From the NCBI RefSeq assembly GCF_032854445.1, contig NC_088307.1, positions 6,460,017 to 6,524,016 of the forward strand: a stretch of 64,000 bases of DNA, in the 5' to 3' direction. Positions within the stretch are counted from its first letter, which is position 1, and the number at the start of each line of letters is the position of its first letter. Positions 1 through 64,000 of the stretch are shown piece by piece. The notes under the pieces are model-generated. The model did not search any database and had not been told where the DNA came from. It was given only the letters and a program-made list of their open reading frames with translations. The DNA is from Liolophura sinensis (taxonomy: Eukaryota > Mollusca > Polyplacophora > Chitonida > Chitonidae). The position numbers and the translations under genes were made by a program.

Positions 1-352
1 AATAAAGGGTAGAGGAGTGGAGGCCTTAGAGGAGCATTGAGTGGCCAAAAGAGAAATGTGTTAACCCCCCCCCCCCAAAAACAAATTAGTTAAGTTAGGC
101 CTTATTTGTATTATTCCGGTGATTGTTGGAACAAATTTCATGTATTTGTGGCTAATTATGTTTGTGTCCCAGCATACTTTCAGCATGTTTGCATTCTCCT
201 TTTATTTATATATTGGTTTTAACCACTTTGACATGATTGAATGAAAACTCTCCATAAGTCCTGTTAAAGACGTCTAGAGGCTGCACACTAATTTACCTCC
301 CTTTATATACTGGTTAGCTAATTGTCTCCCTTTGCCTGTAACTCTTCGGCAG
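1..352. other. Intron upstream of first visible CIZ1-like exon
   Basis: This stretch lies upstream of the first visible exon of the CIZ1-like gene and ends in a splice acceptor (ag at 351-352). A short C homopolymer lies near 66-77. I see no coding segment or RNA gene here. Confidence 0.4.
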
Positions 353-451
353 ATGAAGGAGAAAGTGAAGTGGCCGCGCTGTAGTGTATGTGACCAAACG
401 TTCAAGTCCCCCCTAAAATTCGTGAAGCACTTGAACTCCCTCGCTCACAAG
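353..451 (+). CDS. CIZ1: CIZ1-like exon with first C2H2/U1-type zinc finger
   Basis: The acceptor is cggcag at 347-352 and the donor gtgggt starts at 452; the exon is in phase 0 at both ends and encodes 33 residues. The two finger cysteines are in CSVC and the two histidines are in KHLN and AHK. An in-frame ATG at 353 is simply the first exon codon and need not be a start. Confidence 0.8.
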
Positions 452-3400
452 GTGGGTTTGCTTTATACCTCTGCTGTCTTTTGTGTTTGGGCATGGCTTT
501 CCTTCTTTTTGTGTTTGAATATGACCTTTCTTTTTTCTTTTGGGCATGTCTAACAATTTTTTGTTTTACCTGACTGAGGTATAAACGTGTTGATTTCCTT
601 GTAGATCATGATTGAACCATAAACAGCGTTAGATAAATGTTCTAACAAATTCTTCATTTGTGTTGTTTAAGAATGTCTTTAAAGACTTTTCAGTAAGACA
701 GGTATAAACTTCAGTTTGGTCAGTTTTGTATAACGATAGGAGGGGTATTAATGTTTGATCATGGCTTACTTTTATTATGCTTTTGAAGAACCAAACCTTA
801 AACTTGTACATTTCCATACCTATGATCCATGACCCATTTTCGTATTGCTTTGCCAGCATACTCTGATGGCTTGTTGAACTGGTTTAAGGTGATGTTCTGT
901 TTTAAAAGTGTCCATGATGTATGGCCTGTATGTAACTTTCCTGTGTAGGAAAAAAAAGCTCAAGACAAGCATGTGTCACCTGAGGATGACCTAGACGCAG
1001 AGGACTGGCTGGAGTGCCGTGCCTAAACCCTGAAGATCTGGTAACTCTGGATGCCGTGGGGCAGTCTGATGAAGAGGTGGGTGTGGTCTGCAAGGAGCAA
1101 GGATTGGTCATACATGGGTTGAGAGTGGTCTGCAAGGATCAGGGAGTGGTCATTTAGGGCCTTGGTGTGGCCATATAGAGGCTGGGTGATTTGTTTAATC
1201 CTGGTGTGGTTTAAAGGAACAAGGTTTAATCTTATTGGAGCTGGGCATCGATTGGGCTGCATAGTGATGGGAGTGGTCTAAAGGAATAAGGTTTGGTCTT
1301 ATAGGAGCTGGGCCTAATAGGAAGAGGACTTAGGTTGGGGATGCATAGTGATGGGAGTGGTCTAAAGAAACAAGGTGTGGTTTCACTGGGGGTGGGCATG
1401 GTCTAATGGGAGGAGGGCATGGCTTAATTGGTGTAGGGCATGGGTTGGGCCTCCATAATGATGGGAATGGTCTAAAGGAAAAGGCTTGGTTTTACTGGAG
1501 CTGGGCATGGTCTAATGGGAGTAGGACATGGGCTTGGCCTGCATAGTGATGAGAGTGGTTTAAAGGAACAAGGTTTGGTCTTATTGGAGCTGGGCATGGC
1601 GTAATGGGAGTAGGGCATGGGTTTGGCCTGCATAGTGATGGGAGTGGTCGAAAGGAACAAGGTGTGGTTTTACTAGAGCTGGGCATGGTCTAATGGGAGT
1701 AGGACATGGGCTTGGCCTGCATAGTGATGGGAGTGGTCGAAAGGGACAAGGTGTGGTTTTACTAGAGCTGGGCATGGTCTAATGGGAGGAGGGCATGGGT
1801 TTGGCCTGCATAGTGATGGGAGTGGTCTGAAGAAAGGTTTGGTCTTTTTGGAGCTGGGCATGGTCTAATGGGAGTAGGGCATGGGTTGGGCCTGCATAGT
1901 GATGGGAGCGGTCTAAAGGAACAAGGTTTGGTCTTATTGGAGCTGGGCATGGCGTAATGGGAGGAGGGCATGGGTTTGGCCTGCATAGTGATGGGAGTGG
2001 TCTGAAGAAAGCAGGTTTGGTCTTATTGGAGCTGGGCATGGCATAATGGGAGGAGGGCATGGGTTTGGCCTGCATAGTGATGGGAGTGGTCTAAAGGAAC
2101 AAGGTGTGGTTTTGCTGGAGCTAGGCATGGCGTAATGGGAGTAGAGCATGGGTTTGGCCTGCATAGTGATGGGAGTGGTCGAAAGGGACAAGGTGTGGTT
2201 TTACTAGAGCTGGGCATGGTCTAATGGGAGGAGGGCATGGGTTTGGCCTGCATAGTGATGGGAGTGGTCTGAAGAAAGGTTTGGTCTTTTTGGAGCTGGG
2301 CATGGTCTAATGGGAGTAGGGCATGGGTTGGGCCTGCATAGTGATGGGAGCGGTCTAAAGGAACAAGGTTTGGTCTTATTGGAGCTGGGCATGGCGTAAT
2401 GGGAGGAGGGCATGGGTTTGGCCTGCATAGTGATGGGAGTGGTCTGAAGAAAGCAGGTTTGGTCTTATTGGAGCTGGGCATGGCATAATGGGAGGAGGGC
2501 ATGGGTTTGGCCTGCATAGTGATGGGAGTGGTCTAAAGGAACAAGGTGTGGTTTTGCTGGAGCTAGGCATGGCGTAATGGGAGTAGAGCATGGGTTTGGC
2601 CTGCATAGTGATGGGAGTGGTCTAAAGGAACAAAGTGTGGTTTTACTGGACCAGGGCATGGTCTAAGGGGAGTAGGACATGGATTGTGCATGCATGGTGA
2701 TGGGAGTGGTCAGTTAGGAGGAGGGTTGTAGTCTAACTGGAGATGAACATTGACTAATAGCAGATGAGCTGTAATGGCCTAAAGATGACTTAAATATATT
2801 ATGAAAGCATTTGGAGTCCTATTCACCTGTGAAAATGAATGTGTGGTTTGTTTTCCAGTCCGATACAGAGAGATCTGATGAGGGACATCTAGACCAGAAC
2901 AAGGTGAGTGTTAGTGAGACTTAAAAAAGTAAAGAGCATCTTTGTAAACCAAAAGATTGAGGGTTTACAGTTTCTGTTACAATTTCGGCGAGTAAAAGGA
3001 AATATTATCCACTGCATTCACCAATTCTTGAATGGACGGATAAATGGGGAAAAAGGAAAAAAGAGAGAAACCAGTAGTAGTTACTACTACACTCATATTG
3101 AAAACAAGCATGTGTTCAAAATCTAGCACTAGTTATTCAGACAGAAACCAATTTGTTGGTGGGTTAGTGGTGATATGCCATTAATTACTTCATGATACTC
3201 AGGAATATTATATCTGTAGGTTTCAGCCAACACACTAAAATTACCGTGCTTGCTTTTCAGGCAGGTGTGGAATTCAGCGTCATTAGTAAACAGATAATTT
3301 TCAAGACTTTCCTGCTTCCCTTGATGTTGTTGAACTTGACTGGTAAAAAAGTGGTGAACGGCACTAGCTTATGTCTTCTTACTTAATGGGTGATGGAAAC

Positions 3401-6200
3401 CACTTTCCACTTGTTTATATGCTGTAGGTCACATGTGGAAAGGTTCGGCAGTAACTTGCCAAAGGTTGGTGGTTTACTCTTGGCACCATGGTTTCCATCA
3501 CCCCTAAAACTGGCCAGCTCATGAATTCTTGATTACAGTGTTGGACAACAATCAAGCAAATAATAAAAAAAAGAAACCCTTTGATGCCAAAGAAGGAAAT
3601 AAAGTATTTTATGTTGGTTGTAGAACGATGCTGATGAAGCTGATATGGATGAGACTGAGACGAGGCCAACCGAGGGAGATGAGACACAAAATGAGACTGC
3701 CATCCAGGGCAGGAGAGACTGTGCTGTTGTCCCTGTGTATGATGGTGTCACAGTTGTGGGTGAGTAGGAAAACTGACGAAAGATGGTTCTTGTGGGATAC
3801 ACTGAATTTTTTTTGAAGGATAACTAGCCCCTTTACCATTGAGGGTAACCATTGAGTAATGTCAGGATGGTTTTTTGGGTGTGTGTGGTGTCCTGTAATG
3901 ATTAAAAGAATAAACATGGCTGTTCTGTAATCTGGAATTCCTACTTTATATTAAAAGAATTCTTTGATCTATTACACTTTTGCTATGATCACTAGTGGAT
4001 AACTTGCCCTTGACCATTGAGTAATATCAGGATGGTTTTTTGGGTGTGCGTGGTGTCCTGTAATGATTAAAAGAATAAACATGGCTGTTCTGTAATCTGG
4101 AATTCCTACTTTATATTAAAACAATTCATTGATCTGCTGCGCTTTTGCAATGATCGCTAGAAGATAACTTGCCCTTGACCATTGAGGCTGCTGTTTCAAA
4201 TCAAGACCGTTCTAGTCCAGTGGCTGAATAATGTTAGAAGGTTCTGATGGTTGTGCCGTTTTTCCTCAAATCATAAATTGACTCTAGCCAAATAAATAAA
4301 TATGGCTGCAGTGACCCAAATTTTTAAGATGCATTTGTAATTTGGAGTTCCTACTTGCTGCACAAATCGTTTGCCATACTACTCTTGTGTTATGATCGCC
4401 ATGATACAGCTGCAATATTCCCAAAATGGCATTGAGTCATACTTCTTCATTCATTCATTCATTCTTTTGCAGTGCCACAATAAAACCACTACATGTATCA
4501 TCTTACACGAGAGAATCTAATCATGAACTGTAGCACAGCATAATAACCCAGGAGCCTCTCACCAATGCGGTCGCTGTGAGTTCAAGTCCAGCTCCTGCTG
4601 GCTTCCTCTCCAGCCGTACATGGGAAGGTCTAGCAGCAACCTGTGGATGGTCGTGGGTTTCCCCTGGGCTCTAACCGGTTTCCTCCCTCTGTAATGCTGG
4701 CCGCCGTCGCGTCTGCAAGTGAAAATATTCTTGAGTAAGGCGTAAAACACCAATCAAATAAATAAATAAATAAATAACCATGAACTGGGAAGTTTTGGAT
4801 GAAGTTATGAAACTATCATGTTCACTTAATCATCTGTTTCATCTTCATGGCACTCTGTTGGTTATTTTTATCTGTTGTTTTTTTTTGTTTCAGGTCAGGA
4901 ATTTGTGGTTCCCGTGTCAGGGTTCTTCTGTAAACTCTGCTACAAGTTTTACAACAAGGAGACGACTGCCAGAGTGACTCACTGCCTCTCAAAGACTCAT
5001 TATGACAGATATCAGGTAACACTTTCACCCATAGGAAATGTAAATCTATTACATGTACTTTTCATCATAAATATATCCACTGTCAGTTGTCTGAAATGTA
5101 CACGTGTAGTTCACTTTCATTTACTGTTTTTTGGAGGGCTTCCGTGGCTAAGTTAGTTATTGCACTAGCATAGCATAATGACCCAGGAGTCCCTCACTAG
5201 TGGGGTCGCTTTGAGTTCAAGTCCAGCTCATGTTGACTTCCTCTCCTGTCGTACGTGTGAAAGTCTGCCAGCAACCTGTGGATGGTCGTGGGCTTCCCCC
5301 GGGCTCTGCCCGGTTTCCACCCACTATAATGCTGGACGCCATCGTATAAGTGAAATGCTCTTCAGTATGGCCTAAAACACCGATCAAATAAATAAATAAA
5401 TAAAATAAATTCATTTCTTTTTGCCTCAGAGATTGAATGTAAAGTCACTCCATTTGAGATGTGTAATTTAAGTTCACTTTCACTTTCTATTTGCTGTGGA
5501 GAGTATCTACAAGTACATTTATGCTTCTTGATTTGGGCCCCTGAACAATATGGTTACAGGCTGTAGTCTGTCTTCCGCTGGATTTGTCAATTATCTCGGG
5601 AATGTTAGTAGTGTCCAGAAAGTAATATTTTATATCATAAATGCCCTTTTGAGAGTGTAGAGATTCAATAAATGCACTTTTAGTGCATTTAGAGTAATTA
5701 AAACCTTCATGAGCACTAGCTCCACGGGCAGTGGTATGTGCTGTATCATGCTCGTTAAATCCTTGTGGTGTTTTCTTCGTTAACAGGAGTTTGTTGCTTC
5801 AAAAGGTACACAGGTTCAGAACACGGTGAAAAATGAGCCTATCTTCATTGAACAATCCCCTGCTGAGAAGACAGTTTTTGCCCAATCTGCCGACACTGCA
5901 TCCGTCCAATCAGTACTCAAAGAGAACGGCGTAAAAGTCAGGGATGACGATAAAACTCCAAAGAACTCTCCTGATGAAGTTGAAATGTTGCAGCGAAAAG
6001 AAGAGGAGAAGGAAGATTCAGATTATCAAAACATGCATTTGTCAGAGAAAGACGAGGAAATGTTGTTGGCTGAGGAGGAGAATGAGCAGGGTGAGGAGTG
6101 CACCCAGGAGGAGATGAAAGATGATCTCTCCGATGCTGCAAGTCCAGAAACAAGGAGAAGTACCCGCAGCAGGAGATCTAGACACTCGAGAAAGACTTAA
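353..6200 (+). CDS. CIZ1: CIZ1-like nuclear zinc-finger protein, 3' part of gene (six exons)
   Basis: Six exons are visible: 353-451, 949-1076, 2859-2903, 3624-3759, 4894-5015 and 5787-6200 (stop 6198-6200). All have AG/GT borders; the 5' part lies outside the window. In order they encode a C2H2 finger (CSVCDQTFKSPLKFVKHLN then H), an EDLVTLDAVG motif, acidic linkers, and a second matrin-type finger. That finger starts at FVVPVSGFFCKLC and has C-x2-C then H-x5-H spacing. The tail is acidic and then basic (RRSTRSRRSRHSRKT). The order and motifs match my memory of the C-terminus of vertebrate CIZ1 (FCTVCNRYFKTPRKFVEH, ITVDAVG, VDFLVPVMGY, RRSTRLKT). CIZ1 is a nuclear-matrix protein linked to DNA replication and Xist-RNA anchoring; that role here is inferred by homology. 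Introns hold a minisatellite (1120-2710), a 165-bp duplication and two SINEs; 452-948 and 5406-5786 look empty. The second exon has a frame break. Matrin-3-like proteins are the main alternative. Confidence 0.8.
949..1076 (+). CDS. CIZ1: CIZ1-like exon with an internal frame break
   Basis: The acceptor is ctgtgtag and the donor is gtgggt at 1077. The first part reads EKKAQDKHVSPEDDLDAEDW and continues to LECR. The last part reads LNPEDLVTLDAVGQSDEE in a different frame. At 128 bp the exon is one base short of a multiple of three, although both neighbours are phase 0. The switch lies near 1012-1024, where the first frame meets TAA at 1024-1026. A base lost in sequencing or assembly is the simplest reading; a real allele defect cannot be excluded. 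Confidence 0.65.
1120..2710. repeat. 89-bp minisatellite in CIZ1-like intron
   Basis: Tandem copies of a roughly 88-91 bp GGGCATGG-rich unit (core ctgcatagtgatgggagtgg) fill most of the intron between 1077 and 2858. The outer copies are more diverged. Overlapping open frames on the minus strand are produced by the repeat and are not genes. A 442-bp block of five units, about 1716-2157, recurs directly as about 2158-2600. Confidence 0.9.
2859..2903 (+). CDS. CIZ1: CIZ1-like short acidic exon
   Basis: A 45-bp exon lies between ttttccag and gtgagt, phase 0 on both sides, reading SDTERSDEGHLDQNK. It is too short to stand alone and is accepted because the splice sites, frame and acidic character all agree with its neighbours. 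Confidence 0.6.
3624..3759 (+). CDS. CIZ1: CIZ1-like acidic linker exon
   Basis: The exon follows ggttgtag and ends one base into a glycine codon before gtgagt. It encodes an acidic linker beginning NDADEADMDETETRPTEGDE and ending CAVVPVYDGVTVV. The split Gly codon joins exactly to the next exon (GQEFVVPV), which supports both borders. Confidence 0.7.
3840..4190. repeat. 165-bp tandem duplication in CIZ1-like intron
   Basis: The segment starting gtaatgtcaggatgg at 3856 repeats from 4021 at a period of about 165 bp, with a partial third match near 4180 (cccttgaccattgag). The copies differ by a few substitutions. Confidence 0.75.
4530..4777 (+). mobile_element. SINE family A, 5'-shortened
   Basis: This SINE has the body shared by all family-A copies in the window: a gtgagttcaagtccagctc box-B-like segment, a gtgggttt...ggaaaccgg-type central domain, and the tail cgtaaaacaccaatcaaataaataaat. 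The tRNA-like first 30 or so bases are missing. It lies in a CIZ1-like intron. Confidence 0.8.
4894..5015 (+). CDS. CIZ1: CIZ1-like exon with matrin-type zinc finger
   Basis: After the split glycine the exon reads QEFVVPVSGFFCKLCYKF and continues through THCLSKTHYDRYQ. This is a matrin-type finger: CKLC, then histidines in THC and KTH. The VPV-x-G-[FY] lead-in is typical of CIZ1 and matrin-3 fingers. The donor gtaaca starts at 5016. Confidence 0.8.
5131..5405 (+). mobile_element. SINE family A, nearly full length
   Basis: The copy begins with the diverged tRNA-like head (gggcttccgtggctaagtta), continues through the family-A body, and ends in (AAAT)n. It sits in the last intron of the CIZ1-like gene, in the same orientation as the gene. 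Confidence 0.8.
5787..6200 (+). CDS. CIZ1: CIZ1-like terminal exon
   Basis: The acceptor is gttaacag and the frame continues from the previous exon as EFVASKGTQVQNTVKNEP. The exon is rich in Glu/Asp through the middle and ends in an Arg/Ser/Lys-rich tail before TAA at 6198-6200. The basic tail resembles the short RRSTR end of vertebrate CIZ1. Confidence 0.75.
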   Translation, partial: EFVASKGTQVQNTVKNEPIFIEQSPAEKTVFAQSADTASVQSVLKENGVKVRDDDKTPKNSPDEVEMLQRKEEEKEDSDYQNMHLSEKDEEMLLAEEENEQGEECTQEEMKDDLSDAASPETRRSTRSRRSRHSRKT

Positions 6201-6690
6201 GTGAGAGAATGTCCATGTTCTGATTTAACCATCCAATCAGTCTTTTGTAGCCTGCTGAAGATCGATTGATGCTAAAGATGGATTGCTTACGTATAATTTG
6301 GATAGTCAAAGAAGTATTTTTGATCAGATTTGTTGGTCAGTAAGAAACTGACTTAGAAGAACAGTTGTGAGGTTTTGCAACCAGAGTGTAGAGATTCAAA
6401 ATGGAACAGTGAGAGAGGAAGTGTTCATCAGAAATGTATGAAGAGCAAGTATAAAGAAACAGGAATAAAAAAAAAACAGTGGTAAGGTTTTGAACTAAAA
6501 CGTTAGCGGTCAGACAGTTATTGTTATCAGAAATGCATGAGTCATGAAAGACGCTGACTCAAAAGTTGTAAGTTTTGAAGCAGGAGGTTAAAATTTGAAC
6601 ACTCAGAGAGTCAGTCTTCGTTAGAAGTGTGCGGTAAGTTAGTAGTGAGTAAAGAAACTCATTTAGCAGAACAAACCAGAAATTAAAAGG
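6201..6690 (+). other. Probable 3' UTR of CIZ1-like gene
   Basis: Non-coding sequence after the stop. A candidate polyadenylation signal AATAAA lies at 6464-6469, about 265 bp beyond the stop, followed by a genomic A run. The true transcript end cannot be told from sequence alone. Confidence 0.4.
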
Positions 6691-6696
6691 TTTGAT

Positions 6697-7012
6697 AGAG
6701 ACATTTGACATTATTAAACATGTACTTTGTTTAGTCAATATCTCTTTTGAGACACTTCACAGCATAAGGGAAGTTTTGCCAGTATCTCAGTCACTTGACA
6801 TCATAAAGCATGGGCTGTGTCTGGCCAATATCTCAGAGAGACATTTGACATCACAAAGCATGGGCTGTGTCTGGCCAGTATCTCAGAGACTTGACATCAC
6901 AAAGCATGGGCTGTGTTTGGCCAGTATCTCAGAGAGACATTTGACATCATAACCCATGGGTTATGTCTGGCCATTATCTCAGAGAGACACTTAACAGCAT
7001 CAGGTATGTGCT
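6697..7012. repeat. About 48-bp tandem repeat, roughly six copies
   Basis: The unit contains gacatcacaaagcatgggc and tggccagtatctcagagag, repeated at 46-50 bp spacing. The outer units are more diverged. The short open frame across it is a repeat artefact. Confidence 0.8.
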
Positions 7013-9395
7013 ATGATAGATTCTGCGTGAAACACAGATGACACTGTGGAGACAAGCCAAATATAGACAAGCTCATTTGGAGAGTGCGCATGTACCAGGC
7101 CATATCTAGAACAAAGGTTCTGCTCCCAGACTTAAAAGGTGACATTGTGGACCATGGGACATCTTATGAATGTAACTCAAAGTAATGCTTTCTTATGCTG
7201 TTAAGTCTGTAAATGAAAGACATTTGTATGAAAACTAAACTGTTTATGGGTAAAACCATCATGGCTGCCCAACAGTTTGGGAACCCAGGTGTTTTCCAGA
7301 ACTAAACTCACTCAAGATATGGCCTTGGATGTATAATAGAAACACAGAAAATTGTGTTACTCATTCAGTCAGTGGTCTTACAATTACATGTATAACCCAG
7401 GGAGAGTGCTTGGAAACATGCTCACTGTATCTGTTCTAGAAATAGATACAGGTCAAGGCTATGAACCAGGCATGTAATATTAAAGCACTCCTATGTAAGC
7501 CATGTTAACATCTGATACTGTGAGTGATTTCACTGTGACAAATTACTGGTTGCTCATGGGCAGTTTTATTGTCCTGTTGACCTCCAGCGTTAAGATGAAT
7601 AGGCCTTGGTAGAGTTAGTTACGGCCCAATTTGACTTGTTTATCTGAACTTTAACTGACGACACATTTTAAAGAATAGAAATTTAGAGTTTTGTGTCTGG
7701 CTGTTTAACAAACTTTGATATCTAAGATTATTGCCAAATTGGAATAGAGTCCGTTCCACTGACACCTCTTGTCTGGGGCTAGTTTCAATAAACCCTTGCA
7801 AGGCTGCACCAAGGCAGTTGCTATGGTGACGTTCATGAATATATGTATCTTCACTATAGGTTATGCCCGGTGCAATTCATGACTTTTGGAGAAAATTTTC
7901 CCAAGGTACATGAAGGCTCTGTTCACTGAATATTAAATGCCAGGACTTATATGATTGATTTTTACCAGTCACTGTTGAAGTGCCAACATTTTTTTTTTTC
8001 TTTCAAAAGGACATAAAACTATGTAAATGGTGAATAGTTTTTATGGGTGAAACTCGCATGATGTTATAGTTAGGCTCAGTTTTCTGTCCAACTATTTTTC
8101 CCATTGTCACCCATGGAGGCCTTTGCAAGAATTGAGTTATCCATGCTCATTTGGTATTTCTTGTGAATGGCAGATTCAACAAGAAATTGTCCATCAGTCA
8201 AATACGACTTGAGCTCAGAAAGCCAATTTCTCTCCGTCAGTACAGCCCATTATGTAGAACGCTGAGCAGCTGTCATGACTGTAATTTGTTATAATTTGTA
8301 CAAAAGATTTATTTGTTCTAAAAGTTTTACTACATATCTGGAGTACACCATTCCAGTGACAGCTAATTCTTGTGAAGATACATGGTCTGCTCGTTCAAAA
8401 ATGCTTTGGGTTTTTACCAGTAGCCTGAAATTTAAGATCTGCCGTTAGAAAGTTTTTTTTTTTCAAAATTTATGGCAACTATGATATTTGACAACTGTTT
8501 TATGTCAGCCAAAAATTCAAGACTTTTCCAAATACAACTGATCATTTAATATCTGGTACATGTATTATTATGAAAATTGGAGAAAAGTTAAAAATGCGTG
8601 AATTTTCATTTTTCTTTAAGGAGAAAAGGATATTTAAATATAATTTTTGTATAGTGAGTTTGGAGCCATGTCTAGGTATTATTATTTTTCTATATTTCTT
8701 TATTGTTGCAATGACCTAAATCTAATAAATTTATTGGAGCTTACATTTGGGTCTTCTGACAGATGTGTTAAATTTTATTCATATTTTACTAGTTTTCAAT
8801 ATATTCCTAAATATTATCACAGTTCCAATTTAACACATTTGTCTAGATATAAACAACCAATTTACATTCAGATAAATTTATAAGACATACATCACATCCT
8901 CATTTGGAGCATTGTTATGCAAATATAATACATACGTACGAGTTGCAAATGCCGACCGTACAAAAATCTTTTTCAGATATCCTTTTCTCCTTGAGAAATG
9001 AGAAATAGAAGCAAATATTTAACACCATATTGCGTAATAACATTTCACACCTTGTCATCTCAAGTTTGGATCATGTTTTCTTGTATGTTAAACCTGAGGA
9101 CAGCTTTGACTGGAACTCAACTCAGGTCTGTACAGTTGATACTGTCTGGAAGTTCAAGTTCAAGTCAATGCATTATTGAACTCTGTTCAGTCCCAGTGGC
9201 AGCATATGAGCCTTCTTGTCCATATTTCATGTACTTAGTGATCTTTGCCATGGATTTGTAAATCCGCAACATATATTTTGCCTTCTTGAGGAAGGAAAGA
9301 AATTTCAACGGAGATGTTGTTTTTTTTTTTAAATGAGATTTGGTGTCCAGAGTTGTATCCTTCATTTACCGTAATGGCATTTGGAGATTTGTGCC
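7013..9395. other. No gene seen
   Basis: AT-rich non-coding sequence. Short open frames here lack recognisable domains or codon structure, and I find no RNA gene. It may be extended 3' UTR of the upstream gene or intergenic DNA. Confidence 0.4.
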
Positions 9396-9955
9396 TGTTC
9401 TGTCTGTGTCTGCCTGCGTGTTCTGTCTGTCTGCCTGTCTACCGGTTCTGTCTGTCTGCCTGTTCTGTCTGTCTGCCTGCCTGCCATTTCTGTCTGCCTG
9501 CGTGTTCTGTCTGTCTGCCTGCATGTTCTGTCTGTCTGCCTGCCTGCCATTTCTGTCTGTCTGCGTGTTCTGCCTGCCTGCCTGCCTGTTCTGTATGTCT
9601 GCGTGTTCTGTCTGTCTGCGTGTTTTGTCTGCCTGCCTGCCTGTTCTGTGTTTCTGCGCGTTCTGTCTGTCTGCGTGTTCTGTCTGTCTGCCTGCCTGCC
9701 AGTTCTGTCTGTCTGCGTGTTCTGCCTGCCTGCCTGCCTGTTCTGTATATCTGCCTGCCTTCCAGTTCTGTCTGTCTCTCTGCCTGCCTGCCTGCCTGCC
9801 AGTTCTGTCTGTCTGCGTGTTCTGCCTGCCTGCCTGCATACCTGCCAGTTCTGTCTGTCTGCCTGCCTGCCTGTTCTGTCTGTCTGCCTGCCTGCCTGCA
9901 TACCTGCCAGTTCTGTCTGTCTGCCTGCCTGTCTGCCTGTTTTGTCCGCCTGTGT
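9396..9955. repeat. CTGT/CTGCC microsatellite-minisatellite tract
   Basis: About 560 bp built from tgtctgcctgcctgcc and gttctgtctgtctgcgt segments in irregular alternation. The tract lacks stops in several frames on both strands, giving Cys-rich frames on one strand and Gln/Arg-rich frames on the other. Both look like by-products of the repeat. Confidence 0.9.
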
Positions 9956-9959
9956 TTGC

Positions 9960-12870
9960 CCCGGTGAAATGTCCTTATTACAGCCTGGTAGAAGAATCTA
10001 GCAATTGACTTGCGGTACATTGCACATACTATTTAGAATTGCTGTTGCCTCCTTAGTGGATCATGAGAAATGATCGTATGAAGTTAGGTGTGATTGTTTT
10101 ACATGTATTAACATATCTTGGACTGATCCCACACAGCTACTTTTGACCTCAGAATGGGTAAAACCTAAATTAGATAAATCTTTCACAATAAGAACTTCAG
10201 GCCTTTTTTTTTTCTTCGCCCTTTTGACCCAGTATACAGATCTGCTGTGATCTGTTGAACTTTAACTTCATGTACATACTTGTAAAAGTCAATATTCCAG
10301 TCATGGGATCAGGCATATGTGGAAACAAAAAGTGTCATTTGTTTCAATACAATGTTACTTTATAATGCAATGCTGGGGGTGGGCTGCACCTCTCCTTAAA
10401 AAAGTTGTCATTTGTAAATGCAGTTGAATAGACAGCAGGTATGAAATTGCTGAACCACAGCATGAATTTAATGTATGTAAAACTCTGCTTTTTGTAAGCT
10501 GATATTTAATAACGAATCAGATGTTTTCCATATAAGAATAGTGAACAGTTTATAAACTGTCGTAAATGAAACAGAAAACGATGAAATGAAATAAAATAAT
10601 CAGACATGTTTCTTGTATAGGGCTCAACATTACCAAGAAGAGTAAACCCTACAACCTTTTTGATATAATACTGGGCCATCTATGAACTTACATTAACAAA
10701 TTGGACATTTTCCTTGTTAAACTAAGACTCATACAAATTGATGCTAATCATTGAAACATTTTTCTTCTACTACTGAGCCCAATGTAAACTGACATAAACG
10801 AATTGGGTACCAGTTAATATTGAGCCCTGTCTAAAAGGCTTTGAAACCAGATATCAGAGACCAGAGAGACATTTTGTTTCCCAACTTAAATGAAGTCGGG
10901 TGAGAAGTAAAATCATTGCTATGTTAACAACGGTCTGACCTACATCTCATCGGATGTTCTTGTTCATTCAACACTTTGTCAGAGTTGATCGTTTTTAATA
11001 AGGTATTGTCCTTGTCCTTCCCCTTCATGTTAAATGTGTACGAATCCTGTCTGACTTGTCCGATTCAGTTGAAGGAGATAACTATACTCACTGTGTTGGC
11101 ATATCATTTTGATCACCCGCACATTTACAAATTAATATGATCGTGATATTGATTACATATATGTGTTTAATGTCCAAAGATAAGTGTAGTCAAGGGATGA
11201 GAATTTTCAGCTGATTTGGCTGACTTCTGGAAATTCAATGAGAAATCATAATTTTCCAAGAATCTAATCTTTGACCAAAGTGGCCAAATCTTATTAACTT
11301 GGGTTAGGCTAGCAGAGGAAATTTCAGCTGATTTGGATGCAAAAGAGTCTCTTCCCTGGTACTCATAACAAAAATTTAGGATGCAGCTTTATGTAGTTCC
11401 GTGATTTGCACATTTTGTCTGATTCTGAGAGTTTGATTGATCTTAGATGGATGTTGCGAAGTTTGTTGGAAGGTAGGATAGTATCCTAGTTGAACAATGT
11501 TTCATTACCATCTGTAATATTTTATGATATGCCTCTTACAATGAAAGTTTATCTGTTCTCCTTGCCAGAAAAGGTTAGGTAGAAAATGTTCTCATTTGAA
11601 ACTACATGTATGGCCAAATTAATTTTATCACTGCTGATAACACGAGGTCAAATCCTGGACTTGCCAATTTTTTCTTCTGTTGTGGCCGTTAAAGTGTGCC
11701 AGAAGACTGCATCTTTCTGATAGCTCTTATCAGTTGTCTTGCCATTTTATGGATAGTTGTATTTTTGGAAATGTTAGATTTTTGATCATCAGTGGTCTTA
11801 ACTTACCCTAAATGACCATAAATTTTGTCCATGACTAACTTGCCCATATTCCTGGTTCTGTGAGTTATGTTGATTTTAGGAGGTCTTTTAAGGTTTGGTT
11901 GGTACAGAATAAGATATTCTACTGGAAAACTGTAAGTTTCAGCACCAAAGGTAATAGGTCATCTAGGGTATTCGGATTATTAGTCATTTCAGTTGACAGT
12001 GCTCTAGTTGCCCACAGTATTATGTTAAGGTATATTTTGTGTACATTCGAATTATAGGTGGAAAATTTTTTTGTTAAAGCATTTTGTAATAATTTCTTAA
12101 CCAAGACGTATCAGGCAAGGATTTCATAGGTTTTTTTTTGTTTTTGGGCGGGGGTGGGTTGGTTTTTTTTTTTTTTGTTATATGTACATGCTCAATGCAG
12201 GTAGATATCTTGAAGTATTTAGGTGTTTGTGTTGGAAAAATATTTGCCGTACAAACTTATGAATGATTAATACCAGTGAATTTTTAAGAAAAAATTGCAG
12301 TTTAATGCATGTTTTTTGTTTTTTTTTTTGATTTGGTTGTGTTTCCTGTTGGTTTTGATTGCTCAGTGGTTTTTATATTGATATGCGAGTCATTGTATAA
12401 GTCAATGCCCAGAAGATTGATGAAACCTGTCAAGCTTCGCAAAGTACATACAATATGTGAACGTGAAAAGACATTAATAAGTGTAGATTATAGCATGATG
12501 GTATTCGTGAATAAATATAGATATATATATATATATTGTGGCATTTGCTGTGGCGTAGCATTCAGTACATATCACTGAAATTTATGACAGCCCTACCTTA
12601 AGTTCAACCCTACCTTCCACAGCTCCACTGTGTTAATACTCTCAGTGACAGTCATCTTCATAATGCCCCAAACTTCTTACAGATCTTGTCATTCATGTGT
12701 TGTTAGCATTTTCAGAAGACAGATATTTGAGTGGTGATAGGGATCAGACCTTTGGTGGTTTGTTCATTGCCTTTGCACCTTGAAAGAGTCGGTTTTTATA
12801 CACCTTTTAAAAGATGGTATATTTGATGCATTGAAGCCTGTTTGGATGAAAGATTGGTGGATAGGCAGTG
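9960..12870. other. No gene seen
   Basis: Non-coding AT-rich sequence with homopolymer T and G runs near 12130-12180 and a short TA run near 12520-12536. I see no conserved protein or structured RNA. Confidence 0.4.
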
Positions 12871-12877
12871 TACAGAT

Positions 12878-13045
12878 CTTTTACTGATTGGCCTCTCTTT
12901 CCTGATTGGCCTGTCTTACTGATTGGCCTCTCTTTCTTGATTGGCCTCTCTTTCCTGATTGGCCTGTCTTTACTGATTGGCCTCTCTTTACTGATTGGCC
13001 TCTCTTTACTGATTGGCCTCTCTTTATTGATTGGCCTCTGTGAAA
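12878..13045. repeat. 18-bp tandem repeat
   Basis: Nine or so copies of a unit close to ctctttactgattggcct, with small substitutions. The hydrophobic open frame through it is a direct product of the 18-bp period. Confidence 0.85.
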
Positions 13046-14890
13046 ACCAAACACCAGGCCCAATACAGACGATGTACTGAATTTTTTACGGCAGAAAAAT
13101 GTCCATGAAAAGTTCTTTGGCGACAGAGGTCTGTTTAATAAACAGTGTACCTGCCTGGAACTTGGACATTCGGGATCATTGAATATCGATTATTTTCCAG
13201 GCCTGAAAAGTCATAACATGATATCCAGTCCTGTTTTGAGTTGGAAAAAAAATTCAGGATTTTTACCATTATAGGTAACGGAGAATTCCAAGATGTTACA
13301 TATGAAAGGTCATGAAAAAAATCCAGGATTTAAGGTTAAAGGTTAAAGGTTTAAGGTTAGAAAATCGCATGAATGTCAATGTCATTTGATGTCTTTAACA
13401 ACCCGTATACTTTTTGATCACACATTGAAAGCAAATTTATCACCCAGAGACATATCAGAAAGTTTGCCTTCGGTATTAGTTTTTATTTCAGTAATTACAT
13501 GCTTTATTTAATAGGAGCAATTGTGATTGTTAACAACAGCTTCACCTATCCTGGTTGAAAGTCACTTGTATGCAAGTTTTTTTTTTTTTTTTGATTGTTT
13601 CTTTTTTTTTTTAACTATAATAACGAAGGCCGTAATGATCAATGAATCTATTGATTTTGTAAGAGTTCATAAGTCAGCACTGTAAGCTCAAATATTTTGA
13701 AGAAGTATTGAAGTGTTTTCCATGTTGTTTGTTGTTTCTTCTGATTTTTGTGTGTCATTTCGTCAGATGTTTTAAGCCAGATTCCCAGCTATGTAATTTT
13801 ATAATTAATAAAATGTTTAATGCTCAAGTTGTTTTTGTACTGAACACCAGTGAGTGGACTATAAATAAACACTTATCAAATTTTGATTACACCTTTATAT
13901 TAAGAGATTCTTATGTGCATGTCTTTGAGTCCCTTTATTGACTGCATTTCATTTCATTCAACTTTCTGGGCCTTTTAATTTCTGAAAACGTTTTAACATT
14001 CAGTTTGGGATCCAAGTTTTCATTTAAAAAGCCTTCTTTCTGAATGTTGAAATGCAGACTGAATTGAATTGATCATTGGCAGAAAAATTCTAGGTAAATA
14101 TGTGACAAGAGCATGCAAGGTTACCATGGATACTAATTCAGTGCGCCTGCACTTGTAAATAGTTAGTTCTGAAAGTCTATTTAACATCTATATTGTGTAC
14201 AATTTCAGGATGTTAAGAAATATGCAAATTTCAGTTCCACACTATTTATATTTGTTGTCATTGGTGCAAACTGTCTATTTAAATGTATTATCTAGTTCAT
14301 CTTATCTACATGTTACTTGGTACATAGGCTTAATTTTGAGGCATTAATAATTTTTTGATTTTCTGTTGTTTGATGGTGTTTATTCCTACTATGATTTCTC
14401 TATACTTTGTTACTGGTTTTGAAGTTGTTGGTTATTTATTTTGGTCTGCTCTGAATTAAAAATCAGTATTTAATTTCAGTTTGTGAACTTTATGTGACCT
14501 TAAAATGGCGTGGAGTTATGCCACAAAATTGTCATGCATATCCCCTTTTAATCAGTCTGTGTAATTATTTGCTTAAACAAATTTTGTTGAATGGGTCATT
14601 ATGCTTGACAGAATTTTTGGGGAGAAAATTGCCGATCGATGGTTGCTATAGATAAGCTTCGAACTTTGAATGGCTGAAGCACTAGATATTATAAGGTGTG
14701 ATCCAGTCCAGTTTATCGTTGTCATGGATACTGAAACTAAATAAAAGACCAGTATTAATTCAATCTATCATTGATGTAGTTATTTTTCTCATTTTTACTA
14801 TTTTTCTTTCTGTTTCCATGTTCATGTTTTGGTTTATTTGCTTCTTTTGTCTGTGTTCTCTCTTGTACTTCCCATCCTGTTTATTTCTGT
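13046..14890. other. No gene seen
   Basis: AT-rich, with poly-T runs near 13580-13612 and a short AAGGTTA-like run near 13333-13358. Nothing else stands out. Confidence 0.4.
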
Positions 14891-14894
14891 TGAT

Positions 14895-15478
14895 TAGGTT
14901 CATGTCATGTCGTCTTCATTCAACATCTGTTATCTTCTCCTGGTGTCCTGTTTGTGTTTAATAGGTGCATGTCATGTCCTCTTTATTTCAACACCTGTTG
15001 TCTTGTCCTGTTTATTTCAACACCTGTTGTCTCCTCCTGGTGTCCTGTTTATTTCTGTTGAATAGGTGCATGTCATGTCCTCTTTATTTCAACGTCTGTT
15101 GTCTTCTCCTGGTGTCCTGTTTATTTCAGTTTAATAGGTGCATGTCATGTCCTCTTTATTTCGACACGTGTTGTCTCGTCCTCTTTATTTCAGCGTCTGT
15201 TGTCTCCTCCTGGTGTCCTGTTTATTTCTGTTGAATAGGTGCATGTCATGTCCTCTTCATTCAACATCTGTTGTCTTCTCCTTGTGTCCTGTTTATTTCC
15301 GTTTAATAGGTGCATGTCATGTCCTCTTTATTTCGACACGTTGTCTCGTCCTCTTTATTTCAACGTCTGTTGTCTCCTCCTGGTGTCCTGTTCATTTCCC
15401 TTTAATAGGTGTATGTCATGTCCTTTTTATTTCAACGTCCGATGTCTCCTCCTGGTGTCCTGTTTATTTCCATAATGT
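14895..15478. repeat. 72-100 bp tandem repeat
   Basis: Repeated blocks contain aggtgcatgtcatgtcctc, then ttatttcaacgtctgttgtc, then cctcctggtgtcctgttta. Unit length varies from about 72 to 100 bp through internal duplications of the middle segment. The open frames crossing it are repetitive and not gene-like. Confidence 0.85.
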
Positions 15479-15820
15479 GCTTGTGTTTTGATTGTTGAAC
15501 AGTGACATATTTTTTGGAAGAATTTTTCACTTATACGATGGCAGCCAGTTTTATTTCAAAGGAAAGTGTAGAGCCCAGGGTAAACGACACACCTGGGACA
15601 TGTTGCTGACAAACTTCACCATTTGTGATACATTGTAGTGCCCTGTAGCGCAGAACTACACGAGAGCTCCACTAACTACCACCAATGGAAGCTCGGAATC
15701 TATAAAACTGAACCTTTGAACCTAAATGACTTTTACAAATATTTGCATCAAAAATCTTTTCGGATGAGTAGGAATACAATCTTCACTGCTGTCACATAAC
15801 ATTTGATTCTTCGTTCTTGT
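15479..15820. other. No gene seen
   Basis: Short non-coding interval between the tandem repeat and a SINE. A small piece at 15517-15560 (tttttcacttatacgatgg) resembles the 3' part of SINE family A in reverse orientation. Confidence 0.35.
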
Positions 15821-15821
15821 T

Positions 15822-16185
15822 ACCGGCCCGGATAGCACAGTTGGTAGAGCGTCCGCTTTGGGACCCGTAGATCCAGGATCAATCCTTGATCGAGTCACAC
15901 TTAAGACTTTAGAAGTTGTAACTTCCTCGCTTGGCGTTCAGCATGAAGGGGATAGTGCAACGACTTGTTGACCCGTATCAGTATAATGGCTTGGGCGGTG
16001 CGGCTTACTTGCCTTCGGTAAGTCGTCTCAGTGAAGCAGCACTTGATAAAGGAGCGGTGGAAATCCATCCTGCAGCAAGGAGGCACATTACACATACATG
16101 CACCTTAAGCATTCCTTCGTCGTCATATGACTGAAAAATTGTTGATTACGATGTTAAACCCAAAGCACTCGCTCACTCACTCTTC
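15822..16185 (+). mobile_element. SINE family B (tRNA-headed, CACTC tail)
   Basis: The head resembles a tRNA (gcccggatagcacagttggtagagcg with a gatcaatcc box-B-like site). A body of about 250 bp follows, ending atgactgaaaaattgttga, then cgatgttaaacccaaagc and the tail ctcgctcactcactc. This architecture is common among mollusc SINEs. It is distinct from family A in both head and tail. Confidence 0.75.
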
Positions 16186-16199
16186 ATTCTTGTCAACCC

Positions 16200-16548
16200 A
16201 TTGTCAGTATTCTGTTAATCGGTGTGATGTCCCATTTGGTGTCGCTGTAGTGGGATTTGATGGGGCATCATGTGAGGTGTCTGTATACTGTGACTGGTTC
16301 GGGACTGTGCGGTGTCAGTATAGTGTGACAGGATGTCCTCTCTGGCGTCGGTATACTGTGACTAGGTGAGATGTCTGGTTTAAAGCCCATATACATGTAC
16401 TAGGGCAGGGTGAGCAGTTTCTCTGGGTTGGTGTCCATATACTGCGACTGGGTGGATTGTCTGGTTTGGTGTACAAACACTGACTGGATGGGGTTTTTTG
16501 TTTGGCTGGGTGGGGTGTCTGGTTTGGTGTCAATATAATGTGGCTAGA
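16200..16548. repeat. Degenerate tandem repeat resembling SINE-B body
   Basis: Loose repeats of about 45-60 bp share ggtgtcagtatactgtgact followed by ggtggggtgtctggtttgg. The same motif, reverse complemented, lies inside the SINE-like copy at 24592-24905, so the tandem repeat may derive from SINE body sequence. Confidence 0.6.
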
Positions 16549-17253
16549 TCTGTTCCTGTGTAGTCAGTCAGCTGTATAAATAGGACAATGGCACAGCAAA
16601 TTGACAGCACAATGTCTAGGATATATAACTCTGTTCAATTTTTTGAAATGAAGAAAGTTCAAACAGTTAAAGCAAAACAGATTTTATTCATTCTAAAACA
16701 GACATTTGTTCTTAGCGACCCATGCACTGGTATGAACATGATTTTCGTAACAGTACCATATTATCACACACCAGTTCTTGATTGGAGGCATTTCCGAAAG
16801 TTCCTTTCCTTCTCTCACATAAAACTATATTCGACATTTAAATACTAGGATGCAGTTTGTACTCTGCTGAAACTTGGATGGTGGATATTTACAGGCATAC
16901 CTACATTTAGGTAGATTAAGATATGTTTCTCACCAATGCTACTTGATCAATCCTTCAACTTGCTACATGTACATCTAAAACCCTGGATTTCAAAAGCTAG
17001 AACAACATGATGGATGGCTGGTAGGTGACTTTATCAATACCAAGTGCAAATTTGCAATAGCTGTTACATTGCACCAGTCAGTGTTGGCCTATACTTTGAC
17101 CTTTTTTTAAGTGAATGACCCATGCTACAATGCAGGGTGTCAAAAATTTGACTGACCTACAGAGACTTGTGGCAGCTAAACCAAAGCAGAAACCATGTAC
17201 CTAGTCTATTTTTCTCAGTCATTGATTTCATTGATTTTCATTTGATTTATTTA
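16549..17253. other. No gene seen
   Basis: Non-coding AT-rich sequence. The open frame at 16588-16848 has no recognisable domain, and I do not call it a gene. Confidence 0.35.
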
Positions 17254-17400
17254 TTTATTTGACTGGTGTTTTACGCCATACTCAAGAATATTTCACTTAT
17301 ACGACGGCGGCCTGCATTATGGTGGGAGGAAACCGGGCACAGCCAGGGGGAAACCCACGACCATCCGCAGTTTGCTGGTAGACCTTCCCACTTACAACAA
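17254..17400 (-). mobile_element. SINE family A, 5'-truncated, minus strand
   Basis: It begins, in plus orientation, with the reverse of the (AAAT)n tail and gactggtgttttacgcc. It runs through the central domain and stops near the cttcccactt segment, so the tRNA-like head is missing. Confidence 0.8.
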
Positions 17401-17962
17401 TCCATCGATGGTTAATGGATGTTAATGGTTGCTGATAGCCATTTTAATTTGCCTTTTCAACACAAGAACATTAAGTTTTCAAATGAAACAGACCCCACAG
17501 CACTTCACACGTCATTTCACATATTTTACTTTAAGGGGAATAAATCAAATTCAAATCCAAAACTAATTCATTAACTAAAGCTTTTAAGCATTTCAACACA
17601 CAGAAGCCTCAGTAGCCATTCTTGTTTTCATTCATATATATCATCTCTAAAACTGTTGTCTTCACAACAATGATAATCAAGTCGGACATGCACACAATCC
17701 TTCAGTCAATGGCAATAAATATTTCACACAATGTACAATCATGTACCATAATTACCCAACTTTTTACCATGTTGTTGGATTATTGTATCATTTAGATAAA
17801 CTCTCAGACTTTTGTCCTTCCAATACAGTTTAGAATTCCAAAACCATTTTTTTTATGCGCAAAATCGAAATTTTCTAGCATTGAATGATATATTTCATAA
17901 ATTTGTCATCGCAACAGGTTATGAAGGAAGTACAGTAATGTTCCCAACTAAATTTCTCCTGG
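17401..17962 (-). other. 3' flank of PTGES2
   Basis: This is the sequence downstream of the PTGES2 stop codon (the gene is on the minus strand) and probably includes its 3' UTR. I find no clear AATAAA on the minus strand; an ATTAAA-like hexamer occurs near 17437. Confidence 0.35.
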
Positions 17963-18109
17963 TCACCGTTGCTTGTTTGACGAGTTGGCACCACCGTGAT
18001 GGGAGACAACTTTTTTCATTCTCTCGTACCACGGCCCTATCTTGGTGTTTTGCAGCACGTCCTGGAAGGCATCGCATCCTTCTATAGAGTTGAGAACACC
18101 GTACACTGA
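17963..18109 (-). CDS. PTGES2: PTGES2 exon 6 (C-terminus)
   Basis: 48 codons plus TGA, after acceptor gttgttgcag. Reads SVYGVLNSIEGCDAFQDV, then IGPWYERMKK and a variable tail ending NKQR. It joins exon 5 as NLADL/SVYGVL, the expected family junction. Confidence 0.93.
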   Translation of the reverse strand, partial: SVYGVLNSIEGCDAFQDVLQNTKIGPWYERMKKVVSHHGGANSSNKQR

Positions 18110-21100
18110 CTGCAACAACAACAACATGTAACAGAAGTTAGACATTGCAAAGAGTGAAAGTAAACAAATGATTATAGCCATGCTTGTGTCCACTAAAGCT
18201 TTGAAGAATAAAACCAGTGCCCATATAAGCCCAAACGTAAGTAAGGAATACATGATCAAGTTCCAGGTACAATTCAAGCAGAAGTCCTGGGAACAGCCTC
18301 ATTCAATCTGGTGATGACTGTCAGAACAACTCAGGGGACAGCCTGCACTGGAGGCGTTAAGCTGGTCCCGTGTTCCCAGTATGTTCATCTGCAGGCGTTA
18401 AGCTGGTCGCGCATTCCCAGTACGTTCATCTGGAGGCGTTAAGTTGGTCCCGCATTCCCAGTATGTTCATCTGCAGGCGTTAAGCTGCTCCCGCATTCCC
18501 CGTCTGTTCATCTCTCAGTATGTTCATCTGGAGGCGTTAAGCTGGTCCCGCGTTCTCAGTATGTTCATCTGGAGGCATTAAGCTGGTCCCGCGTTCTCAG
18601 TATGTTCATCTGGAGGCGTTAAGCTGGTCCCGCGTTCTCAGTATGTTCATCTGGAGGCATTAAGCTGGTCCCGCGTTCCCAGTATGTTCATCTGGAGGCG
18701 TTAAGCTGGTCCCGCGTTTCCAGTACGTTCATCTGGAGGCATTAAGCTGGTCCCGCGTTCCCAGTATGTTCATCTGGAGGCGTTAAGCTGGTCCCGCATT
18801 CCCAGTATGTTCATCTGGAGGTATTAAGCTGGTCCCACGTTCCCAGTATGTTCATCTGGAGGCGTTCAGCTGCTCCCGCATTCCCAGTCTGTTCATCTGG
18901 AGGCCTTAAGCTGGTCCCGTGTTCTCAGTATGTTCATCTGGGGGCATTAAGCTGGTCTCGCGATCCCAGTATGTTCATCTGGAAGCATTAAGCTGGTCTC
19001 GCATTCCCAGTATGTTCATCTGGAAGCGTTAAGCTGGTCCCGCGTTCTCAGTATGTTCATCTGGAGACGTTAAGCTGGTCTTGCGTTCCCAGTATGTTCA
19101 TCTGGAAGCATTAAGCTGGTCCCGCATTCCCAGTATGTTTATCTGGAAGCATTAAGCTGGTCCTGCACTCCCAGCATGTTCATCTGGAAGCGTTAAGCTG
19201 GTCCCTCATTCCCAGTATGTTCATCTGGAAGCGTTAAGCTGGTCCCGCGTTCTCAGTATGTTCATCTGGAAGCATTAAGCTGGTCCTGCATTCCCAGTAT
19301 GTTCATCTGGAAGCATTAAGCTGGTCTCGCATTCCCAGTATGTTCATCTGGAAGCATTAAGCTGGTCCCACATTCCCAGTATGTTCATCTGGAAGCATTA
19401 AGCTGGTCCTGCACTCCCAGCATGTTCATCTGGAAGCGTTAAGCTGGTCCCGCATTCCCAGTATGTTCATCTGGAAGCGTTAAGCTGGTCCCGCGTTCTC
19501 AGTATGTTCATCTGGAGGCGTTAAGCTGGTCCCGCGTTCCCAGTATGTTCATCTGGAAGCGTTAAGCTGGTCCCGCATTCCCAGTATGTTCATCTGGAGG
19601 CGTTAAGCTGGTCCCGCATTCCCAGTATGTTCATCTGGAGGCGTTACGCTGGTCCCGCATTCCCAGTATGTTCATCTGGAGGCGTTAAGCTGGTCCCGTG
19701 TTCTCAGTATGTTGATCTGGAGGCGTTACGCTGGTCCCGCATTCCCAGTATGTTCATCTGGAGGCGTTAAGTTGGTCCCGTGTTCTCAGTATGTTGATCT
19801 GGAGGCATTCCCAGTATGTTCATCAATGCTGTCATTCTGAACATTTCTTACCACTGACACAAAATTTGCAAGATATAAGGGTTTAAAAAAATATAAAATG
19901 TACCACAAGAAAAATTGTTTTTCTTTCTCATACCTTAATTCATAATCCTTCAACCATACTTATCATTATATTGTACCTCCTCATAAATCCTGTCAATGTT
20001 TGTGAAAACTTGCACGTGAAGAACATCTTTGTCATATTTAGAAAATGCTGTAAAAACAAAGTTACCAAGTCGGCTAGATTTGGCTGATCTCCACCCATAA
20101 ATGGTTTCTTGTTGCCAATGGCGGCAGTCCACTCTTTACATTGGTCATAGAGAGAGCTTCGCACGTCATCCTTCAATGAATGTCTAAATACAGAAGAAAA
20201 CACACAAAATTCCAGGCCATCATTAAAATAAGTTTAAACCAGAATGAACTTCAAAGAAAAATATTTCTATGGGTTTCTCCCTCAATGCCTTTAAAATCCT
20301 TAACTATTTCATTAGCAACAACAACAAAAAAATGCTCTATCAATCAGCCCTATTTGTTGTCAGGGTCGAGCTGTGCCCAGTAAGAATTATTATTCATTTT
20401 GAAGGCTGGTTTGATAAGGGTGCAAAGGCCTCCAGGGCCCCATTTTGTAAAGTAGACACAAGCTGCACCTGGCGCAATTTCTTTGACAATATAAAGTGAA
20501 GAGATCTCTCACATTGGTAAATGTGACTGAGGCAGTGTTGCAACACCTTTGAAGAACGGGCCCCAGGTGTCACTGAGGCATTATATGTCTTAAGCATTCT
20601 ATTAGAGCTGTGATATAATATATCTTCAGCAGAACTGCCTTTCAAACTTCTGAGGGCTACAAATTTCCAGAAAACATAATGTCACACTGATTCTTACATG
20701 TTACCAGGAGACAACAAACTGGAATAAGCATTACGGTACGAGGAAACCCACAACCATCCGCAGGTTGCTGCCAGATCTTTCCAAAAAGGACTGGAGAGGA
20801 AGCCACGGTGAGCTGGATTTGAACTCCTAGTGATTGCATTGGTGAGAGGCTCATGATTCATTGTCTTGCCTTAGCACGCTGACCACTCAGCCACACACAA
20901 AATTTAAGTTAGATTTAAATCATCAGGCAGCTTTACTTGTGGCGATTTATTTCCTAAAAATAGTCGTTAGATTTTGAGTGCCCAAAATTTCTAAAATGTG
21001 TTACATAAGGTTTCATGAATTCATTTCCTTGTTCTTATATTCAAATATATATTACTTCTATGATCACAATGACAAAGTTCTGAAATTAGAAAGGTGTTTT

Positions 21101-24100
21101 GAAGTTTTGTTCAGAAGACAGGATGATATCTCACAGGAAAAATGTAAGTTTCAGCACTAAAAGTATGACTCTTTATTTGTTGCGAAATATTAGGTCTATT
21201 TAGGTAGTAGCTGCAGTGGTGTAAGTGCAAACATGGTGTAAGTGGACATCTTACCGTTTTTTCAGAATTTTGCCAACGAAGTACATGGCAACAGCACCCA
21301 CGTAGATAACGACCATCCTCTCTGCCGCAGAGAAGGTGTTTTCCCAGTCGCCCACTTGTGAGAAGTACTTGAATGCCTGTAGAGCCTCGGACGGCGTACG
21401 ATACACATTGGGGGAGAGACTATGTACTAGGGTGTTGTCAACCCACGACCGCCACTTACGCTCCTCTCTGTCAACACAAACTAAGAGAGTGACCCACTCG
21501 AGAAACGAAACATTTTTCAACGGCTCAATTCCTTATGTTTTTCAGCATTTTCAGCAATTTAGTTCAAATGTAAGCAGCAGCCTTTCATGTGAAGATTGTT
21601 AGACACTATTTTGGAAGCTTATCTGTGGAATTCGAACACAACTCCAAAAGACATTTAACAATGCGAAAAAATATTTCAAGGATTTGTCCCATAAAAACAT
21701 TTTTTAAAGACTTTCAACGTATTAAAAACGTTTCCACCATATTCATTACCAGTCTCTTCACAGATTTCAAGAGCCAGTTGGAACTGTGCATAAAGCTCAT
21801 CTATTTATTTTTTTGATAGGAGTAAAACTCTGTGTTGGAAGACAAGTGACCTTCAGTGTGGTGTTTAATGCTGCCTCACTGGACATGAAAGATTGCTGGC
21901 TTGAGGTGGGGTAGGGGTGGCTTTGTTTTTGCAGGGCATCCATTTATCATGGAAAGGCCTCTGAACCCTTTCACCACTTTGGAAATGGTCTGCTACCTCT
22001 TAGGGATGACAACACCAGACATGGACACTCCGCTCACTCAATGGCCAATGATACCCTCCATTCGTCTGAAATCATTTCTAAGGTCAAGAGTGTGCAACAA
22101 TCTTCCTACATTAACAGTGTACGCGACATCTGATGACCAAAATCAATCCGTAACGACTTACTTGATAACCTGGGCTGTAGACTTCACAACCATGTCTTGA
22201 TACATAATAAAGTATTTGTTAGGAAACTCGATCTCTGTTTTGCCTTTGGCATTTTTGGACTCGATGGAGGGATAAAACTTCAGAAGGTTCTCTATAGACT
22301 GGTTTGTGTCCATCAGGTAAGTCTCCAAGATGCTCATTATAACAGAGGAGTCATTCAGTTGCTGTTGGGAAAAAAAACGTAGAAAGAAATTTACATGCTG
22401 TAACTGGCCCAAAGCAGAACTATGTCAGCAGAGGCTGTATGCTGGGAGAATATCAGGGTTGAATGTACAGTGGGGAGGGTTCCAACCCTTGCACAGGGAC
22501 TTTGTAAATTGCCCTGCTCTCAATGTTTCTCACTAGGCCCTGTGACATTATGTAGTTACTGCCAGCGATCCATAGAAGTCATCTGGACGAGATGATATTC
22601 GGTCTGTCAATTGAATAAAAAACTCAACATCTGGTTATATTTATTCAATCTGAGGTTGTTTTTTTTCCCAAGAAATATTCAAAATTTTACATAAACTCAA
22701 TCTGAACATGGCTAAATTTCCACGAAGCAGCCTGTTAACATTTTGAGTTATCTCCCTTTTACAACAATCTACATGACGCTCTGTGTTGATTAAATTTAAG
22801 AAGGCAATTTTTGGAAGCAAAGGGGCGTATAAAATAAAACATGACACATTGTAAGTTTCTTTGGTCCCTGCCAAATCGGTCCTCACAAATAATTTGACCT
22901 ACTTCGGCTTACGATCGTTCTGTTTTTAACAATAGTGTACCTCGAGCGTCTGCACGTGAGCACACACGGTCTGACCGGTTTCCTTCCCCCTGATGTCAGG
23001 TGGTGCTAATATCTTCAGCTGCTTCGAAGGCAAGTACGCAGTTTGCTGGGAGTCTTTAAGTTTGATAAATGGCTGATAGCAGCGATATTAAAACCTTCTT
23101 TGCTATGGGCATTTACAAGCGACATCGGTTCGCTATAAAAACGTGTTCTTTGTTCAAAGACTGAACATGGAGATGTGTGCCTGACAGGAGTTCTGCCGTT
23201 CAGGCTGTTGAGATCCAGCCTTACTCGTCATCGAAAAGGTGACAATTGATTGATACATAAAATAGCAGTGTATTTTATCTTCCTAAACAAGTAGCCCCAC
23301 TATTTAAAGATCATTATAGTTAATACTCTATGTTGTAAATCACTATTTGTGGGTCTCCTAATTTTCTCCTTACCCGTGGCTGATTTTCGCAGTAAATTTC
23401 ATGTGATTTGTATCCTGTCAAATCAGATTTTGTTTTGAACTGCTTTTCTTGATTGAAATTCAAGAAAATTTATATAATACACAGAACATTCATCTGGATG
23501 CACTATTCTCATTAGTTTCTAGTATACATGTGAGGTGTTAGTTTGATCAGTTTCGATTTTATGATTTTCTCAAATGTTTTTTTTTTTTTTTAGATCATTT
23601 TTGACAATTGCTTTTACACACTGAGAGTGACAACCACATATTCCATAAGCCATTAATGCATGACCATTTGGTCTTGATTCATGACGACTGAATATTTTTT
23701 AAAATGATGCCAAGTGATGACCAATTGCTCATGTGAGTTCAGTTAAATTTCTAGACTGATGCTCATGGTTGTAAGCTTTCTGGGCAGGTTTTCACACCTC
23801 TCTGGACTGGTGTCCTGAAATATATGTAACAAGAACTGCATTGTGTGCCGACTATCACTTTTCAATATCAACTAGGAGGCCAGCTTGAGTTCATATCTAG
23901 GCAATGATAATTACTTAAATCACTGAAGTATAGTGACGTACAAAAATATTCAATTTTAGTATCTTAAACGATCGGTCGAAACAAAAAAGAACTCAGTTTT
24001 AGTTAAAAGACAAACTCAGTTTCACCCAGAAAGTGGCAATTGCTATGTGGAAAAATGACTTCTATGAACCCCTGTACCTTACTGTAATTTCATCTTTTCG

Positions 24101-27100
24101 CATGTTTGCCAGGTCTTGTTTCAAGCATATTCTGAAGGCGTTATTCTGTGTTAACGGATAAAATTATACTTTTTGTGAAGCCCTGAAACTGGCCAATCCA
24201 ACCAGTGTTGTTTTGGTACCAAAAACAAATCATAAATGTGCATAAACTGCACTGAAAATTGCTCTTTCATCTGCGAAAAGGTTGAGGGATGAGGGTAATG
24301 ATAATCATGTGGCGTGGTCAAACATTCATGGTAGACAACATGCCTTCCACCAATCTGATATGCAGGTCAGGGGCCGCTTGCACAAAGCCATCATTGGCAA
24401 AGATGATTGTAACTACCATGGCAACACATGTTCAATGTATATGTTGCCATGGTAGTTACCATAAACTTAGCCTAGGATCGCTTTATGCAAGAGGCCCCAG
24501 CACTTTACATGTCATGTCAAACTTTGTCATGTCATGCTAAAAAGTCGGTATGTATAATGATACTTGGGGTTTCATGTCATACTTAACAATTTTTTCAGTC
24601 ATATGACGACGAGATGTCATATACTGTGTCTTCTAGTGGCAGGGTGAGTCCATGCTGCCAAAAGCGCTGCCGTCTTTCAAGTACCATGCCGAAGACACCA
24701 GACATGACACCCCATCCAGTCACACTATACTGACACGGAGCCAACAAGTCCTGTGCTCTTAACTTTTCAGTGCTGAGCGCCAGCAATGTAAGGGTGCAAC
24801 AAGTTCCATTTTTAAAGTCTTTGGTATGACCCGCCCGAAGTTTAACCCTGTGTCTCCCGACTTCAAGGCAGAAACTCTAACCATTAGGCCACCGAACCAT
24901 AAAATAGTTGATTTTTTCAGCCACTCCTGTTTTCTACACCTATAAAATTCTGACGTGCGATGTTGAAGAACAATCAAATAAGTAAATAAATTAACATCAT
25001 GAGAGAGAAATACGATTCCATATTGACTTTATCAAAGTTTAATTCACAATTTGCACAAATTAAGATTATACAGACTATGTTAAACATATCATATATTAAT
25101 GACAAAAAGTTCACATCTTCTGACCAGGGAAATCTTTTCAAAATATAAGACAATCTTTGTTTGTTCTGATTACAGGAGGCCTTACCAGATATTCCTTGTT
25201 CTTTTCACCATGGATCACCAAAATCGGAACCTTTTTGTATGAGGACCATTTTGTCTGGGTTCTCCACACAGAGTTGACTTCAACGACATCGTAGGAGAAG
25301 CCATAGTAATCGAGCAGTGCGCGGACTTTACAACAGAAGGGACAAGTCTGATACTGGAACAGAGTCATCTTCAGGCCATAGTTATCTGTATCAACTCGTA
25401 CCTGGTGACAAAACATGGATATTTATTCAACTGGTGTTATCACTTTAATGGACACCTATTGGTATCATGACAGAAGACTTAGTTACTTTCTTTGGTTGAG
25501 AATTAATGACAAACTCACTTATTGATTTCTTTATTTATTAAAGCATTTGACTGTTGTTTAATGTCATCCTCACTTTTTCACTTCTGATGGAAAGTTTTAT
25601 CAGTGGAGGAAACCAGGATAAACCTCCTACATTGTTGGAAGCTGAGTGGTCAATATTGAAAACCGTATTGTATCCATGATCCCTTCCTGGCCTTAAAACA
25701 AAAATCCTGTCTTGGGTTGGGATTGAACTGGCAGCCCGATGTATCCTAGCAATCAAAGACAAGCAACACAAGCGCTTGCTCCCTATACTCATTTAATGGT
25801 GGTAAGGTTTTCTGAGTACCGGAGAAAGAAATAGGATAAAGCCTAAAAAAAACCCTCCTGGCCTCAGCCAAACACGTAGAGCAGGGATCAAACATGCAAC
25901 TGCACTGGCCGAGTTTAAGTCCAGTTCATGCCGGCTTCCTCTCCAGCAATACGTGGGAAGGTCTGCCTGCAACATGCAGATGGTCATGGGTTTCCCCCAA
26001 GTTCTGCTCGGTTTCCTCCCACCCAAATGCTCGTCGCCATCGTATAAGTGAAATATTCTTGAGTATGGCGTAAAGCATCAATCAAATAAATAAATAAATA
26101 TAACTGATAGAATGTGTCATGACTTACAGAATTGGTTAAACTGTACGACTATCTTAGCCTTTCTGACATTGACCGAAATGGTTATCATTTCCCTTTGACC
26201 AATCTACATGTACATGTCCTATATGAACTCTACACTTGCTTCACCTTACATATTTATAACCCATGGGCATCTTTTGCAAAACTTCATGAATCAAATTAAC
26301 TTTTTCCTTACACAACATTGCCATAGCACACTTTCCAAAGAGCTTGTTCGTCAATTTTTGGTGACTTGTGTCATTCAAAAAAAAAAAGAACACATTTATA
26401 CAAACTATACCTTAAATGAAAGAGCTGTACAAACTGTGTGGAATTCTACTTTATTTTAGATTTTTAAAAGTTTTTGTAGGAGAGAAAATAGGTTTTAAAC
26501 ATCAGTATTTTCTACAAAATCCGCCGATTCAAGGCACATTGATAGCACGATGACGTATATAATCTGTTCAAATGGCGGCGTAAAGGTGACTTCTGAGCCT
26601 TCGATGTTTAACTATTAAATACTTAAATAACAAGCGCTGCTGACCGAAAATTTTGATATGTTATTTAACGTTAAGTATAGTTCTTTTCTTTTAATCTTGC
26701 TTAAAACCATGTAACGCAGGTGTCATTTATCCAAAAAGCTAAGCTTGACTAACAAACTTTGTGAATGGGACTCTTGATTATAGTGTCAAATGGTAGCTGA
26801 TTGAGTTATAAGAAAAGCCACAAACTAATTTACAAAGTTTTTTGAAAGGATGTCCCACACTCTGCGTACTGTGCCAACACTCCAGGAATATATTTTTTTT
26901 AAACCTCGCTTTCTTTTCTAGCTATAACACCTGGCCAGCCATCACAAAATACATTCCGATAAAAATCATAACATAACAATGAGGTGCTGTAAAGCTGAGG
27001 TTGTAGTCCATTGTTAGTCGCTGACACCCATCTCCACTGATGATTGTGATTTTACAGTGAATGGGCGACTCTTCAGTGCAGTGACGTCCCACTTTCTGCC

Positions 27101-27665
27101 ACATGATGTAAACAGCAACGTCAGCTTGACAAATCCCATACAATCTTACCAACAAAAGCCTTCGAGAGATGGTGGTTTGATTTTCTCCTCGATTCAACCA
27201 CTATCCATGATTTTTTTCTTCTACATGTTTACGTAACTTCATTTCGTAACTATCACACTTGGAAAACAGCCCACAATCATGATAATATACATCCAAATTG
27301 AGAAGGAAAAAAAACGCCAAAAACAAATATATGTACAAAACCCTAACCGATTTTGTTGGTTTGATTGAAAGAGGTCCATTTTTTTGGCTTGATTCGCCTG
27401 TTTTAGAATCCGCATTTGTCATCATTTGCGACCCCACAGTTGTTGATGTAACGACTGCGGCCGCAAGTCCAACTCGAGAAAGCCATTTTCGTCTCCATTC
27501 CCAGTCTTTGCCACCTCTCTGTTTCCCACCAGTTGACAAAAACTGTCTTCGGCATTTAAGCGATTCACTGCATCGCTTAGACGACAACAGAAACACATCT
27601 GAGCACAAAGCGGTGCTGGTAAAAAAGCTTTTCCGCACAGCAAACATCGTCCTGGGCGCAGCCAT
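17963..27665 (-). CDS. PTGES2: Prostaglandin E synthase 2 (membrane-associated), complete, six exons
   Basis: Exons in gene order: 27348-27665, 25186-25401, 22162-22361, 21255-21467, 20066-20183 and 17963-18109. All introns are GT-AG, phases join exactly, and the CDS is 403 codons plus stop (human about 377). Residues 1-60 are basic and Ser-rich like a targeting leader, with a hydrophobic stretch at about 65-78. A glutaredoxin/thioredoxin-fold domain follows (MTLFQYQTCPFCCKVRALLD, CPFC at 126-129), then a GST-C-like domain (SPNVYRTPSEAL, PFMGGDQPNLADL, IGPWYERM). The family isomerises PGH2 to PGE2 at membranes, and its CxxC lies in the active-site region. Introns hold SINEs, MITE-like repeats and a large minisatellite in intron 5. 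Blocks such as VPILV, NDSSVI, YPSIES and SPNVYRTP match my memory of vertebrate PTGES2. Confidence 0.93.
18354..19833. repeat. 41-bp minisatellite in PTGES2 intron 5
   Basis: About 36 head-to-tail copies of a 41-bp unit (ggaggcgttaagctggtccc, then gcgttcccagtatgttcatct). Variant positions (gga-g/a-gc, gc-a/g-ttc, c/t-cagtatg) alternate in blocks, which suggests amplification of groups of units. It occupies about three quarters of the intron, 40 bp or more from any splice site. Confidence 0.93.
20066..20183 (-). CDS. PTGES2: PTGES2 exon 5
   Basis: Completes the split Arg and reads HSLKDDVRSSLYDQCKEW, then AAIGNKKPFMGGDQPNLADL. The donor is gtaact after Leu, phase 0. PFMGG-x-PNLADL is the most conserved block of the family. 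Confidence 0.93.
20431..20568. repeat. MITE-like inverted-repeat element in PTGES2 intron 4
   Basis: The ends tccagggccccattttgtaa and, reverse complemented, acctggggcccgttcttcaa form imperfect terminal inverted repeats about 138 bp apart. No coding capacity. A non-autonomous DNA transposon is likely, but the target duplication is unclear. Confidence 0.45.
20735..20890 (-). mobile_element. SINE family A fragment, minus strand
   Basis: Carries the reverse of the central domain (ggaaacccacaaccatccgc) through a diverged tRNA-like head (gctgaccactcagccacaca). The tail is missing. It lies in PTGES2 intron 4, in the gene's own orientation. Confidence 0.7.
21255..21467 (-). CDS. PTGES2: PTGES2 exon 4 (start of GST-C-like domain)
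   Basis: One base completes the split Lys, then EERKWRSWVDNTLVHSLS, NVYRTPSEALQAF, and a hydrophobic VVIYVGAVAMYFVGKILK helix, ending in a split Arg before gtaaga. Confidence 0.93.
22162..22361 (-). CDS. PTGES2: PTGES2 exon 3
   Basis: 66 codons plus two bases. It opens at QLNDSSVIMSILETYL, continues to FYPSIESKNAKGK and ends VVKSTAQVI plus a split Lys. The donor is gtaagt. The run QLNDSSVI is the family's glutaredoxin-fold end, where the cis-Pro-side helix begins. Confidence 0.92.
24369..24499. repeat. Palindromic MITE-like element in PTGES2 intron 2
   Basis: The ends ggggccgcttgcacaaagc and, reverse complemented, ggggcctcttgcataaagc match closely. Inside them is a near-perfect palindrome, taactaccatggcaaca against tgttgccatggtagtta. 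The whole 131-bp unit can fold as one hairpin. Typical of foldback MITEs; no coding capacity. Confidence 0.6.
24592..24905 (-). mobile_element. SINE family B-like copy, minus strand
   Basis: On the minus strand it starts with a tRNA-like head (atggttcggtggcctaatgg, ttagagtttctgccttgaag). It then contains gtcagtatagtgtgactgga, the motif repeated at 16.2-16.5 kb, and ends with cgtcgtcatatgactgaaaa. The 3' part matches SINE B, though the head differs from the copy at 15822. Confidence 0.6.
25186..25401 (-). CDS. PTGES2: PTGES2 exon 2 (glutaredoxin-like domain with CPFC)
   Basis: 72 codons, phase 0 at both ends, from VRVDTDNYGLKMTLFQYQ through the CPFC motif to VPILVIHGEKNKEYL. The acceptor is ttttgtcaccag and the donor is gtaagg. 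This is the catalytic thioredoxin-fold half. Confidence 0.93.
25529..25797 (-). mobile_element. Degenerate third SINE-like element, minus strand
   Basis: Read on the minus strand it has a box-B-like ccagttcaatcccaaccc segment near its start. It ends acattaaacaacagtcaaat followed by an A/T-rich (AAAT)-like tail. The body differs from families A and B. A second fragment of similar type may lie at 25800-25900. Confidence 0.4.
25911..26102 (+). mobile_element. SINE family A, 5'-truncated
   Basis: Starts within the gagtttaagtccagttcatg segment, keeps the central domain and ends caatcaaataaataaataaa. It lies in PTGES2 intron 1, antisense to the gene. Confidence 0.75.
27348..27665 (-). CDS. PTGES2: PTGES2 exon 1 (N-terminal leader and membrane segment)
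   Basis: The start ATG at 27665-27663 is the first in frame. It encodes 106 residues: a basic Ser/Arg-rich leader, a WEWRRKWLSRVG turn into an Ala/Val/Thr hydrophobic stretch, and a polar linker. The donor is gttagg after a complete Ser codon. The N-terminus is the least conserved part of the family, so the start is less certain than the rest. Confidence 0.8.
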
Positions 27666-27775
27666 CTTGTCAGTAAGCGCTCGTGCGCGGCGCGATGCAA
27701 CACGGTAAAGTTTCTAACCAAATAAATACATGTCACGTGATGTAAACACAACCACGTGCTACTCTCATTGGACAG
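27666..27775 (-). promoter_or_regulatory. Putative PTGES2 promoter with paired E-boxes
   Basis: Directly upstream of the PTGES2 start lie a CpG-containing stretch, two CACGTG E-boxes at 27734-27739 and 27753-27758 (19 bp apart), and an ATTGG (inverted CCAAT; CCAAT on the gene's strand) at 27767-27771. The first E-box sits in TCACGTGA, the form preferred by USF/MITF-type bHLH factors. No TATA box is evident. The call rests on position and motif clustering only. Confidence 0.45.
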
Positions 27776-28287
27776 GATATGTCGCAAAGCTCTGTTAAGC
27801 ACATTTACTAGATATGTTGTCATGGACATGTTACTCCAGTGTTACTCCAGTCATGTTTTCTTGACCAAACGCTAATTTATGGCAGTAAATTAAGCTTTGC
27901 ATATAAGTTTATAACCTTACTATACTATTTGTAGACAAGCCCTATATTTTGGCGTACGGTGTGAAATCTTAACCTTAATGTTTCTTAAAATTTCACATTT
28001 ATTTTGTAACTAATAAATAGGGTTTGCCGACCTGTAGGTGATAGTTTGTTGTAAATATAATAAGTAAAAATAATACAAAGTACATCTCACTTTATGTAAC
28101 CGTTTGCCCAGGATTCAATCTCTGTACCAACCAGTGTCAAGTCAAGATAATGTACAGTGTACATGTATGCAACAACAATTAGGTCTATGGGTGGAAAAGA
28201 CATACAAACACCTTGTCAGATATACGTAGCAAACTTTCCGACACAGAACAACAGCCGAACTATACCCAGAGCTGGATTTAAATAGGT
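27776..28287. other. No gene seen
   Basis: AT-rich intergenic sequence between the PTGES2 promoter and a SINE. Nothing recognisable. Confidence 0.4.
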
Positions 28288-28528
28288 AGGGCCTCCGTGG
28301 TCGAGGGGGTCAATACGCCAGTGCGGTCCCATGACGAAGAGCCTCTCACTAATACGGTAGCTATGAGTTCAAGTTCAGCCACTGCTGGTTTCCTCTCTGG
28401 CCCTACGTGGGAGGGTCTGCCAGTGCCCTGCCCGGTTTCCCCCACCATAATGCCGACCACCGTCGTATAAGCGGAATATTCTTGAGTACGGCGTAATACA
28501 ACAATAAATATAGAAATAAATAAATCAA
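28288..28528 (+). mobile_element. SINE family A, nearly full length
   Basis: Diverged tRNA-like head (agggcctccgtggtcgaggg), internal shortening in the central domain, and an (AAAT)n-like tail. Older than the copy at 29891, judging by its substitutions. Confidence 0.8.
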
Positions 28529-29446
28529 ATATTCGACTTGACAACTGTCAGGCACGGGCTAGCTGTTTATGGCAGAATCTATATAATCATGTTAAATTCC
28601 AGTTCCAGTTATTCTTGAAACCGGATGAGAAAATTTGCGCCCATAACTCGCTCATTATATATTTTATACGTAACTTTATTAGCGACCCGTATCGCATGTA
28701 ATTATTTGGGATACGCTAAAATAATACCAAACATCCGATTGCAATTGAGCCAAAAATCTCCTGTGGGCCCTTAAACTTCAACACAGATATGAAAGTAATG
28801 ACTCTAATGTAACGTAATCTTGATTAACTACACTTATTTATCTTTTACAATCAGGCAAGACATAATGATAATGATGCCGAATGCGAGTTTTTAAGACAAA
28901 CGTGTTGCGAAACAGGCGGTACAGGTATATATAGAGGCTATCTATCTATTTCTTTAGCCGCAGAGACAATGGACGGGACACTGGTGTGTTAATTCAACGT
29001 TTAATGTTACATCTCTACTGCAACCGGATGTTTGATATACTGCAACCTTCTGATATGTTTGTCTAATTTTTCTATAACGCAGTACTGAAGAAATGTCCAC
29101 TAATGCACGGTTTAATACTTAGCAATGCCAGCTAAGTTCATGCGCACCACTCCCAACCGAGTCACTGGCCGGCAACATCTATCCTTTCACAAGTATAGTC
29201 AAAATAACTTAAAACAATCAGCATCGTCACAAAAATGGAAGTATTCCAACACTGTCATGCAAAATTTGCAAAAGTGAACCACAAATATCTTACTGGCAAC
29301 AAAAACTATTCTTGTAACCGTAACAATAAACAGACCTACATTCTACACTACGCCCATACCGAACAGCCTAACAACATGCCATAATTTCAATCAGATTATT
29401 CACAAAAACTTCTTTAGAAAAGTTCACTCATGCAATGTTGCAAGTG
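28529..29446. other. No gene seen; flank of the tRNA/LINE array
   Basis: Unique-looking AT-rich sequence. From about 29447 onward the sequence matches the spacer that precedes each AGC-type tRNA gene, so the left edge of the array lies there. Confidence 0.45.
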
Positions 29447-29569
29447 GTAAGAAAACATAAGGAAGTTTATTTTGAAATTTCACCGGCCAATATATTTTCG
29501 CTGATACCTGTCTTATCAGCAGGTGTTAGGCTAAATGTTGTTCTTAATACATACCACTTCAGCCAACAC

Positions 29570-29604
29570 GAGGAACTAGTTCAGATGGTAGATCGATCGC
29601 TTAG
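29570..29604 (+). pseudogene. 5' half of tRNA-Ala(AGC), cut by LINE copy A
   Basis: 35 bases match the first half of the intact AGC gene at 29 positions and stop at cgcttag, inside the anticodon loop. The LINE follows at once. The same half precedes every LINE copy: 37146-37180, 46469-46503, 51766-51800, 58527-58561 and 63824-63858. Confidence 0.8.
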
Positions 29605-29890
29605 ATTAGGGAAGTCAGTGCTGACAGTCGAGGTGATCGGACGTGTTTACAGCATAGTCCGGAGCATAACATTGGTTGTTGTTGTAGTTCTGCTGAATAA
29701 TTGCAACTGGGAGTTCCTGGTTTTTTCCAGGAGCCACGATGATCACACCCGGGGGCTGTGGGCCACAAGGAAGGGGAAGAAAGTACTAAAAGGAATTTTC
29801 ACTTATTGTTGATATTGGAGACACTGCGAAAATTTCTGCCGAGAAAGTGATTCGAGTCGTGGAGGAGGTGTGTGGACATGAACGCCTTAC

Positions 29891-30151
29891 AGGGGCCTCC
29901 GTGGCTCAGTCGGTTAGCGCGCTAGCGCAGCGTAATGACCCAGAAGCCTCTCATCAATGCGGTCGCTGTGAGTTCAAGACCAGCTCATGCTGCCTTCCTC
30001 TCCGGCCGTACGTGGGAAGGTCTTCCAGCAACCTGCGGATGGTCGTGGGTTTCCCCCGGGCCCTGCCCGGTTTCCGCCCACCATAATGCTGGCCGCCGTC
30101 GTATAAGTGAAATATTCTTGAGTATGGCGTAAAACACCAAAAAAAAAAAAA
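29891..30151 (+). mobile_element. SINE family A, full length with target duplication
   Basis: Complete 261-bp copy: tRNA-like head (ggggcctccgtggctcagtc, ggttagcgcgctagcg), central domain and A tail. The 13-bp target duplication atgaacgccttac lies at 29878-29890 and 30152-30164. The other LINE copies have the uninterrupted site, so this insertion is private to copy A. The A tail is pure rather than AAAT-rich, consistent with a young copy. Confidence 0.92.
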
Positions 30152-30820
30152 ATGAACGCCTTACTCGTCTGTGTACCTAAAGGAGCTGAAAAATACGAGC
30201 TAACACTAGCAGACAAAGCATCTAGTGATTTGCTGGGTGATGGACGTGAAATTGACGGTCAGTTCTGTGCGTGTACGGGTGTGACACAGAGAGTTCTTGT
30301 CGTGTCGTTTTTACATCAATCTGCATATGTGGATAAAGATGAAATATTGAAGAAACTGGAGGAATTTGGCGTAGAAAACTTTTCAGGTAATAAAAGAAGG
30401 TTTTATCCTGGCACCAAAGAGAATGACGGCACAAGGTACCCTCTACCATACGCCTCGAAAGTTTCATCTGGAGACAATGCGGATTTTTTCAGAGTTGTTC
30501 ACGATAATGAGAAGAAAGTGTGTTCATTGTGTTTGGCAAAGGACCATATATTTCGTCAGTGCCCGGACTTTAGGTGCTAAACATGCGTAGAGCAAGGACA
30601 TGTAGCCCGTGCATGCCATGCGGACAGATCTAATGGGTGTCAGCAATATGGGAGGAAGTGCTATTGTTTATTGTGTGTTCAAAGGACTATAGCTGTGACA
30701 CGAACTCCGGACTTTACATGTGAGCGCTGTGGTCTCGAATAATGCGAGTGTACAGAGACGGAAAGCCTTCAGTCAGTGTCCCCTTCGACTGCCAACCTAA
30801 AGTCACAGTGGCGTGGACCA
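30152..30820 (+). pseudogene. LINE ORF1 remnant, copy A
   Basis: ORF1 of Tx1/L1-like type, an RNA-binding chaperone of the retrotransposition complex. Conserved blocks are RVLVVSFLHQSAYVDKDEI, KRRFYPGT, NDGTRY, FFRVVHDNEKKVCSLC and CCHC knuckles CSLCLAKDHIFRQC and, past a TAA at 30578-30580, CVEQGHVARAC. Of all copies this one keeps the block before the knuckles and the first knuckle in one frame. The SINE insertion lies just upstream, so the original start is uncertain. Confidence 0.75.
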
Positions 30821-30917
30821 TAATGAAAGCGTGCAAATGCAGGGGAGTGGTAGGCTAGACCAGAGCATGCTCGACAGTACCCACAAGCAATGGTACGGTA
30901 GATGAATGTAAAAACAG

Positions 30918-33900
30918 GTGATTTTCAAATTGACCGATAGAAGTCAGCAAACAGACGGGTGGTCAGTTGTCACGAACAAGAGGACTCGAGATGTGCGAAT
31001 ACAAGGAATAAAAAGTCCACAGAATGGAAAGTCAGTTGGCCGGAATATCGACGGTAAAACTACTGTGGGGGCGGCCTCAGCCATAGGAGAAATGACGCAA
31101 GACACAGGTGAGAACGAGCGCACCTTGGTTTGCTCGCAGTCTTCTGAGAGTTTGTTACAGCCTTCTACATCTGCAAGGCGACGAATAAACCCGTGCCGAA
31201 TTTGTCTTGTGCAAGAAGAAATGTGCCTAACAACAAGCCGAACAATAGAGCGCAATAAAAAAACTTTCTTTCTCATAATGGTGCTGATTACCTTACTCAA
31301 CTGTAATGGTTTACGAGCTGAAAATAAGTTCGAACGCCTGTATAACGGACTGAATGGAGGTATAATTTGCCTGCAAGAAACTCACTTCGATGATGAAATC
31401 GTAAGTAAAGTACAACGGTCAATTGAAGGCAAAGTCTACGCCAGTAACTCGCTAACTGCACAAAAGGGGTTGCCATTATTATTACCAATTCCCTTATAGA
31501 CAAAGTTATGGGTGTAACATCTGATAATGAGGGACGATTAATTCACTTGACTGGAGATAGAAGACAAAATGATAGATATGGTACATGTTTACGTTCCTAA
31601 TAGTATAGCAGAGCGATATGATTTTTTAACGAAGTGGATACATTTCTTACAGGGAATTTTAAAATATTCGTTCGGGATCGCAGTGTGGTTTTCCAGTCAA
31701 GAGATAGGGCATCTAAGCGCCTCGAAAGTGGTAAGTCCAGGGGGGTAATTACAAGAGTTCATGTCAAGGCATAATCTAGTTGATATTTGGCGTGAAAGAA
31801 AACCCGGAAGAGTAATGCTTACGTAGCACAGAACTGTAGAAAATGCTTTGCGCCAGAGCCGCATGGATCACGTTAATCTCCAGGGAAATTGTTGTCAGTT
31901 GTAAACCTGTATATGTGAATAATACGTCCTTTAGTCACCATGCTGTACTCTGTACTATATGAAGTGTGATTTTTCACCGGTTGAAATCGGTCCTGGTCTG
32001 TATTGCTTTAACGATAGGTTACTGGAAGATGATGAATTTTGAGTGTATATGAACAAGAAAACCGTAATGTGGCAATTCTAAGATCAAAAGCTCGATATCC
32101 TCATGAAAGTGATAAAAACAGCCCTGTTAGATGTGGTCTATAAGTACTACTCCAGTTTGTTTAAGAAAGAAGATATTGACGAAGGGGCTTCCAAAAAAGT
32201 TTTGTCATATGTTGATGTCTCCATAGAAAAGAATGATCAAGAGAAATCTTTCTATATGGTGTCACACCAGTGTTCACTTGAAGTGTTGTTACATTTTGGC
32301 TTTGGAGAGAATTTCCGCAAATGGATATCCATCTTTTATACAGATATGGGGGAGCGGGCGCTCTGAAGTCATATCACCACATACTTTTCAATTGGACAGT
32401 GAATTAGGCTAGGGTGTCCGATTTCTTCCTTATTGTATGTACTTAGTGTTGAGTCCTTAGGATCTATGATTACAGCGGAGAATGTTATGAAGGACTTAGA
32501 AATCCCGGGCTCCCCAGAAAAGCGTCTCTTATTCCAACCTGCAGATGACACAGCGGTGACCGTAAATGAGCGAGAGTGTGTTAAATATGTTATAGACAAT
32601 GTGAGTTTGTATTTATTTATTTATTTCATTGTTATTTTACGCCGTACTCAAGAATATTTCACTTATACGACGGCGGCCAGCATTATGGTGGGTGGAAACC
32701 GGGCAGAGCCCGGGGGAAACCCACGACCATCCGCAGGTTGAGAGGAAGCCAGCATGAGCTGGACTTAAGCTCACAGCGACCACATTGGTGGGAGGCTCCT
32801 GGGTCATTACGCTGCGCTAGCGCGCTAACCAACTGATCCCCGGAGGCCCCTTGTGATAAGGCATGTTTGTATGATAAGGCGTCTAACGCAAAAGTAAATA
32901 TTGATAAGTGAGAGATATTACCTATGTGTACAGACTGCCAGGATCGTACAATTGAGGGCATTCCCGTGGTTAATCACAGTATCTGTGTACTAGGTTTTTA
33001 GATCGGGCCTGATTAAACAGCATATTATGTAGAAAACTGGAACAAAGGCATAAACAGAGTCAAGTCTATGCTACACCTATGGGAACAAACGGGACTATCG
33101 CTAAATGGGAGAGTCGCAGTTATTACAACTTTATTGATATCTAGATTGTGGTATTGTATGGCTGTTTGTGCCGGTTCCAGAGAAATGTATTAATGATCTT
33201 ACACATGAAGCCGTATGTGTAGATTTTCTGTGGTGTCAGCGGTGACATCTGATAGCACATGGAGTCGTTATTAACTCTTTTAAAAAACGGTGGCTTAAAT
33301 ATGCCAGACAAGGCAACCAAGGTTTCGCCTCAAAATGTTGGGTCGTTTTTTTAATCAGAATTATCGAGCAGTGTTGAAAGTGTTTTTTTCCCCCATATTT
33401 TCTGTCAAAATGGTATTCCTTGTCAGAGACCTATTTTATAAATAATTGCTTGATGTCTTACCAGAGTGTTACAAGGAGTTCTTTTTACCATGGACAAAAG
33501 TATGACTTGAACTGTGTATTGAGAGCCGGGAACAGGTACCCAGCCAACTGATATTTTTAAATGCCAATATGAAGCTTAATGGTAGGCGTTTGTTTTATAA
33601 ACTGTTTATCAAATCCAAACTGCTTTGTGTGCGGTATTTTTTATATGAATGCATTCCCGGATTCCTGCCAGAGGTAGCTATCAGAAAAATTGTGTCAGAG
33701 ACATTCCCTGAGGCTGACCTTGCACAGATAAACACCATACACAGAATGATTAAAGAGACTATTCCACCGCAATGATTCACAATAGTAGATGACAGTGGTA
33801 CTGCTTGTACATCAAGTAGAAGAAGGGACGTAGTACGCCAGTTTCAGTCTTGAAAAACAAGCATTTTTATAAGCTACTTTCATAGAAACGTAGGTAGAGT

Positions 33901-34324
33901 CTGCCTCAGTTCGACACTGGTTAAGGGTTTTAGTAACATTGAAGTCGATCATTTATGGAGTTGTATTTTATTACCTGGAAAATGGCCTGATTGTACTCTG
34001 CTGGATTGTAAAATTTGTCATAATTCTGTGTATACAATAGAGATGCTTTTCAAAATAGGGTATGTGGATAGCTATTTGTGTCTTCTTTGTGAAACGCATA
34101 TGGAATAAGTTTTTCACTTAATGATCCATTGTCCTGTGTTAACCCAATTTATAAAATATGTTGGTGATATTACTGAAACTTTGCTCAGACAAATGCCTAT
34201 GAGTGTCAGTTTTGAATGTATGTTGCTCTTTGGGTACCCATTGCGACATGCAAAACTGTGTTTTCATTTTCTAAACATTGTCCAAAGCTCTGCTGGACTA
34301 GCTATATGGAAACAGAGGGTTTAG
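30918..34324 (+). pseudogene. LINE ORF2 remnant, copy A
   Basis: A Ser/Thr-rich linker leads into the apurinic-endonuclease start (LNCNGLRAENKFERLYNGL, then ICLQETHFDD). Later fragments are YVPNSIAERYDF, LVDIWRERKPGR and an SRMDHV-type endonuclease end. RT remnants follow (FGFGENFRKWI, FQPADDTAVTV), and the C-terminal region ends HFLNIVQSSAGLAIWKQR. The family nicks target DNA and reverse transcribes LINE RNA. Many frame breaks, a SINE insertion and internal deletions leave it non-functional. Confidence 0.75.
32613..32851 (-). mobile_element. SINE family A in LINE copy A ORF2
   Basis: Minus-strand copy with the (AAAT)n tail at the left and the tRNA-like head at the right (gcgctagcgcgctaaccaac). 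It matches the SINE at 41934-42168 in copy B at the same LINE position, so it predates the A/B split. The central part lacks the box-B-side gcagacc segment, as in B. Confidence 0.85.
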
Positions 34325-34741
34325 TGACTAGCTAACAAGCGGATCGTGTGTGTTGAAAAAAATTGTCAAAGCTCTTCTTTACAGTAAAGTTAAAGAGGCA
34401 CACGTTTACCATAACAACAAGAGTAAGATATCCAACTTAACTGCAAAATATATCTAATACAAACCATTTTTTAAAATAAATGACACAGATGATGTTCAGG
34501 TCTTTGGATAAATACAAATAGTATGTATACCCAGGCAAGTGTGTTAATATATATGCTTGATCTATGTGTATAATTTTAGTGTGTATATTTTGATAGATCC
34601 CTCTTCCATGGCTATATCTGTGATATTCTTATTTTTTTAACCATTGCCACGATTTTGGATATGCACAAACCTGTATTTCTGTACGAACAGAAATACTGAT
34701 TTTTTCAAAAGAAAAAAATATAATAAAGAGTGCTAGATTAA

Positions 34742-34771
34742 CATGCAAGGGGTACCCGGACCGGGTTGTCC
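34742..34771 (+). pseudogene. 3' half of tRNA-Ala flanking LINE copy A
   Basis: catgcaaggggtacccgg followed by accgggttgtcc matches the second half of a tRNA-Ala gene with a short gap. The next bases (aaacaactttt...gcaatta) are the spacer that follows UGC-type genes, not AGC-type. Same arrangement after the other copies: 44071-44099, 50610-50638, 56130-56157 and 62668-62696. Confidence 0.7.
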
Positions 34772-34947
34772 AAACAACTTTTCCAGCAATTAGTGCAAAG
34801 TATAGTGTTGAATCCTAGTTTCAGCTTTTAGAAAACAAAAGGAATTTTATTTTGAAATTTCACAGGCCAATAGATTTTCGCTGATACCTGTGTTTTTAGC
34901 AGATATGAGGCTAGATGTTGTGCTTAATAGACTACATTAACCAACAA

Positions 34948-35020
34948 GGGGAGCTAACTCAGATGGTAGAGCGCTCCCTTAGCATACCTCCCTTAGCGGT
35001 ATCTGATGCCCGGGTTCTCG
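34948..35020 (+). pseudogene. tRNA-Ala(AGC)-like relic
   Basis: Keeps the 5' half (ggggagctaactcagatgg) and TTAGCAT, but the 3' side of the anticodon stem and the T arm are rearranged (acctcccttagcggtatctg). It cannot form a cloverleaf. Confidence 0.75.
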
Positions 35021-35164
35021 GGTAGGTAAAGTTTTTCTGATCGTTTTCCACACCGCTTCAAGTGAGTTTATCCGTCCATCCTATACACCAAATATTTAAG
35101 AAAGATTATTTCTTAACAACCACAAGTTTCGTAGTGATGGGAAAATATGTGGAAAGCTTTTCAT

Positions 35165-35205
35165 TGGGTGGGGGTGGGGGTGGGGGTGGGGGTGGGGGTG
35201 GGGGC
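35165..35205 (+). repeat. (GGGGGT)n tract
   Basis: About six GGGGGT repeats on the plus strand, able to form G-quadruplexes. It occupies the position where a UGC tRNA 5' end would be expected. Same tract at 44494-44535 and 56552-56593; shorter at about 51038-51058 and 63096-63116. Confidence 0.85.
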
Positions 35206-35264
35206 TGCAGTTAGCGCAAAGTCCACTCTGGAAAGTAATTTCAGCTTTTAGAAAACATAAGAGG

Positions 35265-35324
35265 TTTACATGGTAGAGCGCGCTTTGCATGCCAGCGGTA
35301 CTGGGATCGATGCCCGGCCTTTCC
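35265..35324 (+). pseudogene. tRNA-Ala(UGC)-like relic, 5' end missing
   Basis: Starts at tacatggtagagcg and keeps a TTTGCAT loop and the T arm (gggatcgatgcccgg). The acceptor 5' strand and part of the D arm are gone. Confidence 0.75.
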
Positions 35325-35517
35325 AAACAACTTTTACTGCAATTAGCGCACGGTTCACATTTATATAGTAGTTTTAGGCTTTAGATAAAATAAGGAAGTT
35401 TGTTGTTTTTAATATCACAGACCAACAAATATATATATTTTTTTTCACTCAGAACTTTCTTATCAGCAGGCCTTAGGCTAGAATGTTGTCCTTAATACAT
35501 ACCACATAAAACAACAC

Positions 35518-35589
35518 GGGGAGCTAGCTCAGATGGTAGAGCGCTCGCTTAGCATGCGAGAGGTACCGGGATCGATGCCCGGGTTCTCC
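35518..35589 (+). tRNA. tRNA-Ala(AGC), intact
   Basis: 72 nt with all four stems paired: acceptor GGGGAGC/GTTCTCC (with G-U pairs), D stem GCTC/GAGC, anticodon stem CTCGC/GCGAG around TTAGCAT (anticodon AGC), T stem CCGGG/CCCGG with loop ATCGATG. The A at T-loop position 54 also occurs in a known animal tRNA-Ala(AGC) subtype. A TTTTT Pol III terminator lies about 14 nt downstream. CCA is not encoded, as expected in a eukaryote. Confidence 0.9.
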
Positions 35590-35779
35590 AAGTAGTACAT
35601 TATTTTTGATCGTGTTGCACACCGTTGCAAGAAAGTCTACTTGTCCTAACCGTTCACCAAATGCAATGTTTATAATGACTGAAAATCCAGGTACATAGGT
35701 GTGCAGCACCACATCCTATTTTCCTTAACAGCCACAAGTTCCGTCTTAGTCATATTGGGATACGTGGAAAGCTCTTGAT

Positions 35780-35851
35780 GGGGGGCTAGCTCACATGGTA
35801 GAACGCTCGCTTTGCATGCGAGAGGTACCGGGATCGATGCCCGGGCTCTCC
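35780..35851 (+). tRNA. tRNA-Ala(UGC), one D-stem mismatch
   Basis: 72 nt, acceptor GGGGGGC/GCTCTCC, anticodon stem CTCGC/GCGAG around TTTGCAT (anticodon UGC), intact T arm. The D stem reads GCTC/GAAC, one mismatch, so activity is uncertain. A TTTT run lies within 45 nt downstream. Confidence 0.75.
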
Positions 35852-36026
35852 AAACAACATTTACTGCAATAAGCTCAAAGTTCTCTTTTGAATAGTAGTT
35901 TCAGCTTGTAGAAACATAAGCAAGTTTATTTTGAAATTTCACCCGCCAATGTATTTTCGCTGATATCTTTGTTTTCAGCAGGTCTTAGGCTAGCTGTTGT
36001 TCTTAATACATACTACATTAACAAAC

Positions 36027-36260
36027 AAGGGGAGCCACAAGGAGACAGATGAGGCTGCGAGTGACGCCCCTTTGGCCTTGCTAGGCATCCCTCCCAGCTG
36101 CCGGCATAGACAGGTCCACATTTTGATGCTCAACCTATGTCAAGATTTTTATGGCCTCTTTCTAACAGGCTGGGCCAGGCATGCACCAAAGCTTATTGGC
36201 CACGGAATGTTTGGCACTGAGCTACAGCGCTAAACTTTAACATTGTCGCATATTGGAAAT
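36027..36260 (+). other. AGC tRNA start replaced by unidentified sequence
   Basis: An AGC spacer leads to ggggagcca at about 36030, then about 215 bp of GC-richer unrelated sequence (from caaggagacagatgaggctg) before spacer 2 resumes near 36240. No tRNA 3' part remains. The same insert recurs near 45357-45590 and 57415-57648. Origin unknown. Confidence 0.55.
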
Positions 36261-36380
36261 AATGGGGATATGGGGCCATTTTGCTGAACAGCCACAAGTT
36301 TCGTCGTACTGATATGAAGAGATTTTAAAAGGTTCTCATGGTGTTTAAGGGGAGGGGTGGGTGGGTGGGGGGGGGGGGGC

Positions 36381-36447
36381 GTCGTAGTTTACATGGTAGA
36401 GCGCGCTTTGGATGCAAGCGGTACCGGGATCGATACCCGGCCTTTCC
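36381..36447 (+). pseudogene. tRNA-Ala(UGC)-like relic
   Basis: Preceded by a poly-G run. Keeps tttacatggtagagcgcgc and the T arm. The loop reads TTTGGAT and the anticodon stem is unpaired. Confidence 0.7.
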
Positions 36448-36634
36448 AAACAACTTTTTTTGGAATAAGCTCAAAGTTCACTTTTAGATAGTAGTTTCAA
36501 GCTTTACAAAACATAAGAGGGTTTTTTAGATTCGCAGGCCAAGCAATATATATATAATTTTCCACTCATTTTTTTTCTCTTAGCAGGCCTTAGGCTAGAA
36601 GGTTGTCCTTAATGTACACTACATATCCCAGCAA

Positions 36635-36706
36635 GGGGAGCTAGCTCAAATGGTAGATCGCTCGCTTAGCATGCGAGATGTACCGGGATCGATGCCCGGG
36701 TTCTCC
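36635..36706 (+). tRNA. tRNA-Ala(AGC), slightly degenerate
   Basis: Cloverleaf with anticodon AGC. The D stem is GCTC/GATC (one mismatch) and the variable loop is ATGTA. Acceptor, anticodon and T stems pair. Possibly a decaying gene. Confidence 0.65.
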
Positions 36707-36896
36707 AAGTAGTACACTGTTTTTGATCGTGTTGCACACCGTTTCAAGAAAGCCTACTCGTCCAACCTATTCACCAATTGTGATGTTTATAATTACTGAG
36801 AAGCCAGGTACATAAGCATGCAGCACCACATCCTATTTTCCTTAACAGCCACAAGTTTCGTCTTAGTCATATGGGGATACGTGGAAAATTCTTAAT

Positions 36897-36968
36897 TGGG
36901 GTCTAGCTCACATGGTAGAGCGCTCGCTTTGCATGCGAGAGGTACCGGGATCGATGCCCGGGCTCTCC
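36897..36968 (+). pseudogene. tRNA-Ala(UGC) with damaged acceptor stem
   Basis: D, anticodon (TTTGCAT) and T arms are intact. The 5' acceptor strand reads TGGGGTC and fails to pair at two positions with GCTCTCC. Confidence 0.65.
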
Positions 36969-37145
36969 AAACAACATTTACTGCAATAAGCTCAAATTTC
37001 TCTTTTAAATAGTAGTTTCAGCTTGTAGAAACATAAGCAAGTTTATTTTGAAATTTCACCGGCCAATATATTTTCGCTGATACCTGTCTTATCAGCAGGT
37101 GTTAGCCTAGATGTTCTTCTGAATATATACCACTTCAGCCAACAC

Positions 37146-37180
37146 GAGGAACCAGTTCAGATGGTAGATCGATCGCTTAG
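37146..37180 (+). pseudogene. 5' half of tRNA-Ala(AGC), cut by LINE copy B
   Basis: Same half-gene and same break point (after cgcttag) as at copy A, with the AGC-type spacer on its left. Confidence 0.8.
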
Positions 37181-37451
37181 ATTAGGGAAGTCAGTGCTGA
37201 CAGCCGAGGTGATCGGACGTGTTTGCAGCATAGTCCGGAGCATAACATTGGTTGTTGTTGTAGTTCTGCTGAATAATTGCAACTGGGGGTTCCTGGTTTT
37301 TCCAGGAGCCACGATGATCACACCCGGGGGCTGTGGGCCACGAGGAAGGGGAAGAAAGTATTAAAAGGAATTTTCACTTATTGTTAATATTGGAGACCAC
37401 GAAAATTTCTGCCGAGAAAGTGATTCGAGTCGTGGAGCAGGTGTGTTGGAG

Positions 37452-38124
37452 ATGAACGCCTTACTCGTCTGTGTACTAAAGGAGCTGAAAAATACGAGCT
37501 AACACTAGTAGACAAAGCATCTAGTGATTTGCTGTGTGATGGACGTGAAATTGACGGTCAGTTCTGTGGGTGTACGGGTGTGACACAGAGAGTTCTTGTC
37601 GTGTCGTTTTTACATCAATCTGCATATGTGGATAAAGATGAAATAGTGAAGAAACTGGAGGAATTTGGCGTAGAAATCTTTTCAGATAATAAAAGAAGGT
37701 TTTATCCTGGCACCAAAGAGAATGACGGCACAAGATACCATCTCTACCATACGCCTCGAAAGTTTCATCTGGAGACAATGCGGATTTTTTCAGAGTTGTT
37801 CACAATAATGAGAAGAAAGTGTGTTCATTGTGTTTGGCAAAGGACCATATATTTCGTCAGTGCCCGGACCTTAGGTGCTACACATGCGTAGAGCAAGGAC
37901 ATGTAGCCCGTGCATGTCATGCGGACAGATCTAATGGGTGTCACCAATATGGGAGGAAGTGCTATTGTTTATTGTGTGTTCAAAGGACTATAGCTGTGAC
38001 ACGAACTCCGGACTTTGCGTGTGAGCGCTGTGGTCTGGAATACTGCGAGTGTGCAGAGACGGAAAGCCTTCAGTCAGTGCCCCCTTCGACTGCCAACCTA
38101 AAGTCACAGTGGCGTGGACCATAA
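37452..38124 (+). pseudogene. LINE ORF1 remnant, copy B
   Basis: The N-terminal part (from MNALL at 37452) is shifted at the start relative to copies C-E. The middle block lies at 37529-37891 and the knuckle block at 37819-38124 in another frame, because of two extra bases near 37740 compared with copy A. Both CCHC knuckles and a Cys-rich tail (CLLCVQRT, CERCGLEYCEC) are present. Confidence 0.7.
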
Positions 38125-38911
38125 TCAAAGCGTGCAAATGGAAAGGGAGGGGAGTGGTAGGATAGACCAGAGCATGCTCGACAGTACCCCCAAGCAATGG
38201 TACGGTAGATGAATGTAAAAACAGGTGATTTTCAAATTGACCGATAGAAGCCAGCAAACAGACGGGTGGTCAGTTGTCACGAACAAGAGGACTCGAGATG
38301 TGCGACTACAAGGAATAAGAAGTCCACAGGATGGAAAGTCAGTTGGCCGGAATATCGACGGTGAAACTACTGTGGGGGCGGCCTCAGCCATAGGAGAAAT
38401 GACGCAAGACACAGGTGAGAACGAGCGCACCTTGGTTTGCTCGCAGTCTTCTGAGAGTTTGTTACAGCCTTCTACATCTGCAAGGCGACGAATAAACCTG
38501 TGCCGAATTTGTCTTGTGCAAGAAGAAATGTGCCAAACAACAAGCCGAACAATAGAGCGCAATAAAATAACTTTCTTTCTCATAATGGTGCTGATTACCT
38601 TACTCAACTGTAATGGTTTACGAGCGGAAAATCAATTCGAACGCCTGTATAACGGAGTGAATGGAGATATAATTTGCCTGCAAGAAACTCACTTCGATGA
38701 TGAAATCGTAAGTAAAGTACAACGGTCAATGGAAGGCAAAGTCTACGCCAGTAACTCGCTAACTGCACAAAAGGGGTTGCCGTTATTATTACCAATTTCC
38801 TTATAGACAAAGTTATGGGTGTAACATCTGATAATGAGGGACGATTAATTCACTTGACTTTGGAGATAGAAGACAAAATGATAGATATGGTACATGTTTA
38901 CGTTCCTAATA

Positions 38912-40457
38912 AACTACCACGCAAAAGAAAGGTTTCACCGTATTTTTTGTCATAAAAAAAATAAAAGCGCGGTTCCGGATTTGATTCTAAGCAGGACATG
39001 GTGTATGACTGCATCGTTTCCTCTACCAGAACGCATCGTCACGAACGCAGCAATTGGAATTGTGAAATTGCGATAACATGCAAAACGTCCTTTTGAGGCA
39101 TGGCTCGTGATGCACGTGCGGTAATGTTGCATAAATACTCTTGCTCGAAAGAGCAGACATTCAGTGACCAAAAAAACACCAACAGTATGCCAAGTCTTAC
39201 GGAAGCGCAACGAGACCAGGCTATCGGTATGTCCACCATGGGAGTCTCGCAACGTCACATTGCAAGAACGTTCAACTGCAGCCAAACCACCATTAGGAGG
39301 TTGTTGATACGCTATCAGCAGACAGGCCAGACCCAAGACAGACCAAGATCGGGAAGACCGACGGTAACAACTGCGGCTGAAGATCGCTACATCCGGCAGA
39401 TCCACCTCCGAAACCGATTCGTCACGGCGACGTCAACAGCGGGGACGGCACTATGCCATGTCATCAGCCCCAGGACAACACTGCGTCGTCTTCGTTCAGC
39501 TGGTTTACGACCTTACCGCCCCTTCCGTAGGATGGCCTTGACCCTTTTACACCGTCAACGCAGATTGCGATGGGCACGTATTGTACGTCGGTGGCAGCGA
39601 CGTGACTGGGCGAGAGTGCTGTTTACAGACGAGAGCAGGTTCTGTCTATTCAGGAACGATGGCAGAGTTCGAGTTTTCCGACGAAGAGGCGAGCGTCTCG
39701 CGCCAAACTGCGTAAGAGAGGTTTATCCGTTTGGAGGCGGAGGCGTCATGGTTTGGGGAGGGATTTGTGACCAAATGAAGACGCAGCTGGTTATTGTGCG
39801 AGGTAATCTGACTGGCCAGCGATACCTTGATGAGGTACTGAGACCTGTCGTCGTTCCTTTCCTTTAATGACAGCCAAAAGGATCGATCTTGCAACACGAC
39901 AACACAAGACCTCACATTGCCCGCATTTTTACAGACGAGACCGCAAACGTCATCGTGTTGCCCTGGCCAGCCAACTCACCAGACATGAACCCCATTGACC
40001 ATCTCTGGGATCACCTTGACCACCGTTTGAGACAGTTGGTGCCTCCTCCAACTAACCAACAGGAACTTGAGCAAGCTCTGTTAAACCTATGGAACGTTAC
40101 CCCAGCTGACGTCATCCGGCGACGGACGACGTCAATACGGAGGCGTGTGCTTGCATGCATTGATGCCCAGGGTGGCCACACTCGCTACTGATGACTGTAG
40201 TCCTTCATTTCTGTGGATACTGTGACTTTACATGCACTTGCCAGTTAACTTTACATTTGTGTAATTTTTTCTTCTCACCCCTTGTCTCTTTCATTGTGTT
40301 TTGTGGCCAATTGAAAGCCAATATTTTAAAGCCTTTTTGAGAGAATATTTCACAATGATTCCTGTTTATAAACCAATCTTCTTAATTCTTATATCTGACT
40401 TTGTTTTTGTTTTATGGGCTCAAGAAGTGGGTGAAACCATTCTTTTGCCTGGTAGTT
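38912..40457 (+). mobile_element. Tc1/mariner transposon inside LINE copy B
   Basis: 1,546 bp flanked by TA duplications (38910-38911 and 40458-40459). Terminal inverted repeats begin aactaccacgcaaaag on the left and aactaccaggcaaaag on the right, and extend about 28 bp with few mismatches. The empty site (cctaatagtatagcag) is preserved in copies A and D, so the insertion is younger than the duplication that made B. Confidence 0.93.
39187..40191 (+). pseudogene. Tc1/mariner transposase, broken
   Basis: Starts near MPSLTEAQRDQAIGM. An HTH DNA-binding region follows (GVSQRHIARTFNCSQTTIRR, GRP hook RPRSGRPTV), then the catalytic region with FTDESRF (first D), GGGGVMVWGGI, LQHDNTRPH (second D) and SPDMNPIDHLW. 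The third acidic position is D where most Tc1 relatives have E, and the second-to-third spacing is 32 residues rather than 34. Two consecutive stops (39865-39870) split the frame. It would cut and paste the element; this copy cannot. An upstream ATG at 39100 is in frame but probably not the true start. Confidence 0.85.
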
Positions 40458-40944
40458 TAGTATAGCAGAGCGATATGATTTTTTAACGAAGTGGATACAT
40501 TTCTTACAGGGAATTTTAAAATATTCGTTCGGGATCGCAGTGTGGTTTTCCAGTCAAGAGATAGGGCATCTAAGCGCCTCGAAAATGGTAAGTCCAGGGG
40601 GCAATTACAAGAGTTCATGTCAAGGCATAATCTAGTTGATATTTGGCGTGAAAGAAAACCCGGAAGAGTAATGCTTACGTAGCACGGAACTGTTGAAAAT
40701 GCTTTGCGCCAGAGCCGCATAGATCACGTTAATCTCCAGGGAAATTGTGTCAGTTGTAAACCTGTATATATGAATAATACGTCCTTTAGTCACCATGCTG
40801 TACTCTGTACTATATGAAGTGTGATTTTTCACCGGTTGAAATCGGTCCTGGTCTGTATTGTTTTAACGATAGGTTACTGGAAGATGATGAATTTTGCACC
40901 AAGGTGAGACGATGTATAAATGAGCAGTTAACATGTCCATTATA

Positions 40945-41089
40945 TTTTCTTTCTTTATTTGACTGGTGTTTTACGCCGTACTCAAGAATATTTCACTTAT
41001 ACGACGGCGCACCTGTACTGTTTACCAGCATTGTGGTGGGAGCAAACCGGGCAGGGCCCGGGGAAAACCCACGACCAGCCACAGGTTGC
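40945..41089 (-). mobile_element. SINE family A (S1) in LINE copy B
   Basis: Minus-strand, head-truncated copy with a small internal change (cacctgtactgtttaccagc). Flanked by tgtccattatat on the left (40933-40944) and tgtccgttatat on the right (41090-41101), a 12-bp target duplication with one mismatch. Confidence 0.85.
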
Positions 41090-41933
41090 TGTCCGTTATA
41101 TAAGAACGATATATGTGTATGGTGGGATAATCTCAAATGCAAACTGAAAAGTTTGGCTCAGAAGTTTGGTGTAAAAAGGAGTAATGAGCCGTACTGTGAA
41201 ATTAATAAGATACAAAGAGAGTTAGAGAGTGAGTATCGAAGAGCAAGTGTAATCGATAATTATAATCATGATCGTATTTTTGAATTGGAACATAATTTGA
41301 GTGTATATGAACAAGAAAACTGTAATGTGGTACTTTTAAGACAAAAAGGTCGATATCCTCATGAAAGTGATAAAAACAGTAAGTATTTTTTAAATGGCCA
41401 GCATGATTGACGATAATGGAGAAAGCGTGACTTCAATAACAGCCCTGTTAGATGTGGTCTATAAGTACTACTCCAGTTTGTTTAAGAAAGAAGATATTGA
41501 CGAAGGGGCTTCCAAAAAAGTTTTGTCATATGTTGATGTCTCCATAGAAAAGAATGATCAAGAGAAATCTTTCTATATGGTGTCACACCAGTGTTCACAT
41601 GAAGTGTTGTTACATTTTGGCTTTGGAGAGAATTTCCGCAAATGGATATTCATCTTTTATACAGATATGGGGGAGCGGGCGCTCTGAAGTCATATCACCA
41701 CATACTTTTCAATTGGACAGTGAATTAGGCTAGGGTGTCCGAGTTCTTCCTTATTGTATGTATTTAGTGTAGAGTTCTTAGGATCTATGATTACAGCGGA
41801 GAATGTTATCAAGGGCTTAGAAATCCCGGGCTCCCCAGAAAAGTGTCTCTTATTCCAACCTGCAGATGACACAGCGGTGACCGTAAATGAGCGAGAGTGT
41901 GTTAAATATGTTATAGACACTGTGAGTTTGTAT

Positions 41934-42168
41934 TTATTTATTTCATTGTTATTTTACGCCGTACTCAAAAATATTTCACTTATACGACGGCGGCCAGCAT
42001 TATGGTGGGTGGAAACCGGGCAGAGCCCGGGGGAAACCCACGACCATCCGCAGGTTGAGAGGAAGCCACGATGAGCTGGACTTGAGCTCACAGCGACCGC
42101 ATTGGTGGGAGGCTCCTGGGTCATTACGCTGCGCTAGCGCGCTAACCAACTGATCCCCGGAGGCCCCT
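41934..42168 (-). mobile_element. SINE family A (S2) in LINE copy B
   Basis: Minus-strand copy with tail at left and tRNA-like head at right. Perfect 13-bp target duplication tgtgagtttgtat at 41921-41933 and 42169-42181. It cuts the RT region of ORF2. Confidence 0.9.
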
Positions 42169-44275
42169 TGTGAGTTTGTATGATAAGGCGTCTAAGGCAA
42201 AAGTAAATATTGATAAGTGACAGATATTACCTATGTGTACAGACTGCCAGGATCGTACAATTGAGGGCATTCCCGTGGTTAATCACAGTATCTGTGTTCT
42301 AGGTTTTCAGATCGGGCCTGATTAAACAGCATGTTATGCAGAAAACTGGAACAAAGGCATAAACAAAGTCAAGTCTATGCTACACCTATGGGAACAAACG
42401 GGACTATCGCTAAATGGGAGAGTCGCAGTTATTGCAACTTTATTGATATCTAGATTGTGGTATTGAATGGCTGTTTGTGCCGGCTCCAAAGAAATGTATT
42501 AATGATCTTGAAGCCGTATGTGTAGATTTTCTGTGGTCTCAGCGGTGACATCTGATAGCACATGGAGTTGTTGTTAACTCTTTTAAAAAACGGTGGCTTA
42601 AATATGCCAGACAAGGCAACCAAGGTTTCGCCTCAAAATGTTGGGTCGTTTTTTTTAATCAGAATTATCGAGCAGTGTTGAAAGTGTTTTTTTCCCCCAT
42701 ATTTTCTGTCAAAATGGTATTCCTTGTCAGAGACCTATTTTATAAATAATTGCTTGATGTCTTACCAGAGTGTTACAAGGAGTTCTTTTTACCATGGACA
42801 AAAGTATGACTTGAACTGTGTATTGAGAGCCGGGAACAGGTACCCAGCCAACTGATATTTTCAAATGCCAATATGAAGCTTAATGGTAGGCGTTTGTTTT
42901 ATAAACTGTTTATCAAATCCAAGCTGCTTTGTGTGTGGGATTTTTTTATATGAATGCATTCCCGGATTCCTGCCAGAGGTAGCTATCAGAAAAATTGTGT
43001 CAGAGACATTCCCTGAGGCTGACCTTGCACAGATAAACACCATACACAGAATGATTAAAGAGACTATTCCACCGCGATGATTCACAATAGTAGATGACAA
43101 TGGTACTGCTTGCACATCAAGTAGAAATACTTGCCGCGACCCAAAACTAAATATTAAGGGACGTAGTACGCCAGTTTCAGTCTTGAAAAACAAGCAATTT
43201 ATAAGCTACTTTCATAGAAACGTAGGTAGAGTCTGCCTCAGTTCGGCACTGGTTAAGGGTTTTAGTAACATTGAAGTCGATCATTTATGGAGTTGTATTT
43301 TATTACCTGGAAAGGGGCCTGATTGTACTCTGCTGGATTGTAAAATTTGTCATAATTCTGTGTATACAATAAAGATGCTTTACAAAATAGGGTATGTGGA
43401 TAGCTGTCTGTATCTTCTTTGTTAAACGCATATGGAATAAGTTTTTCACTTAATGATCCATTGTCCTGTGTTAACCCAATTTATAAAATATGTTGGTGAT
43501 ATTACTGAAACTTTGCTCAGACAAATGCCTGTGAGTGTCAGTTTCGAATGTATGTTGCTCTTTGGGTACCCATTGCGACATGCAAAACGGTGTTTTCATT
43601 TTCTAAACATTGTCCAAAGCTCTGCTGGACTAGCTATATGGAAACAGAGGGTTTTGTGACTAGCTAACAAGCGGATCCTGTGTGTTGAAAAAAATTGTCA
43701 AAGCTCTTCTTTACAGTAAAGTTAAAGAGGCACACGTTTACCATAAGAAGAGTAAGATATCCAATTTAATTGCAAAATATAACTAATACAAACAATTTTT
43801 TAAAATAAATGACACAGATGATGTTCAGGTCTTTTTATAAATACATATAGTATGTATACCCAGGCAAGTGTGGTAATATATATGCTTGATCTATGTGTAT
43901 AATTTTGGTGTGTATATTTTGATATATCCCTCTTCCATGGCTATATCTGTGATATTCTTATTTTTTTAACCATTGCCACGATTTTGGATATGCACAATCC
44001 TGTATTTCTGTACGAACAGAAATACTGATTTTTTCAAAAGAAAAAAAAATAATAAAGAGTGCTAGATTAACATGCGGGGGTACCCGGACCGGGTTGTCCA
44101 AACAACTTTTCCAGCAATTAGTGCAAAGTATAGTGTTGAATCCTAGTTTCAGCTTTTAGAAAACAAAAGGAATTTTATTTTGAAATTTCACAGGCCAATA
44201 GATTTTCGCTGATACCTGTGTTTTTAGCAGATATGAGGCTAGATGTTGTGCTTAATAGACTACATTAACCAACAA

Positions 44276-44348
44276 GGGGAGCTAACTCAGATGGTAGAGC
44301 GCTCCCTTAGCATACCTCCCTTAGCGGTATCTGATGCCCGGGTTCTCG
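44276..44348 (+). pseudogene. tRNA-Ala(AGC)-like relic
   Basis: Same damaged form as at 34948-35020: intact 5' half, rearranged anticodon stem and T arm. Confidence 0.75.
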
Positions 44349-44592
44349 GGTAGGTAAAGTTTTTCTGATCGTTTTCCACACCGCTTCAAGTGAGTTTATC
44401 CGTCCATCCTATACACCAAATATTTAAGAAAGATTATTTCTTAACAACCACAAGTTTCGTAGTGATGGGAAAATATGTGGAAAGCTTTTCATTGGGTGGG
44501 GGTGGGGGTGGGGGTGGGGGTGGGGGTGGGGGCTGCAGTTAGCGCAAAGTCCACTCTGGAAAGTAATTTCAGCTTTTAGAAAACATAAGAGG

Positions 44593-44652
44593 TTTACATG
44601 GTAGAGCGCGCTTTGCATGCCAGCGGTACTGGGATCGATGCCCGGCCTTTCC
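44593..44652 (+). pseudogene. tRNA-Ala(UGC)-like relic, 5' end missing
   Basis: Counterpart of 35265-35324, after a (GGGGGT)n tract at 44494-44535. Confidence 0.75.
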
Positions 44653-44845
44653 AAACAACTTTTACTGCAATTAGCGCACGGTTCACATTTATATAGTAGT
44701 TTTAGGCTTTAGATAAAATAAGGAAGTTTGTTGTTTTTAGAATCACAGGCCAACCAATATATATATATTTTTTCACTCAGAACTTTCTTATCAGCAGGCC
44801 TTAGGCTAGAATGTTGTCCTTAATACATACCACATAACACAACAA

Positions 44846-44917
44846 GGGGAGCTAGCTCAGATGGTAGAGCGCTCGCTTAGCATGCGAGAGGTACCGGGAT
44901 CGATGCCCGGGTTCTCC
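44846..44917 (+). tRNA. tRNA-Ala(AGC), intact
   Basis: Identical over 72 nt to the gene at 35518. All stems pair, the anticodon is AGC, and a TTTTT run follows about 14 nt downstream. Confidence 0.9.
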
Positions 44918-45107
44918 AAGTAGTACATTATTTTTGATCGTGTTGCACACCGTTGCAAGAAAGCCTACTTGTCCAAACCGTTCACCAAATGCAATGTTTA
45001 TAATGACTGAAAATCCAGGTACATAGGTGTGCAGCACCACATCCTATTTTCCTTAACAGCCACAAGTTCCGTCTTAGTCATATTGGGATACGTGGAAAGC
45101 TCTTGAT

Positions 45108-45179
45108 GGGGGGCTAGCTCACATGGTAGAACGCTCGCTTTGCATGCGAGAGGCACTGGGATCGATGCCCGGGCTCTCC
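45108..45179 (+). tRNA. tRNA-Ala(UGC), slightly degenerate
   Basis: Anticodon UGC in a paired stem. The D stem has the GAAC mismatch seen at 35780, and the T stem has a G-U pair (ctggg). Activity is uncertain. Confidence 0.65.
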
Positions 45180-45701
45180 AAACAACATTTACTGCAATGA
45201 GCTCAAAGTTCTCTTTTGAATAGTAGTTTCAGCTTGTAGAAACATAAACAAGTTTATTTTGAAATTTCACCGGCCAATGTATTTTCGCTGATATCTTTGT
45301 TTTCAGCAGGTCTTAGGCTAGATGTTGTTCTTAATACATACTACATTAACAAACAAGCGGAGCCACAAGGAGACAGGTAGTGATGAGGCTGCGAGTGACG
45401 CCCCTTGGCCTTGCTAGGCATCCGTGCCAGCTGCCGGCATAGACAGGTCCACATTTTGATGCTCAACCTATGTCAAGATTTTTATGGCCTCTTTTTAACA
45501 GGCTGGGCCAGGCATGCACCAAAGCTTATTGGCCACGGAATGTTTGGGACTGAGCTACAGCGCTAAACTTTAACATTGTCGCATACTGGAAATAATGGGG
45601 ATATGGGGCCATTTTGCTGAACAGCCACAAGTTTCGTCGTACTGATATGAAGAGATTTTAAAAGGTTCTCATGGTGTTTAAGGGGAGAGGGGGGGGGGGG
45701 G

Positions 45702-45769
45702 CGTCGTAGTTTACATGGTAGAGCGCGCTTTGGATGCAAGCGGTACCGGGATCGATGCCCGGCCTTTCC
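45702..45769 (+). pseudogene. tRNA-Ala(UGC)-like relic
   Basis: Same form as at 36381-36447 (TTTGGAT loop), preceded by a 13-base G run. Confidence 0.7.
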
Positions 45770-45957
45770 AAACAACTTTTATTGGAATAAGCTCAAAGTT
45801 CACTTTTAGATAGTAGTTTCAAGCTTTAGAAAACATAAGAGGGTTTTTCTAGATTTGCAGGCCAAGCAATATATATATAATTTTCCACTCATTCTTTTTC
45901 TCTTAGCAGGCCTTAGGCTAGAAGGTTGTCCTTAATGTACACTACATACCCCAGCAA

Positions 45958-46029
45958 GTGGAGCTAGCTCAAATGGTAGAGCGCTCGCTTAGCATGCGAG
46001 ATGTACCGGTATCGATGCCCGGGTTCTTC
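45958..46029 (+). pseudogene. tRNA-Ala(AGC), damaged
   Basis: Anticodon stem and AGC loop are intact. The acceptor pair 2-71 (GTGGAGC/GTTCTTC) and the T-stem pair next to the loop (ccggt) are mismatched. Confidence 0.65.
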
Positions 46030-46219
46030 AAGTAGTACACTGTTTTTGATCGTGTTGCACACCGTTTCAAGAAAGCCTACTCGTCCAAACTATTCACCAA
46101 TTGTGATGTTTATAATTACTGAGAAGCCAGGTACTTCAGCGTGCACCACCACATCCTATTTTCCTTAACAGCCACAAGTTTCGTCTTAGTCATATGGGGA
46201 TACGTAGAAAATTCTTCAT

Positions 46220-46291
46220 GGGGGGCTAGCTCACATGGTAGAGCGCTCGCTTTGCATGCGAGAGGTACCGGGATCGATGCCCGGGCTCTCC
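46220..46291 (+). tRNA. tRNA-Ala(UGC), intact
   Basis: 72 nt with all stems paired: GGGGGGC/GCTCTCC, GCTC/GAGC, CTCGC/GCGAG around TTTGCAT, CCGGG/CCCGG. This is the best UGC gene in the first half of the array. Confidence 0.9.
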
Positions 46292-46468
46292 AAACAACAT
46301 TTACTGCAATAAGCTCAAATTTCTCTTTTAAATAGTAGTTTCAGCTTTTAGAAACATAAGCAAGTTTATTTTGAAATTTCACCGGCAAATATATTTTCGC
46401 TGATAGCTGTCTTATCAGCAGGTGTTAGCCTAGATGTTCTTCTGAATATATACCACTTCAGCCAACAC

Positions 46469-46503
46469 GAGGAACCAGTTCAGATGGTAGATCGATCGCT
46501 TAG
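46469..46503 (+). pseudogene. 5' half of tRNA-Ala(AGC), cut by LINE copy C
   Basis: Same break point as in copies A and B. Confidence 0.8.
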
Positions 46504-46767
46504 ATTAGGGAAGTCAGTGCTGACAGCCGAGGTGATCGGACGTGTTTACAGCATAGTCCGGAGCATAACATTGGTTGTTGTTGTAGTTCTGCTGAATAAT
46601 TGTAACTGGGGTTTCCTGGTTTTTCCAGGAGCCACGATGATCACACCCGGGGGCTATGGGCCACAAGGAAGGGGAAGAAAGTATTAAAAGGAATTTTCAC
46701 TTATTGTTGATATTGGAGACACCGCGAAAATTTCTGCCGAGAAAGTGATTCGAGTCGTGGAGGAGGT

Positions 46768-47450
46768 GTGTTGGACATGAACGCCTTACTCGTCTGTGTA
46801 CCTAAAGGAGCTGTAAAATACGAGCTAACACCAGTAGACAAAGCATCTAGTGATTTGCTGGGTGATGGACGTGAAATTGACGGTCAGTTCTGTGCGTGTA
46901 CGGGTGTGACACAGAGAGTTCTTGTCGTGTCGTTTTTACATCAATCTGCATATGTGGATAAAGATGAAATAGTGAAGAAACTGGAGGAATTTGGCGTAGA
47001 AATCTTTTCAGATAATAAAAGAAGGTTTTATCCTGGCACCAAAGAGAATGACGGCACAAGGTACCATCTCTACCATACGCCTCGAAAGTTTCATCTGGAG
47101 ACAGTGCGGATTTTTTCAGAATTGTTCACGATAATGAGCAGAAGGTGTGTTCATTGTGTTTGGCAAAGGACCATATATTTCGTCAGTGCCCAGACTTTAG
47201 GTGCTACACATGCGTAGAGCAAGGACATGTAGCCCGTGCATGCCATGCGGACAGATCTAATGGGTGTCACCAATATGGGAGGAAGTGCTATTGTTTATTG
47301 TGTGTTCAAAGGACTATAGCTGTGACACGAACTCCGGACTTTGCATGTGAGCGCTGTGGTCTGGAATACTGCGAGTGTGCAGAGCCGGAAAGCCTTCAGT
47401 CAGTGCCCCCTTCGACTGCCAACCTAAAGTCACAGTGGCGTGGACCATAA
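46768..47450 (+). pseudogene. LINE ORF1 remnant, copy C
   Basis: Runs open from 46768 to 47217. The KRRFYPGT block is in frame, but the frame leaves the knuckles after NDGTRYHLYH. The knuckles (CSLCLAKDHIFRQC, CYTCVEQGHVARAC) are open in another frame at 47145-47450. Confidence 0.72.
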
Positions 47451-47550
47451 TAAAAGAGTGCAAATGGAAAGGGAGGCGAGTGGTAGGCTAGACCAGAGCA
47501 TGCTCGACAGTACCCCCAAGCAATGGTACGGTAGATGAATGTAAAAACAG

Positions 47551-50203
47551 GTGATTTTCAAATTGACCGACGGAAGCCAGCAAACAGACGGGTGGTCAGT
47601 TGTCACGAACAAGAGGACTCGAGATGTGCGACTACAAGGAATAAGAAGTCCACAGAATGGAAAGTCAGTTGGCCGGAATATCGACGGTGAAACTACTGTG
47701 GGGGCGGCCTCAGTCATAGGAGAAATGACGCAAGACACAGGTGAGAACGAGCGCACCTTGGTTTGCTCGCAGTCTTCTGAGAGTTTGTTACAGCCTTCTA
47801 CATCTGCAAGGCGACGAACAAACCTATGCCGAATTTGTCTTGTGCAAGAAGAAATGTGCCTAACAACAAGCCGAACAATAGAGCGCAATAAAATAACTTT
47901 CTTTCTCATAATGGTGCTGATTACGTTACTCAACTGTAATGGTTTAGGAGCTGAAAATCAGTTCGAACGCCTGTATAACGGACTGAATGGAGATATAATT
48001 TGCCTGCAAGAAACTCACTTCGATGATGAAATCGTAAGTAAAGTACAACGGTCAATTGAAGGCAAAGTCTACGCCAATAGCTCGCTAACTGCACAAAAAG
48101 GGTTGCCAAATGGTAAGTCCAGGAGGCAATTACAAGAGTTCATGTCAAGGCATAATCTAGTTGATATTTGGCGTGAAAGAAAACCCGGAAGAGTAATGCT
48201 TACGTAGCACAGAACTGTTGAAAATGCTTTGCGCCAGAGCCGCATGGATCACGTTAATCTCCAGGGAAATTGTTGTCAGTTGTAAACCTGTATATATGAA
48301 TAATACATCCTTTAGTCACCATGCTGTACTCTGTACTATATGAAGTGTGATTTTTCACCGGTTGAAATCGGTCCTGGTCTGTATTGTCTTAACGATAGGT
48401 TGCTGGAAGATGATGAATTTTGCACCAAGGTGAGACGATGTATAAATGAGCAGTTAACATGTCCATTATATTTTATTTCTTTATTTGACTGGTGTTTTAC
48501 GCCGTACTCAAGAATATTTCACTTATACGACGGCGGCCAGCATTATGGTGGGTGGAAACCGGGCAGAGCCCGGGGGAAACCCACGACCATCCGCAGGTTG
48601 AGAGGAAGCCAGCATGAGCTGGACGTGAGCTCACAGCGACCGCATTGGTGGGAGGCTCCTGGGTCATTACGCTGCGCTAGCGCGCTAAACAACTGATCCC
48701 CGGAGGCCCCTTGTGAGTTTGTATGATAAGGCGTCTAAGGCAAAAGTAAATATTGATAAGTGACAGATATTACCTACGTGTACAGACTGCCAGGATCGTA
48801 CAATTGAGGGTATTCCCGTGGTTAATCACAGTATCTGTGTACTAGGTTTTCAGATCGGGCCTGATTAAACAGCATGTTATGTAGAAAACTGGAACAAAGG
48901 CATAAACAAAGTCAAGTCTATGCTACACCTATGGGAACAAACGGGACTATCGCTAAATGGGAGAGTCGCAGTTATTACAACTTTATTGATATCTAGATTG
49001 TGGTATTGAATGGCTGTTTGTGGCGGTTCCAGAGAAATGTATTAATGATCTTGAAGCCGTATGTGTAGATTTTCTGTGGTCTCAGCGGTGACATCTGATA
49101 GCACATGGAGTTGTTGTTAACTCTTTTAAAAAACGGTGGCTTAAATATGCCAGACACTGCAACCAAGGTTTCGCCTCAAAATGTTGGGTCGTTTTTTAAA
49201 TCAGAATTATTGAGCAGTGTTGAAAGAGTTTTTTCCCCCCATATTTTCTGTCAAAATGGTATTCCTTGTCAGAGACGTATTCTATAAATAATTGCTTGAT
49301 GTCTTACCAGAGAGTTACAAGGAGTTCTTTTTACCATGGACAAAAGTATGACTTGAACTGTGTATTGAGAGCCGGGAACAGGTCCCCAGCCAACTGTTAT
49401 TTTTAAATGCCAATATGAAGCTTAATGGTAGGCGTTTGTTTTATAAACTGTTTATCAAATCCAAGCTGCTTTGTGTGCGGGATTTTTTTTATATGAATGC
49501 ATTCCCGGTTTCCTGCCAGAGGTAGCTATCAGAAAAATTGTGTCAGAGACATTCCCTGAGGCTGACCTTGCACAGATAAACACCATACACAGAATGATTA
49601 AAGAGACTATTCCATCGCGATGATTCACAATAGTAGATGACAATGCTACTGCTTGTACATCAAGTAGAAATATTTGCCGCGAACCAAAACTAAATATTAA
49701 GGGACGTAGTACGCCAGTTTCAGTCTTGAAAAACAAGCAATTTTATAAGCTACTTTCATAGAAACGTAGGTAGAGTCTGCCTCAGTTCGGCACTGGTTAA
49801 GGGTTTTAGTAACATTGAAGTCGATCATTTATGGAGTTGTATTTTATTACCTGGAAAGGGGCCTGATTGTACTCTGCTGGATTGTAAAATTTGTCATAAT
49901 TCTGTGTATACAATAGAGATGCTTTTCAAAATAGGGTATGTGGATAGCTATCTGTGTCTTCTTTGTGAAACGCATATGGAATAAGTTTTTCACTTAATGA
50001 TCCATTGTCCTGTGTTAACCCAATTTATAAAATATGTTGGTGATATTACTGAAACTTTGCTCAGACAAATGCCTATGAGTGTCAGTTTTGAATGTATGTT
50101 GCTCTTTGGGTACCCATTGCGACATGCAAAACGGTGTTTTCATTTTCTAAACATTGTCCAAAGCTCTGCTGGACTAGCTATATGGAAACAGAGGGTTTTG
50201 TGA
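47551..50203 (+). pseudogene. LINE ORF2 remnant, copy C
   Basis: A 218-codon open frame (47551-48207) joins the linker and endonuclease N-terminus directly to the NLVDIWRERKPGR block across the deletion. The hybrid SINE follows, then the C-terminal fragments to WKQRVL at 50203. No RT core remains. Confidence 0.72.
48472..48711 (-). mobile_element. Hybrid SINE family A at recombination point, copy C
   Basis: The left flank is tgtccattatat (target of S1) and the right flank is tgtgagtttgtat (target of S2), so it lacks a matching target duplication. It marks unequal recombination between S1 and S2. Confidence 0.88.
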
Positions 50204-50814
50204 CTAGTTAACAAACGGATCCTATGTGTTGAAAAAAATTTTCAAAGCTCTTCTTTACAGTAAAGTTAAAGAGGCACACGTTTACCATAACAACAAGAGT
50301 AAGATATCCAACTTAACTGCAAAATATATCTAATACAAACCATTTTTTTAAATAAATGACAGGTCAGGTCTTTCGATAAATACATATAGTATGTATACCC
50401 AGGCAAGTGTGGTAATATATATGCTTGATCTATGTGTATAATTTTTGTGTGTATATTTTGATATATCCCTCTTCCATGGCTATATCTGTGATATTCTTAT
50501 TTTTTTAACCATAGCCACGATTTTAGATATACACAAACCTGTATTTCTGTACGAACAGAAATACTGATTTTTTCAAAAGAAAAAAAAATAATAAAGAGTG
50601 CTAGATTAACATGCAAGGGGTGCCGGACCGGGTTGTCCAAACAACTTTTCCAGCAATTAGTGCAAAGTATAGTGTTGAATCCTAGTTTCAGCTTTTAGAA
50701 AACAAAAGGAATTTTATTTTGAAATTTCACAGGCCAATAGATTTTCGCTGATACCTGTGTTTTTAGCAGATATGAGGCGATATGTTGTGCTTAATAGACT
50801 ACATTAACCAACAA

Positions 50815-50887
50815 GGGGAGCTAACTCAGATGGTAGAGCGCTTCCCTTAGCATACCTCCCTTAGAGGTATCTGATGCCCGGGTTCTC
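50815..50887 (+). pseudogene. tRNA-Ala(AGC)-like relic
   Basis: Same rearranged form as at 34948, with an extra T in the anticodon stem (gcgcttccc). The UGC relic that should follow is deleted in this shorter array. Confidence 0.7.
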
Positions 50888-51253
50888 GGGTAGGTAAAGT
50901 TTTTCTGATCGTTTTCCACACCGCTTCAAGTGAGTTTATCCGTCCATCCTATACACCAAATATTTAAGAAAGATTATTTCTTAACAACCACAAGTTTCGT
51001 CGCAGTGATGGGAGAATATGTGGAAAGCTTTTCATTGGGTGGGATGTGGGGGTGGGGGCTGCAGTTAGCGCAAAGTCCACTCTGGAAAGTAATTTTTTAT
51101 ATAGTAGTTTCAGGCTTTAGATAACATAAGGAAGTTTGTTGTTTTTAGAATCACAGGCCAACCAATATATATATATTTTTTCACTCAGAACTTTCTTATC
51201 AGCAGACCTTAGGCTAGAATGTTGTCCTTAATACATAGCACATCAAACAACAC

Positions 51254-51325
51254 GGGGAGCTAGATCAGATGGTAGAGCGCTCGCTTAGCATGCGAGAGGT
51301 ACCGGGATCGATGCCCGGGTTCTCC
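51254..51325 (+). tRNA. tRNA-Ala(AGC), one D-stem mismatch
   Basis: Matches the intact AGC gene except for GATC in place of GCTC in the 5' D stem, which also alters the A box. Other stems pair and a TTTTT run follows. Confidence 0.65.
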
Positions 51326-51516
51326 AAGTAGCAGATTGTTTTTGATCGTGTTGCACACCGTTTCAAGAAAGCCTACTCGTCCAAACCATTCACCAATTCT
51401 GATGTTTATAATGACTGAGAAGCCAGGTACATAAGTGTGCAGCACCACATCCTATTTTTCTTAACAGCCACAAGGTTCGTCTTACTCATATGGGGATACG
51501 TGGAAAATTCTTCATG

Positions 51517-51588
51517 GGGGGGCTAGCTCACATGGTAGAGCGCTCGCTTTGCATTTGAGAGATACCCGGATCGTTGCCCGGGCTCTCC
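51517..51588 (+). pseudogene. tRNA-Ala(UGC), damaged
   Basis: Acceptor and D arm are good, but the anticodon stem (CTCGC/TTGAG) and T arm (cccggatcgttgcccggg) carry changes. Confidence 0.65.
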
Positions 51589-51765
51589 AAACAACATTTA
51601 CTGCAATCAGGGCAAAGTTCTCTTTTGAATAGTAGTTTCAGCTTGTAGAAACATGAGGAAATTTGTTTTGAAATTTCACCGACCAATATATTTTCGCTGA
51701 TACCTGTCTTATCAGCAGGTGTTAGGCTAGATGTTCTCCTGAATACATACCACTTCAGCCAACAC

Positions 51766-51800
51766 GAGGAACCAGTTCAGATGGTAGATCGATCGCTTAG
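51766..51800 (+). pseudogene. 5' half of tRNA-Ala(AGC), cut by LINE copy D
   Basis: Same break point as the other copies. Confidence 0.8.
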
Positions 51801-52067
51801 ATTAGGGAAGTCAGTGCTGACAGCCGAGGTGATCGGACGTGTTTACAGCATAGTCCGGAGCATAACATTGGTTGTTGTTGTAGTTCTGCTGAATAATTGC
51901 AACTGGGGGTTCCTGGTTTTTTCCAGGAGCCACGATGATCACACCCGGGGGCTGTGGGCCACAAGGAAGGGGAAGAAAGTACTAAAAGGAATTTTCACTT
52001 ATTGTTGATATTGGAGACACCGCGAAAATTTCTGCCGAGAAAGTGATTCGAGTCGTGGAGGAAGTGT

Positions 52068-52747
52068 TTGGACATGAACGCCTTACTCGTCTGTGTACCT
52101 AAAGGAGCTGTAAAATACGAGCTAACACCAGTAGACAAAGCATCTAGTGATTTGCTGGGTGATGGACGTAAAATTGACGGTCAGTTCTGTGCGTGTACGG
52201 GTGTGACACAGAGAGTTCTTGTCGTGTCGTTTTTACATCAATCTGCATATGTGGATAAAGATGAAATAGTGAAGAAACTGGAGGAATTTGGCGTAGAAAT
52301 CTTTTCAGATAATAAAAGAAGGTTTTATCCTGGCACCAAAGAGAATGACGGCACAAGGTACCATCTCTACCATACGCCTCGAAAGTTTCATCTGGAGACA
52401 GTGCGGATTTTTTCAGAGTTGTTCGCGATAATCAGAAGAAGGTGTGTTCATTGTGTTTGGCAAAGGACCATATATTTCGTCAGTGCCCGGACTTTAGGTG
52501 CTACACATGCGTAGAGCAAGGACATGTACCCCGTGCATGCCATGCGGACAGATCTAATGGGTGTCACCAATATGGGAGGAAGTGCTATTGTTTATTGTGT
52601 GTTCAAAGGACTATAGCTGTGACACGAACTCCGGACTTTGCATGTGAGCGCTGTGGTCTGGAATACTGCGAGTGTGCAGAGACGGAAAGCCTTCAGTCAG
52701 TGCCCCCTTCGACTGCCAACCTAAAGTCACAGTGGCGTGGACCATAA
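52068..52747 (+). pseudogene. LINE ORF1 remnant, copy D
   Basis: Open from 52068 to 52514 and, in another frame, 52442-52747 for the knuckles. The second knuckle keeps its cysteines and histidine (CYTCVEQGHVPRAC). Confidence 0.72.
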
Positions 52748-52847
52748 TGAAAGCGTGCAAATGGAAAGGGAGGGGAGTGGTAGGCTAGACCAGAGCATGC
52801 TCGACAGTACCCCCAAGCAATGGTACGGTAGACGAATGTAAAAACAG

Positions 52848-55709
52848 GTGATTTTCAAATTGACTGATGGAAGCCAGCAAACAGGCGGGTGGTCAGTTGT
52901 CACGAACAAGAGGACTCGAGATGTGCGACTACAAGGAATAAGAAGTCCACAGAATGGAAAGTCAGTTGGCCGGAATATCGACGGTGAAACTACTGTGGGG
53001 GCGGCCTCAGCCATAGGAGAAATGACGCAAGACACAGGTGAGAACGAGCGCACCTTGGTTTGCTCGCAGTCTTCTGAGAGTTTGTTACAGCCTTCTACAT
53101 CTGCAAGGCGACGAATAAACCTGTGCCGAATTTGTCTTGTGCAAGAAGAAAGGTGCCTAACAACAAGCCGAACAATAGAGCGCAATAAAATAACTTTCTT
53201 TCTCATAATGGTGCTGATTACGTTACTCAACTGTAATGGTTTAGGAGCTGAAAATAAGTTCGAACGCCTGTATAACGGACTGAATGGAGATATAATTTGC
53301 CTGCAAGAAACTCACTTCGATGATGAAATCGTAAGTAAAGTACAACGGTCAATTGAAGGCAAAGTCTACGCCAGTAGCTCGCTAACTGCACAAAAGGGGT
53401 TGCCATTATTATTACCAATTCCCTTATAGACAAAGTTATGGGTGTAACATCTGATAATGAGGGACGAATAATTCACTTGATTTTGGAGATAGAAGACAAA
53501 ATGATAGATATGGTACATGTTTACGTTCCTAATAGTATAGCAGAGCGATATGATTTTTTAAAGAAGTGGATATATTTCTTACAGGGAATTTTAAAATATT
53601 CGTTCGGGATTGCAGTGTGGTTTTCCAGTCAAGAGATAGGGCATCTAAGCGCCTCGAAAATGGTAAGTCCAGGAGGCAATTACAAGAGTTCATGTCAAGG
53701 CATAATCTAGTTGATATTTGGCGTGAAAGAAAACCCGGAAGAGTAATGCTTACGTGGCACAGAACTGTTGAAAATGCTTTGCGCCAGAGCCGCGTGGATC
53801 ACGTTAATCTCCAGGGAAATTGTTGTCAGTTGTAAACCTGTATATATGAATAATACATCCTTTAGTCACCATGCTGTACTCTGTACTATATGAAGTGTGA
53901 TTTTTCACTGGTTGAAATCGGTCCTGGTCTGTATTGTCTTAACGATAGGTTACTGGAAGATGATGAATTTTGCACCAAGGTGAGACGATGTATAAATGAG
54001 CAGTTAACATGTCCATTATATTTTCTTTCTTTATTTGACTGGTGTTTTACGCCGTACTCAAGAATATTTCACTTATACGACGGCGGCCAGCATTATGGTG
54101 GGTGGAAACCGGGCAGAGCCCGGGGGAAACCCACGACCATCCGCAGGTTGAGAGGAAGCCAGCATGAGCTGGACGTGAGCTCACAGCGACCGCATTGGTG
54201 GGAGGCTCCTAGGTCATTACGCTGCGCTAGCGCGCTAAACAACTGATCCCCGGAGGCCCCTTGTGAGTTTGTATGATAAGGCGTCTAAGGCAAAAGTAAA
54301 TATTGATAAGTGACAGATATTACCTACGTGTACAGACTGCCAGGATCGTACAATTGAGGGTATTCCCGTGGTTAATCACAGTATCTGTGTACTAGGTTTT
54401 CAGATCGGGCCTGATTAAACAGCATGTTATGTAGAAAACTGGAACAAAGGCATAAACAAAGTCAAGTCTGTGCTACACCTATGGGAACAAACGGGACTAT
54501 CGCTAAATGGGAGAGTCGCAGTTATTACAACTTTATTGATATCTAGATTGTGGTATTGTATGGCTGTTTGTGCCGGTTCCAGAGAAATGTATTAATGATC
54601 TTGAAGCCGTATGTGTAGATTTTCTGTGGTCTCAGCGGTGACATCTGATAGCACATGGAGTTGTTGTTAACTCTTTTAAAAAACGGTGGCTTAAATATGC
54701 CAGACACTGCAACCAAGGTTTCGCCTCAAAATGTTGGGTCGTTTTTTTAATCAGAATTATCGAGCAGTGTTGAAAGAGTTTTTTTCCCCCATATTTTCTG
54801 TCAAAATGGTATTCCTTGTCAGAGACGTATTCTATAAATAATTGCTTGATGTCTTACCAGAGTGTTACAAGGAGTTCTTTTTACCATGGACAAAAGTATG
54901 ACTTGAACTGTGTATTGAGAGCCGGGAACAGGTACCCAGCCAACTGTTATTTTTTAATGCCAATAGGCGTTTGTTTTATAAACTGTTTATCAAATCCAAG
55001 CTGCTTTGTGTGCGGGATTTTTTTATATGAATGCATTCCCGGATTCCTGCCAGAGGTAGCTATCAGAAAAATTGTGTCAGAGACATTCCCTGAGGCTGAC
55101 CTTGCACAGATAAACACCATACACAGAATGATTAAAGAGACTATTCCACCGCGATGATTCACAGTAGTAGATGACAATGGTACTGCTTGTACATCAAGTA
55201 GAAGAAGGGACGTAGTACGCCAGTTTCAGTCTTGAAAAACAAGCAATTTTATAAGCTACTTTCATAGAAAGGTAGGTAGAGTCTGCCTCAGTTCGACACT
55301 GGTTAAGGGTTTTAGTAACATTGAAGTCGATCATTTATGGAGTTGTATTTTATTACCTGGAAAGGGGCCTGATTGTACTCTGCTGGATTGTAAAATTTGT
55401 CATAATTCTGTGTATACAGTAGAGATCCTTTTCAAAATAGGGTATGTGAATAGCTATTTGTGTCTTCTTTGTGAAACGGATATGGAATAAGTTTTTCACT
55501 TAATAATCCATTGTCCTGTGTTAACCCAATTTATAAAATATGTTGGTGATATTACTAAAACTTTGCTCAGACAAATGCCTATGAGTGTCAGTTTTGAATG
55601 TATGTTGCTCTTTGGGTACCCATTGCGACATGCAAAACGGTGTTTTCATTTTCTAAACATTGTCCAAAGCTCTGCTGGACTAGCTATATGGAAACAGAGG
55701 GTTTTGTGA
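52848..55709 (+). pseudogene. LINE ORF2 remnant, copy D
   Basis: Endonuclease N-terminus at 52848-53429; middle at 53438-53710 (MVHVYVPNSIAERYDFLKKW); C-terminal end at 53566-53835 (LVDIWRERKPGRVMLTWHR to QSRVDHV). In this copy the TWHR tryptophan codon is intact where A, B, C and E have a stop. The RT core is lost; C-terminal fragments run to 55709. Confidence 0.72.
54022..54261 (-). mobile_element. Hybrid SINE family A at recombination point, copy D
   Basis: Same mismatched flanks as in copy C (S1 target left, S2 target right). Confidence 0.88.
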
Positions 55710-56333
55710 CAAGTTAACAAACGGATCCTGTGTGTTGAAAAAAATTGTCACAGCTCTTCTTTACAGTAAAGTTAAAGAGGCACACGTTTACCATAACAAC
55801 AAGAGTAAGATATCCAACTTAATTGCAAAATATATCTAACACAAACCATTTTTTAAAATAAATGACACAGATGATGTTCAGGTCTTTCGATAAATACATA
55901 TAGTATGTATACCCATGCAAGTGTGGTAATATACATGTATATGCTTGATCTATGTGTATAATTTTTGTGTGTATATTTTGATATATCCCTCTTCCATGGC
56001 TATATCTGTGATATTCTTATTTTTTTAACCATTGCCACGATTTTGGATATGCACAATCCTGTATTTCTGTACGAACAGAAATACTGATTTTTTCAAAAGA
56101 AAAAAAAATAATAAAGAGTGCTAGATTAACATGCGGGGGTACCGGACCGGGTTGTCCAAACAACTTTTCCAGCAATTAGTGCAAAGTATAGTGTTGAATC
56201 CTAGTTTCAGCTTTTAGAAAACAAAAGGAATTTTATTTTGAAATTTCACAGGCCAATAGATTTTCGCTGATACCTGTGTTTTTAGCAGATATGAGGCTAG
56301 ATGTTGTGCTTAATAGACTACATTAACCAACAA

Positions 56334-56406
56334 GGGGAGCTAACTCAGATGGTAGAGCGCTCCCTTAGCATACCTCCCTTAGCGGTATCTGATGCCCGGG
56401 TTCTCG
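56334..56406 (+). pseudogene. tRNA-Ala(AGC)-like relic
   Basis: Copy of 44276-44348 at the 12,058-bp offset. Confidence 0.75.
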
Positions 56407-56650
56407 GGTAGGTAAAGTTTTTCTGATCGTTTTCCACACCGCTTCAAGTGAGTTTATCCGTCCATCCTATACACCAAATATTTAAGAAAGATTATTTCTT
56501 AACAACCACAAGTTTCGTAGTGATGGGAAAATATGTGGAAAGCTTTTCATTGGGTGGGGGTGGGGGTGGGGGTGGGGGTGGGGGTGGGGGCTGCAGTTAG
56601 CGCAAAGTCCACTCTGGAAAGTAATTTCAGCTTTTAGAAAACATAAGAGG

Positions 56651-56710
56651 TTTACATGGTAGAGCGCGCTTTGCATGCCAGCGGTACTGGGATCGATGCC
56701 CGGCCTTTCC
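56651..56710 (+). pseudogene. tRNA-Ala(UGC)-like relic, 5' end missing
   Basis: Copy of 44593-44652, after the (GGGGGT)n tract at 56552-56593. Confidence 0.75.
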
Positions 56711-56903
56711 AAACAACTTTTACTGCAATTAGCGCACGGTTCACATTTATATAGTAGTTTTAGGCTTTAGATAAAATAAGGAAGTTTGTTGTTTTTAGAA
56801 TCACAGGCCAACCAATATATATATATTTTTTCACTCAGAACTTTCTTATCAGCAGGCCTTAGGCTAGAATGTTGTCCTTAATACATACCACATAACACAA
56901 CAA

Positions 56904-56975
56904 GGGGAGCTAGCTCAGATGGTAGAGCGCTCGCTTAGCATGCGAGAGGTACCGGGATCGATGCCCGGGTTCTCC
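56904..56975 (+). tRNA. tRNA-Ala(AGC), intact
   Basis: Identical to 44846-44917; complete cloverleaf, anticodon AGC, downstream TTTTT. Confidence 0.9.
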
Positions 56976-57165
56976 AAGTAGTACATTATTTTTGATCGTG
57001 TTGCACACCGTTGCAAGAAAGCCTACTTGTCCAAACCGTTCACCAAATGCAATGTTTATAATGACTGAAAATCCAGGTACATAGGTGTGCAGCACCACAT
57101 CCTATTTTCCTTAACAGCCACAAGTTCCGTCTTAGTCATATTGGGATACGTGGAAAGCTCTTGAT

Positions 57166-57237
57166 GGGGGGCTAGCTCACATGGTAGAACGCTCGCTTTG
57201 CATGCGAGAGGCACTGGGATCGATGCCCGGGCTCTCC
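57166..57237 (+). tRNA. tRNA-Ala(UGC), slightly degenerate
   Basis: Copy of 45108-45179 with the same D-stem mismatch. Confidence 0.65.
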
Positions 57238-57759
57238 AAACAACATTTACTGCAATGAGCTCAAAGTTCTCTTTTGAATAGTAGTTTCAGCTTGTAGAAA
57301 CATAAACAAGTTTATTTTGAAATTTCACCGGCCAATGTATTTTCGCTGATATCTTTGTTTTCAGCAGGTCTTAGGCTAGATGTTGTTCTTAATACATACT
57401 ACATTAACAAACAAGCGGAGCCACAAGGAGACAGGTAGTGATGAGGCTGCGAGTGACGCCCCTTGGCCTTGCTAGGCATCCGTGCCAGCTGCCGGCATAG
57501 ACAGGTCCACATTTTGATGCTCAACCTATGTCAAGATTTTTATGGCCTCTTTTTAACAGGCTGGGCCAGGCATGCACCAAAGCTTATTGGCCACGGAATG
57601 TTTGGGACTGAGCTACAGCGCTAAACTTTAACATTGTCGCATACTGGAAATAATGGGGATATGGGGCCATTTTGCTGAACAGCCACAAGTTTCGTCGTAC
57701 TGATATGAAGAGATTTTAAAAGGTTCTCATGGTGTTTAAGGGGAGAGGGGGGGGGGGGG

Positions 57760-57827
57760 CGTCGTAGTTTACATGGTAGAGCGCGCTTTGGATGCAAGCG
57801 GTACCGGGATCGATGCCCGGCCTTTCC
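57760..57827 (+). pseudogene. tRNA-Ala(UGC)-like relic
   Basis: Copy of 45702-45769, including the 13-base G run before it. Confidence 0.7.
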
Positions 57828-58015
57828 AAACAACTTTTATTGGAATAAGCTCAAAGTTCACTTTTAGATAGTAGTTTCAAGCTTTAGAAAACATAAGAGG
57901 GTTTTTCTAGATTTGCAGGCCAAGCAATATATATATAATTTTCCACTCATTCTTTTTCTCTTAGCAGGCCTTAGGCTAGAAGGTTGTCCTTAATGTACAC
58001 TACATACCCCAGCAA

Positions 58016-58087
58016 GTGGAGCTAGCTCAAATGGTAGAGCGCTCGCTTAGCATGCGAGATGTACCGGTATCGATGCCCGGGTTCTTC
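58016..58087 (+). pseudogene. tRNA-Ala(AGC), damaged
   Basis: Copy of 45958-46029 with the same acceptor and T-stem mismatches. Confidence 0.65.
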
Positions 58088-58277
58088 AAGTAGTACACTG
58101 TTTTTGATCGTGTTGCACACCGTTTCAAGAAAGCCTACTCGTCCAAACTATTCACCAATTGTGATGTTTATAATTACTGAGAAGCCAGGTACTTCAGCGT
58201 GCACCACCACATCCTATTTTCCTTAACAGCCACAAGTTTCGTCTTAGTCATATGGGGATACGTAGAAAATTCTTCAT

Positions 58278-58349
58278 GGGGGGCTAGCTCACATGGTAGA
58301 GCGCTCGCTTTGCATGCGAGAGGTACCGGGATCGATGCCCGGGCTCTCC
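58278..58349 (+). tRNA. tRNA-Ala(UGC), intact
   Basis: Identical to 46220-46291; all stems pair, anticodon UGC. Confidence 0.9.
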
Positions 58350-58526
58350 AAACAACATTTACTGCAATAAGCTCAAATTTCTCTTTTAAATAGTAGTTTC
58401 AGCTTTTAGAAACATAAGCAAGTTTATTTTGAAATTTCACCGGCAAATATATTTTCGCTGATAGCTGTCTTATCAGCAGGTGTTAGCCTAGATGTTCTTC
58501 TGAATATATACCACTTCAGCCAACAC

Positions 58527-58561
58527 GAGGAACCAGTTCAGATGGTAGATCGATCGCTTAG
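58527..58561 (+). pseudogene. 5' half of tRNA-Ala(AGC), cut by LINE copy E
   Basis: Same break point as the other copies. Confidence 0.8.
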
Positions 58562-58825
58562 ATTAGGGAAGTCAGTGCTGACAGCCGAGGTGATCGGACG
58601 TGTTTACAGCATAGTCCGGAGCATAACATTGGTTGTTGTTGTAGTTCTGCTGAATAATTGTAACTGGGGTTTCCTGGTTTTTCCAGGAGCCACGATGATC
58701 ACACCCGGGGGCTATGGGCCACAAGGAAGGGGAAGAAAGTATTAAAAGGAATTTTCACTTATTGTTGATATTGGAGACACCGCGAAAATTTCTGCCGAGA
58801 AAGTGATTCGAGTCGTGGAGGAGGT

Positions 58826-59508
58826 GTGTTGGACATGAACGCCTTACTCGTCTGTGTACCTAAAGGAGCTGTAAAATACGAGCTAACACCAGTAGACAAA
58901 GCATCTAGTGATTTGCTGGGTGATGGACGTGAAATTGACGGTCAGTTCTGTGCGTGTACGGGTGTGACACAGAGAGTTCTTGTCGTGTCGTTTTTACATC
59001 AATCTGCATATGTGGATAAAGATGAAATAGTGAAGAAACTGGAGGAATTTGGCGTAGAAATCTTTTCAGATAATAAAAGAAGGTTTTATCCTGGCACCAA
59101 AGAGAATGACGGCACAAGGTACCATCTCTACCATACGCCTCGAAAGTTTCATCTGGAGACAGTGCGGATTTTTTCAGAATTGTTCACGATAATGAGCAGA
59201 AGGTGTGTTCATTGTGTTTGGCAAAGGACCATATATTTCGTCAGTGCCCAGACTTTAGGTGCTACACATGCGTAGAGCAAGGACATGTAGCCCGTGCATG
59301 CCATGCGGACAGATCTAATGGGTGTCACCAATATGGGAGGAAGTGCTATTGTTTATTGTGTGTTCAAAGGACTATAGCTGTGACACGAACTCCGGACTTT
59401 GCATGTGAGCGCTGTGGTCTGGAATACTGCGAGTGTGCAGAGCCGGAAAGCCTTCAGTCAGTGCCCCCTTCGACTGCCAACCTAAAGTCACAGTGGCGTG
59501 GACCATAA
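58826..59508 (+). pseudogene. LINE ORF1 remnant, copy E
   Basis: Same protein fragments as copy C: open 58826-59275, knuckle frame 59203-59508. Confidence 0.72.
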
Positions 59509-59608
59509 TAAAAGAGTGCAAATGGAAAGGGAGGCGAGTGGTAGGCTAGACCAGAGCATGCTCGACAGTACCCCCAAGCAATGGTACGGTAGATGAATGT
59601 AAAAACAG

Positions 59609-62261
59609 GTGATTTTCAAATTGACCGACGGAAGCCAGCAAACAGACGGGTGGTCAGTTGTCACGAACAAGAGGACTCGAGATGTGCGACTACAAGGAAT
59701 AAGAAGTCCACAGAATGGAAAGTCAGTTGGCCGGAATATCGACGGTGAAACTACTGTGGGGGCGGCCTCAGTCATAGGAGAAATGACGCAAGACACAGGT
59801 GAGAACGAGCGCACCTTGGTTTGCTCGCAGTCTTCTGAGAGTTTGTTACAGCCTTCTACATCTGCAAGGCGACGAACAAACCTATGCCGAATTTGTCTTG
59901 TGCAAGAAGAAATGTGCCTAACAACAAGCCGAACAATAGAGCGCAATAAAATAACTTTCTTTCTCATAATGGTGCTGATTACGTTACTCAACTGTAATGG
60001 TTTAGGAGCTGAAAATCAGTTCGAACGCCTGTATAACGGACTGAATGGAGATATAATTTGCCTGCAAGAAACTCACTTCGATGATGAAATCGTAAGTAAA
60101 GTACAACGGTCAATTGAAGGCAAAGTCTACGCCAATAGCTCGCTAACTGCACAAAAAGGGTTGCCAAATGGTAAGTCCAGGAGGCAATTACAAGAGTTCA
60201 TGTCAAGGCATAATCTAGTTGATATTTGGCGTGAAAGAAAACCCGGAAGAGTAATGCTTACGTAGCACAGAACTGTTGAAAATGCTTTGCGCCAGAGCCG
60301 CATGGATCACGTTAATCTCCAGGGAAATTGTTGTCAGTTGTAAACCTGTATATATGAATAATACATCCTTTAGTCACCATGCTGTACTCTGTACTATATG
60401 AAGTGTGATTTTTCACCGGTTGAAATCGGTCCTGGTCTGTATTGTCTTAACGATAGGTTGCTGGAAGATGATGAATTTTGCACCAAGGTGAGACGATGTA
60501 TAAATGAGCAGTTAACATGTCCATTATATTTTATTTCTTTATTTGACTGGTGTTTTACGCCGTACTCAAGAATATTTCACTTATACGACGGCGGCCAGCA
60601 TTATGGTGGGTGGAAACCGGGCAGAGCCCGGGGGAAACCCACGACCATCCGCAGGTTGAGAGGAAGCCAGCATGAGCTGGACGTGAGCTCACAGCGACCG
60701 CATTGGTGGGAGGCTCCTGGGTCATTACGCTGCGCTAGCGCGCTAAACAACTGATCCCCGGAGGCCCCTTGTGAGTTTGTATGATAAGGCGTCTAAGGCA
60801 AAAGTAAATATTGATAAGTGACAGATATTACCTACGTGTACAGACTGCCAGGATCGTACAATTGAGGGTATTCCCGTGGTTAATCACAGTATCTGTGTAC
60901 TAGGTTTTCAGATCGGGCCTGATTAAACAGCATGTTATGTAGAAAACTGGAACAAAGGCATAAACAAAGTCAAGTCTATGCTACACCTATGGGAACAAAC
61001 GGGACTATCGCTAAATGGGAGAGTCGCAGTTATTACAACTTTATTGATATCTAGATTGTGGTATTGAATGGCTGTTTGTGGCGGTTCCAGAGAAATGTAT
61101 TAATGATCTTGAAGCCGTATGTGTAGATTTTCTGTGGTCTCAGCGGTGACATCTGATAGCACATGGAGTTGTTGTTAACTCTTTTAAAAAACGGTGGCTT
61201 AAATATGCCAGACACTGCAACCAAGGTTTCGCCTCAAAATGTTGGGTCGTTTTTTAAATCAGAATTATTGAGCAGTGTTGAAAGAGTTTTTTCCCCCCAT
61301 ATTTTCTGTCAAAATGGTATTCCTTGTCAGAGACGTATTCTATAAATAATTGCTTGATGTCTTACCAGAGAGTTACAAGGAGTTCTTTTTACCATGGACA
61401 AAAGTATGACTTGAACTGTGTATTGAGAGCCGGGAACAGGTCCCCAGCCAACTGTTATTTTTAAATGCCAATATGAAGCTTAATGGTAGGCGTTTGTTTT
61501 ATAAACTGTTTATCAAATCCAAGCTGCTTTGTGTGCGGGATTTTTTTTATATGAATGCATTCCCGGTTTCCTGCCAGAGGTAGCTATCAGAAAAATTGTG
61601 TCAGAGACATTCCCTGAGGCTGACCTTGCACAGATAAACACCATACACAGAATGATTAAAGAGACTATTCCATCGCGATGATTCACAATAGTAGATGACA
61701 ATGCTACTGCTTGTACATCAAGTAGAAATATTTGCCGCGAACCAAAACTAAATATTAAGGGACGTAGTACGCCAGTTTCAGTCTTGAAAAACAAGCAATT
61801 TTATAAGCTACTTTCATAGAAACGTAGGTAGAGTCTGCCTCAGTTCGGCACTGGTTAAGGGTTTTAGTAACATTGAAGTCGATCATTTATGGAGTTGTAT
61901 TTTATTACCTGGAAAGGGGCCTGATTGTACTCTGCTGGATTGTAAAATTTGTCATAATTCTGTGTATACAATAGAGATGCTTTTCAAAATAGGGTATGTG
62001 GATAGCTATCTGTGTCTTCTTTGTGAAACGCATATGGAATAAGTTTTTCACTTAATGATCCATTGTCCTGTGTTAACCCAATTTATAAAATATGTTGGTG
62101 ATATTACTGAAACTTTGCTCAGACAAATGCCTATGAGTGTCAGTTTTGAATGTATGTTGCTCTTTGGGTACCCATTGCGACATGCAAAACGGTGTTTTCA
62201 TTTTCTAAACATTGTCCAAAGCTCTGCTGGACTAGCTATATGGAAACAGAGGGTTTTGTGA
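59609..62261 (+). pseudogene. LINE ORF2 remnant, copy E
   Basis: Same as copy C, including the 218-codon fused frame (59609-60265) and the C-terminal fragment ending at 62261. Confidence 0.72.
60530..60769 (-). mobile_element. Hybrid SINE family A at recombination point, copy E
   Basis: Twin of 48472-48711, with S1-type left flank and S2-type right flank. Confidence 0.88.
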
Positions 62262-62872
62262 CTAGTTAACAAACGGATCCTATGTGTTGAAAAAAATTTT
62301 CAAAGCTCTTCTTTACAGTAAAGTTAAAGAGGCACACGTTTACCATAACAACAAGAGTAAGATATCCAACTTAACTGCAAAATATATCTAATACAAACCA
62401 TTTTTTTAAATAAATGACAGGTCAGGTCTTTCGATAAATACATATAGTATGTATACCCAGGCAAGTGTGGTAATATATATGCTTGATCTATGTGTATAAT
62501 TTTTGTGTGTATATTTTGATATATCCCTCTTCCATGGCTATATCTGTGATATTCTTATTTTTTTAACCATAGCCACGATTTTAGATATACACAAACCTGT
62601 ATTTCTGTACGAACAGAAATACTGATTTTTTCAAAAGAAAAAAAAATAATAAAGAGTGCTAGATTAACATGCAAGGGGTGCCGGACCGGGTTGTCCAAAC
62701 AACTTTTCCAGCAATTAGTGCAAAGTATAGTGTTGAATCCTAGTTTCAGCTTTTAGAAAACAAAAGGAATTTTATTTTGAAATTTCACAGGCCAATAGAT
62801 TTTCGCTGATACCTGTGTTTTTAGCAGATATGAGGCGATATGTTGTGCTTAATAGACTACATTAACCAACAA

Positions 62873-62945
62873 GGGGAGCTAACTCAGATGGTAGAGCGCT
62901 TCCCTTAGCATACCTCCCTTAGAGGTATCTGATGCCCGGGTTCTC
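62873..62945 (+). pseudogene. tRNA-Ala(AGC)-like relic
   Basis: Twin of 50815-50887. Confidence 0.7.
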
Positions 62946-63311
62946 GGGTAGGTAAAGTTTTTCTGATCGTTTTCCACACCGCTTCAAGTGAGTTTATCCG
63001 TCCATCCTATACACCAAATATTTAAGAAAGATTATTTCTTAACAACCACAAGTTTCGTCGCAGTGATGGGAGAATATGTGGAAAGCTTTTCATTGGGTGG
63101 GATGTGGGGGTGGGGGCTGCAGTTAGCGCAAAGTCCACTCTGGAAAGTAATTTTTTATATAGTAGTTTCAGGCTTTAGATAACATAAGGAAGTTTGTTGT
63201 TTTTAGAATCACAGGCCAACCAATATATATATATTTTTTCACTCAGAACTTTCTTATCAGCAGACCTTAGGCTAGAATGTTGTCCTTAATACATAGCACA
63301 TCAAACAACAC

Positions 63312-63383
63312 GGGGAGCTAGATCAGATGGTAGAGCGCTCGCTTAGCATGCGAGAGGTACCGGGATCGATGCCCGGGTTCTCC
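63312..63383 (+). tRNA. tRNA-Ala(AGC), one D-stem mismatch
   Basis: Twin of 51254-51325; GATC replaces GCTC in the D stem. Confidence 0.65.
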
Positions 63384-63574
63384 AAGTAGCAGATTGTTTT
63401 TGATCGTGTTGCACACCGTTTCAAGAAAGCCTACTCGTCCAAACCATTCACCAATTCTGATGTTTATAATGACTGAGAAGCCAGGTACATAAGTGTGCAG
63501 CACCACATCCTATTTTTCTTAACAGCCACAAGGTTCGTCTTACTCATATGGGGATACGTGGAAAATTCTTCATG

Positions 63575-63646
63575 GGGGGGCTAGCTCACATGGTAGAGCG
63601 CTCGCTTTGCATTTGAGAGATACCCGGATCGTTGCCCGGGCTCTCC
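63575..63646 (+). pseudogene. tRNA-Ala(UGC), damaged
   Basis: Twin of 51517-51588, with the same anticodon-stem and T-arm changes. Confidence 0.65.
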
Positions 63647-63823
63647 AAACAACATTTACTGCAATCAGGGCAAAGTTCTCTTTTGAATAGTAGTTTCAGC
63701 TTGTAGAAACATGAGGAAATTTGTTTTGAAATTTCACCGACCAATATATTTTCGCTGATACCTGTCTTATCAGCAGGTGTTAGGCTAGATGTTCTCCTGA
63801 ATACATACCACTTCAGCCAACAC

Positions 63824-63858
63824 GAGGAACCAGTTCAGATGGTAGATCGATCGCTTAG
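63824..63858 (+). pseudogene. 5' half of tRNA-Ala(AGC), cut by LINE copy F
   Basis: Same break point as the other copies. Confidence 0.8.
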
Positions 63859-64000
63859 ATTAGGGAAGTCAGTGCTGACAGCCGAGGTGATCGGACGTGT
63901 TTACAGCATAGTCCGGAGCATAACATTGGTTGTTGTTGTAGTTCTGCTGAATAATTGCAACTGGGGGTTCCTGGTTTTTTCCAGGAGCCACGATGATCAC
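63859..64000 (+). mobile_element. LINE copy F, start only
   Basis: The first 142 bp of a sixth LINE copy, matching the start of copy D, cut by the window end. It shows that the array continues. Confidence 0.8.

Follow-up and report, generated by a model that had tools for sequence, protein, structure and literature searches.

The tandem tRNA-Ala array in the window (the complete 64,000-nucleotide stretch analysed here) harbors six copies of a decayed element. These copies most likely go back to a single LINE-type non-LTR insertion into one tRNA-Ala(AGC) gene, which would have occurred by ordinary target-primed reverse transcription and would later have been co-amplified with the array. The identical junctions, the A-rich tail, the duplicated 15 bp of tRNA nt 21-35, and the array co-amplification are established at the level of the nucleotide sequence. 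The apparent six targeted insertions are one ordinary-looking event. The case illustrates that array amplification can make a single insertion resemble many targeted ones, and that a decayed target-site duplication (TSD) can mask the real break point.

Junctions and copies in the tRNA-Ala array

Copy 1 (29570-34771, on the + strand, as are all copies and the array) starts at tRNA nt 1 and stops where the 3' tRNA part ends. It begins with nt 1-35 of the tRNA-Ala(AGC) gene (29570..29604), whose final 15 bases (29590-29604, nt 21-35) form the 5' copy of the TSD. The decayed LINE follows at 29605..34726, with the A-rich tail AAAAAAATATAATAA at its end. The 3' copy of the TSD lies at 34727..34741, and the remaining tRNA-Ala 3' part, from nt 36 to about nt 72 with an internal deletion, at 34742..34771.

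The other copies share this layout. Copy 2 (37146..44099) consists of a 5' part (37146-37180), the LINE (37181-44055), the TSD (44056-44070), and a 3' part (44071-44099), and its interior contains a frame for a Tc1-like transposase together with SINE sequence. The corresponding segments are 46469-46503, 46504-50594, 50595-50609, and 50610-50638 in copy 3 (46469..50638); 51766-51800, 51801-56114, 56115-56129, and 56130-56157 in copy 4 (51766..56157); and 58527-58561, 58562-62652, 62653-62667, and 62668-62696 in copy 5 (58527..62696). In copy 6 (63824..64000), the 5' part (63824-63858) is followed by a LINE that is cut by the window end.

All six copies display the same 5' junction, CGCTTAG|ATTAGGG, located just after the tRNA-Ala(AGC) 5' part. 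The five copies whose 3' end lies inside the window share the 3' junction AGATTAA|CATGC, followed by a tRNA-Ala 3' part. Both placements had been described in the initial annotation and are confirmed here, as is its warning that shared lesions might reflect a single origin. GAGGAAC and GATCGATCG occur in the 5' tRNA parts of 6/6 copies, and the same T-arm stretch is absent from 5/5 of the 3' parts. Among these lesions, the change GAG to GAT at nt 24 is also present in the uninterrupted AGC gene at 36635 and is hence not unique to the flanks of the element. Divergence between copies amounts to 0-3.1% (10 pairs from five aligned copies, with copy 6 left out of the alignment), and flank homology runs on through the array. 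A SINE at 29.9 kb in copy 1 is private among the five aligned copies and corresponds to a 273-column gap in the other four. Common junctions, common flank lesions, and a divergence of only 0-3.1% mark the copies as one insertion multiplied together with its array (n = 1).

Between copies 1 and 2, the array (34772..37145) is composed of alternating AGC and TGC units, some of them degenerate. Within it, a segment of approximately 238 bp (36038-36275) replaces part of an AGC unit and matches only its own duplicates within the window.

Coding remnants and searches for relatives of the element

A LINE is the best reading of the element, based on motifs recognized by eye, zinc-knuckle and APE Pfam matches below the cut-off, the tail, and the TSD. 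The earlier proposal of a LINE-like element within a tRNA-Ala gene is supported to this extent. An ORF1 remnant with CCHC/zinc-knuckle residues spans 30152..30739 in a frame broken by stops and frameshifts. Its best Pfam match was zf-CCHC (E 0.026, below the cut-off), obtained with the copy 2 piece 37726-38121. The putative start of ORF2 at 31278..31470 appears APE-like by eye (LLNCNGL..LQETH). For this region, the copy 4 piece 52842-53426 gave a partial Exo_endo_phos match (E 0.23, below the cut-off), and no nuclease in the PDB matched the APE-like piece. Motif-like pieces at 32403..32610 (LGCPISSLLYVLSVE..FQPADD) resemble an RT by eye only. Tool searches returned neither a Pfam RT family nor a PDB RT chain for them, only weak unrelated matches, and no intact RT was found. 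One C-terminal piece matched Zn_ribbon_11 in two copies (E 0.003 and 0.0074), again below the cut-off. With regard to the structural hallmarks of a LINE (a TSD and a 3' tail combined with the lack of LTRs), the element has a 15-bp TSD and an A-rich tail, and a blastn comparison of the element with the window revealed no terminal repeats, only SINE pieces being repeated within a copy.

Searches for protein relatives yielded 67, 18, and 1 candidates, with none inside the E limits of 0.01, 0.1, and 1, respectively. No relatives emerged from viral and prokaryote contig collections (protein scans of viral contigs and one genome-contig scan); given the viral and prokaryote content of these collections, missing relatives there say little about animals. 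Six PDB sequence searches produced no relative, three returning weak unrelated matches and three being empty. An exact 14-base 5'-junction pattern present in 28 viral contigs was attributed to chance, since 0/28 loci were LINE-similar (blastn, E 1e-3) and none had a tRNA 5' part ahead of it by eye.

Target-site duplication and rival explanations

The 15 bases preceding CATGC agree with tRNA nt 21-35 at 11/15 positions, in exact register and in 5/5 copies. Of 336 registers, register 35 scored best (7, with 5 for the runner-up), and 0/100,000 shuffles scored equally high. The match is rare without being unique: equally good 15-mers number 3/29,000 in window positions 1-29,000 and 1/5,122 in the rest of LINE copy 1. 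Compared with the canonical tRNA, the 5' and 3' TSD copies of copy 1 match at 13/15 and 11/15 positions, and a by-eye count gives 9/15 between the two. On this evidence, the final 15 bases before CATGC are a decayed 15-bp TSD situated behind the A-rich tail, not LINE sequence. The match in all five copies places the start of the 3' tRNA part at nt 21 rather than nt 36, so the anticodon-loop break would mark the 5' end of the element only, with the primed end at nt 20/21. The initial annotation had placed the break in the anticodon loop, and this is not borne out for both ends. Its description of an insertion exactly in that loop holds for the end at nt 35/36 and fails for the primed end. The TSD reading would fall if an intact relative at other sites carried GAGTGCTAGATTAA within its own 3' end.

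Profile scores indicate a mixed origin of the flanks. The 5' flank of copy 1 consists of AGC-unit DNA (AGC profile 80.3 bits, TGC profile 12.6), and its 3' spacer consists of TGC-unit DNA (TGC profile 81.9, AGC profile 14.8). The 3' sides of copies 2-5 are likewise TGC-type (76.0-78.9 vs 10.9-11.9). Past CCAA, the 3' spacer is of TGC type, while the tRNA body on the 3' side resembles AGC genes at 2/2 positions that separate the aligned AGC from TGC genes (nt 34 A; GGGTT). These two bases suggest an AGC origin of the body, and the TGC-type spacer was probably acquired by later recombination.

In the favored scenario, a non-LTR retrotransposon would have entered, in sense orientation, a single AGC gene in a tandem array of AGC and TGC tRNA-Ala units through ordinary target-primed reverse transcription. 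Bottom-strand cleavage at nt 20/21 (CTCT|ACC) may have supplied the first nick; APE nucleases prefer T|A steps like this one. The second nick may have cut the top strand at nt 35/36. The inserted copy would then have decayed, and the spacer on its 3' side would have given way to that of a TGC unit; unequal crossing-over or conversion within the matching tRNA-gene ends would be the simplest route. Later amplification of the interrupted unit and its neighbors would have generated at least six copies.

An AGC-type 5' flank next to a TGC-type 3' spacer could also result from two cuts in neighboring tRNA genes, the element being joined to an AGC gene at its 5' end and to the next TGC gene at its 3' end, and one array interval being lost in the course of insertion. 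Array phase is preserved, as judged from coordinates, and copies 1 and 2 have a CCC in their 3' parts that also occurs in one TGC gene (51517). Nonetheless, this account ranks low and is considered improbable because the 3' tRNA body, including the duplication, carries AGC-like bases at both diagnostic positions; moreover, the switch at the tRNA end better fits later recombination. An insertion that split the gene cleanly at nt 35/36 and duplicated nothing, the geometry proposed initially, is more doubtful still. The junction strings taken alone agree with it, as does the occurrence of equally similar 15-mers elsewhere, but the exact register in five copies and the outcome of the shuffles make it very improbable.

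A LINE family that targets tRNA-Ala genes specifically, with nick sites at the D-arm end (nt 20/21) and within the anticodon (nt 35/36) and with one surviving copy here, is unlikely, if less so than these two accounts. Nicks at these positions would make every insertion duplicate nt 21-35. The sole independent copy in the window does sit in tRNA-Ala, other LINEs target multicopy small-RNA genes (Mutsu, Keno, and Dewa; PMC3706591), and the DNA transposon Dada-tA uses the same TAGCAT of tRNA-Ala. However, specificity would rest on one independent event (n = 1), because the six window copies trace to one insertion. In addition, 23% of the DNA separating copies 1 and 2 (554/2439 bases) is tRNA-like, so that, given a hit on the array, a hit in a tRNA is no surprise, and a TSD with an A-rich tail is also left by non-specific LINEs.

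Comparison with known systems

The element presumably resembles the L1/Tx1 group of APE LINEs. By eye, it shares with this group a two-ORF layout, a CCHC ORF1, an APE-like ORF2 start, RT-like remnants, a C-terminal stretch, and an A-rich tail. It differs in that, set against known relatives, it seems to lack part of the RT. In molluscs, L1-Tx1 ranks among the most widespread LINE types (PMC10294476).

Some papers name tRNA genes in general as LINE targets. No LINE of this kind inside a tRNA gene body was found in the literature passages surveyed. If the element were target-specific, it would add a tRNA gene body to the LINE targets found in print and bring a second transposon class to a site already used by Dada-tA.

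Among LINEs that use multicopy small-RNA genes, Mutsu targets 5S, Keno U2, and the zebrafish LINE Dewa a tRNA-Leu spacer (PMC3706591). The present element resembles Dewa as a LINE at a tRNA locus, but Dewa occupies the spacer of another tRNA. TRE5/TRE3 and NLTR-A/B of social amoebae are non-LTR elements associated with tRNA genes (PMC5911963); unlike the element described here, they insert beside these genes at set distances, not inside them. The DNA transposon Dada-tA occupies the same anticodon-loop bases of tRNA-Ala (PMC3706591, PMC8869645), but it is a DDE transposase element with a 6-7-bp TSD and an unrelated mechanism.

Array organization and a shared insertion event

The tRNA-Ala array in the window comprises 14 genes according to ARAGORN and 13 tRNA matches in Rfam. 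Units carrying anticodon AGC or TGC alternate, with the AGC gene located about 262 bp upstream of the next TGC gene. Part of the units are degenerate, and the array is interrupted by six copies of a single decayed LINE-like element, numbered 1 to 6 (tRNA 5' parts starting at 29570, 37146, 46469, 51766, 58527, and 63824). The array also contains a degenerate tRNA-Ala(AGC) at 34948-35019, with duplicates, in which a second CTCCCTTAG motif replaces the 3' side of the anticodon arm. Elsewhere, about 238 bp of unrelated sequence (36038-36275, 45382-45609, and 57440-57667) begins around nt 7-9 of an AGC tRNA unit. Its matches in the window are its own duplicates only, and it may represent a further element inserted within a tRNA gene.

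The junctions described in the initial annotation were confirmed, with CGCTTAG/ATTAGGG present at the 5' side of all six copies and AGATTAA/CATGC at the 3' side in 5 of 5. Its caution that one insertion could underlie all copies also proved justified. The six copies in the window represent one insertion event, as indicated by common changes in the flanking tRNA gene pieces (5' and 3' parts), homology continuing into the array on both flanks, and a divergence of 0-3.1% among copies 1-5 (10 pairs; copy 6, cut off by the window end, was omitted from the alignment). GAGGAAC and GATCGATCG are common to the six 5' parts, and an identical T-arm deletion marks all five 3' parts. One flank change, GAT at nt 24, is present too in the uninterrupted gene at 36635. 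Copies 3 and 5 display no differences across 4106 bases compared and lie inside a repeat offset by about 12,058 bp (43156-51942 versus 55205-64000; 99.5% identity over 8797 aligned columns), which may reflect recent duplication or assembly doubling. A SINE at 29.9 kb is private to copy 1, appearing as a 273-column gap in the four other aligned copies.

Probable target-site duplication and flank exchange

In all five copies, the 15 bases preceding CATGC (AGAGTGCTAGATTAA) match tRNA nt 21-35 (AGAGCGCTCGCTTAG) at 11 of 15 positions. In copy 1, AAAAAAATATAATAA lies directly upstream of them. Equally good 15-mers are rare, with 3 in 29,000 across window positions 1-29,000 (one a tRNA-like sequence at 15.8 kb, another within a SINE match at 5.2 kb) and 1 in 5,122 others within copy 1. 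The run score, counted back from the junction, is reached at 5 of 28,900 window positions and at none of 17,271 A/T-rich positions. When the 30 bases ahead of CATGC were shuffled 100,000 times, the observed score was never attained. Among 336 registers along one AGC unit, nt 35 ranked top (score 7; next, 5), and the nhmmer tRNA alignment had already taken in these 15 bases. The isolated tRNA-like sequence at 15830-15882 is likely to be either a pseudogene or the head of a tRNA-derived SINE.

The simplest reading of this end is the A-rich tail of a LINE followed by a target-site duplication of 15 bp that has since decayed. On this reading, the LINE joins tRNA nt 21 at its 3' end, so that the proposed break in the anticodon loop holds for the 5' end (nt 35/36) and fails for the 3' end. 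The first nick would fall on the bottom strand at CTCT/ACC, a site that may suit an APE nuclease.

The 5' flank of copy 1 is AGC-unit DNA (80.3 versus 12.6 bits), whereas its 3' spacer is TGC-unit DNA (81.9 versus 14.8 bits), as is the 3' side of copies 2-5 (76.0-78.9 versus 10.9-11.9 bits). Later recombination between tRNA genes probably accounts for this switch. Alternatively, the element could have been joined by two cuts in adjacent tRNA genes, as would be suggested by a CCC that the TGC gene at 51517 has in common with copies 1 and 2 in their 3' parts. However, both diagnostic positions (2 of 2) in the 3' tRNA body are AGC-like, and the switch is located at the end of this body. Because evidence for later recombination is thin, the two-cut scenario is retained as a minor alternative.

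Element identity

On inspection by eye, ORF1 shows CCHC residues, and ORF2 looks APE-like at its start and contains RT-like motifs and a C-terminal stretch. Pfam matches were all sub-threshold (zf-CCHC, E 0.026; Exo_endo_phos, E 0.23; Zn_ribbon_11, E 0.003). Searches of the RT-like pieces against Pfam and PDB returned weak unrelated matches and no RT family or chain, and no relatives of the element were found in the protein database, viral contigs, or prokaryote genomes. A Tx1 placement, first annotated from resemblance, is putative. SINE sequence would suggest a molluscan host. In copy 2, a Tc1/mariner-like transposase frame is inserted in the LINE (39097-40188; HTH_Tnp_Tc3_2, E 3.2e-08; DDE_3, E 1.1e-4, below the Pfam cut-off).

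Target specificity and known elements

The observation is genuine and reflects an old LINE-type insertion that struck a tRNA-Ala gene once and was then multiplied through array duplication. The initial annotation had proposed targeting to tRNA-Ala genes, which we regard as unlikely; the likelihoods of rival readings overlap and are not meant to sum to one. Between copies 1 and 2, tRNA-like intervals, which we set from ARAGORN genes and profile matches, cover 554 of 2439 bases (23%). Hence, given landing in the array, a tRNA would be hit nearly one time in four. A single event with an ordinary duplication is compatible with targeted and untargeted insertion alike and does not show specificity. 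On present evidence, the insertion is ordinary.

Among the matches listed from the open-access literature, the portions covered contained no LINE inside tRNA-Ala. Further published cases may exist, since the introductions of three papers cite tRNA genes as non-LTR targets of unspecified kind (PMC8869645, PMC4640811, PMC5035012). In the parts of the sources consulted, L1-Tx1 elements are described as widespread in molluscs (PMC10294476), and amoebae and yeasts have several retrotransposons that insert next to tRNA genes (PMC5911963). Mutsu targets 5S and Keno U2, and Dewa is located in a tRNA-Leu spacer (PMC3706591). The DNA transposon Dada-tA is sited at TAGCAT of tRNA-Ala (PMC3706591, PMC8869645).
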